Part shown: positions 1 to 64,000 of the stretch, one piece after another
How the letters are laid out: every line of letters starts with the position of its first letter
Position numbering within the stretch: the stretch's first letter is position 1
The notes under the pieces: model-generated
What the model was told of the DNA's origin: nothing
Databases searched by the model: none
The model's input: only the letters and a program-made list of their open reading frames with translations
Source: Ruegeria sp. AD91A
GTDB taxonomy: Bacteria; Pseudomonadota; Alphaproteobacteria; Rhodobacterales; Rhodobacteraceae
NCBI RefSeq assembly: GCF_003443535.1
Contig: NZ_CP031946.1
Span: 2,232,001 to 2,296,000, forward strand
DNA: 64,000 nucleotides
Direction of reading: 5' to 3'
Program-made: the position numbers and the translations under genes

Positions 1-863
1 AGTTCGGACCAGCGCATGCCCTGATATAGCGCCATCAGAAAGACAACGAAGGCACCGATTGCGCCACCCTCGGTTGGCGTGCCCCAAGCATCGCCTCCGA
101 ATGGGTTGTAGACAAAGAAGATGATGGTAACGACGACAAACAAGATAGGCAGTGCGGGCGGAAGAGACATGAAACGCTCTTTCCATGTAAAGCCTGAGAC
201 TGCGGGACCAAAGTCTTTGATCACGACGGCCATACCAATGATCAGCAAACCATAGATCACAGCCGAGAACATGCCCGGGATGAATCCGGCTAACAGCAGT
301 TTGCCCACGTCCTGTTCCACAATGATCGCGTAGATGACCAGAATGGCCGAGGGAGGGATGAGCGAGGCCAGCGTACCGCCTGCCGCCACGACACCCGCAG
401 CAAAGCGTTTGTCATAGCCGATCTTCAGCATCTCGGGGATGGCGATGCGAGCGAAAACGGCGGATGTGGCAACCGAGGCTCCGGACACTGCAGCGAACCC
501 GGCGGTCGCGAAGACAGTCGAAACCGCCAACCCGCCCGGGACCCATGCCAGCCAACGCTTCGCGGCTTCGAACAGTGCTTTGGTCAGGCCCGCGTAGTAG
601 GCAAGGTAGCCAATCAGGATAAAGGTCGGGATAAGGCTCAACGCCTGGCTTGAAATCTTGGAGTGCGGCACCTGCCCCGCTGTTTTGACGGCCACAGTCA
701 CAGCCTTGCCGAAACGCGCCGGGTCGTACCCAAACTTGGCCCAGAAGATCCAGATCAGACCAACCATGCCAGCTGTCGCGGCGGCAAAGGCCACGCGCAT
801 CCCCAACACCACAATAACAAGCATACCGCCCGAGACGATCAGACCAATATCAATGGGTTCCAT
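1..863 (-). CDS. dctM: TRAP transporter large permease DctM (partial, runs off the left edge)
   Basis: This is the large membrane subunit of a TRAP transporter, which carries an organic acid across the inner membrane using an ion gradient. The reading frame opens with ATG at 861-863 and stays open to the window edge, giving about 287 residues of a protein normally near 430. Conceptual translation shows long hydrophobic segments and typical DctM stretches such as GASVATSAVFARIAIPEM and LASLIPPSAILVIYA. It starts 11 bases after the stop of the small permease, so it is the last visible gene of dctP-dctQ-dctM. The substrate cannot be read from the sequence; with dctBD next door a C4-dicarboxylate or related acid is the default guess. 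Confidence 0.9.
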   Translation of the reverse strand, partial: MEPIDIGLIVSGGMLVIVVLGMRVAFAAATAGMVGLIWIFWAKFGYDPARFGKAVTVAVKTAGQVPHSKISSQALSLIPTFILIGYLAYYAGLTKALFEAAKRWLAWVPGGLAVSTVFATAGFAAVSGASVATSAVFARIAIPEMLKIGYDKRFAAGVVAAGGTLASLIPPSAILVIYAIIVEQDVGKLLLAGFIPGMFSAVIYGLLIIGMAVVIKDFGPAVSGFTWKERFMSLPPALPILFVVVTIIFFVYNPFGGDAWGTPTEGGAIGAFVVFLMALYQGMRWSE

Positions 864-874
864 CAGATTTAACC

Positions 875-1507
875 TCAGTTGTCGTGGCCCGAGACGTGCT
901 CGGCTTCCATTGCAGCTTGAGTGGCTGCATCGGCTATTAGCGGGACGGCAATAGGTGCCTGATCCGGGTGCCTGATCGCGCGACCGTAGGCCCAGATCTG
1001 TAGAGCAAGCCTTAGGCAAAGCACGCTAAAGGCGACGGGGGCCAACAGCTTTGCGGGCCACAGCGGGATACCTATGTCGATGGAGCTGTCGCGGCTCCAG
1101 AGTGGAGCACCAAAGTCAAAGCTGCGTGCGAAATGCGCCCAGCTCCCCCAAATCAGCAAGACGATCAGCGCCAGAATGACAGTGGTTGTGACGAACTCAA
1201 CGATATAGAGCGTCCGGCCTCTAAGCGCTCCAACAACCATGTCCATTCGGATATGACCGCCATCACGCTGCGCATAGGAAATCCCCATGAAGGCGATCAA
1301 CGGCATGGCCTGCTCGATCCAGTCAACGTAACCGGGAAGTGGCGCATTGGCGAAATTCCGACCACCAACGGAGACTACGGCCATGACCATCAGCGAGAAA
1401 ACTGCGAGGCCGCTGATCAGGGCCAGAAAGCTTTCCAGTTTGTAGAGATGTTGATCGAGAATGCTGAGACGGCTGTCGTCGGACAGCACCAGGGATGACC
1501 CGGCCAT
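875..1507 (-). CDS. dctQ: TRAP transporter small permease DctQ
   Basis: This is the four-helix small membrane subunit that joins DctP and DctM in TRAP transporters. The 210-residue protein has hydrophobic segments near residues 28-48, 66-78, 100-122 and 146-166, and the family-like piece GISYAQRDGGHIRMD. It is slightly longer than usual because of a polar N-terminus and a C-terminal tail of about 35 residues. It lies between dctP and dctM, 68 bases after dctP, and that gap holds a hairpin with a T-rich tail. The ATG at 1505-1507 is the first plausible start. Confidence 0.88.
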   Translation of the reverse strand: MAGSSLVLSDDSRLSILDQHLYKLESFLALISGLAVFSLMVMAVVSVGGRNFANAPLPGYVDWIEQAMPLIAFMGISYAQRDGGHIRMDMVVGALRGRTLYIVEFVTTTVILALIVLLIWGSWAHFARSFDFGAPLWSRDSSIDIGIPLWPAKLLAPVAFSVLCLRLALQIWAYGRAIRHPDQAPIAVPLIADAATQAAMEAEHVSGHDN

Positions 1508-1524
1508 CGTTTTACTCCGCTGTC

Positions 1525-1566
1525 AGGAAAGAAAGAACCCGACGCCAATCAAGCCGACGCCGGGTT
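1525..1566 (-). terminator. Hairpin with T-rich tail between dctP and dctQ
   Basis: Arms at 1556-1566 and 1536-1546 pair over 11 positions, two of them G-T, around a 9-base loop. On the minus strand the hairpin is followed by CTTTCTTTCC. It sits just after the dctP stop, so it is either a leaky terminator or an mRNA 3' stabiliser that raises dctP relative to dctQM. The T-run is interrupted, so full termination is uncertain. Confidence 0.6.
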
Positions 1567-1575
1567 GTGAGTGGA

Positions 1576-2586
1576 TTAGCTGCCGTTTGCGATCTTCCCA
1601 GTCACAAGGTCATAGAGTTCTTGTGCTGGTAGGCCACGCTGGGTGTTTTCTGCAATCCAGGCCTCGGCCGCGGGGGCGGCAGCGGCTTCTCTGAACGCTG
1701 CGATTTCTTCGTCGCTGAAAGTGACCCGTTCGATGCCGCGTTGATCCAACTCAGGGCCCCACGCTTCCATCGTTTTGGTCTGGTAGTGGCTCACGTAGTG
1801 ATCCAATGCCTCATCCACCGATCCCAGCAGAGCTTCGCGGTGTTCGTCAGATAGATCTTCCAGTGCCAGCGTGTTCACCACGACAGGGCAGTTGACGGTG
1901 CCGGGATTGAGGTTCGTCGTCCACCACGTGCCATTTTCAATGGTGCCAAAGGACATATGCGCGTGTGGCGCAAAGCTGACCGCTTTGACGATGCCGCTGT
2001 CCATTGCCTGACGCACTTCGGATGCAGACATCGAGGTCGGAACTGCTCCAACCGTCTCCATCGCTTTACCGATGCCGCCAGTCGCCCGAACGCTCAGACC
2101 TTCGAAATCGGTTAGGGATTTGGGTGCTTCACCAACGCCGACAAGGTTGTACTGCGGCAGCGGCGACGGCATCAGGAGCGTAGCATCCCAGCGGGCCAGA
2201 TCCTCGACAACGGCAGGGTGTTGGTAGACAGCCATCGACAGGTCAACCTCTTGGTCCAGCGATGTCACACCCAGAAACGGCAGTTCCAGAACGGTGATCG
2301 AGGGGTTTTTGTCGCGATGATAGCCAGCGCAGAACTGGGCCATTTCAAACGCACCGATCGAAATCCCATCAAGATTTTCTTTGTTCTTCGACAGACCGCC
2401 ATAGCTGATGTTGAGTGTGAATTCGCCGCCCGTCTTTTCGTTCACCAATTCGGCAAGTTTCTCGACGTGTTCGGTAAAGGCGCGACGTTTGCCCCACAGG
2501 GAAACGTTCCATTCGACAGCCAGTGCTTCGGATGCAACGGTCAGCGACAGGGCGGCAATGGCCGCCCGGTTAAGATGTTTGCGCAT
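1576..2586 (-). CDS. dctP: TRAP transporter substrate-binding protein DctP
   Basis: This is the periplasmic binding protein that captures the substrate and hands it to DctQM. The 336-residue protein starts with a signal peptide (MRKHLNRAAIAALSL, cleavage probably after ALA near residue 24), followed by the opening VEWNVSLWGKRRAFTEH of the mature domain. The start at 2584-2586 was chosen because GGGAGGAGCC lies just upstream; a longer in-frame ATG at 2610 would spoil the signal peptide. The segment GLSVRATGGIGKAMETVGAVPTS carries the family's conserved arginine region. It is the first gene of the transport operon and follows dctD by about 125 bases. Confidence 0.9.
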   Translation of the reverse strand: MRKHLNRAAIAALSLTVASEALAVEWNVSLWGKRRAFTEHVEKLAELVNEKTGGEFTLNISYGGLSKNKENLDGISIGAFEMAQFCAGYHRDKNPSITVLELPFLGVTSLDQEVDLSMAVYQHPAVVEDLARWDATLLMPSPLPQYNLVGVGEAPKSLTDFEGLSVRATGGIGKAMETVGAVPTSMSASEVRQAMDSGIVKAVSFAPHAHMSFGTIENGTWWTTNLNPGTVNCPVVVNTLALEDLSDEHREALLGSVDEALDHYVSHYQTKTMEAWGPELDQRGIERVTFSDEEIAAFREAAAAPAAEAWIAENTQRGLPAQELYDLVTGKIANGS

Positions 2587-2684
2587 AATGGCTCCTCCCA
2601 GATCATGCAATGTGTTTGGGCAGAGTATTCAGGATGCGCAGCAGCCTGCCTATGAAGGAAAATGCGCGTGAAGTTTCGGAGTCC

Positions 2685-2700
2685 CTGCGGATATCCGCAG
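2685..2700. promoter_or_regulatory. Perfect 16-bp palindrome upstream of dctP
   Basis: CTGCGGATATCCGCAG is a perfect inverted repeat with two 8-base arms. It lies about 100 bases before the dctP start and 11 bases after the dctD stop. It is the natural candidate for the binding site of the neighbouring DctD-like regulator. No TGGC occurs on the minus strand between 2587 and 2711, so no canonical -24/-12 sigma-54 promoter is visible here. Confidence 0.5.
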
Positions 2701-2711
2701 AGTGGTTTCTC

Positions 2712-4052
2712 CTACAACAGCGCCTCTTTATCGAGACCGAGTTTGACGATCTTTTCGTTGAGTGTCCGGCGGCCAATCCCAAGCGCTTCGGCGGCGGCAT
2801 CCATACGGCCTTTATGCGCCTTTATGGCTTTGCCGATGAGCTCGCGTTCAAAAGCGGCAACCGCTTCGCGCAGCGTATCCGGCACTTCATCGAAGTTCTG
2901 ATCGCTTTGGATAGCCTGCACCACCGACCCTCCTCCGCGTCGGGCCGCCAAAATGCGCCGTTCGCAGACATGGCGCAATTCACGTACATTCCCGGGCCAG
3001 TCATGTGCTAGCAGAGCGGCCAAATCGTCCTGATCGAGTTCTGGCGAGTCTATCTCATAAACCTGCGCGTATTCGTTCAGGAAATGCGTTGCCAACAGAA
3101 CAAGATCATCCCGTCTTTGACGCAAAGGAGGTAAAGACAGGACAACGGTATTCAATCGAAACAAAAGGTCCTGACGCAGGCGACCTTCCGCGGCTGCCAG
3201 TACAACATCTTCGTTGGTTGCTGACACGACCCTGAAGCTTACTGGCACTGGCGACACAGCCCCCACCGGCAGCACCTGCTGATCTTCGATGACCCTTAAC
3301 AGCTTGGCCTGCGCTGCAGGCGTGCATGAGCAGATTTCATCCAGAAACAAGGTCCCGCCCGATGCCGCCACAAGCCTTCCGTCGGATTCACCTGCGACGC
3401 CGAACATTTCCGCTTCAAACGTATCGGCCGACAACGCGGCGCAATTCAGCGCTAAAAACGGTGCCTCCGGCGAGCGGCCCAAATCATGTAAAGCATGAGC
3501 AACCAGCTCTTTCCCGGTGCCCGTATCCCCCTGCAACAAAACCGCAACCGAGGTATCAGCAAGATCAAGTACATCTTGTCGCAAGTCTGTGATGGCGTCT
3601 GTTTGGCCCAGCAGGATGCGGTCAAGGCCTGACAGTTTGAACAGCCGGTCTTTGAGGCGGGCATTGATTCTTCGCATTCGGTTTTGTTCAGCCGCGTGCC
3701 TCAGCACCGTAAGCAATCGCCGTGGCTCATATGGCTTTTCGATGAACCCATACGCCCCGTCCTGTATAGCCTGAACCGCCATCGGGATGTCACCATGTGC
3801 CGAAATCAATACCACCGGAGGTGCCACTTGCCTGTCCAGGGTGGCCAGCAATTCAAGTCCCGACATGCCGGGCATACGCACATCCGACAAAATGACATCG
3901 GGCGAGGCGTTGGCCAGATGTTCCGTCACCTGGGTCGCACGTGGCAAGGCGCTGACAGTCCAGTCGGCGGCTTCGAGCAATTCGACAAGAGATTGTCGCA
4001 GAGATTTGTCATCATCAACGACCAGAACTTTAAACGGTTGCCGCTGGGTCAT
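2712..4052 (-). CDS. dctD: DctD-like NtrC-family response regulator lacking the GAFTGA loop
   Basis: This is the cytoplasmic regulator partner of DctB, expected to switch on the adjacent TRAP operon. Domains in the 446-residue protein are a receiver (residues 8-120, phosphoacceptor Asp57, Lys106), an AAA+ domain (Walker A GDTGTGK at 175-181, Walker B GGTLFLDE at 232-239) and a Fis-type helix-turn-helix (about 400-440, AAEALGIGRRTLNEK). Between MFG (216-218) and the Walker B region the usual GAFTGA stretch is missing: the sequence runs MFGVAGESDGRLVAASGG. That loop contacts sigma-54, so this protein probably does not work through sigma-54, as reported for Rhodobacter capsulatus NtrC. It overlaps dctB by four bases (ATGA). 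Confidence 0.9.
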   Translation of the reverse strand: MTQRQPFKVLVVDDDKSLRQSLVELLEAADWTVSALPRATQVTEHLANASPDVILSDVRMPGMSGLELLATLDRQVAPPVVLISAHGDIPMAVQAIQDGAYGFIEKPYEPRRLLTVLRHAAEQNRMRRINARLKDRLFKLSGLDRILLGQTDAITDLRQDVLDLADTSVAVLLQGDTGTGKELVAHALHDLGRSPEAPFLALNCAALSADTFEAEMFGVAGESDGRLVAASGGTLFLDEICSCTPAAQAKLLRVIEDQQVLPVGAVSPVPVSFRVVSATNEDVVLAAAEGRLRQDLLFRLNTVVLSLPPLRQRRDDLVLLATHFLNEYAQVYEIDSPELDQDDLAALLAHDWPGNVRELRHVCERRILAARRGGGSVVQAIQSDQNFDEVPDTLREAVAAFERELIGKAIKAHKGRMDAAAEALGIGRRTLNEKIVKLGLDKEALL

Positions 4053-5779
4053 TCGTTCGTTTCTTCAGTAATAGAGGCCATCGGGAAGGTGACACGAAAA
4101 ACTGTTCCGCCGCCATCACGATTTCGGGCCGTCATCGTGCCATCGTGATCTTTGACAATGCTGGTGGAAATGGCCAGTCCCAAGCCCATGCCTCGCCCGC
4201 TCTCTTTTGTGGTTACAAATGGCTCTTGCAACTCAGCCAGCGTTGCCTCGCCCAACCCGTGACCGTTGTCCTGAATTTCCAACACTGCCTCATCATCAGA
4301 TGCCATGATAGCGATTTGAATTTCAGGCGCATCCGCTTCATCCGTTGCATCTATGGCATTGCGCAAAAGATTGGTGATGACCTGTTCGATCCGCAGGGCA
4401 CTGCCCCGGATAAAGACCGGATCGGTCGGCGCATCAACTGAGATTTTCACTTTGCCCTGCTCGATGTTTGGCGCAACCAGAGCCAAAGCGGCATTGACCG
4501 AAGTGCATAAGTCTACGTCGTCAAACGCCTCACTCTCTGAGCGCGCGAAGAACCGCAATTGGCGCGTGATCCCTTCCATCCTGTCGACTAGACTTCCAAT
4601 TTTTTGCGGCAGCTTGGACTCACCGGAAGATGAGATCTCTTCTGCCACCAGGTGATTGCGCATCGCAGCGATGGGCTGGCCCAGTTCATGCGTGACCGAC
4701 GCGGATAATTGCCCCAGAGCCGCCAATCGGCTTGCGCGCTCCAACTCGCCTTGGGTGCGTTTGAGGCTCCGCTCGGCTTTCTTGCGGTCGTCGATTTCGA
4801 TAGCGAGCCTTTCATTTGCCTCCCGCAGCTTTGCTTCTTCCTCTTCCGACCGCTCCAAGGCCGCGCTTACGCGCCTTGCGCGTTGTATCTGGAAAAAGAT
4901 AAATGCGAGCCCCGCCAAAAGGACAAAGACTGCAGTTACAAGCCAACTACGTGCTACGGCCTGATCGTCACTTGCAAAATAGTGAAGCGACCAGCCATGG
5001 GGTAAATCCGTAGCTGCAAGGTGCAGGCGCTTTGTACCAGCAATTCTGGCCTGATCTCCCGGCAACTCAACCCAATCCAACACATCTAAGTCTTGCCCCG
5101 GAAACTGCCTGGCATCTCGAATCCGTTCTTGCTGAGTTTCTGACAATGGCGTCATCGCGCGATATTGCCAATCCGAGTTCGAAGAAAGCAAAACGACGCC
5201 GTCTTCATTGGCCAAAAGAACCTGCTCGCCCGAGTTTTTCCAGCTTTCCTGAAGGTTGGAAAAATCAATCTTAATAGCAACGACGCCAGCTGGTTTTCCT
5301 GCTTCGCCACGCACCGCATTGGCAATGAAATAACCCGGCAATCCTGTTGTTGTCCCTATCGCGTAAAACCGCCCCTGGTCGCCGGAGAGAGCCATTTGGA
5401 AATATGGGCGGAACGCGTAATTCTGTCCTACAAAACTTCCGGCCTCACGGTAGTTGGAAGCCGATATCGTTATACCATTCCGATCCATCAGATAAATCGC
5501 GTCCAGGCCTGCTTGCGCTGCAAAATCCTCGAATCTCTGATTGAGAATTCCGGTACTGTCACCTTGCGCAGTTCCGATTACAAATGGGTCTTGCGCCATT
5601 ACGTATGTGAGATGCGAAAAGCGCTCCAGCTCAGCGGTGACCGAACTTTGATAAAGAGAAAGCCGTCCCTGTGCTTTCGAAAGCTCTTCCGAAAGGAAAT
5701 ACCTGTAAGATGACAGGTAAAGGCCGGTGCTGGCGACAACTGCAGTAACCAGGATCGCAATATGTGACGATGACCGCAT
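4049..5779 (-). CDS. dctB: DctB-like sensor histidine kinase
   Basis: This is an inner-membrane kinase that senses an external organic acid and phosphorylates the DctD-like regulator. The 576-residue protein has transmembrane segments near 7-24 and 277-297 enclosing a periplasmic Cache/PAS-type sensor of about 250 residues. A coiled-coil linker (300-350) follows, then a HisKA domain with His364 in SVTHELGQPIAAM and an HATPase domain with DNGHGLG and GRGMGLGLA. The start at 5777-5779 (MRSSSHIAIL) puts the first helix at the N-terminus; the frame stays open to 6070, but that extension is cysteine- and arginine-rich and not credible. It is the first gene of dctB-dctD. Confidence 0.9.
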   Translation of the reverse strand: MRSSSHIAILVTAVVASTGLYLSSYRYFLSEELSKAQGRLSLYQSSVTAELERFSHLTYVMAQDPFVIGTAQGDSTGILNQRFEDFAAQAGLDAIYLMDRNGITISASNYREAGSFVGQNYAFRPYFQMALSGDQGRFYAIGTTTGLPGYFIANAVRGEAGKPAGVVAIKIDFSNLQESWKNSGEQVLLANEDGVVLLSSNSDWQYRAMTPLSETQQERIRDARQFPGQDLDVLDWVELPGDQARIAGTKRLHLAATDLPHGWSLHYFASDDQAVARSWLVTAVFVLLAGLAFIFFQIQRARRVSAALERSEEEEAKLREANERLAIEIDDRKKAERSLKRTQGELERASRLAALGQLSASVTHELGQPIAAMRNHLVAEEISSSGESKLPQKIGSLVDRMEGITRQLRFFARSESEAFDDVDLCTSVNAALALVAPNIEQGKVKISVDAPTDPVFIRGSALRIEQVITNLLRNAIDATDEADAPEIQIAIMASDDEAVLEIQDNGHGLGEATLAELQEPFVTTKESGRGMGLGLAISTSIVKDHDGTMTARNRDGGGTVFRVTFPMASITEETNE

Positions 5780-6148
5780 TAAGCACCCTTTGATCCCATA
5801 AGATAGGAACATAGTAGCTTGGGATAGTCTATCCCACACGCTGGGCGTGAGCGTAAGACACTGCTGCGTTGTGAATGAACGGCCAGTTTTCAGCCGCGTT
5901 ACGGAGTTTGATTTTCTGCGCCAGCAACATCTGTCGCACTTTGCACGCGCGCAGCATGAAACTAATATGACTGAAATGGGCTCACTGTCGGCATTCTCTG
6001 CGGTGGGCGTCGATTGGCGGTAAGAGCCCTTACCTGCCTTTTCCAAGCTACTTGACCTCTGCGGGTGCATGCGTCCTGTAAGCGGGCAAAGTTGCCGTAC
6101 ATTTGTCTTGACGAGGTCACCCGCAATGTAGCGTGTTAGTTGTCAGAA
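5780..6148. other. Intergenic region between dctB and an EamA exporter
   Basis: No gene is visible in these 369 bases, which must hold the divergent promoters of dctB (leftward) and the exporter (rightward). The notable content is the 17-bp palindrome at 5820-5836 and an imperfect related site near 5791-5808 (ATCCCATAAGATAGG). Confidence 0.6.
5820..5836. promoter_or_regulatory. Perfect 17-bp palindrome upstream of dctB
   Basis: TGGGATAG-T-CTATCCCA is a perfect inverted repeat with 8-base arms and a one-base centre, ending 41 bases before the dctB start. A degenerate copy of the arms lies between it and the gene. It is probably an operator for dctBD expression; the protein that binds it is unknown. 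It differs from the palindrome upstream of dctP. Confidence 0.5.
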
Positions 6149-7069
6149 ATGAACCAACTAACCTCAGCCAAGCGGAACGCCATACCCTATGCCCTTGCGG
6201 TCGTTGGTGTGCTTTTTGCATCCATCTGTTTTGGCCTTGTACCCTACTTTAGCCGTGGGCTCACCGATCAGGGCCTCGCTCCCTATGCGGTTGCCTTTTA
6301 TCGGTACATCTTGGCAGCGGTTGTCCTTTTGCCCGCACTTGTAATGCATCGCTCGAAGTGGCGGGAAATCGTCTGGGGCATGGTTGCAGGCGCAGTGATG
6401 GGTCTTGGCTGGGTCGGCTATGTTACCGCTCTTGAGACTGTTCCTGCATCGACGGTTGGTGTTCTCTACATGACCTATCCGGTGTTTACGATTGCTATCG
6501 CATGGGCGCTTTTTGGTGATCAACCAACACGGCGTAGCCTTATTGCGGCTGGATTGATCGTTGTTGCTGCGATATCCGCAGGTTCTCCGGCATCTGTGCC
6601 TCCAGACCAAATTCCAATCCTGCTCGTCTCATTAGCGGCACCTTTCGGTTTTGGCTTCGGCATATGTGTTCTCGTGCACCGCCTGTCACGTATTGCGCCT
6701 TTAGCCAGAATGGCGTCAGTCTCGCTTGGGTCAGTCATTGGCCTTGCCCCTCTCATTCTTTCATCCGAGGTCGGCGAAATCCTACCAGAAAGTGGGGACG
6801 ACTGGTTTCTAGTTGTCGGATTTGGCCTTGTAACGGCGCTTATTCCGCAACTGATTTACACGATCTGCTCGCCTATTATTGGGGCAGCGCGCACTGCTGT
6901 AGTTGGAAGTATTGAACTACCCACGATGTTTGCTGTTGGCGTTCTTGCATTCGGTGAAGTAATCACGGGTGTACAGGCACTGGCCTGCGCGCTGGTTTTG
7001 GGTGCGATAGCTCTCACTCAAAGTCGGTCAATTCAAACTGTGACGACCGTGATCAGCAAGGAGCCTTAG
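6149..7069 (+). CDS. EamA/DMT-family transporter
   Basis: This is a ten-helix drug/metabolite transporter-family membrane protein, likely an exporter of small metabolites. The protein of about 306 residues shows two EamA repeats with hydrophobic segments throughout and the typical SICFGLVPYFSRGL (first helix) and VPASTVGVLYMTYPVF. The ATG at 6149 is used; a TTG three codons upstream would also be in frame, and neither has a clear ribosome site. It stands alone, divergent from dctB. A second EamA protein occurs at 41791-42717. Confidence 0.82.
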   Translation: MNQLTSAKRNAIPYALAVVGVLFASICFGLVPYFSRGLTDQGLAPYAVAFYRYILAAVVLLPALVMHRSKWREIVWGMVAGAVMGLGWVGYVTALETVPASTVGVLYMTYPVFTIAIAWALFGDQPTRRSLIAAGLIVVAAISAGSPASVPPDQIPILLVSLAAPFGFGFGICVLVHRLSRIAPLARMASVSLGSVIGLAPLILSSEVGEILPESGDDWFLVVGFGLVTALIPQLIYTICSPIIGAARTAVVGSIELPTMFAVGVLAFGEVITGVQALACALVLGAIALTQSRSIQTVTTVISKEP

Positions 7070-7726
7070 AGGTAGCTTTGGTCTCGTTGCCGACTTTCTC
7101 TACGGCGATTTTGGACAAGCAGATTGAGCTCTTTGCAGACCACCGCTAGCACGACTGATTTTGCCAGCGCAGCACGTCGAGAACCGCAGAAACCGGACAT
7201 TGGATTTCCTAGGCGGGATTGGTGGTCAGCAGGACATTGCTGCCGTTTGCTTCCGAGGATATTGCTGACGCAGCATTTGCTCGCACTTGCAGCACGGTCA
7301 TCTTTGCACTGCGCCGAGGTCACTAGAGCGGCCATTGTAAACTGGTCTAAGCCGTCAAATCCAAACTGCTCTTTGGCTCTTTCGCTGTTTGGTTGAGCAG
7401 TTTTCGAGACGCGGATCTAGGCGACGCGGAAACTTTGAACTTCGCTGACGCCGCATCATTTCGCGGTCGCAGCTTTGCTACTATTGCTTCGCAAAGTGAG
7501 TTAGCAATGCTTTTGTTTGATGATATCGATTTGCGCCGATTTGAATTCGCTCTTTCGCTTTCTCGCACACATGTCAACGGAGCGCCGGTATATCCGGCGC
7601 GAAATCCCACATGTAATGCGCGGGCGTCACGTCGACCTTTGCCCGAATCCCGATCTGTTTTGCAATCCCACCCAGCGATCATGAGAGCGTCCGGTAGCCG
7701 TGGGACGCCCTCAAATGCTCGTGCGA
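7070..7726. other. Non-coding stretch with degenerate repeat words
   Basis: No credible gene is visible; short open frames here lack ribosome sites and family features. The sequence is rich in scattered GCAGC, GCTGCCG and CGGCCATTG (7329-7337) words, also found in other gaps of this window (14332-14720, 15117-15487, 33560-33878, 36825-37120, 37583-37967). It looks like decayed repeat or old gene sequence. Confidence 0.4.
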
Positions 7727-8113
7727 TCAGGCAAGGCTTGGAGGACCGTTAGGGCAGTCGATCAGATACCCCCAACCGCCGTTTTCCAGCTTTTTGGCAA
7801 CTTCGGTGGATTGGCCTTCGGCCATCACATTACCGTCCGGGGCAATAACGCGCCAGTTTGCGCGCAGCAGAGCGACATCGCCACTAATGGCCTCGCAGAA
7901 CACCTCGCTTTTGATCTGAGGGCGGATGTCCAAGAATCCTTCAAAGGCTTTGCGAGCCCCTTCCAACCCTGTCAGGGGCGGCTGGTCGGGTGGAAAGAAG
8001 ATCTGGCAATCTGGATGGAACATTGAGGTGATGCCATCCAGATCACCTTCTTGCAAATAAGCGCTGACGCAATCAGCGATTTCACCGGGGTGATGGGCGA
8101 TACGTTGTGTCAT
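7727..8113 (-). CDS. SnoaL/NTF2-like protein
   Basis: This is a small NTF2-fold protein, a family that includes isomerases, hydrolases and non-enzymatic dimers. At 128 residues it has the usual length, with the N-terminal helix (EIADCVSAYLQEGDLDGI), the MFHPDCQIFFPP strand typical of SnoaL-like proteins, and LTGLEGARKAFEGFL. The catalytic activity cannot be told from sequence. It is the last of three consecutive leftward NTF2-fold genes (7727-9032) that sit divergent to a LysR regulator. Confidence 0.75.
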   Translation of the reverse strand: MTQRIAHHPGEIADCVSAYLQEGDLDGITSMFHPDCQIFFPPDQPPLTGLEGARKAFEGFLDIRPQIKSEVFCEAISGDVALLRANWRVIAPDGNVMAEGQSTEVAKKLENGGWGYLIDCPNGPPSLA

Positions 8114-8138
8114 GTCGTTGCTTTCAGATTAGAGGTGA

Positions 8139-8573
8139 TCAGAAATCGAATGGGCCTGCCGCGCGTAGAGCATCGGGAAGCCATGTTTCCTGAATGTGCA
8201 GCCAAGTCACCGGGTCGGTCATTTTCATCAAGACGCTGGACACACGCGCGTTTTTCTTTTCGACTGACAACGCGGCACCTATCTGCCACTCGGTATATGT
8301 TACCATCACCAGATCACCGATTTCATGCCGGATGGTGACGTCGCGGATTTGGATGCGGAAGTCCTTGTTCGAGCCATACCCGCGGTCGAACCCGCCCTTG
8401 AGCATGTCGCTTGTCATGATGTGTCCTTCGGGCGGGATGAAGACGACATTTTCATCCAAGCGTGACAAGAACCGTGGCTCCAGTTGGTCGCGCTCTACGG
8501 TTCCGTTGAACCACTCGGTAAAGAAGTCGTGCAAATCGACGATTTCCTTTGTGACAATCTGAAGTGTTTTCAT
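8139..8573 (-). CDS. NTF2-like protein of unknown function
   Basis: This 144-residue protein is probably another NTF2/SnoaL-fold domain, judged by size, the N-terminal helix followed by FLSRLDENVVFIPPEGH, and C-terminal strands with HIQETWLP. It resembles DUF4440-type proteins used as small-molecule binding dimers. The start at 8571-8573 has AGGAG six bases upstream. It lies 25 bases before the gene at 7727-8113 and 72 bases after the one at 8646, consistent with one transcript. Activity is unknown. Confidence 0.65.
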   Translation of the reverse strand: MKTLQIVTKEIVDLHDFFTEWFNGTVERDQLEPRFLSRLDENVVFIPPEGHIMTSDMLKGGFDRGYGSNKDFRIQIRDVTIRHEIGDLVMVTYTEWQIGAALSVEKKNARVSSVLMKMTDPVTWLHIQETWLPDALRAAGPFDF

Positions 8574-8645
8574 CTCGAACTCCTGGGGTCTTGGTTTTTC
8601 CTGAAAGAGGTCCGGTCGCGCCAGATCAGGCGCGGCGGCGACGGC

Positions 8646-9032
8646 CTAGGCCGGGCCGTTGTTGTCGATGTCGAGGAACATCTTCCACGCTCCGTTTTCG
8701 TCGCGCTTGTACCCAAGCACCAAGCGGCCCTCAGGCTTCTTGACCTCGCCTGTGTCGCGCATCTTCATCGTGCCGTAGAAACGGCCGGACACGATGGCTG
8801 TGTCACCGTAGACCTGCAGATCTTCGATGTCATAACCAGAGGTGATTTCTGCGGCGGCAATACGCGGGTTGTATTTGTCGCGAATCGCTTGCGTGCCGAT
8901 TGTTACGGGCTGGCGTTCGTTCACCGTCATCACATCAGGATGGCATGAAGCCACCATCCGTTCGGTGTCACCACTGTCAAGGCCATTGTTCCATTCGCCG
9001 ATGGCGGCTTGGATTTCTTCACGTTCGGTCAT
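8646..9032 (-). CDS. SnoaL/DUF4440-like NTF2-fold protein
   Basis: This 128-residue protein starts at 9030-9032, preceded by AAGGAGCAAGACA; a longer in-frame reading from 9092 lacks a ribosome site. Features are EEIQAAIGEWNNGLDSGD, then ERMVASCHPDVMTV, TIGTQAIRDKY and a C-terminal strand WKMFLDIDN, all typical of SnoaL-like or DUF4440 proteins with a ketosteroid-isomerase-like fold. It is the first gene of the leftward trio and is divergent from the LysR gene at 9180, which probably controls it. Its ligand is unknown. Confidence 0.72.
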   Translation of the reverse strand: MTEREEIQAAIGEWNNGLDSGDTERMVASCHPDVMTVNERQPVTIGTQAIRDKYNPRIAAAEITSGYDIEDLQVYGDTAIVSGRFYGTMKMRDTGEVKKPEGRLVLGYKRDENGAWKMFLDIDNNGPA

Positions 9033-9125
9033 TGTCTTGCTCCTTGGGTTGTTGATTGAAGAACCGGTTATCGACCTGATCTTCGTTGCCACATTTTTGC
9101 GTCTTGCTGAGTATGTATGGCGCTG

Positions 9126-9135
9126 CTAACGTTAG
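9126..9135. promoter_or_regulatory. CTAACGTTAG palindrome between NTF2 genes and LysR
   Basis: This perfect 10-base palindrome lies in the 147-base divergent gap, 45 bases before the LysR start at 9180. Its place suggests an operator or core of a LysR site, but it is short and could arise by chance. Confidence 0.3.
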
Positions 9136-9179
9136 AATAACCCCACTTCATCCTGACAGTGCGATCGGAAAAGCGAACA

Positions 9180-10082
9180 ATGGCCCGTAGTAGCTTTGGT
9201 GACATTCGTGTATTTGTCGAAGTCGCGCGCCGTGGTGGTTTCCGCGCGGCGGCCGAGCATCTTCAGCAAGCTCCGGCGTCGGTTAGTGAGGCAATCCAAC
9301 GTTTTGAAGACCGTCTGGGCGTGCGGCTGTTTGAACGTTCATCACGGTCCGTCGTGCTGACACCGGTAGGCGAACAGTTCTATGTAAAAAGCCTGCCCGC
9401 CATACTTGATCTGGAAGGCGCGCTGGATGACATCCACGCGCAGAAAGATGAGGTCGCAGGCACCTTGAGGCTTTCGGCCCCTTACAGCGCTGGCCCCTTC
9501 TTTCTGGATGATCTGGTCGCGCGTTTCGCGGCTGCATTTCCAACGGTCGATGTCGAAGTGATCTATGATGATCAGAAGGTCGATCTTCTGACGTCAGGCG
9601 TCGATGCCGCCATCCGTTCAAGCACGCTACTCGGGCCAGATACTCATGCTGTTTCTGTTGGGCCAGAGCTGGAGATGACCATCGTCGCTTTGGCTGAGTA
9701 CCTTGCGCAGAAGGGGACACCCGACCATCCGCGGGATATCCTAGATCACGATGCAATCTGTTATGCTTTTGGCTCGGGTGATAATCTGGCCGCGTGGGGG
9801 TTCAACGGGCCAGAGGGTATTTACACGATACAGCCAAAACCGCGTATGGTGGCAAACGATATGCGGTCGCTTCTTGCCTATGCAAAGCAAGGGCTTGGTC
9901 TTGCATATCTTTACAGAGAAATAGCTGTGCCTCATTTGGAAGAGGGTGGCCTGACCGAAGTTCTTAGCGGCCAAGTGGGACAGCTTCCGCGCTATTCTTT
10001 GAATTACCGCAGTAAGCGTAATATGACACGACGGCTCAGAGCGTTTGTCGATATGGCAAAAGCGTCTGGCAAGGCGGCGTAG
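9180..10082 (+). CDS. LysR-family transcriptional regulator
   Basis: This 300-residue regulator has an N-terminal winged helix-turn-helix (FVEVARRGGFRAAAEHLQQ, then SVSEAIQRFEDRLGVRLFER) and a C-terminal periplasmic-binding-protein-like effector domain with VDAAIRS and GLGLAYLYRE. The ATG at 9180 is preferred over an in-frame GTG at 9159 because the helix-turn-helix then begins at the usual distance. It is divergent from three NTF2-fold genes, which LysR regulators often control. It is convergent with another LysR gene 25 bases downstream. Confidence 0.88.
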   Translation: MARSSFGDIRVFVEVARRGGFRAAAEHLQQAPASVSEAIQRFEDRLGVRLFERSSRSVVLTPVGEQFYVKSLPAILDLEGALDDIHAQKDEVAGTLRLSAPYSAGPFFLDDLVARFAAAFPTVDVEVIYDDQKVDLLTSGVDAAIRSSTLLGPDTHAVSVGPELEMTIVALAEYLAQKGTPDHPRDILDHDAICYAFGSGDNLAAWGFNGPEGIYTIQPKPRMVANDMRSLLAYAKQGLGLAYLYREIAVPHLEEGGLTEVLSGQVGQLPRYSLNYRSKRNMTRRLRAFVDMAKASGKAA

Positions 10083-10107
10083 CGCAGGGTTGGGGCGATT
10101 TTCCGTG

Positions 10108-11022
10108 TCAGCCTGGCAGTGTCGCGACGCTGTCAGAACATAAGGCCGCGTCGCCTGAGAGATGATCAATAAGCGCGCGCACCCGCGTTGTAAGGCGCCT
10201 GTTCTGCGGGAAGAGCGCGGCAACAGTATATGGCGAGACCCGGTGCTCGGCGAAAAGTTCAACCAAGTCACCGGACCTGAAGGCGTCCGCCACCGTGTAG
10301 GCGGGGCAACGTGCTATTGCAGCCCCTGTTGCGGCGAGCCGGGCTGCGGCTGCGGGCGCGTTCATGCGAAAGCGTCCGCTGACTGAGACAGCCTCTTCCT
10401 GGCCATTGATATTGAACCTCCAGACGGTGGGCTCGGTCATGTTCCCGTCGAGAATACACTCATGGGTGGCCAGCGCGCGCGGGTGGTTTGGCGTTCCGGC
10501 TTGCTCCAGATAGGCAGTTGATGCGCAGACCACCAAGGGCATGCGGCCCAGTTGCCGTACCTTGAGTGAGCTGTCTCGCATGGGGCCAATCCTGATGGCG
10601 AGGTCGAAGCCTTCTTCAATGATCGACACGCGGCGGTCAGAGAATTGCAGATTAAGTTCCACGTTGGGGTGTTTCGCCGCAAACTTTGCAAGCGACGGCG
10701 TTAGCCGCAATGCACCGAACCCGGTGGGGGCCGAAATGTGTATCGCACCACGTAGCGACGCCTGATCGTGTCTGACCCTTTCTTCCAACTCATCAAAGCC
10801 ATCAAGAAGAGGTTCACACAGCGTTAGGTATGTCGCGCCGGCGTCTGTCAAAGAGACACTACGTGTGGTGCGATTGAGCAGCTGCACACCAAGCGCGTTT
10901 TCCAAGTCAGCGACGTATTTGCTGACCAAACGCGCAGATCGCCCCATGCGTTGCGCGGCAATAGTGAAAGAGGCGTTCTTGGCGACAAGCGCAAACGCCC
11001 GCATTCGGTCAATTTTATCCAT
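10108..11022 (-). CDS. LysR-family transcriptional regulator
   Basis: This 304-residue LysR protein begins MDKIDRMRAFALVAKNASF, followed by the helix-turn-helix (AAQRMGRSARLVSKYVADLE) and the effector domain. It resembles the large group of LysR regulators that control quinone- or aromatic-stress genes. It is divergent from the glutathione S-transferase at 11130 with a 107-base gap, so it most likely regulates the GST-DUF1348 pair. It shares little beyond the fold with the LysR at 9180. Confidence 0.87.
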   Translation of the reverse strand: MDKIDRMRAFALVAKNASFTIAAQRMGRSARLVSKYVADLENALGVQLLNRTTRSVSLTDAGATYLTLCEPLLDGFDELEERVRHDQASLRGAIHISAPTGFGALRLTPSLAKFAAKHPNVELNLQFSDRRVSIIEEGFDLAIRIGPMRDSSLKVRQLGRMPLVVCASTAYLEQAGTPNHPRALATHECILDGNMTEPTVWRFNINGQEEAVSVSGRFRMNAPAAAARLAATGAAIARCPAYTVADAFRSGDLVELFAEHRVSPYTVAALFPQNRRLTTRVRALIDHLSGDAALCSDSVATLPG

Positions 11023-11129
11023 CTTATTGCGCCTTCTCAGGGCTTAAACATACGCTAATTTAGACAATTATCGCTGGAATGTACAACTGGTAGGGCTAGC
11101 GCATACCTTGAACATAACTGGAGACACTG

Positions 11130-11765
11130 ATGTCAAACGCCGTTCGCATTCACCACTTCGCAAAGTCAGGTCACGCCCATCGTGCCTTGGTTTTTGCGAA
11201 GCTCGCCGGGATCGCTCATGAAGAAGTTCCCGTGGATTTGGCAAGTGGTGCGCACAAATCACCGGAGTTTTTGGCCATGAACCCAAACGGACAGGTGCCC
11301 GTTATGGAAGATGGCGATGTAATCGTATCGGATTCAAACGCAATTCTGGTCTATCTCGCGCGGACATATGCGCCTGACTGGATGCCAAGCACCCCGGTCG
11401 ACGAAGCCAATGTTCAGCGCTGGCTGACCCTTGCGGCTGGTGAAATTGCATTCGGGTCTTGTGCCGCACGTCTGATCACCGTTTTTGACGCCCCGCTGGA
11501 CCCAGTCTTTGCTGATTCCACAGCGACCAAGGCGATGCAAAAGCTGGAACATGGGCTGGAAGGTCGTGATTGGCTGGTTGGCGATCGTCCGACGATCGCT
11601 GATGTCGCGAATTATTCCTATACCGCCCATGCGCCTGAGGGGAATGTCTCGCTTGATCCTTACCCGAATGTCCGGGCATGGCTCGCCCGTTTCGAAGCCT
11701 TGCCAGGTTTCCAGGCCATGCCAGCGACGGCTGTCGGCCTTGTGGCTGAATTAGGGGCGCGCTGA
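11130..11765 (+). CDS. Glutathione S-transferase family protein
   Basis: This 211-residue cytoplasmic protein has the N-terminal thioredoxin-like domain ([20 protein letters not shown]) with the conserved cis-proline and SNAIL-like motif ([10 protein letters not shown] and [12 protein letters not shown]), then the all-helical C-terminal domain ([15 protein letters not shown], the usual N-capping box). The putative catalytic serine is in AKSGHAHR. The start follows TGGAGACACTG. It is coupled to a DUF1348 gene one base downstream and is divergent from a LysR gene. It likely conjugates glutathione to or reduces a reactive carbon compound; the substrate is unknown. Confidence 0.88.
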
Positions 11766-11766
11766 T

Positions 11767-12189
11767 ATGACATCCGCAGCCCCGCGCCATCCGGTACCGC
11801 CGTTTACGAAAGACTCCGCGATCGAAAAGGTGCGTCTTGCAGAAGACGGTTGGAACGGTCGAAACCCTGCGAAAGTCGCACTTGCGTACACACCCGACAG
11901 CAAATGGCGCAATCGGGCCGAGTTTCCCGAAGGCCAGGCGCAGATTGAAGAGTTTCTGACCCGCAAGTGGGCCAAGGAACTGGACTATCGGTTGATCAAG
12001 GAATTGTGGGCTTACGGCGGTAATCGCATCGCCGTGCGATACGCCCATGAGTATCACGACGACAGCGGAAACTGGTTTCGGGCCTATGGTAATGAAAACT
12101 GGGAGTTCGACAAAGATGGGTTCATGGCGCATCGTTTTGCCAGCATCAACGAACACCCCATTCAAGAGGCAGATCGAAAGATTCATTGA
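11767..12189 (+). CDS. DUF1348 (NTF2-like) protein
   Basis: This 140-residue protein matches the DUF1348 branch of the NTF2 superfamily: [32 protein letters not shown], and the C-terminal [17 protein letters not shown] are characteristic. Function in this family is unknown. It follows the glutathione S-transferase with one base between stop and start, so the two are almost surely co-translated. It is the fourth NTF2-fold protein in this region. Confidence 0.85.
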
Positions 12190-12267
12190 CCGGTTGGTCG
12201 CCGCCCTGATGATCATCCGGGTCTAAGCGATCTGGGGCTATAGCTCTGACGCCGTAGCACGAAAAGT

Positions 12268-12312
12268 CGCTAACGCCTTCCAGACCCACAGATCCAATGG
12301 AAGGCGTCAGCG
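12268..12312. terminator. Long hairpin between DUF1348 gene and flavin fusion gene
   Basis: Arms CGCTAACGCCTTCCA (12268-12282) and TGGAAGGCGTCAGCG (12298-12312) pair at 14 of 15 positions around a 15-base loop. There is no T-run on either side. It may end the GST transcript with Rho or protect its 3' end, or act as a regulatory structure before the gene at 12361. Confidence 0.5.
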
Positions 12313-12360
12313 GAAGCATTGCAATACAACTGATTGTCAAACGGATGAACGGAGCACGGG

Positions 12361-14331
12361 ATGGTTCGGATACATAAATCTCACAAGGGTGAGCTGTTGC
12401 TTCAAAAGCGGCGCAAGACACCAAAAGAGCTGATCGACTCCATTCCTCGGTACATCGACAGTGACATGCCGCAGCAGCACGCGGATTTCTTTGCGGGCCT
12501 GTCTTACTTGCCGCTGGCGACGCTGGATCGCGACGGGCGACCGTGGGTCAGCCTGCTGGTCACACAGTCAGAGAGCGATCCGTCGGTCGGCATCAAGATT
12601 TCGGGCCACAATGCGATGGACGTCTTCGCCGAAAGCAACGCTTTCGATCCCTTTGCCCGCTCTTTGAAGCAGGACCCAATGTCTGGGCGGCAACAACGGC
12701 TCTTTGCTGGAGTAGGGGTCGACTTCCGCAACCGTCGACGGAACAAAATCGCAGGGGGAATTCGCTCTGCATCTGTTGAAGAGACTGGAAAAATCAGCCT
12801 GCAACTGGAGTCTGATCAACACCTTGGGAACTGCCCCAAGTACATCACCGTGCGGGCATTGGCGCATGAACAGCGCGCCGCTGAACTGGTGCATGATTCC
12901 TTTGACAGCCACGCAACTGCTTTGCCGGATGCGGCCAAGGCGGTCGTGGATCAGGCCAGCACGGTCTTTCTGGCGACAAAGCACAGTGGAGATGAAACCG
13001 CTACTGGCACGAAGACGGATATGGGGGTAAATCATCGTGGCGGTGCACCGGGTTTTACCCGCATTTACGAAGAAACCGATGGCGACGATATCACTACCTA
13101 TCTGGTTTTGCCCGACTATTCCGGCAATCGCTTCTATCAGTCCTTGGGCAACATTGAGACTGACCCAGAGGTCGGCCTTGTCTTTCCAGACTTCACCACG
13201 GGTCATGTCCTTTATGTCACGGGTAAGGCCGAAAACCTGATGGATGATGAAGCGCCAGCGCTCATGCCGCGGGTCAGCCTGCTTACGCGCATCAAAGTTA
13301 CAGGGGCGGTTTTTGTGAAAGACGGCCTGAACCTCAGGCTCATGTCGGAAGAGCATTTCTCGCCCTATAATCCGCCGGTAAAGCCCTTGCGTCAGGAACT
13401 GGAACAGATGGGGCATGCACTCGTTGCGCACGAGACTGCAACCCCAATCACTGCCACTCTTGTTTCGACGAAACCGCTTTCTGAAAGTATCACAACTTTC
13501 AACTTCGATCTGTCACAGCCGATCAACTCACCTTTGCCGGGTGGGTTTGGTGTTTTCGATTTCTCTGGGCTTCTGGACACGGGGTACAGCCACATGAACG
13601 AAGCTAACCCTCAGCTTGTCAACGAGGACTTCGTGCGCACCTGGACGCTTTCGAATGCGCCCAGCTTTGCGGCAGAAAGAAATGCGTTTGCCGCGACCCA
13701 TCAGGTCAGCGTCACTGTCAAACGTAAACCGGGCGGCTTGATGTCGAATGCTCTACATAACAATGCCCAAAAACTGATCAAGGACAGACTGCCGATTGAA
13801 TTCAGAGGGTCTGGCGCGGGGTTCACCTGCTTTTCGCAAGGCGCCAAAGACACGCCTCCACATATCCCATCAAAGGTTCTGTGGATCGCCGGCGGTGTTG
13901 GCATTACCCCATTTATGGCGATGTGGGACGGCATCCTCCAGTTGGCGAACGCTCACCCGCAAACATCGACCGACATCGTCCTCCTGTTTTCTGGTCGTGG
14001 TGATGACATCAAAGTGCTGGAGCATTTTGCCGGGCAAATTGGTCCTGTCCCAGCCAGTGTGAAACTTCGCATTGTGGCGTTTCAAAGCGTCGGAGATGAC
14101 CCATTGGTCGCAAAATCTGCAAGGGATGATCTGCGTCTAGCATTTTCTGAGGATGCGCTGCAGACCGAAGAACGGCGCGCGCAGATTGAAGATATCCAAT
14201 CCATCTCCGCACTCAACACGCGAGAAGTCTATATGTGCGGACCCGATGCGCTAATGACGTGGAGCGAAGCAGCGCTCACTAAACTAGGCGTCGAAGAAGG
14301 GAGACGTCATCGCGAGTCCTTCGTCTTCTGA
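12361..14331 (+). CDS. PPOX-type flavin domain fused to a ferredoxin-reductase-like FAD/NAD(P) domain
   Basis: This 656-residue protein joins two redox modules. Residues about 35-340 form a pyridoxamine-phosphate-oxidase-like FMN-binding split barrel (LATLDRDGRPWVS; NHRGGAPGF at 224-232). Residues about 360-656 form a flavodoxin/ferredoxin reductase module with the FAD motif RTWTLS (426-431), the NAD(P) motif GGVGITP (511-517) and MCGPDALM (625-632). The C-terminus ends in an aromatic residue. No 2Fe-2S domain or heme domain is seen. A flow of electrons from NAD(P)H through FAD to FMN is plausible. It follows the GST-DUF1348 pair; GGAG precedes the start. Confidence 0.85.
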   Translation: MVRIHKSHKGELLLQKRRKTPKELIDSIPRYIDSDMPQQHADFFAGLSYLPLATLDRDGRPWVSLLVTQSESDPSVGIKISGHNAMDVFAESNAFDPFARSLKQDPMSGRQQRLFAGVGVDFRNRRRNKIAGGIRSASVEETGKISLQLESDQHLGNCPKYITVRALAHEQRAAELVHDSFDSHATALPDAAKAVVDQASTVFLATKHSGDETATGTKTDMGVNHRGGAPGFTRIYEETDGDDITTYLVLPDYSGNRFYQSLGNIETDPEVGLVFPDFTTGHVLYVTGKAENLMDDEAPALMPRVSLLTRIKVTGAVFVKDGLNLRLMSEEHFSPYNPPVKPLRQELEQMGHALVAHETATPITATLVSTKPLSESITTFNFDLSQPINSPLPGGFGVFDFSGLLDTGYSHMNEANPQLVNEDFVRTWTLSNAPSFAAERNAFAATHQVSVTVKRKPGGLMSNALHNNAQKLIKDRLPIEFRGSGAGFTCFSQGAKDTPPHIPSKVLWIAGGVGITPFMAMWDGILQLANAHPQTSTDIVLLFSGRGDDIKVLEHFAGQIGPVPASVKLRIVAFQSVGDDPLVAKSARDDLRLAFSEDALQTEERRAQIEDIQSISALNTREVYMCGPDALMTWSEAALTKLGVEEGRRHRESFVF

Positions 14332-14720
14332 TTACAAAATTCACAAAGCCAATGACCATTTTTACCCGCAGTTAGTGAATTCTGAACCAGATTTTTGCTG
14401 CAGTATGTACGAATGGCTGATTTATCCACCGCGCGGCAGCACTAAATTTTACACTGACGCAGCAGTTCCCGCGCTGCATGCGCGCGCAGCGAGAAAACCG
14501 AATTCACAGGTAGGGCTCAAACCAGACCTCGGAGGCGGCGCAGCATGTGAATTGAGGGATACCAGGAGCGGTATCATGGACGGCCCGGATCGGATGAGGT
14601 GGTTGGCTCCTGCACCATCGACATCGAACGTGCCATAGTGCAGCTTTCATGCGGTAGCTTGTTCACCTTCAAGGTCCCAATTAGAATTTTCGGAACGAAT
14701 AATCACTGAGGGACGTAGCC
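14332..14720. other. Non-coding stretch with degenerate repeat words
   Basis: No gene is visible in these 389 bases. The sequence carries GCAGC-rich words (for example TTTGCTGCAGTA and ACGCAGCAGTTCCCGCGCTGC) like those of the other long gaps. A promoter for the gene at 14721 probably lies at its right end. Confidence 0.4.
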
Positions 14721-15116
14721 ATGACGCCTGATATCCAAACAGCCCGAAAATTGGCGCAAGATCATTGTGATGCCTGGACGAACAAGGCTCCGGATCAAGT
14801 CGCCAGTCGGTATTCGGAAAATACAACGATGATTATGAATGGTGGCGAACCGATGAACAGTCGCTCGCAGATCGGTGAAATGGCGACCGGTTTCATGACT
14901 GAATTCCCCGACCTAGTGCTTAACCTCGATACTGTTCTCGTAGCCGATCATCACATGGTTTACGCATGGACGTTCGAAGGCCAGCACAAAGATACAGGAA
15001 ACAAAGTTCGCTTTTCGGGTTGGGAAGAGTGGGACCTCGATGAAAATCTAAACGTGACCAAGTCGCTGGGGTGGTATGACGGCGCAGATTACGATCGTCA
15101 GGTTTCAGGGACGTAA
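14721..15116 (+). CDS. SnoaL-like NTF2-fold protein
   Basis: This 131-residue protein has the SnoaL-like layout: an N-terminal helix (ARKLAQDHCDAWTNK), DQVASRYSENTTMIMNGGE, MATGFMTEFPDLVLNLD and the W-rich strand MVYAWTFEGQH, which is typical of SnoaL polyketide-cyclase-like proteins. The start follows GAGGGACGTAGCC. It stands alone between two non-coding stretches. It is the fifth NTF2-fold protein between 7727 and 15116; the substrate is unknown. Confidence 0.78.
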   Translation: MTPDIQTARKLAQDHCDAWTNKAPDQVASRYSENTTMIMNGGEPMNSRSQIGEMATGFMTEFPDLVLNLDTVLVADHHMVYAWTFEGQHKDTGNKVRFSGWEEWDLDENLNVTKSLGWYDGADYDRQVSGT

Positions 15117-15487
15117 CCGCTCAAATCGCAAACACACTAGCGGTCGATTTTGGGGTCAATGGTGGCCTCTGGTCAGCGCAGCCTTTCCCGTCGCGATACG
15201 AAGTCACTTGTGGGGGACGGCCCAAAACTGCCGTTGACAGAGAGGCATCTTTGCTGCGATGCGGCCCGTCAGATGAGACATTCGCCGCGGGCGCAAAACC
15301 GAGATCGAGTCGAACTCACGGTTTGCGGACCAAGCGCAATTTCGCTGCAAGAGGCTTCAAAGTCTGGTGAAGACGTATCAAGACCGCCGTGCCCGGCACC
15401 TGGGTTGGAAACCGGTCATTCGCTGCAATCGCAAAAATTCGCTTTGATTGTGACAGGTCTCGGGCTCCAAGCAGAAATAGAAACGAA
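15117..15487. other. Non-coding stretch with degenerate repeat words
   Basis: No credible gene is visible. The gap contains GACGGCCCAA (15216-15225, also at 33729-33738) and TGCGGCCCGTC (15260-15270, also at 36923-36933), placing it in the same decayed-repeat group as other gaps here. Confidence 0.4.
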
Positions 15488-16855
15488 CTACGGGGCTATG
15501 GGAAGCTGAAGCGTAACGCTTGCTCCTTTTTCGACTTGGTTGATCGCGACCACTCCTCCGTGGCGCTTCGCTACAGCTGAGACAATCGATAACCCTAAAC
15601 CGCTACCTTCGGAATATTCCAGCTGCGAGAACCGACTGAAAACGGCTTCGCTTTGGTCGGGTGAAAGGCCGGTTCCGTCATCGGATACAGTTAGCTTGAC
15701 GTCCCCTCCTTCACAGCGCAGCACAACTGAAATTCGACTCAGTATAGCGCCGCCGTGCTTAACCGCGTTATCCAGCAGGTTCTTAATAGCCTCTGCCAAA
15801 AAGACCCGATCTCCCAAGACCAATATTGTCGGTTCTGGCATTGAGACTTCAAAATCGATCCCTTTTGCGAGGATATGAACACCCATGTCCGCGCAGGCTT
15901 CTTCCACAACCGCACGGAAATCAATCTTGTCCATCTGATCCTGATGCGTAGGCTGCCGCAACCGCTCCAACGACAATAGCTGTTCGGCCACCTTGGCGGA
16001 GTTTTTTGCTGCCGACACAAGCTCGATAATCCGTTTGTCCTTGTCCTCATTCGTTTTTGCATCCCGCAACGCCTCGGCCATGGACTGAACTGCTGCCGCC
16101 GGATTTCGCAGCTGATGTGCGGCTTCTGAGATAAACACCTGGTGGGCGTTGATGCTGTGCTCGACCTGTCCAAACAGCCGGTTCAAGGTCTGAACAATGC
16201 CAAGAACCTCGACCGGGACCGGGCGTTTGATTTCGCTCAGGTCGTCAGGTGAGCGTAGGTCGATCGCATCCTGTAAATCCAGCAAGGGCCGCAACCCGCG
16301 AGCGACCCCAAACCACACTACAAAAGCAAGGGTGGCCAGCAGGATACCCATCAGGATCGCCGCGCGGATCGACAGTTCGTTGGCAAAGGCGTTGCGGTCA
16401 GCAACGCGTTGCCAAGCTGTTACCGTCGCATCGCCCACTAGGTTACCCAGTGTGACACGCTCGGTCATTTTCAATACGCGCACCGGCTCATCCCGATAGA
16501 TAGCCTCGAAAAACCTCGGCTGGTACGCGTCTTGCTCAGACGGGTTTGCAGCGGCCGGAGGATATGCATACCCTGTGACGTAGATGCCGCCGGGTCCGGT
16601 CACGTGATAGAAAATCTCTCCGCCTGATGCGTCGCGGATCAAGCTGCGCGTGGTGGGCGACAGGGCATCGCCTTCGGACACCGCCACATCGCGTGAAATG
16701 GCCAGACCGGCAGACAACAGGCTGTCGTCAAATAACTCTTGCGCCGTCTTTTGGGCGACCGTGTAACGCCAGTATCCAAGCAGGATCGCGAGCAGTACCA
16801 AGGGCGTCAGGATCAGAATGAACAGCCTGAGCCTGAGCGAACGGTGCCGGATCAC
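15488..16855 (-). CDS. tctE: TctE-like sensor histidine kinase
   Basis: This 455-residue inner-membrane kinase has transmembrane segments near 9-27 and 163-184 around a periplasmic sensor region typical of the TctE/2CSK N-terminal domain (GYAYPP). A HAMP-like segment (185-235), HisKA with His247 in EAAHQLRNP and an HATPase domain with DDGTGL and GSGLGLSIV follow. TctE kinases sense external tricarboxylates. The gene overlaps tctD by four bases (ATGA) and the pair is divergent from tctC, which it probably controls. Confidence 0.88.
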   Translation of the reverse strand: MIRHRSLRLRLFILILTPLVLLAILLGYWRYTVAQKTAQELFDDSLLSAGLAISRDVAVSEGDALSPTTRSLIRDASGGEIFYHVTGPGGIYVTGYAYPPAAANPSEQDAYQPRFFEAIYRDEPVRVLKMTERVTLGNLVGDATVTAWQRVADRNAFANELSIRAAILMGILLATLAFVVWFGVARGLRPLLDLQDAIDLRSPDDLSEIKRPVPVEVLGIVQTLNRLFGQVEHSINAHQVFISEAAHQLRNPAAAVQSMAEALRDAKTNEDKDKRIIELVSAAKNSAKVAEQLLSLERLRQPTHQDQMDKIDFRAVVEEACADMGVHILAKGIDFEVSMPEPTILVLGDRVFLAEAIKNLLDNAVKHGGAILSRISVVLRCEGGDVKLTVSDDGTGLSPDQSEAVFSRFSQLEYSEGSGLGLSIVSAVAKRHGGVVAINQVEKGASVTLQLPIAP

Positions 16856-17520
16856 TTTTGCACCTCAAGCAGATATCCAAGACCACGGGCCGTCTTGATC
16901 CGGATGCCAAATTTCTGAAGGCGCTTGCGCAGTCGTGACACATGCGGCTCGATGGCTGAATCGTCGACATCGGCACCCACGCCGTAGACGTAGTCGGTCA
17001 ACTGACTTTTGGGGACGATCCTGCCGCGCCGTTCCAACAGGCATTCAAGCACAGCCATTTCCCGACGCGGCACATCGAGAACTTGGCCCTTTGCGCTCAC
17101 TTGCCGGGCGGTACAGTCAAACTCAAGATCTCCGATGGTCTCTCGCGCGCCATAATCCAGTTGTTTGCGGCGGGACAGCGCGCGGATGCGGGCCTCAAGC
17201 TCATCCATCTCAAAGGGCTTCACAAGGTAATCGTCTGCGCCCATATCCAGGCCCGATACGCGATCGCTGGTATCGGTGCGCGCGGTCAGCAGGATGACAG
17301 GCGCACTGTCGCCCCGATGGCGCAGCGACCGCAAGATCTCAAGACCTGACCGACCCGGCAGGTTGATGTCCAGAACAATCAGATCCGCGCCTTCCTGTTC
17401 CAGATACAGATCGGCGGCATCGCCATCTGTCAGCACGTCGGCGGCATGGCCCCGATCCCGCAGGCGATAAGCAATGGCGTTGGCGAGGGTTTCATTATCC
17501 TCGACGATGACGATCCGCAT
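16852..17520 (-). CDS. tctD: TctD-like OmpR-family response regulator
   Basis: This 222-residue regulator has a receiver domain (MRIVIVEDNETLANAIAYRL, phosphoacceptor Asp51 in VLDINLPG, Lys in VKPFE) and an OmpR/PhoB winged helix (PRREMAVLECLLERRG, then VSRLRKRLQK). The start at 17518-17520 gives the canonical receiver opening; an in-frame extension to 17559 is not needed. It lies upstream of tctE with a four-base overlap. The 139 bases to tctC hold the shared regulatory region. Confidence 0.9.
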   Translation of the reverse strand: MRIVIVEDNETLANAIAYRLRDRGHAADVLTDGDAADLYLEQEGADLIVLDINLPGRSGLEILRSLRHRGDSAPVILLTARTDTSDRVSGLDMGADDYLVKPFEMDELEARIRALSRRKQLDYGARETIGDLEFDCTARQVSAKGQVLDVPRREMAVLECLLERRGRIVPKSQLTDYVYGVGADVDDSAIEPHVSRLRKRLQKFGIRIKTARGLGYLLEVQK

Positions 17521-17659
17521 TTGGGCTCCTGCAAGTTTCGCGCAAGGTTGGCGTTCCATGATTGCCAGATGGGAGGGGGAATCAACCCCGCAGTTCTATT
17601 TGCGATCACGGTGGCGCGGGGAGCGCCGACGTGGTTGTCTGGTCAACAGGGAGGAACCA

Positions 17660-18748
17660 ATGGCCATTTCCAACTTTACCCGTCGCGCCGTCGTGGGGCT
17701 GATCGCCGCCGCCGGAGTCGCCGCACCTGCCGCTGCCGAAGTCGATTTCTCAGGCAAGACCATCGAATGGGTCATTCCGTTCTCAGAAACGGGCGGGTCG
17801 GCCAAATGGGCCAACTTCTTTGCGCCGCTTCTGTCCGAAGCACTGCCGGGTCAACCGACTGTGGTTGTGAAATTCATGCCGGGCGCCGGTTCGACCAAAG
17901 GCGCAAACTGGTTCCAGGAGCAAAGCCATGATGATGGTACGCTGCTGTTTGGCACCTCCGGTTCGACTCAATTCCCGTATCTGCTGAGCGATCCGCGCGT
18001 ACGCTATGAATACAACGATTGGATTCCGGTCATGGCGTCGGGAACAGGTGGCGTTGCGTATCTGAACCCCGAAGATGGGGCCAAGTTTGATGGTTCCGCC
18101 AATGCGCTGAAAGACACCAACTTCATCTACGGCTCGCAGGGTGCAACCCGTTTGGACCTTGTGCCTCTGCTGGCCTGGCAGATGCTGGGCATGAATGTTG
18201 AGCCGGTCTTTGGCATCAAGGGCCGCGGAGATGGCCGCCTAATGTTCGAGCGGGGCGAGGCCAATATCGATTACCAGACGTCCTCGGGCTATCTGGGCGG
18301 TTCGGCCCCGCTAGTCGAAGCTGGTCAGGCCGTTCCGATGATGACATGGGGCGCATTGGACGCGGATGGCAACATCGTGCGCGATCCGACCTTCCCGGAT
18401 ATCCCAACTTTCAAAGAGGTTTGCGCGGCCACCGAAGGGTGCGAAACCAGCGGAGAGGCATGGGATGCTTGGAAAGCGTTTTTCGTGGCAGGGTTCCCTG
18501 TGCAGAAACTGGCGTTCTTGCCCGGTGACACGCCACAGGAAGTGGTCGACGCATATACCGCAGCGTTCCAAGCCGTGACCGAGCGGGGTGATTTTGCCGA
18601 TATTTCCTCTAAACGCGTTGGTAAGTATCCTGTGTTTGTCGGCGATGGTTCGAAAGCGGCGCTGCAAACGGCGACCAATGTGGACGACAACGCCAAGCAA
18701 TACGTCTTGAACTGGCTGAAAGAGGCCTATGGTGTCGAGCTGAACTAA
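17660..18748 (+). CDS. tctC: TTT transporter substrate-binding protein TctC
   Basis: This is the periplasmic receptor of a tripartite tricarboxylate transporter. The 362-residue protein starts MAISNFTRRAVVGLIAAAG, a signal peptide with a Tat-like TRRA motif, cleaved probably after AAAE near residue 26, and continues VDFSGKTIEWVIPFSETGGS, the usual TctC opening. It is about 40 residues longer than common TctC proteins. GGGAGGAACCA precedes the start. A hairpin plus TTTT lies between it and tctAB. Context with TcuAB suggests tricarballylate or aconitate as ligand. Confidence 0.88.
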   Translation: MAISNFTRRAVVGLIAAAGVAAPAAAEVDFSGKTIEWVIPFSETGGSAKWANFFAPLLSEALPGQPTVVVKFMPGAGSTKGANWFQEQSHDDGTLLFGTSGSTQFPYLLSDPRVRYEYNDWIPVMASGTGGVAYLNPEDGAKFDGSANALKDTNFIYGSQGATRLDLVPLLAWQMLGMNVEPVFGIKGRGDGRLMFERGEANIDYQTSSGYLGGSAPLVEAGQAVPMMTWGALDADGNIVRDPTFPDIPTFKEVCAATEGCETSGEAWDAWKAFFVAGFPVQKLAFLPGDTPQEVVDAYTAAFQAVTERGDFADISSKRVGKYPVFVGDGSKAALQTATNVDDNAKQYVLNWLKEAYGVELN

Positions 18749-18763
18749 GCCCGGACACCGCGG

Positions 18764-18792
18764 CGCGCGCCTGGATATTGGGCGTGCGTTTT
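18764..18792 (+). terminator. Terminator-like hairpin between tctC and tctAB
   Basis: CGCGCGCC (18764-18771) pairs with GGCGTGCG (18781-18788), one G-T pair, around a 9-base loop, followed by TTTT. Placed 15 bases after the tctC stop and before the permease gene, it would let only part of the transcripts continue into tctAB. Confidence 0.6.
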
Positions 18793-18825
18793 CCAACAAG
18801 TTACAATTAATGAAAGGCGGCCGCT

Positions 18826-20856
18826 ATGGAGGTTTTCGCCACCGCTCTACCTGCGCTCAGCGACGCGTGGGGTTTGATCCTGCAACCCATTGTTCTGGGC
18901 TATCTTGTGCTCGGCGTCGTCATGGGGCTGGCCGTGGGCGTTTTCCCGGGTCTCGGAGGCATTGCCGGCCTGTCGCTGTTGCTACCTTTCATGTTTGGCA
19001 TGGACCCGATCCTGGGTCTGGCCCTGATGATCGGTATGGTCGCGGTGGTGCCGACCTCGGACACCTTCGCTTCAGTCTTGATGGGCATTCCCGGCAGTTC
19101 TGCTTCGCAAGCCACGGTGCTGGACGGCTTCCCTATGGCCAAAAAGGGCGAGGCTGCGCGGGCGCTTTCGGCGGCCTTCTCCTCGTCCCTATTCGGTGGG
19201 CTGGTCGGCGCGACTTTTTTGACCATGTTCATCCTGATTGCGCGGCCTATCGTTCTGGCCTTCGGCTTGCCCGAGATGCTGATGATCACAATTCTCGGCC
19301 TGTCGATGGTCGCTATTCTGGCCGGGCGGATCCCGCTGAAAGGCGTCGCCGCCGCCGGTCTGGGCCTGATGGTTGGCACAATTGGCGAGGCCGACGCAGG
19401 CGGATCGCTGCGGATGGCAACCTATGACATTCCCTATTTGACGGACGGCCTGAAGCTGGTCATCGTGGGTCTGGGCATCTTTGCAGTACCCGAGATCGTT
19501 TCGCTGCTACGGCAGGATCGGTCTATTGCCAAAGGCGCTTCGTTGGGCGCTGGATGGTTGGATGGCGTCAAAGACTGGTTTGCGAACATCTGGTTGTCGG
19601 TGCGCTGTTCCATAATCGGAGTGATCGTCGGGGTTATCCCCGGCCTCGGCGGCTCGGTTGTCGACTGGATTGCCTATGGTCATACAGTTCAAACGACCAA
19701 GGACAAAAGCAATTTCGGTAAAGGCGAAGTGCGCGGTGTCATCGGCCCGGAAAGCTCGAACAACGCCAAGGAAGGCGGCGGTCTGGTGCCGACGCTTCTG
19801 TTCGGCATCCCCGGCTCAGGATCGATGGCGATCTTTATCGGTGCAGTCGCTCTGCTGGGGTCGGGGGATATCGAAGTCGGTCCGAGCATGCTCCAGGACA
19901 ATCTCGACATCACCTATTCGATCGTTTGGCTGCTGGCGCTGGCCAACGTAGTGGGCACGATCCTGTGCATCGCAGCCTCGGGCGGAATCGCCAAGCTGAC
20001 CACGATCCGGTTCACCTATCTGGCCCCGTTCCTGTTCATGCTGATCAGCTTCGCGGCCTTTCAATCCGGACAGAACTTCGAAGACCTGCTGGCCCTGTTC
20101 GTGATCGGCCTGATCGGCATCTTTCTGCGTCGGTTCGACTGGTCGCGTCCGGCCTTTCTGATCGGCTTCGTACTGTCGAACCCGGTCGAGAAGTTCACCA
20201 ATCAGGCGTTCCAGATCGCCTCATTCCGGTTCCGCAAAAGCTTTGGCGAGGGGATGGAATATGTCTTCAGCCCCATCGTCATCGTGCTGATCGTGGTCAC
20301 GGTTGTTTCGGTCATTCTGGGTATCCGGCAGGCCAAGATGATCATGGCCGAGGGTGATGTTCAGGCCGGTACCAAACGCGCGCCGCTTATCTTTCTGCTG
20401 GTGATCATGGCCTATCTGATCGTCGCTTTGGTCAACGCCAACATGATCCCCGACTACAACATGACCGACAAGATCATCCCGCTGGTTATCGGCAGCGTCT
20501 CGCTATTCTGTTGCGTGATCCTTCTGATCCAGATGATGCGACGTCCCGAAGGCGACGTGATCTTTGCCGACAAGGAAATCGCCGGTGAAGACGCCAGCGC
20601 ACCCCACGGTCTGTGGTCCACTCTGGCGTGGTTCGCCAGTTTGATCGCGGCCACGTGGGTGGTGGGCTTCATCCTCGCCCTGATAGGGTTCCTGATCGCC
20701 TTTCTCCGTATCCGCGCCGGGTCCAGCTGGCAGATGACATTGATCCTGACCGCCTGCGGCATTGGGTTCATGTGCCTGATGGCCGGTGCGCTGAACCGCG
20801 ATTTCCCGCCGGGTCTGTTGCAAGACATGGTCAGCCTGCCCTGGCCGTTGAAGTGA
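18826..20856 (+). CDS. tctA: Fused TctA-TctB membrane protein of a TTT transporter
   Basis: This 676-residue protein joins the large and small TTT permeases. Residues about 1-510 are TctA, with the two family signatures VFPGLGG (early) and VIPGLGG (middle), GIPGSSASQ and GIPGSGS, and about twelve hydrophobic segments. Residues about 520-676 form a TctB-like region with four hydrophobic segments and a polar loop (PEGDVIFADKEIAGED). A lone TctA is about 500 residues and TctB about 150, so the sum fits a fusion. It explains why no separate tctB lies in this operon. It is 10 bases upstream of the isomerase gene. Confidence 0.88.
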   Translation: MEVFATALPALSDAWGLILQPIVLGYLVLGVVMGLAVGVFPGLGGIAGLSLLLPFMFGMDPILGLALMIGMVAVVPTSDTFASVLMGIPGSSASQATVLDGFPMAKKGEAARALSAAFSSSLFGGLVGATFLTMFILIARPIVLAFGLPEMLMITILGLSMVAILAGRIPLKGVAAAGLGLMVGTIGEADAGGSLRMATYDIPYLTDGLKLVIVGLGIFAVPEIVSLLRQDRSIAKGASLGAGWLDGVKDWFANIWLSVRCSIIGVIVGVIPGLGGSVVDWIAYGHTVQTTKDKSNFGKGEVRGVIGPESSNNAKEGGGLVPTLLFGIPGSGSMAIFIGAVALLGSGDIEVGPSMLQDNLDITYSIVWLLALANVVGTILCIAASGGIAKLTTIRFTYLAPFLFMLISFAAFQSGQNFEDLLALFVIGLIGIFLRRFDWSRPAFLIGFVLSNPVEKFTNQAFQIASFRFRKSFGEGMEYVFSPIVIVLIVVTVVSVILGIRQAKMIMAEGDVQAGTKRAPLIFLLVIMAYLIVALVNANMIPDYNMTDKIIPLVIGSVSLFCCVILLIQMMRRPEGDVIFADKEIAGEDASAPHGLWSTLAWFASLIAATWVVGFILALIGFLIAFLRIRAGSSWQMTLILTACGIGFMCLMAGALNRDFPPGLLQDMVSLPWPLK

Positions 20857-20866
20857 GGGATCCAAA

Positions 20867-21955
20867 ATGACCCAAACTGCGATCCCTTACATCTTCATGC
20901 GTGGCGGCACTTCGAAAGGTCCGTATTTCCGCCGCTCAGATTTGCCCGAGGATTTGGACACGCTGGCCGAGGTGCTGGTCGCCGCCCTTGGTTCCGGGCA
21001 GTCGCTGAACATCGATGGTATCGGCGGCGGCGCGGCGGTGACCACGAAGGTCGCGATGCTGTCGGTCAGTGAGGATGACTGGGCCGATATCGACTATTTC
21101 TTCGCGCAGGTCTCGGTCGACGAGAAACTGGTCGATTTCAAGCCCACGTGTGGCAATATCCTGTCCGGCGTTGCCCCTGCGGCCATCGAAATGGGACTGT
21201 TTGTACCACAGGGCGATGAAACTGAGATCCGCATTCGGGCCGTCAATACGGGGGCTCGGGTCGTGGCCAAGGTGAATACACCCGAGGGCGAATTGACCTA
21301 TGAGGGCGATGCGGAGATCGCTGGTGTACCCGGCCATTCAGCGCCGGTGCAGCTGAGTTTCATGGGTGTGGTGGGCTCGGCAACCGGAGCTTTCCTGCCC
21401 ACGGGCAACTTACGCGATACCGTTCAGGGCGTTGAACTAACTTGCATGGATGTTGCAATGCCGATGGTCATCGCCCGCGCCGCAGACTTCGGGCTGACGG
21501 GCTATGAAAGCGCCGAGGAGTTGGATGCCAACCACACTTTTTTTGATCGGATGGAGGCTGTTCGGATTGAGGCCGGGGATCGGATGGGTATGGGGGATGT
21601 GTCCAAATCGGTCACTCCCAAATTCGGCCTCATCGCGCCTGCCAGAGAGGGCGGAACGCTTGCGGTGCGGTATTTCATGCCGTGGAAGACCCACCCGACC
21701 ATGGCGGTCACCGGCGCGCAATGCATGGCGTCCTGCGCGCTGACGCCTGGCACAGTCACGGACGGTTTGCTGGATCGCCCCACTGCAAGTCCGGCTGAAG
21801 TCGTGCTGGAGCACGCCTCCGGCGAAATCGACGTGCTGGTGGAGTTCTCCACCACTGACGGGTTCTCCGTGGACGCGGCGGGCCTAGTACGGACCGCGCG
21901 CAAGTTGGCGGACGGGCATGTTTATGTGCCGCAATCTGTTTGGAATGGAAGTTGA
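20867..21955 (+). CDS. PrpF/GalD-family isomerase (DUF453)
   Basis: This 362-residue cytoplasmic protein has the family opening IFMRGGTSKGPYF, then GGGAAVTTKVAML and TCGNILSGVAP, which carries a candidate catalytic cysteine. The family includes 2-methylaconitate isomerase (PrpF), 4-oxalomesaconate tautomerase (GalD) and aconitate isomerase; all move a double bond in a tricarboxylic acid. The opening is closest in my memory to GalD, but the neighbours (TTT transporter, TcuAB) point to trans/cis-aconitate or a related substrate, so no symbol is given. GAGGGATC precedes the start. Confidence 0.85.
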   Translation: MTQTAIPYIFMRGGTSKGPYFRRSDLPEDLDTLAEVLVAALGSGQSLNIDGIGGGAAVTTKVAMLSVSEDDWADIDYFFAQVSVDEKLVDFKPTCGNILSGVAPAAIEMGLFVPQGDETEIRIRAVNTGARVVAKVNTPEGELTYEGDAEIAGVPGHSAPVQLSFMGVVGSATGAFLPTGNLRDTVQGVELTCMDVAMPMVIARAADFGLTGYESAEELDANHTFFDRMEAVRIEAGDRMGMGDVSKSVTPKFGLIAPAREGGTLAVRYFMPWKTHPTMAVTGAQCMASCALTPGTVTDGLLDRPTASPAEVVLEHASGEIDVLVEFSTTDGFSVDAAGLVRTARKLADGHVYVPQSVWNGS

Positions 21956-21973
21956 TCAGGTGCCATCTATTAG

Positions 21974-21989
21974 GTATACGACGGTATAC
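21974..21989. promoter_or_regulatory. Two GTATAC boxes, candidate GntR operator
   Basis: GTATAC occurs at 21974-21979 and 21984-21989, ten bases apart (one helical turn), 17 bases before the start at 22006. The same hexamer is the core of the palindrome at 24288-24305 next to the GntR gene. FCD-type GntR proteins commonly bind such cores. Confidence 0.5.
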
Positions 21990-22005
21990 AATATTGGAGG
22001 ATACG

Positions 22006-22242
22006 ATGGACGACTATTCGGAATGCCTCGCTATCGCGCGTCAGGAACTTAGGTTGGCGCAAGCGGTCCTAAGGCGGGATATGGCAGAGTACCCGACACC
22101 GATCGCTGGGTGCGATGAGCAGTTCAACCATCTGCTGGACCAAAGCGAACGCGTCCGGAACGCGCTGGCCGCCCTCGACGCTCCGCATTTTGTACCAACC
22201 CCAAGAAAGCTGACCTACGGTCAGGGTATAGAAAGCCGATGA
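22006..22242 (+). CDS. Small protein of unknown function
   Basis: This 78-residue protein (MDDYSECLAIARQELRLAQA...) is predicted mostly helical, acidic at the start, with no signal peptide or membrane segment. The start at 22006 follows TGGAGGATACG; an in-frame extension to 21940 would cover the GTATAC boxes. Its stop overlaps the start of the dehydrogenase by four bases (ATGA), so it is translated with it. I do not recognise the family. Its place suggests an accessory role in the tricarballylate/aconitate module. Confidence 0.65.
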   Translation: MDDYSECLAIARQELRLAQAVLRRDMAEYPTPIAGCDEQFNHLLDQSERVRNALAALDAPHFVPTPRKLTYGQGIESR

Positions 22243-23219
22243 ACGTACATATTCTGGATGACTGGTTTGACACGCTGCGTGGCCTGCCGTGCTTTGAAAA
22301 ACTCATCAGTCATGAGGTGACGGTATGGACGGATCATGTCGAAGACACTGACGTTCTGGCCGAGCGGTTGCAGGATGCAGAGGTGCTGGTGCTGTTCCGG
22401 GAACGCACCAAAATCACTCGCGCCTTGCTGGAGAAATTGCCGGAGCTGAAACTGATCAGCCAGCGCAGCGTTTATCCTCATGTCGATGTTGAGGCCTGTA
22501 CAGAACACGGAATGTTGTTGTGTTCGAACATGCATGGTGGGACGCCGTCCTACGCCGCAGCCGAACTCACTTGGGCGTTAATCATGGCTGGGATGCGCGA
22601 CTTGCCCGCACAAATGGCCTCGGTCAAAGCGGGGCATTGGCAGGCTGGTGTGGGCAAAACGCTGCGGGGCCGTCAGTTGGGGCTCTATGGCTATGGTCGC
22701 ATTGCCCGCGCCGTTGCGGGTTATGCCGAGGCGTTCGGGATGAATGTTGTCTGGTGGTCGTCTGAGGAAGGTCGGGCACGCGCGCAGGCGGATGGCGCGC
22801 TGGTCGCGCCCAGCCGTGAAGCGTTCTTTGCCGACAACGATGTCGTCTCAGTCCATGTGCGCCTGAAACCGGACACGCGCGAGATCATCACCGCATCGGA
22901 TTTCGCACAGATGCAGCCGGGGGCGCTGTTTGTGAACACCTCGCGGGCCGGGCTTATCGCTCCGGGCGCTTTGATTGAGGCGCTGAACGCCGGTCGCCCC
23001 GGCAAGGTGGCCATTGATGTGTTCGATACCGAGCCACTGACCGATACGACCGATCCGTTATTGTCGCATCCCAACCTGATCGCGACCCCACATATCGGCT
23101 TCGTCACCGAGGATGAGTTCGGCCTGCAATTCGCTGATATTTTCGATCAGGTGAACGCCTATGCCGAAGGTGCTCCGATCCACATGATCAACCCCGAGGT
23201 TTGGACCAGCGCAGAATAA
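22239..23219 (+). CDS. D-2-hydroxyacid dehydrogenase family protein
   Basis: This 326-residue NAD(P)-dependent oxidoreductase has the substrate-binding part at both ends and a Rossmann domain in the middle (GRQLGLYGYGRIARAV, a GxGxxxG variant with Y-G-Y-G). Catalytic-type residues are present: NTSRAGLI with the arginine, a glutamate in DTEPL and the histidine in TPHIGFVTEDEF. It probably reduces or oxidises a 2-hydroxy or 2-oxo acid. It overlaps the upstream small gene by four bases and its 3' end overlaps the convergent AbrB-family gene by 32 bases. Confidence 0.88.
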   Translation: MNVHILDDWFDTLRGLPCFEKLISHEVTVWTDHVEDTDVLAERLQDAEVLVLFRERTKITRALLEKLPELKLISQRSVYPHVDVEACTEHGMLLCSNMHGGTPSYAAAELTWALIMAGMRDLPAQMASVKAGHWQAGVGKTLRGRQLGLYGYGRIARAVAGYAEAFGMNVVWWSSEEGRARAQADGALVAPSREAFFADNDVVSVHVRLKPDTREIITASDFAQMQPGALFVNTSRAGLIAPGALIEALNAGRPGKVAIDVFDTEPLTDTTDPLLSHPNLIATPHIGFVTEDEFGLQFADIFDQVNAYAEGAPIHMINPEVWTSAE

Positions 23220-24291
23220 GATTTGCGGCGATGGGCGCACCGATGATCACCAACACGATCCTTGTAAGATGGTGGGTGATCACAAAGCCCAGATCCGCGC
23301 CCGAGACGATGGCCAGCACCGTCATCTCTGCCTGCCCACCAGGGGCGAAGGCCAGAAACGCCTCGACAGGTTGGCCCAGTCCCAAGGTCGTGACAACGGC
23401 GGTGAAAGCGGCTGCCAGGACGGCGAGGACAATGACATAGGCGAAGCCCGCTGCCACTACCCGGCGCAACTCGACCCAGGTAACACCAACAAACTTCACT
23501 CCAATCCCGCAGCCAATGAAAAACTGCGCTGCAAGGATGGCCTCGCGAGGCGGTCGGGTATGAATGAAGTCGCCCAGTGACAAGGCTGCCGTCAGGATCA
23601 TTGGCCCCAGGATTGACGCCCCGAATAAGCCGATCCGCTCCCCGCCTTTCCAGCCGACAAAGGCGGCCAGAACCATCAGCGCTAATTCATTTATTGGCAG
23701 GTTGTGCGCGGGCTCGCCAATCGGATTGGTGAGTTGGGCATCATAGAACACGGCGAGGAACAAGGGGGCCAACGTCACGATGATCAGCACGCGCGTACCG
23801 TGGATCAAGGACAAGGTACGCGGATTGGCCCCCGCCTCAGTGCCAAAGATGATCATGTCTTGCAAACCGCCCGGCATAGCTGCGTAGAAAGCCGTTGTGG
23901 AGTCAAAGCCCCAGATCTTGCGAAAGAATGGCACACCTACCAAAGCGATCAGCAAGATGAAGAACGGGATCAGCGCAATCGACGCGGCCATTTGGGGCAA
24001 TTGGGTAAAAAGAGCCGGCGTAATCGACGCCCCTACTGCCACGCCCAGTATGGTGCGGGCGGCGACGGAGACCTGTCCAAAGCCTTCCATCGGTGCATGC
24101 GCAAGCGCTGCAATCAAACATGCGCTCATTGGCCCGAACAGAAAGGGTAGCGGCAGGTTCAGCGCCCAGAATACCCCCGTGCCCAGAACGGCAAAGCCGA
24201 GCGTCACGGCCCGCTTTGTCAGCAGAGAAGGTGTCTTGTTCTGGGTGGGCAAGGTGCGGGTTCCGACAATATTGACTCGATTTGCATCCAA
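23188..24291 (-). CDS. AbrB-family (duplicated) integral membrane protein
   Basis: This protein of up to 367 residues has about ten hydrophobic segments in two related halves (PFLFGPMSACLIAALA; IGLFGASILGPMILTAAL), typical of the AbrB/ammonia-monooxygenase-like membrane family of uncertain function, often near TTT transporters. The start is uncertain: no ATG precedes the first helix, so TTG at 24291, TTG at codon 14 or GTG at 24207 are options. If 24291 is right, the start codon lies inside the GTATAC palindrome at 24288-24305, which would tie the gene closely to the divergent GntR. Confidence 0.75.
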   Translation of the reverse strand: MDANRVNIVGTRTLPTQNKTPSLLTKRAVTLGFAVLGTGVFWALNLPLPFLFGPMSACLIAALAHAPMEGFGQVSVAARTILGVAVGASITPALFTQLPQMAASIALIPFFILLIALVGVPFFRKIWGFDSTTAFYAAMPGGLQDMIIFGTEAGANPRTLSLIHGTRVLIIVTLAPLFLAVFYDAQLTNPIGEPAHNLPINELALMVLAAFVGWKGGERIGLFGASILGPMILTAALSLGDFIHTRPPREAILAAQFFIGCGIGVKFVGVTWVELRRVVAAGFAYVIVLAVLAAAFTAVVTTLGLGQPVEAFLAFAPGGQAEMTVLAIVSGADLGFVITHHLTRIVLVIIGAPIAANLILRWSKPRG

Positions 24292-24305
24292 CTGTATACA
24301 TCTGG
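24288..24305. promoter_or_regulatory. CCANNTGTATACANNTGG palindrome, candidate GntR operator
   Basis: The sequence CCAACTGTATACATCTGG is symmetric at 14 of 18 positions. It lies 25 bases before the GntR start and at the start region of the divergent AbrB-family gene. Its GTATAC core recurs twice at 21974-21989, supporting shared control. Confidence 0.6.
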
Positions 24306-24330
24306 ACGCAATAAGACAAGTGAGCCCGTT

Positions 24331-25011
24331 ATGACCATTCAGGACGACCCCTTACAGCCCGGCCCGCAAGGCAATTCTGCGTATCAGCGGTTGCTGGAGG
24401 AGATTCGAGACGGCAGTCTTCTGCCTGGCGAACGTCTTCGCGAGGTCGAGCTGTCCGAACGGTTGGGAGTCAGCCGCACCCCTGTACGCGAGGCGATCCG
24501 GCAATTGGAGGCCGACGGGTTGGTCACGCATGTGCCACGGCAAGGCGCGACTGTGCGCAGTCTGGATTACGCCGAGGTCATGGAACTCTATGAGATGCGC
24601 GCGGTGCTTGAAGGGACAGCGGCCCGTCTGGCAGCCCGCGCGGCGTCTGATGTCGAACTGGATGAGCTTGAGGTTCTGAATGACCGGCTGGCAGAGGCAG
24701 GCACGGGACCTGACGCAGCGCGTCTCAACCGGGTTTTTCACGCGACGCTTCTGGATGCGGCCAAAAATCGGTTTCTGGCGAAATCCATGTTGTCGCTGCA
24801 AAAGGCGCTGCTGATCCTTGGGCCGTCTCAACTGCTGGATAGTGATCGGGCCGAGGCTGCGGTGGCCGAGCATCGGCGCATTATGGCGGCTTTGAAGGCC
24901 CGCGACGGCGCAGCGGCCGAAACAGAAATGCGGGCGCATATTCAGGCGGCGCAACGTATGCGCATCCGTGCGTTGCAGGAACGCGATCGAACAACCGACG
25001 AACATCAATAG
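24331..25011 (+). CDS. GntR-family (FCD) transcriptional regulator
   Basis: This 226-residue regulator has an N-terminal winged helix-turn-helix (AYQRLLEEIRDGSLLPGERL, LSERLGVSRTPVREAIRQLE) and a C-terminal helical FCD ligand domain (LYEMRAVLEGTAARLAA; HRRIMAALKARDG), whose metal-binding histidines are partly visible (FHATL, EHRRI). FCD regulators sense organic acids. It lies 11 bases upstream of tcuA and is divergent from the AbrB-family gene. It is a functional counterpart of TcuR in location, although TcuR of Salmonella is a LysR protein. Candidate sites are given at 21974 and 24288. Confidence 0.9.
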   Translation: MTIQDDPLQPGPQGNSAYQRLLEEIRDGSLLPGERLREVELSERLGVSRTPVREAIRQLEADGLVTHVPRQGATVRSLDYAEVMELYEMRAVLEGTAARLAARAASDVELDELEVLNDRLAEAGTGPDAARLNRVFHATLLDAAKNRFLAKSMLSLQKALLILGPSQLLDSDRAEAAVAEHRRIMAALKARDGAAAETEMRAHIQAAQRMRIRALQERDRTTDEHQ

Positions 25012-25022
25012 GTGGACAGGAT

Positions 25023-26417
25023 ATGGCCACCCAAAAGGAAGCTTACGATATCGTTGTGATTGGCGGCGGCAACGCTGCGCTCTGTGCCGCGATGACCGCC
25101 GCTGAAGCAGGCGCCCGCATTCTGATTCTCGAAACGGCTCCGAAACCTTATCGTGGTGGGAACTCGCGTCACACGCGTAACTTTCGGTGCATGCACAAAT
25201 CTCCTCTGGGTCCGTTGATCGAGGAGTATAGCGAAGACGAATACCTCTCGGATCTGCTCAAGGTCACCGGCGGAAAAACCGACGAACATCTTGCCCGCCT
25301 TGCAATCCGTACCTCCGAGGAATGCTTGCCCTGGATGGAAGAGCACGGGGTTCGGTTTCAGCCATCTTTGTCGGGAACTTTATCTTTGGCGCGGACCAAT
25401 GCGTTCTTTATGGGGGGCGGTAAGTCTCTGGTAAACGCGTATTATCGGACGGCGGCTGGGCTGGGCGTTGATGTGCTGTATGAGGCCGCAGTCACGCATT
25501 TGGAACTGAATGGTGATCAGATCGATTGGGTCAATTACACCTACGAAGGTCAGTCTCATCGCATTGCGCCCAAAGCGGTCATCGTTGCCTCCGGTGGGTT
25601 TCAGGCGGATACGGATTGGCTCACTAAGGCCTGGGGTGAGCCCGCAAAGAACTTCCTGATCCGGGGTACTCCTTACAACAGGGGCGTGGTGCTGGCCGAT
25701 CTGCTGGACCAAGGCGTCGATAGCGTCGGTGATCCGACCCAATGCCACGCTGTTGCCATTGACGGGCGTGCGCCGAAATTCGACGGCGGCATCGTCACCC
25801 GTCTGGACTGCGTGCCATTTTCCATCGTCGTGAACAAGGACGCCCAGCGACTCTATGACGAAGGCGAGGATGTCTGGCCCAAGCGCTACGCGATCTGGGG
25901 TCGATTGGTGGCAGCCCAACCGGATCAGGTGGGTTATGTGATCATCGACGCCAAGTCGTTGAACCTGTTCATGCCGTCCGTGTTCCCGCCGCTAAAGGCG
26001 GAGACGTTGGACGAATTGGCCGGGATGATGGACCTGCCTGCGGACAAATTGAAAACGACCGTCAGCGAATTCAACGCCGCTTGCGGTGACACCAGCGGGT
26101 TTCATCCGACCGAGTTGGACGGGGTCGCGACCTCGGGTCTGACACCACCTAAGACCAACTGGGCGCGCCCAATTACCGAACCGCCTTTGTATGGCTATTC
26201 ACTGCGCACCGGTGTGACCTTCACCTATCTTGGGCTGAAGGTTGATGAGGCGGCCCAGTGCTCGACCTCAAACGGAAAGATCAAAAACCTGTGGGCCGCA
26301 GGCGAGACCATGGTCGGGTCGATCCTTGGGCAAGGTTACTTGGCCGGGTTCGGCATGACCATCGGAACTGTTTTTGGACGCATCGCAGGACGTGAGGCCG
26401 CCGCTTATGCAAACTGA
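25023..26417 (+). CDS. tcuA: FAD-dependent tricarballylate dehydrogenase TcuA
   Basis: TcuA oxidises tricarballylate to cis-aconitate in the cytoplasm, passing electrons to TcuB. The 464-residue protein begins with the FAD dinucleotide motif (YDIVVIGGGNAALCAAMTAA), then GGNSRHTRNFRC, and has the succinate-dehydrogenase/fumarate-reductase flavoprotein pattern ending in NLWAAGETMVGSILGQGYL. Length fits the family. It follows the GntR gene by 11 bases and overlaps tcuB by 11 bases. The neighbouring TTT transporter would supply the substrate. Confidence 0.9.
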   Translation: MATQKEAYDIVVIGGGNAALCAAMTAAEAGARILILETAPKPYRGGNSRHTRNFRCMHKSPLGPLIEEYSEDEYLSDLLKVTGGKTDEHLARLAIRTSEECLPWMEEHGVRFQPSLSGTLSLARTNAFFMGGGKSLVNAYYRTAAGLGVDVLYEAAVTHLELNGDQIDWVNYTYEGQSHRIAPKAVIVASGGFQADTDWLTKAWGEPAKNFLIRGTPYNRGVVLADLLDQGVDSVGDPTQCHAVAIDGRAPKFDGGIVTRLDCVPFSIVVNKDAQRLYDEGEDVWPKRYAIWGRLVAAQPDQVGYVIIDAKSLNLFMPSVFPPLKAETLDELAGMMDLPADKLKTTVSEFNAACGDTSGFHPTELDGVATSGLTPPKTNWARPITEPPLYGYSLRTGVTFTYLGLKVDEAAQCSTSNGKIKNLWAAGETMVGSILGQGYLAGFGMTIGTVFGRIAGREAAAYAN

Positions 26418-27486
26418 TCTTATTCAGGAAGCCCGCCGTCAGGCAGAGATCTGCAACGCATGTCGATATTGCGAAGGCTATTGCTCGGTCTTCCCCTCCC
26501 TGCATGCGGAACGCGCGTTCTCGGATGGGGATATCACGCAACTGGCCAATCTGTGTCACAACTGCCGGGGCTGCTACTATGCCTGCCAGTACACGGCGCC
26601 GCACGAGTTCGACCTGAACTTGCCCAAGGCGCTGGCCGAAGTGCGGCGCAATAGCTGGGAAAACTTCGCCTGGCCGCAGCCGCTGGCGCGCCGGTTTCAC
26701 ACGCATGGCGGGGCCATCGCCCTGGCGCTTGTGATCGGATTTGCCATGTTGCTCTGGGCCATCCGCGCCATCGGTTCTAGTGGAGGCGGGGGATTCTACG
26801 CCGTCCTGTCGCACAACGCGATGGTTGCGATCTTCGCGCCTGCGTTCCTGCTGCCTCTGTTCAGCATAGCCATCAGCCTTCGGCACTATTGGTTCAAGGT
26901 CGACGGCAAACCGATCCAGGTGTCTGATCTGATGGCCGCGTTCAAACACGCGGGCCAGATGCAGGATCTGGCCGCAGGCCACGGCGAGGGCTGTAACTTC
27001 GAGGACGAAGACCGTTTCAGTCAGGCACGACGCCACATCCACCACGCCATCATGTATGGGTTCCTGTTGTGCTTTGCGTCGACCTCGGTGGCGACGGTCA
27101 TGCACTACGTCTTCGGATTGCACGCGCCTTACGGGTTCTGGTCTTTGCCCAAATTGTTCGGAATTTCCGGGGGGCTGCTGCTGACGGTGGGATGTGGTGC
27201 GATGGCTGTGCTTAAGCAAAAGTCAGACCGGGATCTGGGGGACCCGTCGGCTTGGGGCGGCGATATTGGTGTCATCCTGCTGCTGGGCTTTGTTGGGTTC
27301 AGCGGTTTGGTTCTTTTTGCCCTAGTTTCAACGGCACTGATGCCCGCGCTGCTGGCCATCCACCTCGGATCGGTTCTGACCTTCTTCCTGCTGACGCCCT
27401 ACTCAAAAATGGCACATGGGTTTTACCGATTAGCGGCGCTGATCCGGGACGCGCAACGGAAAAGAGATGTGTCCGTGGTCCGTTAA
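26407..27486 (+). CDS. tcuB: Tricarballylate utilisation Fe-S/cytochrome-type protein TcuB
   Basis: TcuB reoxidises the flavin of TcuA and feeds electrons to the membrane quinone pool. The 359-residue protein has two four-cysteine clusters at C16-C19-C22-C26 and C50-C53-C56-C60 in the N-terminal part, followed by several membrane segments with histidines suited for heme (for example RRHIHHAIMYGF, VATVMHYVFG). The start at 26407 lies within the end of tcuA and gives the usual N-terminus; the longer in-frame start is a read-through of tcuA sequence. It is the last gene of the operon. Confidence 0.9.
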   Translation: MQTDLIQEARRQAEICNACRYCEGYCSVFPSLHAERAFSDGDITQLANLCHNCRGCYYACQYTAPHEFDLNLPKALAEVRRNSWENFAWPQPLARRFHTHGGAIALALVIGFAMLLWAIRAIGSSGGGGFYAVLSHNAMVAIFAPAFLLPLFSIAISLRHYWFKVDGKPIQVSDLMAAFKHAGQMQDLAAGHGEGCNFEDEDRFSQARRHIHHAIMYGFLLCFASTSVATVMHYVFGLHAPYGFWSLPKLFGISGGLLLTVGCGAMAVLKQKSDRDLGDPSAWGGDIGVILLLGFVGFSGLVLFALVSTALMPALLAIHLGSVLTFFLLTPYSKMAHGFYRLAALIRDAQRKRDVSVVR

Positions 27487-27902
27487 CAGCTCGTCGCGTC
27501 TGTGTGAGCAGAAAGAACATGCAATAGGATCAAATATGATTGTGAAGAACTCTGCGTTGCAGCACTTCGAGTGGCAGTCAACGTCTGGAATGGACCGTCC
27601 CTTGCACGACCAACGGCAACGACGCACGCTTCGCTGGTATTTGGGCCAACCGCAGCATTTGGCACTCTGGGCTCACTGCCGCCGTTCCGGCTCGACCCAA
27701 CTGGTGACCGTTTCCAACCTGCGAATGTCCTCACATCGTGGCACTGAGTTGAAAACGCAGAACTATACCATCTTTGGAAATGGCCGCTTTCGGATTGTTC
27801 TTCAGACTTGAACTACTGCGCCGCCGCAAGTCGGCTCTGAGCCCAAAGCCCCGGATGCTGCAGCGTTCTTGAAAGTCGGTTTCGGAGAGTTTGGTTTGCC
27901 TT
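27487..27902. other. Non-coding stretch after tcuB
   Basis: No gene or clear terminator is visible in these 416 bases. It contains the same kind of degenerate words as other gaps (GTTGCAGCACTTCG, CCGCAGCATTTGG, CTGCCGCCGTTCC). Confidence 0.4.
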
Positions 27903-28139
27903 TTATCGGCGGCGCCGTAGAAGCCAAAAACTGAAGCTGAATAATTCAAATACAAATGCGCCGGCAACTATGCCAATGAACAAGGGGAGCCCAAAGAATG
28001 CGCATATCGCCCCGCCCAGCGCGGCACCTACGGCTGCGCAGCCTATGACGAAGGCTGCCATTAGTATGAAGTCTTTCAAGTGCCACTTCAGGCCTTCGCG
28101 GAACTCTGACTTCCAGTTTCGTTTCGTGCGATATTCCAT
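27903..28139 (-). CDS. Small membrane protein of unknown function
   Basis: This 78-residue protein (MEYRTKRNWKSEFREGLKWH...) has a charged N-terminus and two hydrophobic segments (FILMAAFVIGCAAVGAALGG and FGLPLFIGIVAGAFVFELF), ending in four arginines. The start at 28137-28139 was chosen because the charged segment then begins naturally; the frame stays open to 28343, but that extension looks like repeat-type filler. It may be a single-copy orphan. Function unknown. Confidence 0.55.
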   Translation of the reverse strand: MEYRTKRNWKSEFREGLKWHLKDFILMAAFVIGCAAVGAALGGAICAFFGLPLFIGIVAGAFVFELFSFSFWLLRRRR

Positions 28140-28446
28140 CACCTGACGTTGATCAAAAAAGAATGTCCCTAATGCGGCAACTCTATTCTCGAACCTTGAC
28201 GTATTCAAAGCGGTCATTGGAGGATGTGCAGCGAGTTGGCGCTTCGTTCGCAAGTTTGACATCGGCCACCAAAATCTTGCTGCGGTTGGGACGAACGGCA
28301 GCTTTTCCTGCTGCGAAGCGGCTATCGGCTTAACTCGTGGCATTGCTGCAGCTGCGAATTATGGGCTTTGTCGATCTCACCGAACGCGGACAGCGTTGCC
28401 GTTCGCCGCAACAACGCGAATGACGGCTAGCGTTTCTTAACTCTTC
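28140..28446. other. Non-coding stretch downstream of the lyase gene
   Basis: No gene is visible. In minus-strand order it follows the early stop of the lyase at 28447. I could not recognise the missing C-terminal part of that protein in any frame here, so the segment seems to have been replaced, not merely frameshifted. GCTGCGG- and GCTGCGAAGCGG-type words are present. Confidence 0.4.
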
Positions 28447-29523
28447 TCAGATTAAATTCTGTTCCATCCCGCCTTCGTCGACTCTCAAATCAGATAGCAT
28501 CCGATTTGCCCATGACAAAGCTCCTGAAGACAGCAAGAACACTTCAGGAACGACAAGCCACTCACCGACCCAAACACCGCCAGAGCGCTCATGTTGGTGC
28601 AGAGTCAGTTCCCCTATTTGCTCCGACCTTTGGCGCCCCAATCTTGCTACGGCCTCGGCAAATTCACTGGCCCGTTGGTTACGTTTGTGATGCATTGAGG
28701 ATGACGCACCCCTACCGTTTTCATGGCATTCGCAGACCTCACCGATATCACTGGATGAAAGCAGGTTGATGTTGTGGGCTATTTTGCAGATCGTCGCACA
28801 CAGCGCGCCGAGGGCGGTGACAATATCGGCCACGCCGTCACGCGCGTTTTGCCAATGAGGTTCTGCAACGCCCAAACCAAGCGCCTCTGCCATTCGCACC
28901 TTTATCTCTGTCCCTGTTCCATCGCTATAATTTGACAAATCCCCTAGCGGCCCGCCGACCTGAACGAACACCCCACGCTTTTCCGCTTCGGTGATCACCT
29001 CGCGACGACGTAGAAGCTCCTCGAGCCAGACTTCAAACTTGGTCCGGAGTAGCATCGGGATCGCGTGTTGCCCGTTGGTGCGCCCGATCATTCGCGTGTT
29101 GGGGTGCTCCTTGATCAGGCCCGTCAGGGAAAAAACGAGCTGATCGAGGTCGCTCAACACGGTCGCCAGACCGAGCTTCATTTGCATCGCAAGCGCTGTG
29201 TCCATGATATCTTGCGTCGTGCTATTGAAATGGACGAACTTGGCGAGATCCTCGCCGACGTGTTCGCGCAGTTGTCCGACCAATCCCACAATGGGCCGCC
29301 CAACAAGCGCCATGTCCTGCCGCAAGCGCTCCTGATCGAGCTTTCCGATGCCAAACCCGTCGAGTGCAACAACAGCTTCATTCGGCACGAGACCCGCATC
29401 ACTTTGCGTACGCGCCAGCGTTTGTTCGACTTTGATCCAGGCAGAGATTGTCGAGGATTCAGACCAGATGTGCCGCATATCTGTGCTGGAAAAGCTGCCT
29501 TGCATGAGCTGCCATTCAAGCAT
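28447..29523 (-). CDS. PcaB/adenylosuccinate-lyase-type lyase, C-terminally shortened
   Basis: This 358-residue protein belongs to the fumarase/aspartase superfamily, closest by look to 3-carboxy-cis,cis-muconate cycloisomerase (PcaB). Motifs are HFNSTTQDIMDTA (98-110), GRTNGQHAIPM (147-157) and the signature GASSSMHHKRNQ (272-283), where the family usually reads MPHKRNP. PcaB proteins are about 450 residues; this one ends right after RVDEGGMEQNLI, so the C-terminal domain is missing. It overlaps tctA by eight bases and is the last gene of the TTT operon. It may be a decaying gene or a trimmed enzyme. Confidence 0.75.
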   Translation of the reverse strand: MLEWQLMQGSFSSTDMRHIWSESSTISAWIKVEQTLARTQSDAGLVPNEAVVALDGFGIGKLDQERLRQDMALVGRPIVGLVGQLREHVGEDLAKFVHFNSTTQDIMDTALAMQMKLGLATVLSDLDQLVFSLTGLIKEHPNTRMIGRTNGQHAIPMLLRTKFEVWLEELLRRREVITEAEKRGVFVQVGGPLGDLSNYSDGTGTEIKVRMAEALGLGVAEPHWQNARDGVADIVTALGALCATICKIAHNINLLSSSDIGEVCECHENGRGASSSMHHKRNQRASEFAEAVARLGRQRSEQIGELTLHQHERSGGVWVGEWLVVPEVFLLSSGALSWANRMLSDLRVDEGGMEQNLI

Positions 29524-31030
29524 CGCCCAACCCTCCCTGCGCCAGTTTGCGTTCTTTTAAGATGCCGCGAATGCGAAAGGCAATAGCCCCGGCACCAAGG
29601 ATCAGGAAGGCAAGCGCGATCGGGCGTTCAACAAAGATCAGCGCGCCGCCATCCGACATCAGCAGGGATTGCCGGAACGTCTCTTCCGCACCTTTGGCCA
29701 GAACGAAGGAGATTACGAATGCCGCAATGTTGAAGTCATGCTTGCGCATCAGCCAGCCGACGAAACCGGCAAAGGTCATAACCGTCACATCGAACATCGA
29801 GCCTCGTGCTGAGTATGCCGCGACGAAGGCTGTCATGAAGATCAGCGGATAGAGAACGTTGGTCGGGATTTTCAGGATTAGTCGGGCGACTTGTGTGGCT
29901 CCGAAATAGCCGATCAGGCCATACACGAGGATACCAAGCATCCCGCAGGCAAAGAGTTTGTAGACAAGTTCCTTGTCAGTCAGAAATAGCGTCGGCCCGA
30001 CCTGGATGCCATGGATCAGAAACACGCCCAACAGGATCGCGCCGATGGTCGAGCCTGGAATACCCAAAGTCAGCAGAGGAGCCATGGACGGGCCGGACAC
30101 CGCGTTGTTGGCCGCTTCTGGCGCGGCCACGCCTTCCAATGCGCCCTTACCCCATTGCTCAGGGTTTTTCGCACGGCGCTTGCCTTCTCCATAAGAGATA
30201 AAAGCCGCAATCGCTGAACCCAGACCTGGCAGAACACCAATGCCCGCACCGATAAACCCACCGCGAAAAGCATGAGGCAGACACGGTTTGTATTCCTCCC
30301 ATGTCAGATCATTGCCATCAGCCGAGCTTTCGTTTTCTTTGGTCTCACCTGTTGCTTTGCGCCGCTCTTCAAGTTGCGCAAAGACTTCGCCCAAGACAAA
30401 GACACCGATCATCAGCGGCACCAAGCCGATGCCATTGGACAAGTCGAACGAGCCGAATGTGTAGCGCTCTTCGCTGGAAATCGGATCGAGCCCCACCATT
30501 GCCACCAGAATTCCCAGGAGCGCGGAGGCCAGACCTTTAACAATGGATTCTCCGATCACCGAACCGATCACCACAAAGGCGGCAAAGTAGATGGCAAAGG
30601 TTTCTGGAGGTCCCAGCTTCAGAGCAATTGCTGCGATGAACCCGACACCAACAACCAAAAGAACGTCGCCCATGAGATCGCCGATCACGGATGAGATTGT
30701 GGCAACTTTCATTGCTTTACCCGCCTTACCAGCGCGAGCCAGTGGATAGCCGTCAATCTGCGTCGCAGCACTCGCGGCTGTACCAGGCGTATTAAACAAG
30801 ATTGCTGCGATGGAACCGCCATAGCGTCCGGATTTTCCGATCACATAAAGAAAGGCGAGAGCAAAGAGGGGCGACATATAGAAGGTGATTGGCAGCAGCA
30901 TCGCGATTGCTGCTGAAGCTGTCAGACCCGGCGTTGCGCCCACAATCATGCCAACTGTGGCAGCAAGAACGATGGCAAAGAGCAGCATCGGATCAGTGAT
31001 GACCGAAAGAAGGGCGGGAAAAATTTCCAT
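29516..31030 (-). CDS. tctA: TTT transporter large permease TctA
   Basis: This 504-residue inner-membrane protein has about twelve hydrophobic segments and the family signatures GATPGLTASAAIAMLLP and GVLPGLGSAIAAFISYG, with NTPGTAASAATQIDGYPLA and LGIPGSTIGAILLG. Length is normal, in contrast to the fused version at 18826-20856. It lies five bases after tctB and overlaps the lyase gene. With TctC and TctB it forms a second tripartite tricarboxylate transporter for an unknown carboxylate. Confidence 0.92.
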   Translation of the reverse strand: MEIFPALLSVITDPMLLFAIVLAATVGMIVGATPGLTASAAIAMLLPITFYMSPLFALAFLYVIGKSGRYGGSIAAILFNTPGTAASAATQIDGYPLARAGKAGKAMKVATISSVIGDLMGDVLLVVGVGFIAAIALKLGPPETFAIYFAAFVVIGSVIGESIVKGLASALLGILVAMVGLDPISSEERYTFGSFDLSNGIGLVPLMIGVFVLGEVFAQLEERRKATGETKENESSADGNDLTWEEYKPCLPHAFRGGFIGAGIGVLPGLGSAIAAFISYGEGKRRAKNPEQWGKGALEGVAAPEAANNAVSGPSMAPLLTLGIPGSTIGAILLGVFLIHGIQVGPTLFLTDKELVYKLFACGMLGILVYGLIGYFGATQVARLILKIPTNVLYPLIFMTAFVAAYSARGSMFDVTVMTFAGFVGWLMRKHDFNIAAFVISFVLAKGAEETFRQSLLMSDGGALIFVERPIALAFLILGAGAIAFRIRGILKERKLAQGGLGDA

Positions 31031-31035
31031 GAGAC

Positions 31036-31503
31036 TTACCTCTGTATCCAGCTGAGTAGGTCGAACACTTCGCCATAGGGCGGGAAGACACCAAGCAGCA
31101 CAAAAAAGATGAGGTGAAAAACCAACGGGCAGATGACTACAGAAACTGCAAGGCCGATCCAGCTCCGCACACCGAACAAATATAGCACGATGGGAGCCAC
31201 GATGGCCGTAGGTAGTAGATACCCGAACCAGCGGAATGACTGTTGGTAGACCAACGCAATGATGAATAGTGCGATGATCTGAACAGTCGCCCCATTATCT
31301 GTGCTGGCGGCGGCGACATCGCCTGTCTGACGGGATGCACCTATCAGCAAGAGACCAGACAAGCCCAATAGAGCGACGGATGCGGCAAAGGGAACAATCC
31401 CGGCCCAGGTATCTCCGGGCGATGCAGCGGGCACCTGCCACGCGCCCCAAATAGCCACAAGTGAAACGGCCGCCAGCACCAAACCTTCGGCATAAGCGCG
31501 CAT
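31036..31503 (-). CDS. tctB: TTT transporter small permease TctB
   Basis: This 155-residue inner-membrane protein has four hydrophobic segments (GLVLAAVSLVAIWGAW; VPFAASVALLGLSGLLLIGA; QIIALFIIALVYQQSF; IGLAVSVVICPLVFHLIFFVLLGVF), as expected of TctB. The start at 31501-31503 has GGGAGGATGAC upstream; an in-frame extension to 31551 would run into the terminator. It is separated from tctC by a strong hairpin with a T-run and lies five bases before tctA. Confidence 0.88.
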   Translation of the reverse strand: MRAYAEGLVLAAVSLVAIWGAWQVPAASPGDTWAGIVPFAASVALLGLSGLLLIGASRQTGDVAAASTDNGATVQIIALFIIALVYQQSFRWFGYLLPTAIVAPIVLYLFGVRSWIGLAVSVVICPLVFHLIFFVLLGVFPPYGEVFDLLSWIQR

Positions 31504-31530
31504 GTCATCCTCCCTCAACAACGCGTGGGC

Positions 31531-31566
31531 AAAAAAAGGCCGGGGGATCATCGATCCCCCAGCCTT
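31531..31566 (-). terminator. Rho-independent terminator between tctC and tctB
   Basis: On the minus strand AAGGCTGGGGGATC pairs with GATCCCCCGGCCTT around a three-base loop, one mismatch, followed by a run of seven T. It lies a few bases after the tctC stop. It probably ends most transcripts there, giving more TctC than TctBA. Confidence 0.85.
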
Positions 31567-31572
31567 GAAGAC

Positions 31573-32532
31573 TTAATTAGTCAGACTTTCGACCAACGGA
31601 GCGGCGTCCTCTTTCATAGCGCTAAGCGTTGCCTTGGCATCCGCACCATTCTGATAGACAGGACCGGTCCCACGCGAAGCCAGCAGCTCGGCGAACTCGG
31701 GCTTAGCCGAAATCTGCGCAAGCGCGGCTTCCATCGCTGCGACCACCTCGGCAGGCGTACCCTTCGGAGCAAACACGATCACCGGCGAGGAGACAGCAGC
31801 AAACGGAATGCCCAATTCTCCAAAGGCAGGTACATCCGTCATGATGCCGTCGCGTTCCTGGCCGTTGACCGCCAGCGCGCGCAGTTGGTCCTCGAAACCG
31901 GCAAGCTGTTGTACGCCCAAGAAGCCGAAGTCGGCTTGCTCACCGATGAGAGCAGCACGGGTCGGGCCACCACCTTTGAATGGAACGTCTTGCGCTTCGA
32001 TGCCGTTATTGGCCAGAAAGCCCAGACCGCCTACATGGTGGAAACCACCGCGGCCTGAATGCGCCCAACGAAGCGAGCCAGGATCAGCTTTAGCCGCGTC
32101 GATCACGTCTTGAACGGATTGAAACGGGCTGCTTTTCGAGACCATCAGAGAGGTTTGCAATTGGCCGACCTGTGCGACGAACTCAAAGCTGTCCAGCGCA
32201 TCAATGTCGGTGTCGCGGGTCATGGTGGACAGCAAGAACGAGCCCCCTGAGGTCATCATCATAGTATAGCCGTCGGGTCGGGCGCCGACGACAGAATTGG
32301 CTCCATTCAAGCCGCCCGAGCCAGGTTTGTTCACGACCACTACGGGGACATCCAAAATGCCATCAGCTGCCGCCGAGATGGCGCGAGCATAGGCGTCAGT
32401 GCCGCCACCCGCCTTGTAAGGCACGACCAGATTGATCGGGCGTTTAGGCCAGTCAGCCGCAAAGCTTGCTGTTGCTGTTGCCGCAAGGGCGATGCCTGCC
32501 AGTGCGGCAGAAATGAGTGTTCTGCGTTTCAT
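31573..32532 (-). CDS. tctC: TTT transporter substrate-binding protein TctC
   Basis: This is the periplasmic receptor of the second TTT system. The 319-residue protein starts MKRRTLISAALAGIALAATA, a signal peptide cleaved probably after SFA near residue 25, and continues DWPKRPINLVVPYKAGGGTD, the classic TctC opening. The length is normal. It is the first gene of tctC-tctB-tctA-lyase and is followed by a strong terminator. It is divergent from the LysR gene at 32642, with two matching LysR boxes between them. Confidence 0.92.
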   Translation of the reverse strand: MKRRTLISAALAGIALAATATASFAADWPKRPINLVVPYKAGGGTDAYARAISAAADGILDVPVVVVNKPGSGGLNGANSVVGARPDGYTMMMTSGGSFLLSTMTRDTDIDALDSFEFVAQVGQLQTSLMVSKSSPFQSVQDVIDAAKADPGSLRWAHSGRGGFHHVGGLGFLANNGIEAQDVPFKGGGPTRAALIGEQADFGFLGVQQLAGFEDQLRALAVNGQERDGIMTDVPAFGELGIPFAAVSSPVIVFAPKGTPAEVVAAMEAALAQISAKPEFAELLASRGTGPVYQNGADAKATLSAMKEDAAPLVESLTN

Positions 32533-32581
32533 AGTATCCTCCCTAATTCCTCTCCTGATCTCACCTAGCAGATGATGGAGA

Positions 32582-32596
32582 TTGCGAAAAATGCAA
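32582..32596. promoter_or_regulatory. T-N11-A LysR box 1 (TTGC-N7-GCAA)
   Basis: TTGCGAAAAATGCAA lies in the divergent gap between tctC (start 32532) and the LysR gene (start 32642). It matches the second box at 32612-32626 at 13 of 15 positions, with centres 30 bases apart, close to three helical turns. Confidence 0.65.
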
Positions 32597-32611
32597 AGGT
32601 GTTTAGTTTAC

Positions 32612-32626
32612 TTGCAAAAAGTGCAA
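32612..32626. promoter_or_regulatory. T-N11-A LysR box 2 (TTGC-N7-GCAA)
   Basis: TTGCAAAAAGTGCAA sits inside the longer inverted repeat ACTTGCA-N5-TGCAAGT and lies 15 bases before the LysR start. By its better symmetry it is the likely primary (autoregulatory) site, with box 1 as the tctC-side activation site. Confidence 0.65.
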
Positions 32627-32641
32627 GTGACGGTGGCGAAC

Positions 32642-33559
32642 ATGAACATCAAAGCGCTTCGTGCATTCAGAGCAACGCTGTCAGAGGGATCGCTCGCAGC
32701 AGCAGCAAATATACTGCACCTTTCGCAACCGGCAGTCAGCCGGTTGATTTCTGGACTCGAGGGGGAGTTGCGGCTTAATCTTTTTGATCGAAGCGGCCGG
32801 AACCTCACTCCAACACCCGAGGGACTTGCGTTCTATCGCGAAGCTGGTCGCATCCTCGACAACCTGGATGAGATCCCCAGAATCGCCGCCGAGATTCGTG
32901 CAGGCCGCACTCAGAACCTTCGGATCGTCGCAATGCCGCGCATCGCCCGCGCGCTCGCCTCCCCCGCTGTTGGCCAATTCATAAGGGAAAATCCTGATAT
33001 CAATGTCAGCCTCGATGTGCGCGCGCGAAGAGAAGCTGGCAAATGGTTGGCCGGTCGGGAATATGACGTGGGAATTGGTGCTCTACCGGTCGAACACCCC
33101 GATATCCAAACCGAGTTGCTATTGCGCGTAAGAGCGCAAGCCGTCGTACCAATTGATCATCCGCTTGCCGATCTTGAAGAAGTTTCCATTGACGTTTTGG
33201 CTGAAGTTCCAATTGTTCGCCTTATGCACGGATTGCTCTTGCGCGACCAACTGGATGATATGTTTAGATCTGCAGGGGTGCTGCCAAAACAAACCTGCGA
33301 AGTCGCATCTTCTTCGCTGGCATGTGCTCTGGTAGCAGATGGCGGTGGTGTCACAATCGCAGATGAACTCGTGGCCGCCGATGTAGATCAGACCCGTGTT
33401 CGGACAGTTCCAATTTCGCCTGAACGCTGGATGTCGTTTGGGCTTCTCTTTCCACTGCATTCAGAACCAAACGAAGCGCGTGACAAGTTCGTTGAAGTAT
33501 TAAAATCGCATGTCGCAACACTCGCGGCATCGAGCCAGTCGATAGAGGTAGTTAGTTAG
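32642..33559 (+). CDS. LysR-family regulator of the second TTT operon
   Basis: This 305-residue LysR protein has the helix-turn-helix (ALRAFRATLSEGSLAAAANI, then SQPAVSRLISGLEGEL) and the effector domain with VGIGALPVEHPDIQ and ADGGGVTIADELV. MNIKALRAF at 32642 is the usual LysR opening; an in-frame GTG at 32633 is possible. It is divergent from tctC with paired LysR boxes in between, so it almost certainly controls tctCBA in response to the transported acid. Confidence 0.9.
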   Translation: MNIKALRAFRATLSEGSLAAAANILHLSQPAVSRLISGLEGELRLNLFDRSGRNLTPTPEGLAFYREAGRILDNLDEIPRIAAEIRAGRTQNLRIVAMPRIARALASPAVGQFIRENPDINVSLDVRARREAGKWLAGREYDVGIGALPVEHPDIQTELLLRVRAQAVVPIDHPLADLEEVSIDVLAEVPIVRLMHGLLLRDQLDDMFRSAGVLPKQTCEVASSSLACALVADGGGVTIADELVAADVDQTRVRTVPISPERWMSFGLLFPLHSEPNEARDKFVEVLKSHVATLAASSQSIEVVS

Positions 33560-33878
33560 CGATTTAACTAGTCCCACTGAGCATTCACTTGGAAACTCGA
33601 CTTTCAGAGAGCCAAGCATCCAGGAAGCTATCATTGGTGGACAATGCAGCATCGGTATCATCGGGCTCATTGAAGACTTCGGTTCCGTCGCAGCAAAGCC
33701 CCCTGCCCCGCAAATAACTGATCACGCGGACGGCCCAAGCCAACCATTGGCCGCACTACTCGACGCCAAAGCGCAGCTTTCGCATTGCTGCCGTTCGTGC
33801 ACCTTGCAGCATTGTCGATTAGCGTGTGATGGCAATGCACAACGCAACCGCGAATCCCTCGGAATACCCTGCAGCAGT
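33560..33878. other. Non-coding stretch with degenerate repeat words
   Basis: No gene is visible. It contains GACGGCCCAA (33729-33738), CCATTGGCCGC and CATTGCTGCCGTTCG, relating it to the gaps at 7070, 15117 and 37583. It separates two genes that read towards each other. Confidence 0.4.
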
Positions 33879-34457
33879 TTAGGACCTGTCTTGCGGCCAA
33901 TGATCCTGCAGCAAATCTATGGCAGTGCGTCCGGCCTCCAGAGCTCGGTCCGCCTCCTCTTCAGTTCCTGCCAAACGAGCCAGAGTAATCGTACCCATAA
34001 GGAGTGCCATCGCAGCCAGGCCCTGGTGCGAGCCGGATTCCGGCGTGTCCTGCAAAAGGGCCGCCATGCGATCCGAAGCTTGAGCGCCCGCGTGCCGGGA
34101 TGCGCCCTTGGTACGGGCAAGCTCGGTTCCCATTGCCGCAAGCGGGCATCCATGCCGACTGTCTCGAACATGTGCCTGGGACAGGTACTTGGCTATATAG
34201 TCCTGACGTTCTTTCCCTCGCCCTTCGCTGGACCCCTCGCGCTCCATTTCGGAAACCACATCATCGACTGCGTGCCGGAAGGCTGCCGCGATCAAATCTT
34301 CTTTCGAATGGAAATGCCGGTAGAAACCTCCATGTGTCATTCCGGCTGCCTTCATGACGTCCGCGAGGCTAGTCGCTTCGATACCGCGTTCGCGGAACAA
34401 CTGTGCTGCAGCATCCAGTATCCTGTTGTGACTGCGCCTTTTTTCCACTTCCGACAT
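33879..34457 (-). CDS. TetR-family transcriptional regulator
   Basis: This 192-residue repressor has the N-terminal helix-turn-helix (NRILDAAAQLFRERGIEATS, then VMKAAGMTHGGFYRHFHSKE) and a helical ligand domain with GCPLAAMGTELA, as in regulators of electrophile-response and reductase genes. The start at 34455-34457 gives the usual distance to the helix-turn-helix. It is divergent from the NmrA-like gene with repeat-rich operator DNA between them, so it probably represses that operon and itself. Confidence 0.9.
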   Translation of the reverse strand: MSEVEKRRSHNRILDAAAQLFRERGIEATSLADVMKAAGMTHGGFYRHFHSKEDLIAAAFRHAVDDVVSEMEREGSSEGRGKERQDYIAKYLSQAHVRDSRHGCPLAAMGTELARTKGASRHAGAQASDRMAALLQDTPESGSHQGLAAMALLMGTITLARLAGTEEEADRALEAGRTAIDLLQDHWPQDRS

Positions 34458-34497
34458 TCTCGGCAATTTCGCACTCCTAGGCGGGTTGACAATTAAG

Positions 34498-34541
34498 ATT
34501 ATATCTATCATCTAAATTATAGATTGCAAGTATCATCTAAA
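34498..34541. promoter_or_regulatory. TetR operator region with repeats
   Basis: TATCATCTAAA occurs twice (34506-34516 and 34531-34541, 25 bases apart), and ATCTAT...ATAGAT forms an inverted repeat over the first copy. A minus-strand TATAAT lies at 34498-34503, suited as the tetR -10 box. The region is AT-rich against its surroundings and fits a shared operator for both genes. Confidence 0.6.
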
Positions 34542-34553
34542 AGGAGCGTGCCT

Positions 34554-35660
34554 ATGCCTGCCAAGCCTAAGATCCTCGTCACCAGCGCAAGCGGCAAGAC
34601 CGGGCTGCAAGTCGCGCTTCAGCTCAGAGCCAAAGCCTATCCTGTCCGTGCGTTCATACGGCAGAGGGATCATCGCTCTGATATCCTCGAACGCGCGGGC
34701 GCTGAACTATTCGTGGGTGACCAGTATTCGCTGAGCGACATGCGCAACGCCATGAATGGCGTGCAGCGGGCCTATCAATGCGCCCCGACGGCACCCAATG
34801 GGCTGCACTTCAACGCGGTCTTCACCGTTGCGGCTTACGAAGCTAAGATTGAGCACGTCGTTACGCTAAGCCAATGGCTTTCGAGCGTAGATCACCCGTC
34901 GCTGTTTACACGCGAAGTCTATTTAGGCGACATCCTGATCGGCATGCGCCCCGAGATGTCTGTGACCACGGTGAATGTCGGCTGGTTTGCTGAAAACTAC
35001 CTGATGGTGCTGGGCATGGCGGCCCATCTTGGGCAGTTCACAATGCCGCTTGGCGACGGCGACGTGAAAAAGAATGCTGCCCCCTCGAACGAAGATATTG
35101 CACGCGTGGCGGTCGGTGCCTTGACGGACCCGGCACGCCATGCGGGCAAGACCTACCGCCCCACGGGACCAACGCTGCTGTCACCCAACGAAGTCGCCGA
35201 AGCAATGGGCCGCGCGCTGGGGCGGCGGGTACGTTATGTCGACATTTCCGAGCGTATGATGGTCAAGGCTCTGAAAGCCCTGCGCCCAGCCAACTATTCG
35301 GAAGCGGCAGTCACCCAGCTTGCAATCTATTCAGAAGAGTACAGGCGAGGCGCCTTCGCGGTGAACGCCCCGACCGGGGATGTATTCCAAGTAAGCGGGC
35401 ACGAACCTGAAGCGTTTGAAAGCATCGTACGGCGCAAGGTCGCTGATCAACCGGACCTGGCACGCAGCCTGTTCGGCAGCATCGGTGCGATCGGCAGCTT
35501 TCTGAAGATCCTCACGACGCGCGCCTTCGATCTTGATCACGCTCAGAAGCAGCGAGACTACGTTCAGCTTTCCTCTTCGTCGTACTGCCTGGACGACGCG
35601 ACATGGACGGAAAAACACCAACCCAAGGACGTACAAGCCGCACCAATGCGCGTTGCCTAA
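34554..35660 (+). CDS. NmrA-like NAD(P)-binding protein
   Basis: This 368-residue cytoplasmic protein has the NmrA/SDR-type nucleotide motif (ILVTSASGKTGLQVA) near its start and the segments VRAFIRQRDHRSD and NVGWFAENYLMVLGM typical of NmrA-like and quinone-reductase-like proteins. It is longer than usual (about 290) because of a C-terminal extension of about 70 residues (LARSLFGSIGAIGSFLKI). AAAGGAGCG precedes the ATG at 34554. It is the first gene of a TetR-controlled set with carbonic anhydrase and a membrane protein. A redox-sensing or electrophile-reducing role is an inference. Confidence 0.8.
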   Translation: MPAKPKILVTSASGKTGLQVALQLRAKAYPVRAFIRQRDHRSDILERAGAELFVGDQYSLSDMRNAMNGVQRAYQCAPTAPNGLHFNAVFTVAAYEAKIEHVVTLSQWLSSVDHPSLFTREVYLGDILIGMRPEMSVTTVNVGWFAENYLMVLGMAAHLGQFTMPLGDGDVKKNAAPSNEDIARVAVGALTDPARHAGKTYRPTGPTLLSPNEVAEAMGRALGRRVRYVDISERMMVKALKALRPANYSEAAVTQLAIYSEEYRRGAFAVNAPTGDVFQVSGHEPEAFESIVRRKVADQPDLARSLFGSIGAIGSFLKILTTRAFDLDHAQKQRDYVQLSSSSYCLDDATWTEKHQPKDVQAAPMRVA

Positions 35661-35707
35661 CGCAGCATAAGACGAAGGTTTACCCTCCAAGACGAAAGGA
35701 CCTATTC

Positions 35708-36280
35708 ATGAACGTTCAAGACGAACTCATCACTCGAAACCAAGAATTCTCTGCGGGCTTTGACAGTGCTGGCCTACCGATCCTGCCAAAGTTGCGAACA
35801 GTAGTTCTAACCTGCGGCGATGCCCGGGTTGATCCCGCGCACATCCTCGGACTGGAGCTTGGCGACGCGGTTGTGATCCGAAACAATGGCGGACGGGTTA
35901 CACGCGCCGCAATCGAAGAAATCGCCACCCTCGCCTTTCTGGTGAGCGCTATGACGGAGGGCCGCGAAGAGGGGTTCAACGTCATCCTGATGCAGCACAC
36001 ACAATGTGGAGCCGAGCGGCTGTCCAACCCGGACCTTCAGGACGCGCTGCTGAAAAAGCTTGGGATTGACGTATCCGAATACGCAATCACGGATCAGGAA
36101 AGCGACCTTTCGGCAGACATCAAGCGTCTAGCGGCAGCACCGGAGGTACCGGACGCGATCACCGTCTCGGCCTTGCTTTACGATGTCGCCACTGGAAAAG
36201 CCCAAGAGATTACTCCAGCCGCTTCACTGGGGACGACCCGGGCCGAGGCGAGCGTATCGCAAACTGCGGCCCGAGCATGA
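35708..36280 (+). CDS. Beta-class carbonic anhydrase-like protein
   Basis: This 190-residue protein shows the beta-class zinc site: Cys36, Asp38 and Arg40 in TCGDAR, His97 and Cys100 in QHTQCG, with GDAVVIRNNGG in between. All ligands are present, so it is probably active, converting CO2 and bicarbonate. The start at 35708 follows an AAGGA site; the longer in-frame start begins inside the upstream gene. It follows the NmrA-like gene by 47 bases in a TetR-controlled operon. Why CO2 hydration is tied to this operon is unclear. Confidence 0.85.
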   Translation: MNVQDELITRNQEFSAGFDSAGLPILPKLRTVVLTCGDARVDPAHILGLELGDAVVIRNNGGRVTRAAIEEIATLAFLVSAMTEGREEGFNVILMQHTQCGAERLSNPDLQDALLKKLGIDVSEYAITDQESDLSADIKRLAAAPEVPDAITVSALLYDVATGKAQEITPAASLGTTRAEASVSQTAARA

Positions 36281-36335
36281 AGGTCTGCCCACCCTCAATT
36301 CACTTAAACAGACGCATATCGAAAGGATCGATCAG

Positions 36336-36824
36336 ATGACCCCCACAGTGATATTCCTACTTCAGTTCGCGATGAGCCTCTTTGTCTTTGCTCTGATCGC
36401 GGCGTGGTACGTTGCACCCTGGCTTGCACGGCTGTCGGCGGCGGCGGCGCTCTCAATCCTGCTGCTGCCGCATGCTTTCCGACACATCGGAATGAGCTTC
36501 ATTGTACCAAATCTCAACAACGGAGGGTTGCCCGAGGCATTTGCAACCAGCGCCAGCTATGGCGACTTGCTCTCGGCGTTTCTGGCAATCGCGGCGCTTT
36601 TCGCTTTGCGATGGAGATCAATGGCCGCCCTTCCGTTGGTGTGGGGTTTCAACATCCTTGGAACTGTCGATCTGGTGAACGCCTTGCGCCAAGCCGAGGC
36701 AATTAACTACTTTGGCCCCACTTGGTTCATTCCAACATTCTTTGTGCCGGTACTTTTGGTCACGCATGTGATGATCTTTGCACGGCTATTGAAGGCAGTT
36801 GGCCCCAAGACAGCCTCGGCATGA
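36336..36824 (+). CDS. Integral membrane protein of unknown function
   Basis: This 162-residue protein has about five hydrophobic segments (VIFLLQFAMSLFVFALIAAWY; LSAAAALSILLLPHAF; LLSAFLAIAALFAL; MAALPLVWGFNILGTVDLV; IPTFFVPVLLVTHVMIF). The start at 36336 follows GAAAGGATCGATCAG. Histidines in LPHAFRHIGM and VTHVM could bind a cofactor or metal, but no family is recognised. It closes the TetR-controlled set. Confidence 0.7.
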   Translation: MTPTVIFLLQFAMSLFVFALIAAWYVAPWLARLSAAAALSILLLPHAFRHIGMSFIVPNLNNGGLPEAFATSASYGDLLSAFLAIAALFALRWRSMAALPLVWGFNILGTVDLVNALRQAEAINYFGPTWFIPTFFVPVLLVTHVMIFARLLKAVGPKTASA

Positions 36825-37120
36825 GAGGACAGGTATTGTTCCAGGGCAGGCAGCGCTGCTGCCCGCCCCACTGAGTCTCACGGCCCAGAGCCGACCTTGA
36901 GTACGGTCTTAGAATGTTGCGGTGCGGCCCGTCGAAGCTACCATTCGCTGCGGCTGCATGATCGACGGCAGAACGAATTCACACTCCGCAGATTGAAGCG
37001 GCCGTTCGTCGCATTACAGCAAGCAATCCCGGAAGGTTTAAAACCAAGCAGCGAAATCCACTTAAGACCGACAAAGCTCGAGACCAATCGAAACAGTACA
37101 GATACAAAAGCGCAGCCGTC
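36825..37120. other. Non-coding stretch with degenerate repeat words
   Basis: No gene is visible. It contains TGCGGCCCGTC (36923-36933, also at 15260-15270) and TTCGCTGCGG (36944-36953, also at 37830-37839). Confidence 0.4.
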
Positions 37121-37582
37121 TTAGTCAGGGATTTCCACTGTTCCGACTATGTGAGTTCGCCTCAGAGGCAACGCTTGGTATGCTGAGGCGATATCTGTTG
37201 TCGCGATGCCGCTGCCAGTCATCCCTTCATAGCGCCCCGTCCCGGTGATGATTTCCCAGGTGTTTGCCGCGCCTTTTTCTCCTGCCTTCCATCGCATGGT
37301 AAAAGTGTCATCACCTTCACCGAATACGCATATTCCATTGATCGAGTTGGTGCCGTCTTCGAACCCAAATCCCGAACCCAAACATCTGGCGGGCCCGTCA
37401 TCCATTGGACCTTCAATTACTTCGAAACCACCAGTGTTGTCCGTCAGATGAAAAATGTGATCACCAAGATCAAAATTCTCTTGGTTCAGAGGGTAGACAT
37501 TGTTGATCTCGATGCGTTGCTCGTCAGCACTGGCAGGAACACCAAGTATCGCCAAAAGCTGGATGATCCATAAGATTCTCAT
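37121..37582 (-). CDS. Secreted protein of unknown function
   Basis: This 153-residue protein starts MRILWIIQLLAILGVPASAD, a signal peptide cleaved probably after ASA near residue 19, and continues as an acidic beta-rich domain. ARCLGSGFGFEDG, two cysteines, and TGTGRYEGMTGSGI suggest a small beta-barrel resembling allene-oxide-cyclase-like or dirigent-like folds. GGAGAG precedes the start at 37580-37582. It stands alone, convergent with the carbonic anhydrase operon. No function is assigned. Confidence 0.7.
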   Translation of the reverse strand: MRILWIIQLLAILGVPASADEQRIEINNVYPLNQENFDLGDHIFHLTDNTGGFEVIEGPMDDGPARCLGSGFGFEDGTNSINGICVFGEGDDTFTMRWKAGEKGAANTWEIITGTGRYEGMTGSGIATTDIASAYQALPLRRTHIVGTVEIPD

Positions 37583-37967
37583 TTGGCTCTCCAAAAAATG
37601 TCACTCATCTTAAGGGCCTTCAAAGCATTTACAATCAGCAAGAATGCTGATGACCGTCCACTTATAGTGTGTGGGGAAAGCGCTAATACAATCTCGAGAT
37701 TGGGCCTTCACGGTCGTTAGATCGGACACAGAAAGTTAAGCTGACGGGTAAATCTGCCCGACGAGGTGGCCCAAATCGGCCATTGGCAATGGCTTGATGC
37801 ATCCGCGGTTCAGCCCGCCGAAGGGGGTGTTCGCTGCGGTTGCGAGTTGCCCGGGAAGATGAGGTCATTCTCACGGCAGACACCCTGTCGCCGCCCTAAG
37901 GTTCACAGGAGGCCCAAGACAATGTAGGTTTCTTGTGAAAGCATAACGGCAATAGGCGTAGATCAGA
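37583..37967. other. Non-coding stretch with degenerate repeat words
   Basis: No gene is visible. CGGCCATTG (37777-37785, also 7329-7337) and TTCGCTGCGG (37830-37839, also 36944-36953) place it in the decayed-repeat group. Promoters for the flanking divergent genes must lie here. Confidence 0.4.
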
Positions 37968-38879
37968 ATGGCCCGACAGCTCTCACTCGAAGGTGATAAG
38001 ACCTTTCTGGTTTACGCCGGCACTGGCACCGACCTGATATTCAATCATGGAGTTGAGTTACCCGGTTTCGCGTCGTTTCCATTGCTGGAAGAACCTGGCA
38101 CCAGGGCAATACTGGCCGGTCAAATGCAGGCACTTGTCGATCTCGCCCGAGAAATGAATGTCGGATGCATCCTTGATGCGCCCACTTGGATGGCGAACGC
38201 CGACCGGGCAGCGCCCTTGGGGTACAATGCAGAACGGCTCAGTGAGGTGAACAAAGATGCGGTGAGTTTGATGGAGGACCTGCGCCAAGCATCTGCTCGC
38301 GATGACGTACTGGTGTCGGCCTGCATCGGCCCGCGTTATGATCCATACGCCGACATCCCGCCGGTACCCGTCGAAGATGCACGTCAATACCACGCCGCTC
38401 AAATACAAAGCCTGAAAGACACAAGCGTCGATCTGGTCACTGCTTATACATTCAACCGTCCATGCGAGGCAGCGGGTTGCATCCTCGCCGCCCGAGACGC
38501 TGATCTGCCAATCATCATGTCTCTGGTTGTTGAGACAGACGGGCGCCTGGTAGACGGAACCAAACTTGTGGACGGCATAAACCAAATCGACGCGGCAACC
38601 GGCTCGGCGGCGCTGTTTTTTATGGTCAACTGCGCCCATCCGACCCATTTCGGCAGAGCGCTTGGCAACCACCCCCGACTTAGAGGCCTGGTGGCGAACG
38701 CTTCGAGTTGCTCGCATGCGGAACTTGACGAAGCCGATGAGCTGGACGAAGGCGATCCAATTGAACTTGGCAAACAGATTGCCTCGATTGCGCAGCAGAA
38801 TCCGTCGATTCAAGTATTTGGAGGGTGCTGCGGTACAGACATGCGCCACCTGAAATCGATGATCAGCGAATTGGCGTAG
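37968..38879 (+). CDS. Homocysteine S-methyltransferase family protein
   Basis: This 303-residue barrel protein has the zinc-thiolate ligands of the family: Cys222 in VNCAHP and Cys287-Cys288 in GGCCGT. It would move a methyl group from a donor such as S-methylmethionine or a betaine to homocysteine or a related thiol. Residues 62-74 (EMNVGCILDAPTW) and NRPCEAAGCILAA fit the barrel. It stands alone between non-coding stretches. Methyl donors such as DMSP or betaine are common in marine roseobacters, but the donor here is not readable. Confidence 0.85.
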   Translation: MARQLSLEGDKTFLVYAGTGTDLIFNHGVELPGFASFPLLEEPGTRAILAGQMQALVDLAREMNVGCILDAPTWMANADRAAPLGYNAERLSEVNKDAVSLMEDLRQASARDDVLVSACIGPRYDPYADIPPVPVEDARQYHAAQIQSLKDTSVDLVTAYTFNRPCEAAGCILAARDADLPIIMSLVVETDGRLVDGTKLVDGINQIDAATGSAALFFMVNCAHPTHFGRALGNHPRLRGLVANASSCSHAELDEADELDEGDPIELGKQIASIAQQNPSIQVFGGCCGTDMRHLKSMISELA

Positions 38880-39194
38880 CCAACTTGGTTCAATCTGCGC
38901 GTTAACGCCGAGATCTGAGGCGATACCGAGATTTCTTTCCGCAACTTGTTAGGAGCGGCCGAATACAATCATTGATCGCGTTCAAATGCTTATCGGTATT
39001 TTCTCGTAAAGCGGACTTTTATGCATGTTGCAGCCCTTCGGGCTCTATAGGGCAGGTCCAGCCGTCGCGTAGAAAGCTCTGACCGGTCGATTTAAACGCC
39101 TTGGTTCACACTATTGCTTGTGTATCATGTCACGAAACGGTGCCGCCTTACAGATATACACCTTCCATGGTCGCACTTCTGCGGAGTGACGTTA
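38880..39194. other. Intergenic region before the kinase-TolB-TPR gene
   Basis: No gene is visible in these 315 bases. A short hairpin AGCCC-TTC-GGGCT lies near 39032-39044 but has no T-run. The promoter of the gene at 39195 must be here; no clear -35/-10 pair was found. Confidence 0.4.
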
Positions 39195-41693
39195 ATGCCC
39201 GCTATCGATGATCTCTCATGGCCTGAAGCTTACATTGAGCTTCTGCCGCTGATAACTGACAGGTGGTCAGTGAAGGGTGAAATTTATTTTCACCGGCAAC
39301 TAAGTGCCGGCAAGTCCGGTGCCCTTGTTTTTATTGTCGACATCACTTGCGACGCATTCAGCGGCCAGGCCATTCTCAAATTTGACGCCCTGCCCGATCC
39401 GGAATGGAAAGAAAAGGCCGAAACCCAGCGACATCTGAAGGCGTTTGAAGCGGTTCCTGCGTTTGGATCAAAGCATCTGGCACGCATTGTCCATTCTTTG
39501 GAACACGACGGTAAGGTCGCGATCCTTTCCACCGTTGTGGCGCAAGGACTTGAATACTCTCTTCCTTGGAATGATTGCGGCTACGAGCTGGCCTTGAACG
39601 TTCTTGAGCGGCTGTCGAGAAGCCTGCTTGATGACTGGAACGTCGATTATGAAATGGCGCCCGGATTGCAGTCGCCCGGGGAACTGCTTTCCGGATGGCT
39701 CGGCTACAGACTGGACTCTGAACCAGGTCGGCTGCATCACTTTCTTTCGGATGTTTGCGGTCATGACCCGAACGAACGTTGTCTGATGTTTGAAGGGCAC
39801 TGGTACCCAAACCCGCTGGCTTTTGCCTACGATGAGAACCTGCCAAGCCGGTTGAGCGTAAGAGCGGCAAAGGGTCGGGTGCATGGGGACCTCCATGGTT
39901 ACAATGTACTGGTTCGAGCGCACCAAAGCCGTGATCCCGATTATTTTCTGATCGATTTGGCGTTGTACGTAAACAAACAGTTTTTGTTTTACGACCACGC
40001 GTATTTCGAATTGGCATACCTGTTGGCGCGGCGCGGAAACTGCATACCTGCCCAATGGGATGCCATCCTTGATGATCTTGGCCTCTTTCATTCAAAACAC
40101 CACACATTGGGGCTTTGGCAGGATGATGTCGGCATCGTCGAATTTGTCAGAGCTTTGCGGCGTGGGGCGATGAGTTGGGTTGAGCGCCACGAAAGCCATC
40201 GGCTCAGTTTTATGGAAAGCCAATACTTGCTGGCCCGTGTCGCAGTGGGCCTGAATTTCGCACACAAGAACCTCAGTGTCGCTGCTCGCAGCCACGCATT
40301 CTTGTACGCAGCCCACAACCTTAAAGACTACATGACGCTCAACAATGTTGAGTGGCCCCGGCACGGACCAGTTTTCCGCTTTCCGACAGCGCAAGAAACT
40401 TTGTCCAGCAATCGAACTGAAACCGAAACACTTGCACCAAAAACAGAGCCGCCGGCCGAAAAAGACCGTCTGTTTGATCAGATGGTCACACAGCTTCCAA
40501 CACCGCAAAAGCCAGTAGTCGCAGTGCTGCCTTTCGATTGCCTCAGTGGACAAAGCGACACCAATGGGTTTGTGGCGGGCATCAACCATGAACTTGTGAC
40601 CGAACTGGCAAAAGTGGATTGGCTATCGGTGGTCTCTCCTACTTCAACCAAGCTCCTCAAAGATGCTTCTTTGGCCGGCGAAGAGATCGCACAACGTCTC
40701 GGGGCGCATTATTTGGTAGAGGGTAGCGTGCGCTATGACGATCAGCGCGTTCGTGTGACCGCCCATCTGGTAGACACATCAACTGGGCATGATCTTTGGG
40801 CTGATCGTCTGGACCACAAAACGGAAGATGTTTTTTCCCTCCAGGAGGAAATTGCGTCAGCCGTTGTCGGGCACATAGATTGGGAGTTGCGGTTTGACTT
40901 GCGCGAACAAGCCCGATTGAAACGTGGTGAAATCAACGTATGGGACAGGGTTCAAAAAGCACTGTGGCATCTGTTCAAATTCACAGATGAAGATACTCAG
41001 AAAGCAAAAGATATCTTAACAAGAACCATCGATATCACACCAGACTATGCGCTCGCGCACGCAGTGATGGCAAACGCCGAGCTTCGAAAACTGTTCTTCG
41101 TCCAGGTCGATGATCGGGCAGAGGCGAAGGAACGCGCGCTCTATCACGCGGAGCGCGCCGTGGCCCTGGATGAACAAAGCAGTTTCGCGCATGCCACTCT
41201 TGCCCGTGCCTACACTCAGTATAACAAACACGATACCGCGATTGCAGAGGCACAACTTGCCGTCAGTCTTAACCCAAGTGCAGCAAACGCGCATTTGGTT
41301 CTCGGATATGCACATCTGGCAAATGGGCAGGCGAAGCCTGCGTTGTCCCATTTCGAGACAGCAACCCGGTTTGGCCCATCAGGTCCATATATCAAGGTGA
41401 AACTGCTGGCCAAAGCTTTCTGCCTTTATGTTCTCGACAGTTTTGATCAGGCGGAAACTTGTGCGAGAACAGCTTTGGAGGGAAAATCGGTTGATCCATT
41501 CGGCCGTTATGTGTTGGCGGTAATACTGATACGACAAAAAGCTCCGGATGAAGCGAGACGAATAATCAATCAGAGCAAAGAAAAACGCCCCGACATGACC
41601 TGTTCGCGCGTCCGTCTGGCCTTCGAAAACCTGCAAAAAAGCGATCTTGACAGATTTGTCGGAGACCTCCGGGAAGCTGGTTTGCCGGATTGA
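39195..41693 (+). CDS. APH-like kinase domain fused to a TolB/FlgO-like domain and TPR repeats
   Basis: This 832-residue protein has an unusual layout. Residues 1-400 resemble an aminoglycoside-phosphotransferase-like kinase: a glycine loop (SAGKSGALVF, 37-46), Lys62 in AILKFD, the catalytic loop HGDLHGYN (230-237) and a metal Asp254 in FLIDLALY. A linker (400-435) leads to a TolB/FlgO-like domain (VVAVLPFDCLS, 441-451; then LGAHYLVEGSVR and HDLWADRLD), as found after adenylate cyclase domains in alphaproteobacteria. Residues about 580-832 are TPR-like repeats (SLNPSAANAHLVLGYAHLANG). No signal peptide or membrane segment is seen. The start at 39195 removes a cysteine-rich in-frame extension. 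It stands alone; its substrate is unknown. Confidence 0.8.
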   Translation: MPAIDDLSWPEAYIELLPLITDRWSVKGEIYFHRQLSAGKSGALVFIVDITCDAFSGQAILKFDALPDPEWKEKAETQRHLKAFEAVPAFGSKHLARIVHSLEHDGKVAILSTVVAQGLEYSLPWNDCGYELALNVLERLSRSLLDDWNVDYEMAPGLQSPGELLSGWLGYRLDSEPGRLHHFLSDVCGHDPNERCLMFEGHWYPNPLAFAYDENLPSRLSVRAAKGRVHGDLHGYNVLVRAHQSRDPDYFLIDLALYVNKQFLFYDHAYFELAYLLARRGNCIPAQWDAILDDLGLFHSKHHTLGLWQDDVGIVEFVRALRRGAMSWVERHESHRLSFMESQYLLARVAVGLNFAHKNLSVAARSHAFLYAAHNLKDYMTLNNVEWPRHGPVFRFPTAQETLSSNRTETETLAPKTEPPAEKDRLFDQMVTQLPTPQKPVVAVLPFDCLSGQSDTNGFVAGINHELVTELAKVDWLSVVSPTSTKLLKDASLAGEEIAQRLGAHYLVEGSVRYDDQRVRVTAHLVDTSTGHDLWADRLDHKTEDVFSLQEEIASAVVGHIDWELRFDLREQARLKRGEINVWDRVQKALWHLFKFTDEDTQKAKDILTRTIDITPDYALAHAVMANAELRKLFFVQVDDRAEAKERALYHAERAVALDEQSSFAHATLARAYTQYNKHDTAIAEAQLAVSLNPSAANAHLVLGYAHLANGQAKPALSHFETATRFGPSGPYIKVKLLAKAFCLYVLDSFDQAETCARTALEGKSVDPFGRYVLAVILIRQKAPDEARRIINQSKEKRPDMTCSRVRLAFENLQKSDLDRFVGDLREAGLPD

Positions 41694-41790
41694 GCTTCAC
41701 CTTCTGCGGACTGGCCGTGAGGCATAGAATTCCATTCAATTCGCCTTGCCCAAAATGAGGCCAGGCACAATACCGCTGGAAGCACATGTA

Positions 41791-42717
41791 TCAATGAGGC
41801 GGATGGTCCGCAGCGGTTGGTCGATGGTGCAAACGGGTTGCGATCAAAACGCCACTAACAATCAGCACACCGCCGAAACCTTGATAGATCTGGAGATCCA
41901 CGCCCTTTAGGGCTACAGCTTCGACCGTAACGAGTATCGGCACGAGATATGCAAATAGCGAGGCTGTCGACGCACCAACTTCGTTTGTGCCGAAATTAAG
42001 CAGGTGCAGATAGATAGCACCCATACCAACTCCGACGAACAGGATCGAGCCCCAGACCTGCCAAGAGTAGTCTAATGGTCGAAATGTGCCAGCTTCATGT
42101 ATCACAACGAACGGCAGCAGAACGACAATGCCAACAACGAAAATCACGAACAAACCTTCGTCGGGCTTAAGATGTATGTGCCATTTCTTGAGAAGAACCA
42201 AATAAAGCCCGCGGCAGGCATTGGAGGCTATCATCAAAAGGAAGGCGAGATGCGGGTTGAAATTGATTAGATTTTCCAAATCACCACGAAATGCAAAAAC
42301 CAGCGCTCCAAAGAGTGCGATGGCGACACCCAGATACTGAACTGCTCGCAATCGTTCGTTAAGCAACAATGCCGAAAACAAGATCGTGAGCAAAGGCACA
42401 CTGGTATATCCGGCACCAAGATCTATCAGATCATTGGATTGGAGCGCTGTATATACAAACCAGGGCGTAGCCACCACGCCAATGCAAGCAAGGATTGTAG
42501 TACGGAGCCAACTGCCCTGAAAATGCTGGAATGGGTTGCTCCGTCCCTTCAGAACAAGTGGTAAAACAAATATTGCTGCAATCAGGCAGCGCCAAAACGT
42601 TAATACAACCGGATGAACTTCGTTGACTGCCAGATTGCCGAACAAAAAGTTCCCGGCGCTGATCAGCATTGCAAGCAACAATGCCCCGTAAGCCAGTGCA
42701 GTTTTGTTCATTTTCAT
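41791..42717 (-). CDS. EamA/DMT-family transporter
   Basis: This 308-residue inner-membrane protein has ten hydrophobic segments in two EamA repeats (ISAGNFLFGNLAVNEVHPV; VPLLTILFSALLLNERLRAVQ in repeat one, ASTASLFAYLVPILVTVEA in repeat two). The start at 42715-42717 (MKMNKTALAYG) lies just before the first helix; the frame is open to 42891, but that part is repeat-like and basic. It is probably a metabolite exporter. It is convergent with the kinase gene and shares family but little context with the exporter at 6149. Confidence 0.85.
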   Translation of the reverse strand: MKMNKTALAYGALLLAMLISAGNFLFGNLAVNEVHPVVLTFWRCLIAAIFVLPLVLKGRSNPFQHFQGSWLRTTILACIGVVATPWFVYTALQSNDLIDLGAGYTSVPLLTILFSALLLNERLRAVQYLGVAIALFGALVFAFRGDLENLINFNPHLAFLLMIASNACRGLYLVLLKKWHIHLKPDEGLFVIFVVGIVVLLPFVVIHEAGTFRPLDYSWQVWGSILFVGVGMGAIYLHLLNFGTNEVGASTASLFAYLVPILVTVEAVALKGVDLQIYQGFGGVLIVSGVLIATRLHHRPTAADHPPH

Positions 42718-43526
42718 GGTTACATCAGAGCATGACCGGCTTTTGAAACAAAGCTTCAATCGATGCAGCCATTGTGTAAAAACCACCTTTAAAAACTTGC
42801 ACTGCTTTGACCTCGAAACTCGGAAAGCGGCCCAAAGGAGACCTTCAGAGTGGTTCTGTGATGCTGCGGTCGCAGCCCTCGAAGCGGCCATCGTAACAGT
42901 TCTGTCGAATGACTGTTTTGCCTTGTTACTGGTCGGCGCCGAGTCATTAGATCATCTTCTGCAGTTTCCTATCGGCGCGGATATCGGTCGTGAAATATGA
43001 CCGCTTGTCCTCGGCTGTGCCTGCGGGCCGCACCACCCCTGTCGAATAGCGTTGCCTCGCCCCCCCCCGCGTTTGCCACGTGGCAGATTAGCAGGAACAG
43101 GCAGCTTCGCTGTCTGACCTGCAAATCAGCTCTGATTGTCCGAAAGGGAAGTCAGAACAAACCAAACTGTCTGCGGGAGCATAATAAGGGGGCGGCGTGT
43201 TAGTTGATGACGTAAAGGTCAAATTCAACTGATGTCCAACGTTGGGGGCGCCATCTGATGTCGAACGTTCACCTTGTTTCTGGTCCACCTGTGACGGTTG
43301 GGTCAGATTCGTGTGACGTTCAACAGGAAATGTAGAACGTCACTGATACTTGACTCAATCGATATCCAAAACCTCAACAAATCGGCCAATCACGTCATCC
43401 ATTTCTGACCCAAACGTCAAGCAAATCTGACCCAGAGCGAGCAGAACCCCCTCATCGGCACTGCTAACGATAGTCGCCGAACCAGCTTGCCAAATAGCCC
43501 ATTCCCGGGCTTTAAACACAAACGCT
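42718..43526. other. Long non-coding stretch (809 bases)
   Basis: No credible gene is visible. It contains GCTGCGGTCGCAGCC and AGCGGCCAT words like other gaps, a run of nine C near 43057-43065, and a cluster of short direct and inverted repeats (see 43229-43269) with AACGTT, GACGTT and CAGATT words. It may hold the remains of a mobile element. Confidence 0.4.
43229..43269. repeat. Direct repeat CTGATGTCNAACGTT
   Basis: CTGATGTCCAACGTT (43229-43243) and CTGATGTCGAACGTT (43255-43269) differ at one of 15 positions and are 26 bases apart. Related GACGTTC and GAACGTC words follow up to 43346. The origin is unknown; a decayed element end is possible. Confidence 0.5.
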
Positions 43527-44654
43527 TTAATAAGGTGCCTTGGACAGCGTCATCAAAAACGCAACTAAGTCTGCAATCTCTTGCTCAGACAAATTCAATT
43601 GCGAGAGAATGGCTTCACCGTCGGCGTGCAGCCTTTCCGTATTGATTTTGCTGTAATGTCGGATCACAGCGTTCAGATCCTTTAGGCTGCCGTCATGCAT
43701 GTACGGTGCGGTTTCAGCCACTCCACGCAGGCTGGGCGTGCGGAAGGTTCCAAATTCAGCGTGGCTCCGGCGTACATTTCGAACCGCCCAAGCACCTTGC
43801 TTATCCGGATCGTCATTCCAGTCGCCGTCCAGTGTATAGAGGCTTGAGAGCAAAAAGTTCAATCCACCAAACCGACCTTCGTCGACCTCGGTTTCATTCA
43901 GAAAATATGGTACACTGGCATCGTGGAACTCATTGTTGGAAAACCTCGGGCCGTTGTGGCAAAATACGCAATTCCCGCGCCCTAAAAACAGCTGAAGACC
44001 TCGCTGGGCTGCCTCAGGGTAGTAGGCAGCCGCTGGAAAATCTCGACGCTCTAAGGCATCGCGAAAATCGTCAAACTGCGTCCGGTCTGTAACCAAAATC
44101 TCCAAGTAAGCCGAAAGAGCTTTCGCGGCATTCACCAGAACAAGCTCTGGGCCCTGATTTTGGATGACGCCAAAAATAGCTTCAAAGTCATCAATGTAGG
44201 CACTTTCAGACATTGCTGTTTTTAGGCTTTCGGGGCTGTGCGCCATCTCTTGTTCTTCGATGATCGGATGCAGGCTGGCTGCCCAAAGGTTATCGCTTTT
44301 GCCACCCCACCCATACCAGCGGAGTCCGGCCAGGTTCCGCAGTGATGGAGTGTTTCGGTCCAACAGTACACGGCCGAGCGCCCGCGCCTCCGACGTTGCA
44401 AACGCCTGTTCAGGATCATGACAACTTGCACAAGAAAATGCACCGTCGACGGATAACACCGGATCGTTGAATAAGGCCTCTCCAAGCGCGATCGCTCTGG
44501 CATTGTTCGAAACCCTATTGCTTGGGTCTGACTGGAAGGATGGTGGCCACGGCCCAAAGGAAAGCGTTTGTTCAATTTCGTCTGCAGATAACAAGACCTC
44601 TGCACGCACTGCCCCTGTCAAGGCTATGAGCGCAGCTGTAACCCACAGCTTCAT
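43527..44654 (-). CDS. Di-heme cytochrome c peroxidase/MauG-family protein
   Basis: This 375-residue periplasmic protein starts with a signal peptide (MKLWVTAALIALTGAVRAE) and has two heme c sites, CASCH (75-79) and CVFCH (229-233), the spacing of the CcpA/MauG superfamily. Members reduce hydrogen peroxide or oxidise a partner protein through high-valent heme. The start at 44652-44654 overlaps the upstream YtkA-like gene by four bases. It is the last gene of a ten-gene leftward operon, next to two other exported proteins. Confidence 0.87.
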   Translation of the reverse strand: MKLWVTAALIALTGAVRAEVLLSADEIEQTLSFGPWPPSFQSDPSNRVSNNARAIALGEALFNDPVLSVDGAFSCASCHDPEQAFATSEARALGRVLLDRNTPSLRNLAGLRWYGWGGKSDNLWAASLHPIIEEQEMAHSPESLKTAMSESAYIDDFEAIFGVIQNQGPELVLVNAAKALSAYLEILVTDRTQFDDFRDALERRDFPAAAYYPEAAQRGLQLFLGRGNCVFCHNGPRFSNNEFHDASVPYFLNETEVDEGRFGGLNFLLSSLYTLDGDWNDDPDKQGAWAVRNVRRSHAEFGTFRTPSLRGVAETAPYMHDGSLKDLNAVIRHYSKINTERLHADGEAILSQLNLSEQEIADLVAFLMTLSKAPY

Positions 44655-45028
44655 TTCAGCGTAATTTCTGACGAATAGAAAATTGATTGGCCATTGATGT
44701 CGACATCGACCTGCAGCTCCCACAAACCCGGCATGTGAAACAGCATATCATCAACGCGGAACGCTCCGCCGCCCAAGGCGGTAACATTGGGGGTATAGTT
44801 CATACCGTGTCGATGAGCCGGCATTATTGCATCCACATGCAATTGGCGAACAGCAGTCCCATCGCAAACTGAAACCAAAATGGAAAACGGTTGCGCCAAC
44901 GGAATTTCGTCGACAGCCAGATACACCTCGGGCGCGTTTTGAGCGTCCGAATTCATGCGTTGCCCCGTCGCCTCACAAGCAACGGCCGCGCTGGACCATA
45001 TAAGAAACCAAGCAGCGCAGTGGGTCAT
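44651..45028 (-). CDS. Exported YtkA/FixH-like protein
   Basis: This 125-residue protein has a signal peptide (MTHCAAWFLIWSSAAVACE) and an immunoglobulin-like YtkA domain (FSILVSVCDG; DAIMPAHRHGMNYTPNVTAL; MPGLWELQVDVDI). The MPAHRHGM-type motif is typical of YtkA-like proteins and could bind a metal. The start at 45026-45028 overlaps the stop of the amidohydrolase gene by four bases, and its own stop overlaps the peroxidase start. It is probably a periplasmic partner of its two neighbours. Confidence 0.75.
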   Translation of the reverse strand: MTHCAAWFLIWSSAAVACEATGQRMNSDAQNAPEVYLAVDEIPLAQPFSILVSVCDGTAVRQLHVDAIMPAHRHGMNYTPNVTALGGGAFRVDDMLFHMPGLWELQVDVDINGQSIFYSSEITLK

Positions 45029-45831
45029 TCTGATGCCAGCAAACGTTCTGCGTTGGCATAGGCAATGTTGTCTGCGATCTGGTCCGGCAACAAATCCAAC
45101 CATTCACGCGAAAAATCGGCATGAGGGCCTACGTAGTACCAACGTTCAGGTGCGAACGTATCCGTACCAACCATGAAACGATCCGGATGGGCTTCGAAAG
45201 CCTCCTTCCAATCGGGGTCAATTCTGCCTCTTGAAGCCATGTCTGAACGAAACGCCAGGTCGGCCCAAAGCCTGGGATAGGTATCCAGCGCGTCAACAAC
45301 ACTCGCTGGATCATCAAAGCCAGAGTGGGCCCACAGTACCCGAGCTTCAGGCCAGGTTTCGAAGATCAGGTCAACTGCCTCTCGATCGCCGTGGTGGTGT
45401 AGAATGAGGTTCCGCTCTTTCGCCAGTGCAATCATGCGCTGGATAACCGGCGTCTTAATGTCGTCTCCGTAAGCGTGAAACTCGCCGATGGCTTCGTAGT
45501 CGTTCTTGGCCAGATTTGCTTCCAAATAGTCGATTACAGTTTCATCGTGCATCCAGGTGTTGATTTCACCGCGGCGACGGTAAGGGCGCAGTGCTGGCAC
45601 GACTATATCTGGTGCTGCGGCCAACAATAGTTGAGTGCCATTGTCATCCGAGCTGGAGACCAGGGCTTTACGAACGCCCGCATCCCGAAGGATTTTGGCC
45701 ACCTGTTCGGGAGGAACCAGTTTGACGGCATCGTGGCTGTAATGAATATGCGCGTCAAAGATCGGGCGCTCTTCTGCGATAGCACTACTGCAAATCAGCG
45801 CGGCACCTAATATGAAGATATGTTTCAGCAC
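45025..45831 (-). CDS. Exported amidohydrolase-family protein
   Basis: This 268-residue protein has a signal peptide (LKHIFILGAALICSSAIAEE) and an amidohydrolase_2 barrel: metal pair HIH in FDAHIHYSHD, HHHGD, AHSGFDDP and the C-terminal Asp in VGTDTF. It would hydrolyse or decarboxylate a substrate in the periplasm, unlike its usual cytoplasmic relatives. GTG at 45829-45831 is chosen because GAGGAGG lies six bases upstream; the in-frame TTG at 45846 lies in that ribosome site. It follows the dioxygenase gene by 21 bases. Confidence 0.8.
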   Translation of the reverse strand: MLKHIFILGAALICSSAIAEERPIFDAHIHYSHDAVKLVPPEQVAKILRDAGVRKALVSSSDDNGTQLLLAAAPDIVVPALRPYRRRGEINTWMHDETVIDYLEANLAKNDYEAIGEFHAYGDDIKTPVIQRMIALAKERNLILHHHGDREAVDLIFETWPEARVLWAHSGFDDPASVVDALDTYPRLWADLAFRSDMASRGRIDPDWKEAFEAHPDRFMVGTDTFAPERWYYVGPHADFSREWLDLLPDQIADNIAYANAERLLASE

Positions 45832-45852
45832 CTCAAGCCTCCTCAATATCGT

Positions 45853-46719
45853 TCAGACTTTGGCAAGCCTCACATCGAACTTCACGTGCAAGAAAGGTTC
45901 AGTGATCTTACCAGAAAGCTCCATGCCATCGGGAAATTCTGAAACTGGCCTTTCAACATAGGTCATCACCAGATCGTCGCGCACGCCAAACACCGTGTCT
46001 TCATCCAGATAGGGATCATCGTCGGGAAATATTTCTGTCACCAACGAGCGATAACCCGGGGCCTTAATGATGTAGTGCAAGTGCGACGGTCGCCAGGGAT
46101 GGCGGCCGCAGGCGCGCAGGATATCCCCAACCGGCCCGTCAGATGGTACAGTGTATTCCACTGGCTTGACAGTGGTGAAAGCATAGCGGCCATCTGAGCC
46201 GACCGTCATCAAGCCATGAAAAGAATAGGTATCCTGTTCCTCATCCTGACTGGCGTAAAGCCCGTTTGGCGCGGTTTGCCAAATGTCGAGCTCAGCACCC
46301 GCAATCGGATTGCCCTTTGTATCCCGGATCACGCCTTCGGCCAGCAGAACCGGCCCTCCATAGTGGCGTTTCATATCGCCACCGATCGGCAGCGGGGGTG
46401 CGCCAGAGACATGGAATGGCCCCAGCACGGAGGAACTGGTCGCGTCAGGGCTGGAATGCAGCATATCCACCAAAGACGACAGGCCTAGCACATCCGAGGC
46501 CAGAACAAACTCGTGCCTGTCTTCTGTTTCTATGGCGGCGCACCCCTCAAGAAACGCTATTCCTGCGCGCCATTCGTCATGTGTCAGATTGGTCTCACGG
46601 GCAAAACCATGAAGGTGTTTGACCAGAGACCCCATGATTTCACGCATCCTTGGATCGGTATCTTTGGACAAGTACCCCATGAAAACGTCGGTGATATTGT
46701 CTGAGGTAACAGAGCGCAT
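45853..46719 (-). CDS. Intradiol ring-cleavage dioxygenase (hydroxyquinol/catechol type)
   Basis: This 288-residue cytoplasmic enzyme has the dimerising N-terminal helical domain (residues 5-95, Dioxygenase_N type) and the catalytic beta-sandwich with non-heme Fe(III) ligands Tyr155, Tyr189, His213 and His215 (PSHLHY). The layout fits hydroxyquinol 1,2-dioxygenase or catechol 1,2-dioxygenase. AAGGAGG precedes the start. It lies between dctM (10 bases) and the exported amidohydrolase. No maleylacetate reductase or muconate cycloisomerase is found here, so the product's fate is unclear. Confidence 0.88.
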   Translation of the reverse strand: MRSVTSDNITDVFMGYLSKDTDPRMREIMGSLVKHLHGFARETNLTHDEWRAGIAFLEGCAAIETEDRHEFVLASDVLGLSSLVDMLHSSPDATSSSVLGPFHVSGAPPLPIGGDMKRHYGGPVLLAEGVIRDTKGNPIAGAELDIWQTAPNGLYASQDEEQDTYSFHGLMTVGSDGRYAFTTVKPVEYTVPSDGPVGDILRACGRHPWRPSHLHYIIKAPGYRSLVTEIFPDDDPYLDEDTVFGVRDDLVMTYVERPVSEFPDGMELSGKITEPFLHVKFDVRLAKV

Positions 46720-46729
46720 CTTGGCCTCC

Positions 46730-48034
46730 TTATATCAGGGCAAGGCTGAGGATCGGGAATTCGATCAGAATGAACAGAACGATCAGCATCACGAACGCAA
46801 AGGGAAGTGCGCCCATGAAGACGTCCATTAGCGATATGCGGTCATCGTTGATCGTGGATTTGATGACGAAACAGGATATGCCTAGCGGCGGGGTCAAAAG
46901 TCCGATTTCAGCGCCGACAACGGTGATGATACCGAACCAGATCAGCGACATATCCAGAGCTTCGGCCATGGGCAGAAACAGCGGGACAACGATCAGAATG
47001 ATGGACGCCGTATCGAGTAGTGTTCCCAAAAAAAGCATCAAGAGGACGTAGAGCAGCATGATCGACCAAAAGGACGCTGAATTCCCCGCAAGCAAGTCTT
47101 GCAACTGATTGGGCAGCCCGGCCAGTCCCAGCATGCGGCTGTAAATCGAAGCTGCCGTAATCAGGAACAAAATCGCCGCTGTAATGTGACCGGTTTCCAG
47201 CAACGCTTCCCAGAACGCTCTTGGTGTCATGGACTTGCGCACAACTGCGATCACGAGCGCAACCAGTGCCCCGGCGGCACCCGCCTCGACAGCGGTTAGC
47301 CATCCTGTGTAAATGCCACCGAGCACTACCGTGATAATGAACAATGTGGGCAGGGTCTTAGATGCGATCTCGCGCCCGGACATCCATTCGGTGTCTTCGA
47401 CGACCCGGCCGCCCACAAATGCAGGTGTGAAGCGGCCCATCAACCAGATCGCGCCCACATAAGCTATCGCCAGCATGATACCGGGTATTACTCCCGCCAG
47501 AAACATGTCCCCTACGGACTGTTCGGCGACAAAGGAATAGATGATCAGCATCGCCGAGGGTGGAATAATCATCCCCAAAACCGACGACCCGGCCACAACC
47601 CCAACCGCAAAACGTGGATTATATGCCTGCGCCATCATCTGCGGGACCGAGACCTTGGTGAACACTGATGCGGACGCAATGGACGACCCGGTAACGGCCG
47701 CAAACACGGCGTTTGCTCCGACGGTCGCCATTCCGATACCACCTTTGACCTTGCGAAACCGCATGGTCATGACTTCGTAAATGTCCCTGCCTAGTCCCGC
47801 TTTTGAAACGATGAGACCCATAAAGGTAAACAGCGGGATTGTCGCGAAACTGTATTCCATCGCACTGTCGCCCACCGCAACCTTCAGCAGGTTGAGCGCA
47901 AGCGTGAAGTTGTCCCGCATCAGCCAGATCGACACGAAGGAGACCACGCCCAAAGCAATCGGAATGTAGACACCTGCGTAGATCAAAAAGACGATGGCAA
48001 TGACCGAGATCAGGCCAATCTCAATCGGCGTCAT
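46730..48034 (-). CDS. dctM: TRAP transporter large permease DctM
   Basis: This 434-residue inner-membrane protein has about twelve hydrophobic segments and DctM signatures (FTFMGLIVSKAGLGRDIYEV; GSSVLGMIIPPSAMLIIYSF; LLTPPLGISCFVIKS). It overlaps dctQ by four bases (ATGA). With the DctP and DctQ upstream it forms a second TRAP transporter, here inside the malonate/aromatic-type operon, and may bring in the substrate of that pathway or malonate itself. Confidence 0.92.
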   Translation of the reverse strand: MTPIEIGLISVIAIVFLIYAGVYIPIALGVVSFVSIWLMRDNFTLALNLLKVAVGDSAMEYSFATIPLFTFMGLIVSKAGLGRDIYEVMTMRFRKVKGGIGMATVGANAVFAAVTGSSIASASVFTKVSVPQMMAQAYNPRFAVGVVAGSSVLGMIIPPSAMLIIYSFVAEQSVGDMFLAGVIPGIMLAIAYVGAIWLMGRFTPAFVGGRVVEDTEWMSGREIASKTLPTLFIITVVLGGIYTGWLTAVEAGAAGALVALVIAVVRKSMTPRAFWEALLETGHITAAILFLITAASIYSRMLGLAGLPNQLQDLLAGNSASFWSIMLLYVLLMLFLGTLLDTASIILIVVPLFLPMAEALDMSLIWFGIITVVGAEIGLLTPPLGISCFVIKSTINDDRISLMDVFMGALPFAFVMLIVLFILIEFPILSLALI

Positions 48035-48582
48035 TCTGCGGCCTCGTCATGTTCAGGGGTGCGAATAAGTTGCGGACGGTCCTGCGCCGTGACGACCTTG
48101 AGCAGGAAGATCACGCAGGCAAGCGCAGTACCGCACGCGATGACCAGTTTGACCGGCCACCATGGCAATGTGAAAAGACCGGGCACTCCGAAGTAGTCCT
48201 GTGTCTGCCACATGTGTAGAAATTCAGGGAATGTCACATAGGCAACCAATGCCATGAAGATCGCCGAGATGGCATTGATGATGCGCCTCAGGTTGGCTGT
48301 CAAGCCCGGGCGACGATGGTGTAGCAGGTTCAGGAACCCGTCCGAGCGTGTTAACCGATCTACTCTGACGACGTCGGCCAACTGCAAGAAAACGATCATC
48401 ACGACCGAAAACTGGACCATCTCGTAGGTCCCGCGCAGAGGGGCTGAAAACAGGCCACGCGCGATGACGTCAACATTCAGAATGACCACCAACGCAAGGA
48501 CGACGAGCGTACCCAAGGCGTTGGCGGCGATTGCGAGCGAATTGGCGACCCGCGACAGGCCAGCAACTGCGGTCTTCAGCAT
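48031..48582 (-). CDS. dctQ: TRAP transporter small permease DctQ
   Basis: This 183-residue membrane protein has four hydrophobic segments (LGTLVVLALVVILNVDVIARG; FSVVMIVFLQLADVV; IINAISAIFMALVAYVTF; KLVIACGTALACVIFLLKV) and the DctQ-like ARGLFSAPLRGTYEMVQ. It follows dctP by 30 bases and overlaps dctM. Length is normal for the family. Confidence 0.88.
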   Translation of the reverse strand: MLKTAVAGLSRVANSLAIAANALGTLVVLALVVILNVDVIARGLFSAPLRGTYEMVQFSVVMIVFLQLADVVRVDRLTRSDGFLNLLHHRRPGLTANLRRIINAISAIFMALVAYVTFPEFLHMWQTQDYFGVPGLFTLPWWPVKLVIACGTALACVIFLLKVVTAQDRPQLIRTPEHDEAAE

Positions 48583-48612
48583 GAAAGGCCCCTTTCCCGG
48601 ATCGCCGGACAG

Positions 48613-49686
48613 TTATTCGGCTGTCCAGTCACGCACTCCGGTGAAACCGGCGTCTTGAAGTTTGCCAAGGTAGGCGGCCAGCATCTCTGTGCCCTGCTCG
48701 CCGTTATCGTTCAGCGTCGCGGCCCATTCTTGCGCGACATTCGGCATGGCGTTTGCCCAAGCGGCACGGTCTTCGTCCGAAACTTCGACGATTGTGCCAC
48801 CCGCTTCAACATACGCATCCCGCGAAGCAGCGGCGCGGTCCATCGCGATGCCGGCGACATGGTCACGGTAGTCGATGGCGACGGCCTTCAACACGTCTTT
48901 GACTTCGTCCGGGAGGCTTGCCCAGTAGTCGGCATTGACGGTGATGGTCTTGGAATTCACCGCTCCCAGATCAGCCTTGAGCATGTAAGGCGCCACTTCC
49001 GCGATCTTAAACGTCTTTGCGGCTTCGGGCCAAAGCATGCCGCAATCGACGAGGCCGGTTTGAAGCATGTTGTAGAAATCGGTTAGTCCCCCGCGTACGC
49101 CGGCGGCATCCTTGATCCCTTCAAGATAACGCAGGTTCAGGCCTGCTCCCGCGATTTTGCGGCCTTCAAGATCGGCAACCGAAGAAACAGGTTCCGTGCA
49201 GAAAATTTGATATGTGTCGAGCACAACGCCCGTGGCAAGGTAAACTTGGTTCTGCGCAGCAAACTCGTTCTGCATCGCAGGGTATTCGCGCGCGATTTCA
49301 TCAACTGCCTTAGCCACGGCACGGGAGTCCGATGCCACGAAGGGTGTCGATCCCGAAATACCCTGGCTGGGCAGCTTAGAGGAATGAAAGATGGTTGTGA
49401 CGATACCAATGTCGCCAAGGCCAAGCTGAATCCCTTCCAGAACGCCTTTCGGCTTAACGATTGAACCGCCGTAGTTCTCTTGCCAGTTCATTTTATAGTT
49501 GCCGGAATCGCCCAGCCGTTTGTCCACTTCTGGAATGAAGAAGTTGGTGAACTCTTTGACCCACAACGCGCGGTCGGGATAGCCATCAATTACGACGGCA
49601 GAGATGGTCTCTTCTGCCGCGAGGGGCATCGCCATGATGCCTGCCAGAGCAGCGCCCACTAGGCTGCGTTTGGTCCAGTTTTTCAT
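48613..49686 (-). CDS. dctP: TRAP transporter substrate-binding protein DctP
   Basis: This 357-residue periplasmic protein starts MKNWTKRSLVGAALAGIMAM with a signal peptide cleaved probably after LAA near residue 24. The mature part shows DctP features (GVLEGIQLGLGDIGIVTT; GRKIAGAGLNLRYLEGI with a conserved arginine; LQTGLVDCGMLW). The stop lies inside a weak hairpin (GGACAG, 48607-48612, with CTGTCC, 48621-48626). It is the middle gene of the leftward operon, 33 bases after the OsmC gene. Confidence 0.9.
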   Translation of the reverse strand: MKNWTKRSLVGAALAGIMAMPLAAEETISAVVIDGYPDRALWVKEFTNFFIPEVDKRLGDSGNYKMNWQENYGGSIVKPKGVLEGIQLGLGDIGIVTTIFHSSKLPSQGISGSTPFVASDSRAVAKAVDEIAREYPAMQNEFAAQNQVYLATGVVLDTYQIFCTEPVSSVADLEGRKIAGAGLNLRYLEGIKDAAGVRGGLTDFYNMLQTGLVDCGMLWPEAAKTFKIAEVAPYMLKADLGAVNSKTITVNADYWASLPDEVKDVLKAVAIDYRDHVAGIAMDRAAASRDAYVEAGGTIVEVSDEDRAAWANAMPNVAQEWAATLNDNGEQGTEMLAAYLGKLQDAGFTGVRDWTAE

Positions 49687-49719
49687 TTCTCTCCTCCCAG
49701 AAAGTCGGGTCTTTTGTCT

Positions 49720-50181
49720 TTAATTGTTTGTTTTGACCCAGTTGACGGTCAGGTCCGTGCCTGCCGCTTCAAACAGTTTTGCGATGGCGCAATATTTAGC
49801 TGTCTCTTCGCCCACGCGTGTCAGCTCCTCCTGACTGGCGTGCGTCTCACAATTCACGGTGAGTTCGATTTCCGGAAACGGAACATCGATCTCTTCCTCC
49901 ATAAGGACACCGCGCCGATCCAGCCTGCATTTCGCGTCGATTGTCACCGTGCCGAGTTCAACTCCCAACCGATGTGCGTTCTTGTGCCCGATGACATTCG
50001 TACAGGCGATCAGGGCTGCCATTGCGGTTTCGGTCGGAGACGGACCAAGATTTGTCCCGCCGCGTTCGACGGGTTCATCGACAACAACATCAAGATCGCG
50101 AATTGGTATCTCAGTCCGCGCATGAGTCGGGCATTGAGCTGTCGTGCGGTACGTCACGACAGGTTTTACTTTCATAGCCAC
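49720..50181 (-). CDS. OsmC-family protein
   Basis: This 153-residue protein has the OsmC/Ohr fold: SPTETAMAALIACTNVIGHKNA carries the first redox cysteine, and CETHASQEELTRVGEETAKYCAIAKLF carries the second region with Cys. Such proteins reduce organic hydroperoxides or bind reactive acyl groups. GTG at 50179-50181 is favoured over ATG at 50175 because AGGAGG lies seven bases before it. It lies between the nitroreductase (12 bases) and dctP genes. It may protect against peroxides formed in the pathway. Confidence 0.83.
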   Translation of the reverse strand: MAMKVKPVVTYRTTAQCPTHARTEIPIRDLDVVVDEPVERGGTNLGPSPTETAMAALIACTNVIGHKNAHRLGVELGTVTIDAKCRLDRRGVLMEEEIDVPFPEIELTVNCETHASQEELTRVGEETAKYCAIAKLFEAAGTDLTVNWVKTNN

Positions 50182-50193
50182 AGCGTCACCTCC

Positions 50194-50859
50194 TCATGCA
50201 TAAGAGCAAACCTTTTCGAATGGAAAACGTGGAAGCTTCTGGAACAATCCGGTCTCGTCCGCGTAGCCCAGATTGCATAGAAAATTGGACTTGAGCGTCG
50301 TGCCCACAAAGAACTCCTCGTCGACGATCTTGTTCGAAAAACCTGACATGGCGCCGACGTCCAACCCGACAGCCCGGGCCGCAATCATGAAGTAAGCGCC
50401 CTGAAGCGTGCCATTTCGAAAGGCCGTGTCTGCCACGTAGTCGGGCTTGTTTTCGAACAATGGCCGACGGTCTTCGTGCGGGAAAAGAAAGGGCAGTTCC
50501 TTCCAGAAATCCATGTCATAGGCAATGATCGCCGTGACCGGAGCATCCATCATCTTTGGCACATTCTTCGGCTTTAAAGACTTTGCAAGCCGCTCTTTCC
50601 CTTCGAGACTCTTCACGAAAACGAAGCGCGCGGGCAACGTATTCATGCTGGTCGCGCCGTTGATCGTGATGTCGTAGATCTCTTCAAGTAGGTCGTCAGA
50701 AACAGGCTTGTTGGTCCACGCGTAGTGCGATCTGGATTCGCGTAAGATCAACGCAATCGCGTCTTCCGACAAGCGTGGAATGCGTTCGCGCAGATCGCGG
50801 TGATCTTGCTGCGCCTTGGCGCGAAGTGCCTCCAGCTCTGCTCCGGTTGGTGCGCTCAT
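50194..50859 (-). CDS. RutE-like nitroreductase (malonic semialdehyde reductase type)
   Basis: This 221-residue FMN protein belongs to the nitroreductase family, resembling RutE (ITINGATSMNTLPARFVFVKS; AYDMDFWKELPFLFPHE; GTLQGAYFMIAARAVGLDVGAMSGF). RutE reduces malonic semialdehyde to 3-hydroxypropionate. In this setting, beside malonyl-CoA genes, a three-carbon semialdehyde is a plausible substrate, but nothing in the sequence proves it. Its start overlaps the FAH gene by four bases (ATGA). Confidence 0.82.
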   Translation of the reverse strand: MSAPTGAELEALRAKAQQDHRDLRERIPRLSEDAIALILRESRSHYAWTNKPVSDDLLEEIYDITINGATSMNTLPARFVFVKSLEGKERLAKSLKPKNVPKMMDAPVTAIIAYDMDFWKELPFLFPHEDRRPLFENKPDYVADTAFRNGTLQGAYFMIAARAVGLDVGAMSGFSNKIVDEEFFVGTTLKSNFLCNLGYADETGLFQKLPRFPFEKVCSYA

Positions 50860-51749
50860 GCTGCAGCCACCTTGGACTTGGCATCCTTTTCGTCAATGAT
50901 TGGGCTGGCGCAAATTCCGATGCCTTCAATCTCGACCTCAACGGTTTCGCCGGGCTTCAACCAACGGGGATTGGGCTTTTTGGCGTGTCCGACACCAGGC
51001 GGCGTACCCAGCGCAATCAGATCCCCCGGCTCCAAAGTGGTATATTCCGAAATCGTCGCAATTACCTGCCGGACACCCCAGATCATGTTGGCCGTGTTCG
51101 AGCTTTGCAGGATTTCGTCACCCACACGGCTTTCGATCTTCAGACCTGATGCCCCTTCGGGCAACTCATCCGGCGTCACGGTGAAAGGACCGATCGCGCC
51201 CGTGTCATCAAAGTTTTTGCCGGGCGTCCACTGAACGGTTTTGCGCTGATAGTCCCGCAGCGAACCATCGTTGAATACGGTGTAGCCAAAGACATAATTC
51301 AGTGCGTCCTGTTCCGAGATATGGCGGCCGCGTTTTCCAACGATCAGCATAAGTTCGGCTTCGTAGTCGAGCTTCTCCGAACAGGCAGGCCGCACCATAG
51401 GTTGCCCTGCCGCCATGATCGAGTTCTTCCCGCGCATGAACAGCGTCGGATATTCCGGGATGTCATACCCGCCTTCCTTGATGTGGTCCGTGTAGTTCAA
51501 CCCCATGCAAATGATCGTTCCGGGAGCGGCAACGGGCAATGCCGGAGTGATGGAAGACACGGGCATACTGTCTGCCGCGTCAATTTTGCCGACAAGTGAG
51601 TCGGCCAGTTCAGGCTTGGCTATCAATCCCATCAAATCCGAACCGACGGCAGGGTCCAAAGCCGTTAGATTCACTGCGTTTTCGCCGTTTACAGCAAAAA
51701 CCGCTGTGCCTTCCGAAGTCTCTCCCACCAGGTATTTCATTTTCACCAT
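50856..51749 (-). CDS. Fumarylacetoacetate hydrolase family protein
   Basis: This 297-residue enzyme has the C-terminal FAH domain: ICMGLNYTDHIKEGG, the metal-binding glutamates in LDYEAELMLIVGKRG, an Asp in NDGSLRDYQ and the C-terminal PGDLIALGTPPGVG. Members cleave carbon-carbon bonds of acylpyruvates or diketo acids, or isomerise or decarboxylate them. It is the first gene of the ten-gene leftward operon, divergent from the YCII gene with a palindrome between them. ATG at 51747-51749 is used; ATG three codons later is possible. Confidence 0.88.
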   Translation of the reverse strand: MVKMKYLVGETSEGTAVFAVNGENAVNLTALDPAVGSDLMGLIAKPELADSLVGKIDAADSMPVSSITPALPVAAPGTIICMGLNYTDHIKEGGYDIPEYPTLFMRGKNSIMAAGQPMVRPACSEKLDYEAELMLIVGKRGRHISEQDALNYVFGYTVFNDGSLRDYQRKTVQWTPGKNFDDTGAIGPFTVTPDELPEGASGLKIESRVGDEILQSSNTANMIWGVRQVIATISEYTTLEPGDLIALGTPPGVGHAKKPNPRWLKPGETVEVEIEGIGICASPIIDEKDAKSKVAAA

Positions 51750-51781
51750 CCATGTCAGTTCGCTTGATTTTTGCCGACTAT

Positions 51782-51797
51782 TTTGCCATATGTCAAA
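51782..51797. promoter_or_regulatory. TTTGNCATATGNCAAA palindrome, candidate MatR site
   Basis: TTTGCCATATGTCAAA is symmetric at 14 of 16 positions. It lies 33 bases before the FAH start on one side and 29 bases before the YCII start on the other, so it can control both operons. The GntR gene at 52255 in the rightward operon is the likely binder. Confidence 0.6.
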
Positions 51798-51825
51798 TAA
51801 TATCGATTTTTTCTGGAGACGCCAA

Positions 51826-52212
51826 ATGGTTGCTTGGGCAGACTACAAATCAGAAGCAAAAAGCCGCGGTGCGCTTGCTTTAGAGCTTTACGTCGCGCTG
51901 AGCACGCCAGCCAAAGCGCCCGAAGATGTAAAGGCGTCACTGCCAGATCACTTGGCGTATCAGGCGCAGTTGGAACGTTCGGGGCAGCTGGCTTTTGCAG
52001 GCCCCATGTCGGATGAAACCGGCGAGCATATGCAAGGAATGGGCCTGATCATCTATCGCGCCGACAACCTTGAATCCGCCCGGAAGCTGGCCGAAGACGA
52101 TCCTATGCACAAAAGCGGGGCACGTAGCTTTGTACTTCGGCGCTGGTTGATCAACGAAGGCTCGCTGAACCTTTCAGTTGGTCTATCGACTGGAACGAGT
52201 GCCTTCAGTTAA
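51826..52212 (+). CDS. YCII-related protein
   Basis: This 128-residue cytoplasmic protein has a YCII-like ferredoxin-type fold: LPDHLAYQAQLERSGQLAFAGP, then MGLIIYRADNLESARKLAEDDP and FVLRRWLINEGS, with the usual conserved His and Asp. GGAGACGCCAA precedes the start at 51826; the longer open frame is antisense to the FAH gene. YCII proteins are small accessory or lactone-isomerase-like enzymes. It is the first gene of the rightward operon, 42 bases before the GntR gene. Confidence 0.78.
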   Translation: MVAWADYKSEAKSRGALALELYVALSTPAKAPEDVKASLPDHLAYQAQLERSGQLAFAGPMSDETGEHMQGMGLIIYRADNLESARKLAEDDPMHKSGARSFVLRRWLINEGSLNLSVGLSTGTSAFS

Positions 52213-52254
52213 GTGCACTCAAGAGTATTTGCTGCGAAATAGGAACAGTCGGAT

Positions 52255-52920
52255 ATGGACGCCATGCTTGATACCGAGGGCAAAGAGACATCAGCCACTC
52301 ATGGAGCGTATCGAAGGCTGCGCGAAATGATCCTGACCGGAGAATTACCTCCAGGTCAAAAACTCAAGATCGAACAGCTTCGCGGGATTTTGGACACTGG
52401 CGCTAGTCCGGTTCGTGAAGCGCTTAGCCTTTTGACTTCAGACATGTTGGTCGAGCGGATTGATCAGCGCGGATTTCGGGCAGCGCCAGTCAGCAAGTGT
52501 AACTTCGAGGAAATACTTCTGTTGCGCTGCAACCTTGAGGAAACCGCGTTACGCGCTTCCATCACCAATGCGGATGCGGCCTGGGAAGATCGGCTTGTCT
52601 TACGTCACCATCATATGAAAAAGGCCAGCCAGAACGGGGCGCGGGACTTTGAGGACGCTCACAAGGCGTTTCATATGGCCTTGTTGGACAATTCGAAACT
52701 GCCGTTGCTGCTGCGGTATTGCTCGCAACTTTATGACCTGAACATTCGCTACCGCTATCTGGCGGCCGGCGGGTCGAGCTACAAAAAGCGAGACATCGCC
52801 GCCGAACATCAGCAAATCCTGGACGCCGCATTAAATCACGACGCAGACAGCGCAACTCGGCACCTAATCGATCACTACCGCCGAACAGGTGAGTACCTTA
52901 GCAGCCAGATGGAGCCCTGA
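52255..52920 (+). CDS. matR: GntR-family (FCD) regulator, MatR-like
   Basis: This 221-residue regulator has a winged helix-turn-helix (AYRRLREMILTGELPPGQKL; LRGILDTGASPVREALSLL) and an FCD ligand domain (LLRCNLEETALRASI; FHMALLDNSKLPLLLRY; EHQQILDAALNHD). Its place directly before malonyl-CoA decarboxylase and synthetase genes copies the rhizobial matR-matA-matB order, where MatR responds to malonate. One base separates its stop from the next start codon. The symbol is by context and family, not by close sequence match. Confidence 0.8.
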   Translation: MDAMLDTEGKETSATHGAYRRLREMILTGELPPGQKLKIEQLRGILDTGASPVREALSLLTSDMLVERIDQRGFRAAPVSKCNFEEILLLRCNLEETALRASITNADAAWEDRLVLRHHHMKKASQNGARDFEDAHKAFHMALLDNSKLPLLLRYCSQLYDLNIRYRYLAAGGSSYKKRDIAAEHQQILDAALNHDADSATRHLIDHYRRTGEYLSSQMEP

Positions 52921-52921
52921 A

Positions 52922-54220
52922 ATGCAGCGGAATTGGTTTCTGGGTGATCTACTAAACCAATTGCTGGACCGTCCCGACAATAGGCGTGACAAGGATGACA
53001 AACGGTCCATTGCCGAACTATGTGAGGCGCTTTTATCTGCGGAAGGTGAAGTATCAGGCTTCACGCTCGCGTCTACGATCCTTGAGCGCTACCACACCCT
53101 GAATGATGCGGAGAAACTAGACTTTTTTGTCTATTTGAACGACCAACTTGAGTTGGACGCAAATCAGCTTTCTGAAGCAGCCCGCCTCTACGCCAGTGAC
53201 CAAAGTGTCAATCTTTATCAAAGGCTTAGTGAAGTTTCAGAGCCACGGCGACAAGAGTTATTGCGACGGCTGAACCAGCCGTCTGGTGCGACGCAGGAAC
53301 TTGTCGCCATGCGCGTTGATCTGCTGCGCTTTCTCAAATCCAAACCGGAACTCAAGCGAACAGATATCGATTTCGTCCATTTATTGCGCAGCTGGTTCAA
53401 CCGGGGCTTTCTTGTCCTCAAGCAAATCAGCTGGGACACCCCTGCCCGCGTTCTGGATAAGATCGTCGCCTATGAAGCGGTGCACCAAATCAACGATCTG
53501 GACGATTTGCGGCGAAGGCTCTACCCGCCAGACCGTCGTTGTTTTGCGTTCTTCCATCCTTCGATGCCAGATGAGCCACTGATTTTTGTTGAGGTCGCTC
53601 TGACCGCCGAAATCCCGGATGCAATAGATACGCTTCTATCCGAAGCACCAGAACCGATCGAAGCCGAGCAGACAAAGGTCGCGGCGTTCTATTCCATTTC
53701 AAACTGCCAAAAGGGTTTGGCGGGCATCAGCTTTGGGAATCTATTGATAAAGCAGGTTGTGACCGAGCTTTCGCGGGAGCTTCGCGGGCTTGATACCTTT
53801 GTGACATTGTCGCCGATACCGGGGCTAAACCGGTGGCTGGCTGGTGAAACAGACAACCCGGAACACGGGCATGCCGCCGAGGCCGTGCTTGCAGAAACAG
53901 CAACACCGCAGGACGTGCGCGCGATGGCCGCCCGGTACTTGATGTTCGCCAAGCGCGAAGATGGCATGCCGCTTGACCCTGTGGCGCGCTTTCACTTGGG
54001 AAATGGTGCCGAGCTTCATGACCTGCATGCCCAGGCAGATCAGTCGCCAAACGGACGCGCCCAGTCCGGAGGTGCGATGGTCAATTACCTTTACGATTTG
54101 AACAAAACAGAACGTTACCACGAAGAATTCGCGACACGTGCCACGATCCAAGCCTCGCGTTCAATTCGCGCGGCTTCTACTGCGACGCTTGCGGTAAAGC
54201 CTAGGGAAAATACAGCGTGA
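52922..54220 (+). CDS. matA: Malonyl-CoA decarboxylase
   Basis: This 432-residue cytoplasmic enzyme converts malonyl-CoA to acetyl-CoA and CO2. It has the helical N-terminal domain (to about residue 165) and the acetyltransferase-like catalytic domain with YSISNCQKGLAGISFGN (catalytic Ser region), LSPIPGLNRWL, and FHLGNGAELHDLHAQAD with the catalytic His, ending in GGAMVNYLYDL. GGAG precedes the start at 52922; a start 11 codons earlier would overlap the matR end. It overlaps matB by four bases (GTGA). Confidence 0.92.
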   Translation: MQRNWFLGDLLNQLLDRPDNRRDKDDKRSIAELCEALLSAEGEVSGFTLASTILERYHTLNDAEKLDFFVYLNDQLELDANQLSEAARLYASDQSVNLYQRLSEVSEPRRQELLRRLNQPSGATQELVAMRVDLLRFLKSKPELKRTDIDFVHLLRSWFNRGFLVLKQISWDTPARVLDKIVAYEAVHQINDLDDLRRRLYPPDRRCFAFFHPSMPDEPLIFVEVALTAEIPDAIDTLLSEAPEPIEAEQTKVAAFYSISNCQKGLAGISFGNLLIKQVVTELSRELRGLDTFVTLSPIPGLNRWLAGETDNPEHGHAAEAVLAETATPQDVRAMAARYLMFAKREDGMPLDPVARFHLGNGAELHDLHAQADQSPNGRAQSGGAMVNYLYDLNKTERYHEEFATRATIQASRSIRAASTATLAVKPRENTA

Positions 54221-55740
54221 CTAATACACTTTACGACAGTTTGTTTGCCCGCCACAAGGGCAACACGGCTCCATTCCTGCAACTCGATAATGGCCAGGTG
54301 GTCACTTATGATGAGTTTCTGCAGCGCACCGCGCAAATCGCGCATGTCTTGCAGAACAGTGGAGTTTCCCCTGGCAGTCGCATCGTTGTGCAAGCGCCCA
54401 AGCAGGCCGACACGATTGCGCTCTATGCCGCTTCGGTTCGGGCAGGTGCTGTCTACCTGCCCCTAAACACTGCCTATACCATGGCAGAGTTGGACTATTT
54501 CATCTCTGATGCGCAACCTGCGTTAATCGTTTGCGACAGCCACGACAAAGTTGAATTCGAACAATTGGCGACCCGGTCTGGTGCAAAGCTGCTGACCTTG
54601 GGCGGCGAAAATCCAAGCTTGAGCCGCGAAGCGGACGCACAGCCTTGTGTATTCGAAACTGTGGATCGCGCGCCGGACGACCTCGCGGCGCTTCTTTACA
54701 CATCAGGTACCACGGGCCGGTCCAAGGGCGCGATGCTCAGCCACCGAAACCTGCTGTCCAATGCCCAAGCCCTTGTGGATTTGTGGGGTATCACCGACGC
54801 TGATCGCTTGATTCACGCGTTGCCCATCTTTCACACGCACGGGCTTTTCGTGGCGATGAACACATCACTACTCGCCGGTTCCAAAGTGCGGCTGATGAAA
54901 AAATTCGACACTGGAATGATCTTGGAGGAATTGCCCCACTCGACCCTTCTAATGGGAGTCCCCACTTTTTATTCCCGATTGCTGGCCGACGAAGGTTTCA
55001 CCGATGAGATCACAGAGAACATGCGTCTGTTTGTTTCCGGCTCAGCCCCGTTGCTGGCAGAGACCCATGTGGCGTTCGAAACGCGCACGGGCCACCGTAT
55101 CCTTGAGCGCTACGGTATGACCGAAACGAACATGAACACCTCTAACCCTTATGGCGGTGAGCGTCGCGCGGGAACTGTTGGTATGGCCATACCCGGCACC
55201 GAGGTGATCGTAACCGACCCTGAAACTGGAGAACCGCTGCCCCAGGGCGAGATCGGAATGATCGAAGTACGTGGCCCCAATGTTTTTCAGGGCTATTGGC
55301 AAATGCCCGAAAAAACGGCTGAAGAGCTTCGAGAAAATGGATTTTTCATCACCGGAGATCTGGGCCAATACAGCGAGGATGGCTACCTGTCGATTGTAGG
55401 TCGGTCAAAAGACCTGATCATCACTGGTGGTTACAATGTCTACCCTAAAGAAATTGAAGACGTTTTGAACGATGTCGATGGCGTTCAGGAATCGGCGATT
55501 TTCGGCGTCCCCGACAAAGACTTCGGTGAAGCAATCATTGCCGCTCTGGTTGCCGAGCCTGGAGCACAGCTTCAGGTGGAACAGATCGAGTCAATCATCA
55601 GAAGCAAGCTGTCGCGATTCAAACATCCTCGCCGCTACGAACTCGTCCAGGAGTTGCCGCGAAACACTATGGGAAAAGTTCAAAAGAACGCGCTGCGCGA
55701 ACGGTACGCGAACAAGGAACGGTCACCGGCGTTATCTTAG
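54217..55740 (+). CDS. matB: Malonyl-CoA synthetase
   Basis: This 507-residue adenylate-forming enzyme joins malonate to CoA using ATP. Motifs are LLYTSGTTGRSKGAMLSHRN (phosphate-binding loop), ERYGMTETNMNTSNPY, TGDLGQYSEDGYLSIVGRSKD and the C-terminal catalytic-lysine region PRNTMGKVQKNALR. The length fits MatB. It starts with GTG inside the end of matA. With MatA it forms the route malonate to malonyl-CoA to acetyl-CoA. Confidence 0.92.
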   Translation: MTNTLYDSLFARHKGNTAPFLQLDNGQVVTYDEFLQRTAQIAHVLQNSGVSPGSRIVVQAPKQADTIALYAASVRAGAVYLPLNTAYTMAELDYFISDAQPALIVCDSHDKVEFEQLATRSGAKLLTLGGENPSLSREADAQPCVFETVDRAPDDLAALLYTSGTTGRSKGAMLSHRNLLSNAQALVDLWGITDADRLIHALPIFHTHGLFVAMNTSLLAGSKVRLMKKFDTGMILEELPHSTLLMGVPTFYSRLLADEGFTDEITENMRLFVSGSAPLLAETHVAFETRTGHRILERYGMTETNMNTSNPYGGERRAGTVGMAIPGTEVIVTDPETGEPLPQGEIGMIEVRGPNVFQGYWQMPEKTAEELRENGFFITGDLGQYSEDGYLSIVGRSKDLIITGGYNVYPKEIEDVLNDVDGVQESAIFGVPDKDFGEAIIAALVAEPGAQLQVEQIESIIRSKLSRFKHPRRYELVQELPRNTMGKVQKNALRERYANKERSPALS

Positions 55741-55829
55741 GAAGCCCAGCCAGACGCTCAATCAAATCAAGACCTTCAGATCGGATACTACCCACCCTTC
55801 AGACTGCCAAACTCATCAGGAGATCCACA

Positions 55830-56717
55830 ATGACTCGCATGACGGCAAAAGACTTCGACCAGGAACTTCTGGACCTGTATGACTATTACGCGCACGGCAA
55901 GATCACCAAGCGCCAATTCCTGGACCGCGCAGGCAAGTTCGCGGTCGGCGGCGTGACAGCGGTCGCGCTGCTGAACATGCTCAGCCCGAACTACGCGATG
56001 GCTCAGCAAGTGTCGTTCAACGATCCCGATATCCACGCGGACTACATCACCTATCCTTCACCGAATGGAACCGGTGATGTTCGCGGATACCTTGTCCGAC
56101 CCGCCGGCGTTGAAGAGCCCCTGCCCGCGGTATTGGTAATCCACGAAAACCGCGGCCTTAACCCCTACATCGAAGATGTGGCGCGACGCTTGGCGAAAGC
56201 AGGCTTTATGGCTCTGGCTCCAGACGGTCTGACGTCGGCTGGCGGATACCCAGGCAACGATGCTGATGGGCGCGAGCTTCAAAAGACGGTCGATCGGGTC
56301 GAGCTGATGAATGATTTCTTCAATGGCTTTGAATACCTATTGAACCGAGAAGACTGCACCGGGAAGGTTGGCGCTGTGGGTTTCTGCTATGGCGGTGGTG
56401 TGGTCAGCGCAATTGCCGTAGCTTACCCCGAATTGGCCGCGGGCGTGCCATTCTATGGTCGCCAGCCAGCAGTTGAGGATGTGGCCAAAATTCAGGCACC
56501 GTTGCTGATTCAGATGGGAGAGCTTGATGAGCGCATCAACGCAGGTTGGCCGGATTTTGAAGCCGCCCTGCAATCCAACGGAAAGGTTTACGAGGCCTAC
56601 ATCTACGAAAATGCCAACCACGGTTTTCATAATGACAGCACGCCTCGTTACGACGAGGAAATGGCAAACCTAGCCTGGGACCGCACCATTGATTGGTTCA
56701 ACACTTACCTGAAGTAA
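55830..56717 (+). CDS. yghX: YghX-like dienelactone hydrolase family protein
   Basis: This 295-residue alpha/beta hydrolase matches E. coli YghX closely from memory: the N-terminal LYDYYAHGKITKRQFLDRAG, VLVIHENRGLNPYIEDVARR, and the end NHGFHNDSTPRYDEEM. The catalytic triad is Cys in GFCYGGG, Asp in GELDERI and His in NHGFH. The N-terminal segment KRQFL plus a hydrophobic stretch to YAMA resembles a Tat signal, so export is possible. It follows matB by 89 bases and may share its transcript or have its own promoter. Confidence 0.87.
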   Translation: MTRMTAKDFDQELLDLYDYYAHGKITKRQFLDRAGKFAVGGVTAVALLNMLSPNYAMAQQVSFNDPDIHADYITYPSPNGTGDVRGYLVRPAGVEEPLPAVLVIHENRGLNPYIEDVARRLAKAGFMALAPDGLTSAGGYPGNDADGRELQKTVDRVELMNDFFNGFEYLLNREDCTGKVGAVGFCYGGGVVSAIAVAYPELAAGVPFYGRQPAVEDVAKIQAPLLIQMGELDERINAGWPDFEAALQSNGKVYEAYIYENANHGFHNDSTPRYDEEMANLAWDRTIDWFNTYLK

Positions 56718-57063
56718 CTACAGTATACAGCGAAGCGAGCATTGTGTTTTCCTCGCTTCGTCGCAACCCACAGTTTACCGGGGCCAAGTCATTTGAAACC
56801 CCAGTATTCTATTTCTCATGATCAGATTGATCGACAGGAACGCTTGGCTAAAAGGCTTGGGTGTAAAGAACACCTGATTTGAGCCCCAAGGCAGCAGTCT
56901 CAAATTCAATGAATCACTTTGACCGCTTTAAACGGATGGCAATCCCAATCAGATTAGAATTGCGAGCTATTTCGCAATACCGTTAGCATCGCGGAGAAAA
57001 CGCGAAGTGTCTGGGTCAATCCAGGATAGGTCAAAACTGCATCTCCGAAATCGGGGCTAGAGA
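56718..57063. other. Intergenic region between yghX and the YHYH gene
   Basis: No gene is visible. Besides the hairpin at 56731-56760, ATTGCGA and TCGCAAT (56959-56978) form a perfect 7-base inverted repeat with a six-base loop, about 85 bases downstream of the YHYH gene on its strand. Two convergent transcripts probably end here. Confidence 0.5.
56731..56760. terminator. Hairpin after yghX
   Basis: CGAAGCGAG (56731-56739) and CTCGCTTCG (56752-56760) form a perfect 9-base stem with a 12-base loop, 14 bases after the yghX stop. No T-run follows, so a Rho-dependent or 3'-protecting role is more likely than simple intrinsic termination. Confidence 0.5.
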
Positions 57064-58005
57064 TCACCTTTTGTCGAATGAGCTGTCAGGTGCTCCGACC
57101 AAACAGTTGAGCACCCACGGGTAGCTTGTCGTGACATAGTATCCGTATTGGCCATCCACAGTCATGCCATTGCACTTATCTAGATCGCCAGCCTCTGTGA
57201 ACTCGTAGTCGTCGATATATGTCCCGTCCGGCGTACCACCGGGCCCTGTAGGTGGAGCAGGTCGTGGTGTAGTTTTGAGTTCATAGCCAGAGATCGCAGG
57301 TCTAATTTTGCCGTCGCTGTCTTTGAAAATCGTCCCGTAGATCGGAAAGCCGTCAGCTGCGAAGCCAATAACAGGTGACGGTTTATCAAGGGCGTGATCC
57401 AAAAACAGAGCATTTGGATTGGAATGGTAGTGATACCTCCCATCGGGCTGGGCGTGCGCATTGTGAAGATCTACGCCAAAATACTGATCGTAGGACGGCG
57501 GATCGAGCAGCCAAAGATCAGTGTCTCGACACCCTGCCAACACATTGCCGTTCTTATCTGCTCGCGGGCCGCTCGGGCGATAACACCCAGCCGAAAGCAA
57601 ATCGACCGGCACGCCATTCAACAAAATGGCATCATAACTCCTTTGCGACAGCACGGTTTGGTTACGGGCCTTTTCCGGATTTCTGGGAATCCGAAAAGTG
57701 CCAGGCAATTCGCGTACATTGTTAGCGAAGTTGGCTTTGGGCCCGTTGAAATCATGGTTGGGAATGCCATTGGTCTTGAGAGTGCAGTGCTGGCTTTCTG
57801 CCGAAATTTCGATTTCGGAGTTAAACCGTTGTTGGCGCGTTACGTCCTCCACCGAAGCAGAATACACTCCTTCATAATCCGCGCAGTCTCCAGATCGGTT
57901 GCTGAGCAAAAGGTTGGTGATGTCTTGGGCTTCGTTTTGAGCATGAGCCTGAACGGTAACAAAACCCAACAAAAGCGCGCTGATTGCCAAATACACCAAT
58001 CGCAT
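57064..58005 (-). CDS. Secreted YHYH-domain protein
   Basis: This 313-residue exported protein has a signal peptide (MRLVYLAISALLLGFVTVQAHA) and the YHYH domain, with the naming motif in DGRYHYHSNP and GFAADGFPIYG. Cysteines (for example near GCYRPSG and GCRDTD) may form disulfides. The family is found in marine bacteria with unknown function. It stands alone, reading away from the BKACE operon, 75 bases from its end. No partner is evident. Confidence 0.82.
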   Translation of the reverse strand: MRLVYLAISALLLGFVTVQAHAQNEAQDITNLLLSNRSGDCADYEGVYSASVEDVTRQQRFNSEIEISAESQHCTLKTNGIPNHDFNGPKANFANNVRELPGTFRIPRNPEKARNQTVLSQRSYDAILLNGVPVDLLSAGCYRPSGPRADKNGNVLAGCRDTDLWLLDPPSYDQYFGVDLHNAHAQPDGRYHYHSNPNALFLDHALDKPSPVIGFAADGFPIYGTIFKDSDGKIRPAISGYELKTTPRPAPPTGPGGTPDGTYIDDYEFTEAGDLDKCNGMTVDGQYGYYVTTSYPWVLNCLVGAPDSSFDKR

Positions 58006-58060
58006 GGTTCAACCTCCTAAGGGTTTTCGAAATTCCAAAAATAGGCCACTCGATGAGAGG

Positions 58061-58077
58061 TTGGACCAAGCGTCCAA
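58061..58077 (-). terminator. Short hairpin after the BKACE gene
   Basis: TTGGAC (58061-58066) and GTCCAA (58072-58077) form a 6-base stem with a 5-base loop just after the last gene of the leftward ABC operon. There is no T-run; weak evidence for an operon end. Confidence 0.35.
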
Positions 58078-58080
58078 TCA

Positions 58081-59019
58081 TCAGAAGGCGACGCGGTCTC
58101 CCCCTTTCAAATCAAGAATTTCCCTGGCTTCATCAGGCGTCGCCATCTGACTGCCCAGATCTTCTACGATACGCCGAATTTTGGCGACTTGCTGAGCGTT
58201 GCTTTCGGCCAACTTTCCACGCGAGATGAACAAGCTGTCTTCCAGGCCAACGCGAAGATTGCCGCCCATCTGACTTGCAGTGGTAGCAAGCGACATCTGC
58301 GCACCGCCGGCTCCGAGAACGGACCAGCGGTAGTCATCACCAAACAGGCGATCTGCTGTGCGTTTCATGAAGATCAGGTTGTCGACCTCAGGCCCGATAC
58401 CACCGAGGATTCCAAAGATGAACTGAATGAAAATAGGTGCTTTGAACAACCCGATATCCATGCAGAATTTTAAGTTATACAAATGGCCGACATCGTAGCA
58501 TTCATGTTCGAATTTGATGTCATGCGGCGCGAGCGTTTCTGCCGCTTCGCGAATGTCCCGGAACGTATTGCGAAAGATGTTCTGATCGGAGTTCGCGACA
58601 TAGTCTTTCTCCCAATCAAATTTCCAATCATCATCGCCATACCGGTTGGCCAAGGGGTGAAACGAGAAGTTCATCGAACCCATATTCATCGAGCACATTT
58701 CGGGGCTGAAAGTCTTGGCCGGATTGATCCGGTCCTGAATGGACAATGTCAGCGATCCACCGGTCGATAGGTTCACAACAGCGTCCGTTGCCTGTTTTAT
58801 ACGGGGCAGGAATGGCGCGAAGTCGTTCGGATCGACCGATGGCGACCCGTTCTCAGGGTTGCGGGCGTGGAGGTGTAGGATCGACGCTCCGGCCTCGGCG
58901 GCCTCGATCGCCTGCCGTGCGATGTCGTCGTAAGTGTACGGGAGCGCATCCGACATAGTTGGTGTGTGGATCGCTCCTGTTACAGCACATGTAATGATGG
59001 TCTTTTTCTGACGGGCCAT
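58081..59019 (-). CDS. Beta-keto acid cleavage enzyme (BKACE, DUF849)
   Basis: This 312-residue enzyme condenses a beta-keto acid with acetyl-CoA and releases acetoacetate plus a new acyl-CoA. Zn ligands His49 and His51 lie in ILHLHARNPENG; FEHECYDVGHL and GILGGIGPEVDNLIFM fit the family barrel. The start at 59017-59019 (MARQKKTIITCAVTG) is the usual BKACE opening; the frame is open further but runs into livM. It is the last gene of the HCDH-ABC operon. With an HCDH-family dehydrogenase upstream, a 3-hydroxy acid such as carnitine or a relative is the likely substrate. Confidence 0.9.
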   Translation of the reverse strand: MARQKKTIITCAVTGAIHTPTMSDALPYTYDDIARQAIEAAEAGASILHLHARNPENGSPSVDPNDFAPFLPRIKQATDAVVNLSTGGSLTLSIQDRINPAKTFSPEMCSMNMGSMNFSFHPLANRYGDDDWKFDWEKDYVANSDQNIFRNTFRDIREAAETLAPHDIKFEHECYDVGHLYNLKFCMDIGLFKAPIFIQFIFGILGGIGPEVDNLIFMKRTADRLFGDDYRWSVLGAGGAQMSLATTASQMGGNLRVGLEDSLFISRGKLAESNAQQVAKIRRIVEDLGSQMATPDEAREILDLKGGDRVAF

Positions 59020-59023
59020 AGGT

Positions 59024-60052
59024 TCAGTTTTCCTTGGATTGTCCGATGTGCTTGACGCGATAGCCCAGCGGGAAAAGTTGCAGGTCATAGCGGCTACGGA
59101 TAACGCCCCAGATGCCTTTTGGCGCCTTGAGCATGACAACGATTGCGACAACGCCGAGAACGATCAGATAAGTTGTACCGAGGTCTGCGAGTGTTTCGCG
59201 CAGGGCGAAGAAAACCAGCGTACCGATAATCGGCCCTTCGATGGTGCCGATGCCGCCGATCACCACGATGAATATGACAAAGGCGGTCCAGTCATTGACG
59301 CTGAACGCCGCATCCGGCGAGATGCGTAGCTTTTGCAGGAAGATGAGCGCACCGATCATTGCCGTAAACGCTGAGGTGACAACATAAACGATGAATTTTG
59401 TGCGCCAAATATCAATACCCAAGCTGCCGGCTGCGAGTTCGTTGTCGCGAATTGCCGTCAGCGCCAACCCTTGCCGCGAGCGCAGGAAGAGATACACGGC
59501 TGTCACCACCAGAACAGTGGCCCCGAGCGCCAGCCAATAGCTCAGCGCCTCACGCATCGCGCGCCCGGACGCCAGTGATTTAACGATGGCGACGGGCAGC
59601 GAAGATCCTGATCCTCCGCCAAGCGCTGAGATTTGCGCGAAGCTCAGCCGAAAGACCTCTGCGATGACCCAGGTGCCTATGGCAAAATAAGCGCCCCGAA
59701 GCCTGAAAATCAAAACTGCAACCGGGATTGAGATCAAAGCCCCCAGCACTCCTGCAGCTGCGATAGCAACCAGTGGGTGCAAACCGCCAAGCATCGTAAG
59801 CGCAAAGAGCATATAGCCGCCAAAGCCCACATAGGCTTGCTGACCAACAGAGACGAGACCGGCATAACCCGCCATGAGGTTCCAAAGAGTGGCGAGGGAC
59901 AGGTAGAGAAACAGCTCTCCCATCAGGCGCATGTCAGCGCGGCCTGCCCACCAGGGCGCTGCAATCAATACAAGCAGAGCAATTGCGGTTAGGATCGCGG
60001 CAACACGGGCTGCTTTTGACGATCGAGAAACAGAGCAGTCCCGTAGGTTCAT
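59024..60052 (-). CDS. livM: ABC transporter permease LivM-like
   Basis: This 342-residue inner-membrane protein has about ten hydrophobic segments and LivM features (LWNLMAGYAGLVSVGQQAYVG; AIRDNELAAGSLGID; VFIIVVIGGIGTIEGPIIG-like region). It overlaps livH by four bases (ATGA) and lies four bases before the BKACE gene. It belongs to a HAAT-type ABC importer; despite the Liv name the substrate need not be an amino acid. Confidence 0.9.
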   Translation of the reverse strand: MNLRDCSVSRSSKAARVAAILTAIALLVLIAAPWWAGRADMRLMGELFLYLSLATLWNLMAGYAGLVSVGQQAYVGFGGYMLFALTMLGGLHPLVAIAAAGVLGALISIPVAVLIFRLRGAYFAIGTWVIAEVFRLSFAQISALGGGSGSSLPVAIVKSLASGRAMREALSYWLALGATVLVVTAVYLFLRSRQGLALTAIRDNELAAGSLGIDIWRTKFIVYVVTSAFTAMIGALIFLQKLRISPDAAFSVNDWTAFVIFIVVIGGIGTIEGPIIGTLVFFALRETLADLGTTYLIVLGVVAIVVMLKAPKGIWGVIRSRYDLQLFPLGYRVKHIGQSKEN

Positions 60053-60912
60053 CCGGAAATCCTCGGGAAGAGGCCGTTCGGACGAACGGCAAGAATAACA
60101 AGGAAAGCAATATGACCGGCAAGCACCTGCCAGCCCGGATCAATCTTGGCTCCGATGGTTTGCGCAACGCCAAGGATAACGCCGCCAATCAACGTACCCC
60201 AAAGGTTGCCTAGCCCACCGATGATAACGGCCTCAAAGCCAAAGATCAGGCGCCCCCCGCCAATGGAAGGATCAAAGCTTGTCCGAATACCAAGCAGGAT
60301 ACCGGCGATTGCCGTCACGCCGAGGGCCAGCGCCATTGCCAGGCCAAAGATATGCCGACGATTGAGACCCATGAGCTGTGCGATGTCTTGATTGTCAGAA
60401 ACCGCTCGGAACGCGCGCCCAAGTGCGGTGTGATAGAAGGTCCATTGCAGCCCCCAAATCACAGCGATGGCGATCCCGAAGGTCAGTAGCGGTAATATCC
60501 CGAGGGTCACACCGCCTACTGCAACGCTGGCTGTTTCCAGCGCACCAGCATTCAATGTTTGCGGGTCGGCCGTGTAGACCTCCAGCAATCCGTTCTGGAT
60601 AATTACACTCAGCCCGAAGGTCACAAGCAGCGGTGGAAGAATATCGTCGCCCAAAGTTTGGTTCAGTAGGCCGCGTTGAAGTGCATACCCAATCAGCGCC
60701 ATAGCGGGAACGACAATCACCAACGCGGCCATAGGATGCATCCCGGTCGCGGTCGTTACGGTCAGCCCGAGATATGCGGCCAACACAATCAGATCACCAT
60801 GAGCAATATTGACCAGCCTCATGACACCAAAGATCAACGACAGACCAGCAGCAAACAGCGCGTAAAGCCCACCCAGCAAAGTTCCCTGCACGATAGCGTT
60901 CAGCCATTCCAT
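60049..60912 (-). CDS. livH: ABC transporter permease LivH-like
   Basis: This 287-residue inner-membrane protein starts MEWLNAIVQGTLLGGLYALF, the usual LivH opening, and contains FGVMRLVNIAHGDL and GGLGNLWGTLIGGVILG. The start at 60910-60912 lies one base after the livF stop; the longer open frame overlaps livF. It overlaps livM by four bases. With LivM it forms the membrane channel of the importer. Confidence 0.9.
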   Translation of the reverse strand: MEWLNAIVQGTLLGGLYALFAAGLSLIFGVMRLVNIAHGDLIVLAAYLGLTVTTATGMHPMAALVIVVPAMALIGYALQRGLLNQTLGDDILPPLLVTFGLSVIIQNGLLEVYTADPQTLNAGALETASVAVGGVTLGILPLLTFGIAIAVIWGLQWTFYHTALGRAFRAVSDNQDIAQLMGLNRRHIFGLAMALALGVTAIAGILLGIRTSFDPSIGGGRLIFGFEAVIIGGLGNLWGTLIGGVILGVAQTIGAKIDPGWQVLAGHIAFLVILAVRPNGLFPRISG

Positions 60913-60913
60913 A

Positions 60914-61621
60914 TTATTGGATCCCGAAATAGGCGCGCGAAATGTCTTCGCGCGAAACGGTGTCGGACGCGCTTTCCAGCGAAACGCGCCCCTCCTGCAG
61001 GCAGTAGACCCGGCTTGAGACCGACAGTGCCTTGGTGATGTCCTGTTCGACGATGATCGCACTCATGCCCTCGCCGATGATGCCGGGCAGCGCTTCATAG
61101 ATGTCTTTGATGATGATCGGCGCGAGCCCGAGGCTGATTTCGTCGAACAGGATGAGATCTGGATTGGCCATCAGTGCGCGCCCGATTGCGACCATCTGCT
61201 GTTGACCGCCCGAAAGCGATGTCGAGGCCTGATCTTTGCGCTCTTCAAGGATCGGAAATAAATCGTAGACGGCAGCCAGATCCCAAGGACCTGTGCGGCC
61301 AATTTGGGCACCGATCATTAGGTTTTCTTTGACAGACAAAGAGTGGAATAGCTGGCGACCTTCCGGAACCATGGCGAGGCCAAGTTCTGCAACCTCGTCT
61401 GCGCGAAGCCGGCTGATATCCTGACCACGGTAGTGAATCTGATCCACTCCGTTCGTCAGTAACCCGGTGATTGACCGCATCAGGGTCGTCTTGCCTGCGC
61501 CGTTTGCACCAATGATGGCCAGAACTTCTCCCTCGCCGACGTCCAATTCGACATCATAAAGCGCTTGGAAATCGCCGTAATAGGAGTTCAAACCGCGTGT
61601 CTGAAGAATTGAGTCAGGCAT
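60914..61621 (-). CDS. livF: ABC transporter ATPase LivF-like
   Basis: This 235-residue ATPase has Walker A GANGAGKTTLM, the Q-loop, the signature LSGGQQQMVAIGRALM and Walker B LILFDEISLGLAP. It powers the importer together with LivG. Its start overlaps the livG end by eight bases. Length is normal for LivF. Confidence 0.92.
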   Translation of the reverse strand: MPDSILQTRGLNSYYGDFQALYDVELDVGEGEVLAIIGANGAGKTTLMRSITGLLTNGVDQIHYRGQDISRLRADEVAELGLAMVPEGRQLFHSLSVKENLMIGAQIGRTGPWDLAAVYDLFPILEERKDQASTSLSGGQQQMVAIGRALMANPDLILFDEISLGLAPIIIKDIYEALPGIIGEGMSAIIVEQDITKALSVSSRVYCLQEGRVSLESASDTVSREDISRAYFGIQ

Positions 61622-62342
61622 CGGCTTCGATCCCCAGATAGATTTCTTTGACTTCCGCGCTTTCCATGATTGCCTGCGGCTCGCCCTCGGCGATCTTCTT
61701 TCCGAAGTCTATGACGATCAGACGATCCACGACGGCCAGCAGGGCGTGCACAACATGTTCGATCCAGATGATGGTGACGCCAGAGGCGTGGATGTCTTTG
61801 ATGGTCTGGACCAGTGACTTGCACTCGGCTTCGGTCAAACCACCGGCAATCTCATCCAGCAACAGCAGTTTGGGCTTGGCGCAAAGCGCACGTGTTAGTT
61901 CCAGGCGTTTACGCTCCAGCAAAGTCAGGCTACCAGCAAGAACGTTTGCCTTGGGCAGCAGTTCTGTTTGGTCCAGAACCTCCAGACAAAAGTTTTCGGC
62001 CTGGTGTCCATGCATGCCAGCTGATTGCGTGGCGGCGATCATCGCGTTTTCGAAAACAGTCATGCCCGAAAACGGCTGCGGGACCTGAAAAGAACGCGCG
62101 ATGCCTGCATGGCTGCGCTTTGCCGCGCTCCATTTGGTGACGTTCTGCCCGCTGAATTCTATCACCCCGGAATTGGATTTGAGCGTCCCCGTGATCAAGT
62201 TGAACATCGAGGTTTTGCCGGCGCCGTTGGGGCCTATTACCCCGAGTGCCTCGCCTTGCTGAACCTCATAGCTCATGGCATCGGCGACAGTTACTGCGCC
62301 AAATGCCTTGCTCAGGTCTTGGAGTCTCAAGATTGTCGTCAT
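61614..62342 (-). CDS. livG: ABC transporter ATPase LivG-like
   Basis: This 242-residue ATPase has Walker A GPNGAGKTSMF, the LivG-type insertion with HAGIARSFQVPQPFSGMTVFEN, a degenerate signature LTLLERKRLELTRAL instead of LSGGQ, and Walker B LLLLDEIAGGL. The loss of LSGGQ is noteworthy but occurs in some LivG-like proteins. The start at 62340-62342 follows GAGAG. A perfect hairpin (62362-62385) lies between it and the upstream binding-protein gene. Confidence 0.9.
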   Translation of the reverse strand: MTTILRLQDLSKAFGAVTVADAMSYEVQQGEALGVIGPNGAGKTSMFNLITGTLKSNSGVIEFSGQNVTKWSAAKRSHAGIARSFQVPQPFSGMTVFENAMIAATQSAGMHGHQAENFCLEVLDQTELLPKANVLAGSLTLLERKRLELTRALCAKPKLLLLDEIAGGLTEAECKSLVQTIKDIHASGVTIIWIEHVVHALLAVVDRLIVIDFGKKIAEGEPQAIMESAEVKEIYLGIEADA

Positions 62343-62361
62343 GCTTCTCTCGGATGGAGGG

Positions 62362-62385
62362 TTCGGCGCCAAGATCGGCGCCGAA
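62362..62385 (-). terminator. Perfect 9-bp hairpin between binding protein and livG
   Basis: TTCGGCGCC (62362-62370) and GGCGCCGAA (62377-62385) form a perfect 9-base stem with a six-base loop. No T-run follows, so an attenuating or mRNA-protecting role is more likely than full termination. Confidence 0.55.
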
Positions 62386-62392
62386 TGTCTGG

Positions 62393-63673
62393 TTAGCCCA
62401 GCAGTTTCATATCTGCCGTCACCGGAACTTCGGGCGTGGTGCTGTTTGCAACAATCTGCAACTCATAGGCGTCTCCGGACTTCTGCCACTGGCCACCGAC
62501 CAGCGGAGTTTTGGTGACGTTGTTGATTGGCCCATCACCCCAGTTCACCGGCCCTACAATTGTGTTCAGGTTGGTGGACGTGATTGCCGAAATGATCGAA
62601 GACGGGTCTTCCAGATCATCCGCCCGCTTGATGACATCCGCGACGACCTCGAACAGCGCGTGTTTAAAGCCGAGCGGTTGTGTCCACGGACGGCCCGACT
62701 CTGTCGTGTAACCTTCTGCCAGATCTTTCGAAGAAATACCTGTGAGTGAGGACGAGAACGGATGATGCGGTGACCACCAGACCTCGGTCGACAACCCATC
62801 ACCACGGTCGCCCAGCGATTCAATGACGGATGGGAACAGAAGTGCCTTGCCAATGGTCACGACCTTCGGGTTGAACCCTTGCTGGGCCGCTTGGCTCCAG
62901 AACGTCGCAAAGTCCGGCGGGATCATGTTGCCAGTGACGATTTCGCAGCCAGCAGCCTTGAACGCTGCGATCTGATTTGAGAAGTCATCGGACAGAGGCT
63001 GATAGCGACCGGGATCGGTCAGCGTGTATCCGGCGGCGGCGAGCGGCTTTGGCAGACCAAGTTCCGCATCGCCCCAAGCATTGCCGTCAGCATCGTTGGG
63101 GAAAAGACCGCCGACGGTTTTTGTGACACCCGTTTTGTCCCACATATCGAGGAACGCTGCGATCACGTCTTCCAAACCCCAGAAGAAGTGATAGGTCGTT
63201 TCAAAACCCTCACCAGGAACACCATTGCGGCCAAAGAAATAGGGCTGCCAAGGACAGTCGGTGGTGATGCAGGGAACTTCGTTGATCTCTGCCTGATCAG
63301 CGACAGGGTTCACCGTGTCCGGTGTTGAAGCCGCAACGATGATATCGACCTCATCGCCCAGGATCAGGTCAGCTGCAACCTCTGCTGCTCGGTTCGGGTT
63401 GGACTGGCTGTCTTTTAAGATGATCTCGACATTCCAGGTCTTTCCATTGTTGTCCAACCCGGCCGAAAAGACCTGCTGTATGGCTTGAAGCACGTACTCG
63501 TCGGCCTCAGCGAAACCAGCAAGCGGTCCGGTGCGAGGGCTAACGTTGCCGACCCGCAGCGTTGGGTTTGCGGCGTAGGCGCGCGTCGCCCGAAGAATGG
63601 CCGGCGCGGCGATTGCCGCCGTAGCACCGGCAATAAAACTGCGCCTAGTGGCCGTTTTGAAAGTCCTTGTCAT
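62393..63673 (-). CDS. ABC transporter substrate-binding protein (HAAT type)
   Basis: This 426-residue periplasmic protein starts with a Tat signal (TRRSFIAG at 8-15, then a hydrophobic stretch to AYA near residue 34) and continues as a type I binding fold: LRVGNVSPRTGPLAGFAEAD, DLILGDEVDIIVAASTPDTV and ADGNAWGDAEL. It captures the operon's substrate. Tat export suggests folding before secretion. It lies between the HCDH-family gene (43 bases) and livG; a strong hairpin follows its stop. Confidence 0.9.
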   Translation of the reverse strand: MTRTFKTATRRSFIAGATAAIAAPAILRATRAYAANPTLRVGNVSPRTGPLAGFAEADEYVLQAIQQVFSAGLDNNGKTWNVEIILKDSQSNPNRAAEVAADLILGDEVDIIVAASTPDTVNPVADQAEINEVPCITTDCPWQPYFFGRNGVPGEGFETTYHFFWGLEDVIAAFLDMWDKTGVTKTVGGLFPNDADGNAWGDAELGLPKPLAAAGYTLTDPGRYQPLSDDFSNQIAAFKAAGCEIVTGNMIPPDFATFWSQAAQQGFNPKVVTIGKALLFPSVIESLGDRGDGLSTEVWWSPHHPFSSSLTGISSKDLAEGYTTESGRPWTQPLGFKHALFEVVADVIKRADDLEDPSSIISAITSTNLNTIVGPVNWGDGPINNVTKTPLVGGQWQKSGDAYELQIVANSTTPEVPVTADMKLLG

Positions 63674-63716
63674 TGCGTCCTCCCTTCACCGGCCTCCCGC
63701 CAGTGTTTGATTGATC

Positions 63717-64000
63717 TTACAAAGTCTTCTCGAGATTTTTCAGGTGTTTCGCGACGCGGTGGCGAACCTGATCCGCCTCGCCCTCGGCCCATTTCCTGAA
63801 ACCTTCGCCGGATTTCATGCCTAGCTTGCCCGCTTCAACGAGCGACTTCAGGTAGGATGAAGGTCCCTTATGCGCTTCGAGATCGTGCAGTACGTTTTCG
63901 TGGATATCGAGTGTCAGGTCAGTACCCACCAAATCCGCGTTTTCCAACGGACCAAGGACCGCCAATCGCCGCCCAAAGCTGGACTTGATCACAGTATCAA
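63717..64000 (-). CDS. 3-hydroxyacyl-CoA dehydrogenase family protein, C-terminal part
   Basis: Only the C-terminal 94 residues are in the window; the gene runs off the right edge. The visible part (GPLENADLVGTDLTLDIHEN, then GKLGMKSGEGFRKW) is the C-terminal domain of the 3HCDH family, where this helix bundle forms the dimer and substrate pocket. Members include 3-hydroxybutyryl-CoA and L-carnitine dehydrogenases. It is the upstream gene of the ABC-BKACE operon. An enzyme making a 3-keto acid for BKACE is the best guess. Confidence 0.8.
   Translation of the reverse strand, partial: DTVIKSSFGRRLAVLGPLENADLVGTDLTLDIHENVLHDLEAHKGPSSYLKSLVEAGKLGMKSGEGFRKWAEGEADQVRHRVAKHLKNLEKTL

Follow-up and report, generated by a model that had tools for sequence, protein, structure and literature searches.

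In the usual accounts, the aerobic breakdown of aromatic compounds leads to beta-ketoadipate, to meta-cleavage products or to gentisate/homogentisate products. In the lower pathways for hydroxyquinol (1,2,4-trihydroxybenzene), namely tcp, tft and pnp, the ring is opened by an intradiol dioxygenase of the same family and with the same metal ligands as the one described here, and these pathways also contain the nitroreductase-like tcpB, which may encode a flavin reductase according to a passage in PMC3975901, and the YCII-family TftG. Unlike those pathways, the cluster studied here has no maleylacetate reductase but has an FAH hydrolase and malonate-activating enzymes instead, and in the family tree its dioxygenase lies across a split from the hydroxyquinol-type enzymes placed there. 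The other known relative is the mat operon, whose hallmark, malonyl-CoA decarboxylase (MCD) and malonyl-CoA synthetase (MatB) side by side, is present in this cluster, whereas the cluster's TRAP transporter is unlike the TRAP carrier of the mat operon. A matRAB operon with a TRAP transporter on the Ruegeria plasmid NZ_CP065362 (locus L257) has GntR, MCD and MatB together, as here, but it has a different TRAP transporter and no ring-cleavage operon. An aromatic-to-malonate pathway of such a kind was not found described in PMC titles and abstract openings, a search outside which most of the subscription literature lies. We read the locus, with a probability of about 0.48, as a ring-cleavage module for an aromatic acid in which malonate arises from the ring-cleavage product.

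Layout of the locus

Coordinates are those of the window, the whole stretch of 64,000 nucleotides that was analysed from Ruegeria sp. AD91A (NZ_CP031946.1, 2,232,001-2,296,000), in which the locus spans 43527-56717. The original prediction had placed ten leftward and four rightward genes here around a common control region, and profile matches bear out their positions and families; the two arms are separated by 76 bp (51750-51825). The minus-strand arm, read outward from this region, consists of genes for an FAH-family protein with a full hydrolase site (50856-51749), a RutE-like FMN reductase of the nitroreductase family (50194-50859), an OsmC-family protein (49720-50181) in which both cysteines are present, as they are in 63/63 relatives, the TRAP binding protein DctP (48613-49686), the small permease DctQ (48031-48582, PF04290), the large permease DctM (46730-48034, PF06808) and an intradiol ring-cleavage dioxygenase of the hydroxyquinol family (45853-46719). 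These are followed by an amidohydrolase (45025-45846, PF04909), which has a signal-like N-terminus and, judged by eye, may be exported, a YtkA-like small protein (44651-45103; PF13115 22.7 bits, under the Pfam cut-off of 25.9) and a MauG/MbnH-like di-heme c-type protein (43527-44723; PF03150 111.5 bits, two CXXCH motifs), the starts of the last two being uncertain. The plus-strand arm encodes a YCII-family protein starting at 51826 (51826-52212), a GntR/FCD regulator ('matR', 52255-52920), MCD (MatA, 52889-54220; PF05292 306.7 bits) and MatB (54217-55740; NF005702 762 bits against a cut-off of 558). This MCD is the sole full-length one found in the genome; a second MatB elsewhere in the genome is counted against our reading. 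The claim that the cluster lacks a maleylacetate pathway gene also stood, and genome-wide the best maleylacetate reductase match is 30% identical over part of its length.

Some neighbouring genes were set apart from the pathway. The periplasmic heme module had been taken as a part of it, but the MauG, YtkA-like and amidohydrolase genes are present in 16/19 Ruegeria loci and in 0/53 others among the best 80 of 129 relatives, and so they look like a Ruegeria-only accessory. A YghX-family hydrolase of the dienelactone hydrolase superfamily (55830-56717, plus strand, NF041440), which the original prediction did not name, is peripheral; it is found near MatB in 11/17 Ruegeria loci among the same best 80. 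The operon that runs from 58081 to past the window (BKACE, a branched-chain-type ABC transporter, a 3-hydroxyacyl-CoA-dehydrogenase-like protein, an SDR, a cyclase and an IclR regulator) was excluded, as it carries a regulator of its own and, in five other Ruegeria loci, related operons flank the cluster on the opposite side.

Conservation of the cluster and of a common palindrome

Synteny was counted in the best 80 of 129 relatives, picked by similarity, and for each gene only loci with enough flank were counted. The conserved core is FAH-RutE-OsmC-TRAP-dioxygenase together with YCII and GntR, and it ranges over the Rhodobacterales and Roseibium and extends to a few alphaproteobacteria that are less closely related. 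FAH, RutE and YCII were each present in 70/72 loci, DctP in 71/73 and GntR in 68/71, MCD in 47/70 and MatB in 46/69. Dozens of loci keep this arrangement, some with protein identities of only about 50%, which is far more than chance would give. In a distant relative whose dioxygenase is 48% identical the order is MCD-Diox-DctMQP-GntR-OsmC-RutE-FAH, and in another distant genus MatB adjoins the dioxygenase in 3/4 genomes. Separation of the two operons in relatives had been named as the result that would speak against the original prediction, and here the outcome is divided: MCD and/or MatB lies beside the core in 50/69 testable loci of the best 80 of 129 relatives, where the association stands, and neither does in the other 19/69. 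Of 20 genomes without MCD beside the cluster (a count of 20 loci that leaves out L052, L074 and L103), 14 have MCD elsewhere, with MatB adjoining it in 13 of the 14, and the six that have no MCD, which speak against our reading, all keep a MatB-like gene. Within Ruegeria, a full-length MCD was found in 10/12 genomes with the cluster and in 3/25 without it (Fisher p 4e-5), and the cluster-type MCD in 7/12 and 0/25, respectively (p 8e-5); kinship is ignored in both values, and the comparison leaves out 17 genomes (G800-G816) that entered only the MCD search. Three loci go against our reading, namely L166 (MCD present) and L184 (no MCD in the genome), both of them related clusters without FAH in genomes with other FAH-family proteins at 39-44% identity, and L167, where FAH is present in a genome without MCD.

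In trees of the mat genes most of those linked to the cluster form their own group, and MatB enzymes can be promiscuous; both points would suit the view that MatB and MCD act on a related dicarboxylate such as a substituted malonate and not on malonate itself. We consider this unlikely. The Roseibium cluster-linked mat genes group with classical malonate operons, and where MCD is separate from the cluster a classical mat operon is present in 10 of 14 genomes, both of which suggest malonate itself; MatB is also far above the malonyl-CoA synthase cut-off. The same trees hint at several independent recruitments of mat genes, which we do not claim, given AU p values of 0.082 for MatB and 0.053 for MCD from subsets of 30/73 and 32/70 rows, respectively.

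The control region contains a candidate GntR operator, AATATCGATTTT (51799-51810), one mismatch from the palindrome AATATCGATATT, which was found with at most one mismatch in 69/70 control regions, 53 of them exact and 16 with one mismatch. In 11/11 congeners an exact palindrome is found some 5 kb away from the dioxygenase gene, and in 10/11 it is the sole exact copy. Eleven exact palindromes, in 11 loci, are outside the control regions; the palindrome stands between GntR and MCD in L068, L069, L073, L075, L078, L081 and L082 (in L082 by coordinate only), and ahead of GntR in L095, L100, L101 and L102. In Roseibium, where GntR adjoins the dioxygenase gene, it stands ahead of GntR. With at most one mismatch it was not found in L184, L182 and L175-L177 or in the control region of L166. 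Because the palindrome marks the control region and recurs ahead of the regulator or MCD in relatives, the two arms look like one regulon, and 'matR', which stays with the cluster and the putative operator in relatives, seems to control the cluster as a whole and would bind the palindrome. The sole perfect palindrome in the AD91A genome is at C2:644713, close to a gene whose product has a cytochrome-c domain, and probably arose by chance. Together, conserved synteny and the common putative operator support the lasting link of the ring-cleavage module to malonyl-CoA synthetase and decarboxylase that had been predicted.

The proposed aromatic-acid import and the ring-cleavage enzyme

In the structure ranking of DctP 8 of the top 10 rows (six entries) were aromatic-acid binders, and the TarP aromatic-acid TRAP binding proteins were the top structural and sequence matches, although they are only about 22% identical to it and TM-score alone favours another entry, 4n6d. 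Arg186 of DctP is kept in 70/70 relatives. DctP thus most resembles aromatic-acid binders and not the malonate TRAP protein of the genus, and it may bind an aromatic acid. MhpA-type ring hydroxylases in the same operon, encoded after MatB on the same strand in L050 and after GntR in L059 and L094, together with the DctP matches speak for the aromatic substrate of the original prediction; in AD91A itself a dedicated ring hydroxylase was not found, the sole strong PF01494 match of this type being in a homogentisate cluster, and this counts against our reading. That the locus serves malonate uptake by TRAP and matRAB, with the aromatic genes as passengers, would agree with the mat operons with TRAP transporters in the genus. 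We regard it as highly improbable: DctP shares only 20% identity with the binding protein of the mat operon and ranks nearest to aromatic-acid binders, so the cluster TRAP is an unlikely malonate carrier, the mat genes are missing beside the dioxygenase far more often than the TRAP genes, and a search for the palindrome in two classical mat operons found none.

The dioxygenase has the Dioxygenase_N and Dioxygenase_C domains and the two Tyr and two His iron ligands by which membership of the hydroxyquinol 1,2-dioxygenase family is judged. Tyr155, Tyr189, His213, His215 and Arg210 are invariant in the 63 aligned rows, the iron-ligand positions being those that we assume by assignment from 1tmx. 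A first tree of 63 chosen rows, which were partly picked for recognisable neighbours and covered 43/64 wide loci, gave a deep split with support of 100/95, and in the full tree of 85 rows (64 wide loci, 18 near loci and 3 PDB rows, with the decayed cluster L185, which is outside the earlier far counts) its support is 86. Of five hydroxyquinol-type PDB sequences three entered the trees, and each falls on the side opposite this dioxygenase (support 100/95 or 86). Of the 20 wide loci on the side of this dioxygenase none has maleylacetate reductase, 7 have mat genes and 11 have neither core nor mat genes; on the opposite side maleylacetate reductase is present in 19/44 wide loci and mat genes in 0/44. 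The parting of maleylacetate-reductase loci from mat loci thus holds in the full tree. Near loci outside the tree were assigned to this side on the strength of an identity of at least 73%, and maleylacetate reductase (at least 45% identity) was found in 0/80 near loci, these being the best 80 of 129 relatives.

These results bear on one alternative, which is that the enzyme is an ordinary hydroxyquinol 1,2-dioxygenase, that maleylacetate is handled by another reductase or by FAH as an isomerase or hydratase, and that malonate comes from elsewhere, e.g. a side chain. The first-shell residues are alike on both sides of the tree and equal those of hydroxyquinol enzymes, which speaks against inferring a different product, DctP is similar to proteins that bind phenylpropanoid acids, compounds with a side chain, and a RutE-like protein is common to a maleylacetate-type cluster. 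Against it is the distribution of maleylacetate reductase, absent from the near loci and the 20 far loci and frequent on the opposite side, and the 30% match in AD91A. As the support of the split fell to 86 and unlabelled loci joined, the odds of our reading were lowered from 0.50 to 0.48 and those of this alternative were raised as slightly; we consider it rather improbable.

A proposed route from the ring to malonate

The comparison shows the family of each protein, the intact active-site residues, the joint conservation of the genes, the common palindrome and the position of the dioxygenase in its tree; the substrate, the order of steps, binding of the palindrome by GntR and the release of malonate are what we infer from it. 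The TRAP transporter would import an aromatic acid, the RutE-like FMN reductase would hold the polyhydroxylated ring as the quinol, the YCII protein would tautomerise the ring compound or eliminate a substituent and the dioxygenase would open the ring; the FAH-family hydrolase would then split the linear product so that one fragment is free malonate, which MatB and MCD would convert to malonyl-CoA and acetyl-CoA. One GntR on one operator would control both arms, presumably as a repressor that is released by an intermediate.

The FAH site is complete (His89-Glu92, Glu130, Glu132, Asp161 and Lys178, aligned to 1gtt and 8gsr) and is conserved in 73/73 relatives with one Asp-to-Glu exception; the roles of these residues, a catalytic His-Glu pair and metal-binding acids, are those that we take them to have. 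The acylpyruvate hydrolases of the family (L-2,4-diketo-3-deoxyrhamnonate hydrolase 8gsr, HpcE 1gtt and FAHD1) have the fold, the His-Glu pair and the metal ligands in common with it, and hydrolysis of an acylpyruvate is predicted for it; with the rhamnonate-hydrolase model, whose cut-off is 500, its score is only 190.8 bits. In the YCII protein, which has the fold of TftG and muconolactone isomerase, a ferredoxin-like one, the conserved His and Asp that define the YCII/TftG group are kept as a pair in 69/69 relatives. Its fold match to TftG has an E value of 1.7e-5, with about 20% identity and a TM-score of about 0.5-0.65; TftG is a 5-chlorohydroxyquinol dehydrochlorinase, whereas for the cluster protein there is no sign of chlorinated substrates.

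The RutE-like protein passes the NCBIfam malonic semialdehyde reductase model NF003768 with 252.6 bits (cut-off 152), and the original prediction had allowed for malonic semialdehyde as the product. On such a route this protein would reduce the semialdehyde, as in pyrimidine degradation. However, RutE-like genes lie beside dioxygenases in 6/44 opposite-side loci, none with mat genes and one with maleylacetate reductase, the semialdehyde has no need of MatB, and the nearest solved structure by sequence is IstO, another FMN oxidoreductase. This route is therefore doubtful, and we think it very unlikely. Because RutE-like genes also occur next to dioxygenases where malonate genes are lacking, a quinone reductase, which is also the role that we presume for tcpB, fits the RutE-like protein better, and it probably is one.

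Our reading of malonate as a fragment of the opened ring can be given a more specific form, which is the likeliest chemistry in our view but tentative. A ring of the 1,2,3,5-tetrahydroxybenzene type would be opened by the dioxygenase to 2,4-dihydroxymuconate (2,4-dioxoadipate), an acylpyruvate of the kind that FAH enzymes hydrolyse, and this would give malonate and pyruvate; a separate dioxygenase group and an acylpyruvase-type FAH would then make a C3 + C3 split, a proposal that we find possible but doubtful. Were it so, and we lean against it, marine alphaproteobacteria would have an additional intradiol lower pathway that entirely bypasses maleylacetate and beta-ketoadipate.

Fatty acids are built from malonyl-CoA. 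Given the cluster, its putative operator and the pattern of presence and absence among relatives, the question can be tested directly. If our reading is true, functions would follow for proteins that so far have a family annotation only, namely a dioxygenase group, an FAH subfamily, a YCII protein and a TRAP transporter, and these marine bacteria would have an undescribed mode of aromatic digestion with a new exit from rings to malonyl-CoA.

Organization of the cluster and distribution of the mat genes

The cluster consists of two divergent operons with 76 bp between them. The leftward operon, from 51749, codes for a FAH hydrolase, a RutE-like FMN reductase, OsmC, the TRAP transporter DctP-DctQ-DctM, an intradiol dioxygenase, an amidohydrolase, a YtkA-like protein, and a di-heme MauG/MbnH-like protein, and the rightward operon, from 51826, codes for a YCII protein, a GntR/FCD regulator, MCD, MatB, and a YghX-type hydrolase. 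Synteny was examined in the best 80 of 129 dioxygenase relatives in named genomes, and only loci with enough flanking DNA were counted. In this sample the core was almost constant, as DctM, DctQ, and DctP were found beside the dioxygenase in 74/77, 73/75, and 71/73 loci, respectively, RutE, FAH, and YCII each in 70/72, GntR in 68/71, and OsmC in 63/72. The mat genes were less constant than the core: MCD was present in 47 of 70 loci and MatB in 46 of 69, and of 69 loci 43 had both and 50 had either. The original prediction had made the heme module a part of the pathway, and this did not hold, because among these best 80 of 129 relatives the amidohydrolase-YtkA-MauG trio was limited to Ruegeria (16 of 19 loci versus none of 53 others) and it is thus a genus-level addition. 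Two loci, L098 and L103, were exceptional in that a close dioxygenase is accompanied by a TAXI-type transporter (NMT1_3 plus DctM) and a GST and not by the core. The dioxygenases of these two and of L104 are about 74% identical to that of the window; TAXI-type transporter and DUF1989 genes replace the core in all three and the GST gene is in L098 and L103, the neighbours having been assigned by Pfam for L103 only.

When 20 genomes lacking an adjacent MCD were searched, MCD was found elsewhere in 14 and not at all in 6. The 14 comprise 10 with a classical mat operon at a separate site (regulator, TRAP, MCD, and MatB, one of the ten being interrupted by a contig end), 3 with a cluster-type MCD-MatB pair elsewhere, and 1 with MCD alone. 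All six MCD-less genomes retain a MatB-like gene of 58-70% identity. MCD was not found in genomes G385 and G579, both of which have the core. Within the genus, cluster-type MCD was present in 7 of the 12 cluster-bearing genomes versus 0 of the 25 without the cluster, and any full-length MCD in 10 of 12 versus 3 of 25, both being counts that ignore kinship. In trees the cluster-linked MatB and MCD fall into several groups, those of Roseibium among the classical mat operons, and a single origin was not rejected by tree tests (p 0.082 and 0.053). The window's MCD is the sole full-length MCD found in its genome. The second contig of this genome carries at 706396-708191 the remnant of a classical malonate operon, in which the C-terminal part of MCD is followed by a full-length MatB.

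A separate catabolic operon lies beside an IclR regulator at 58081-63673 of the window and extends past the window as far as about 2298.7 kb of this contig. It codes for a beta-keto acid cleavage enzyme, which passes the threshold set for the 3,5-dioxohexanoate model NF053538, a branched-chain-type ABC transporter, a 3-hydroxyacyl-CoA-dehydrogenase-like protein, an SDR, and a cyclase. In five other Ruegeria loci, relatives of this operon flank the cluster at its other end.

The dioxygenase family and its distant members

Among solved structures, PnpC and the hydroxyquinol dioxygenases are closest to the dioxygenase. When 60 selected loci were placed in a carefully built tree together with three of the five PDB sequences of hydroxyquinol type, a deep split appeared with support of 100/95. 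Because these loci had been picked partly for their neighbours, the tree was repeated by a quick method, now covering all 64 more distant (wide) loci along with 18 near ones and the same three PDB sequences, and the support for the deep split was 86. The other side of the tree, with 44 wide loci, held all 19 maleylacetate-reductase loci and the three characterised enzymes, and mat genes were found in none of its loci. On the window's side, MCD or MatB was present in 7 of the 20 wide loci (one of them decayed) and maleylacetate reductase in none, and 11 had neither mat genes nor core, one of these (L182) having FAH. Maleylacetate reductase was also found in 0 of the 80 near loci (best 80 of 129 relatives). 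From these counts the window's dioxygenase group appears to be separate from the maleylacetate type, yet its side of the tree as a whole is not uniformly malonate-linked. The first-shell residues, at positions which we take to be those of 1tmx, are identical on both sides, and Val191 and Glu229 are invariant in the 28 rows that were selected from the window's side.

Among the distant relatives, a Pacificitalea plasmid, annotated gene by gene, carries the complete set minus OsmC, and L168, whose dioxygenase is 48% identical, has the order MCD-dioxygenase-DctMQP-GntR-OsmC-RutE-FAH. In another distant genus MatB adjoins the dioxygenase in three genomes (L175-L177) and not in a fourth (L172, on a short contig). 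Against a constant link of FAH and MCD at this depth count L166, which has the core and MCD with FAH absent from the cluster, L184, where the cluster is without FAH and MCD was not found anywhere in the genome, and L167, where FAH is present and MCD was not found in its genome. The genomes of L166 and L184 have other FAH-family proteins of 39-44% identity. L185 is a decayed copy with truncated DctP, RutE, MCD, and MatB genes. In L184 a homocitrate/isopropylmalate-synthase-like gene of the HMGL family (9129-10340) follows the dioxygenase and is possibly an alternative means of handling the ring-cleavage product.

A shared palindrome and the GntR regulator

The palindrome AATATCGATATT, a putative GntR operator, occurs in the YCII-FAH control region of 70 loci, in 53 as an exact copy, in 16 with one mismatch, and in 1 with two mismatches; a single mismatch is also seen in the window copy, AATATCGATTTT at 51799. 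All 11 congeners have an exact copy at a distance of about 5 kb from the dioxygenase, and for 10 of them the genome contains no second exact copy. In the loci with GntR adjacent to the dioxygenase (Roseibium, L095, L100), GntR is immediately preceded by a palindrome with at most one mismatch, and in Pacificitalea (L164) a copy is found about 190 bp upstream of GntR. A second exact palindrome separates GntR from MCD in six loci, of which three are named Yoonia; in L082 (Yoonia) an exact palindrome has the same coordinate as these GntR-MCD copies. Of the distant loci, L168 bears copies with one mismatch close to FAH and to GntR and L167 bears such a copy close to YCII, and with up to one mismatch the palindrome was not found in L184, L182, and L175-L177 or in the control region of L166. 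Neither of the two classical mat operons inspected contained it. This distribution suggests that the two operons are probably joined through one regulator and one putative site, and that the cluster GntR probably differs from a plain MatR. In Pacificibacter, extra exact palindromes (L267:1978 and L269:9529) have a TAXI-type binding-protein gene on one side and cupin-like and GST genes on the other, the cupin-like assignment being below the Pfam cut-off, which suggests further regulon members.

A proposed route from ring cleavage to malonate

For DctP, aromatic-acid-binding proteins took 8 of the 10 top structural rows (six entries), the first being TarP_Sse with cinnamate or coumarate, and 4n6d had a TM-score above that of these binders. 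The cluster DctP is 20% identical to the DctP of the genus mat operon and its conserved Arg is found in 70/70. For the YCII model, which has a mean pLDDT of 80.7, TftG, a dehydrochlorinase of hydroxyquinols, is a fold match with an E value of 1.7e-5, ranked after an uncharacterised protein, and the YCII His and Asp are conserved in 69/69. The His-Glu pair and metal site of FAH are kept in 73/73, with one Asp to Glu change. A RutE-like protein also occurs near the dioxygenase in 6 of the 44 other-side loci, once together with maleylacetate reductase, and this would suit a role as a quinone reductase. The GntR-MCD-MatB row of Cognatishimia (L050) is continued, about 10 bp past MatB and in the same orientation, by a gene for an MhpA-type ring hydroxylase, which is 76% identical to its counterpart in Planktotalea L059; in L059 and in L094 the MhpA-type hydroxylase comes directly after GntR. 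These positions link aromatic hydroxylation with the operon of the relatives concerned, and no such gene was found beside the cluster in the window's genome. In L058/L059 an additional FAD ring hydroxylase, 2-hydroxybiphenyl monooxygenase-like, is joined to the cluster, and GST-like and sulfatase-like genes are nearby in L059 and L094.

MatB requires free malonate, and FAH enzymes typically split acylpyruvates next to the keto group. We propose 2,4-dioxoadipate as the ring-cleavage product, which would arise by intradiol opening of 1,2,3,5-tetrahydroxybenzene and which FAH would then split to malonate and pyruvate. By chemical reasoning, this is the linear six-carbon diacid that an acylpyruvate-type FAH would split to malonate, and for maleylacetate, the usual product, no comparable route to malonate can be drawn without further steps. 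Should an imported aromatic acid still carry its carboxyl group when the ring is cleaved, the second product could be oxaloacetate or succinate in place of pyruvate. Each enzyme family of the cluster is already known, and literature searches covering open-licence PMC papers gave no instance of their combination. We regard the cluster as a variant of the intradiol lower pathways in which the association of a ring-cleavage module with malonate metabolism is well supported by comparison, and the step in which the FAH protein would release malonate is our proposal.
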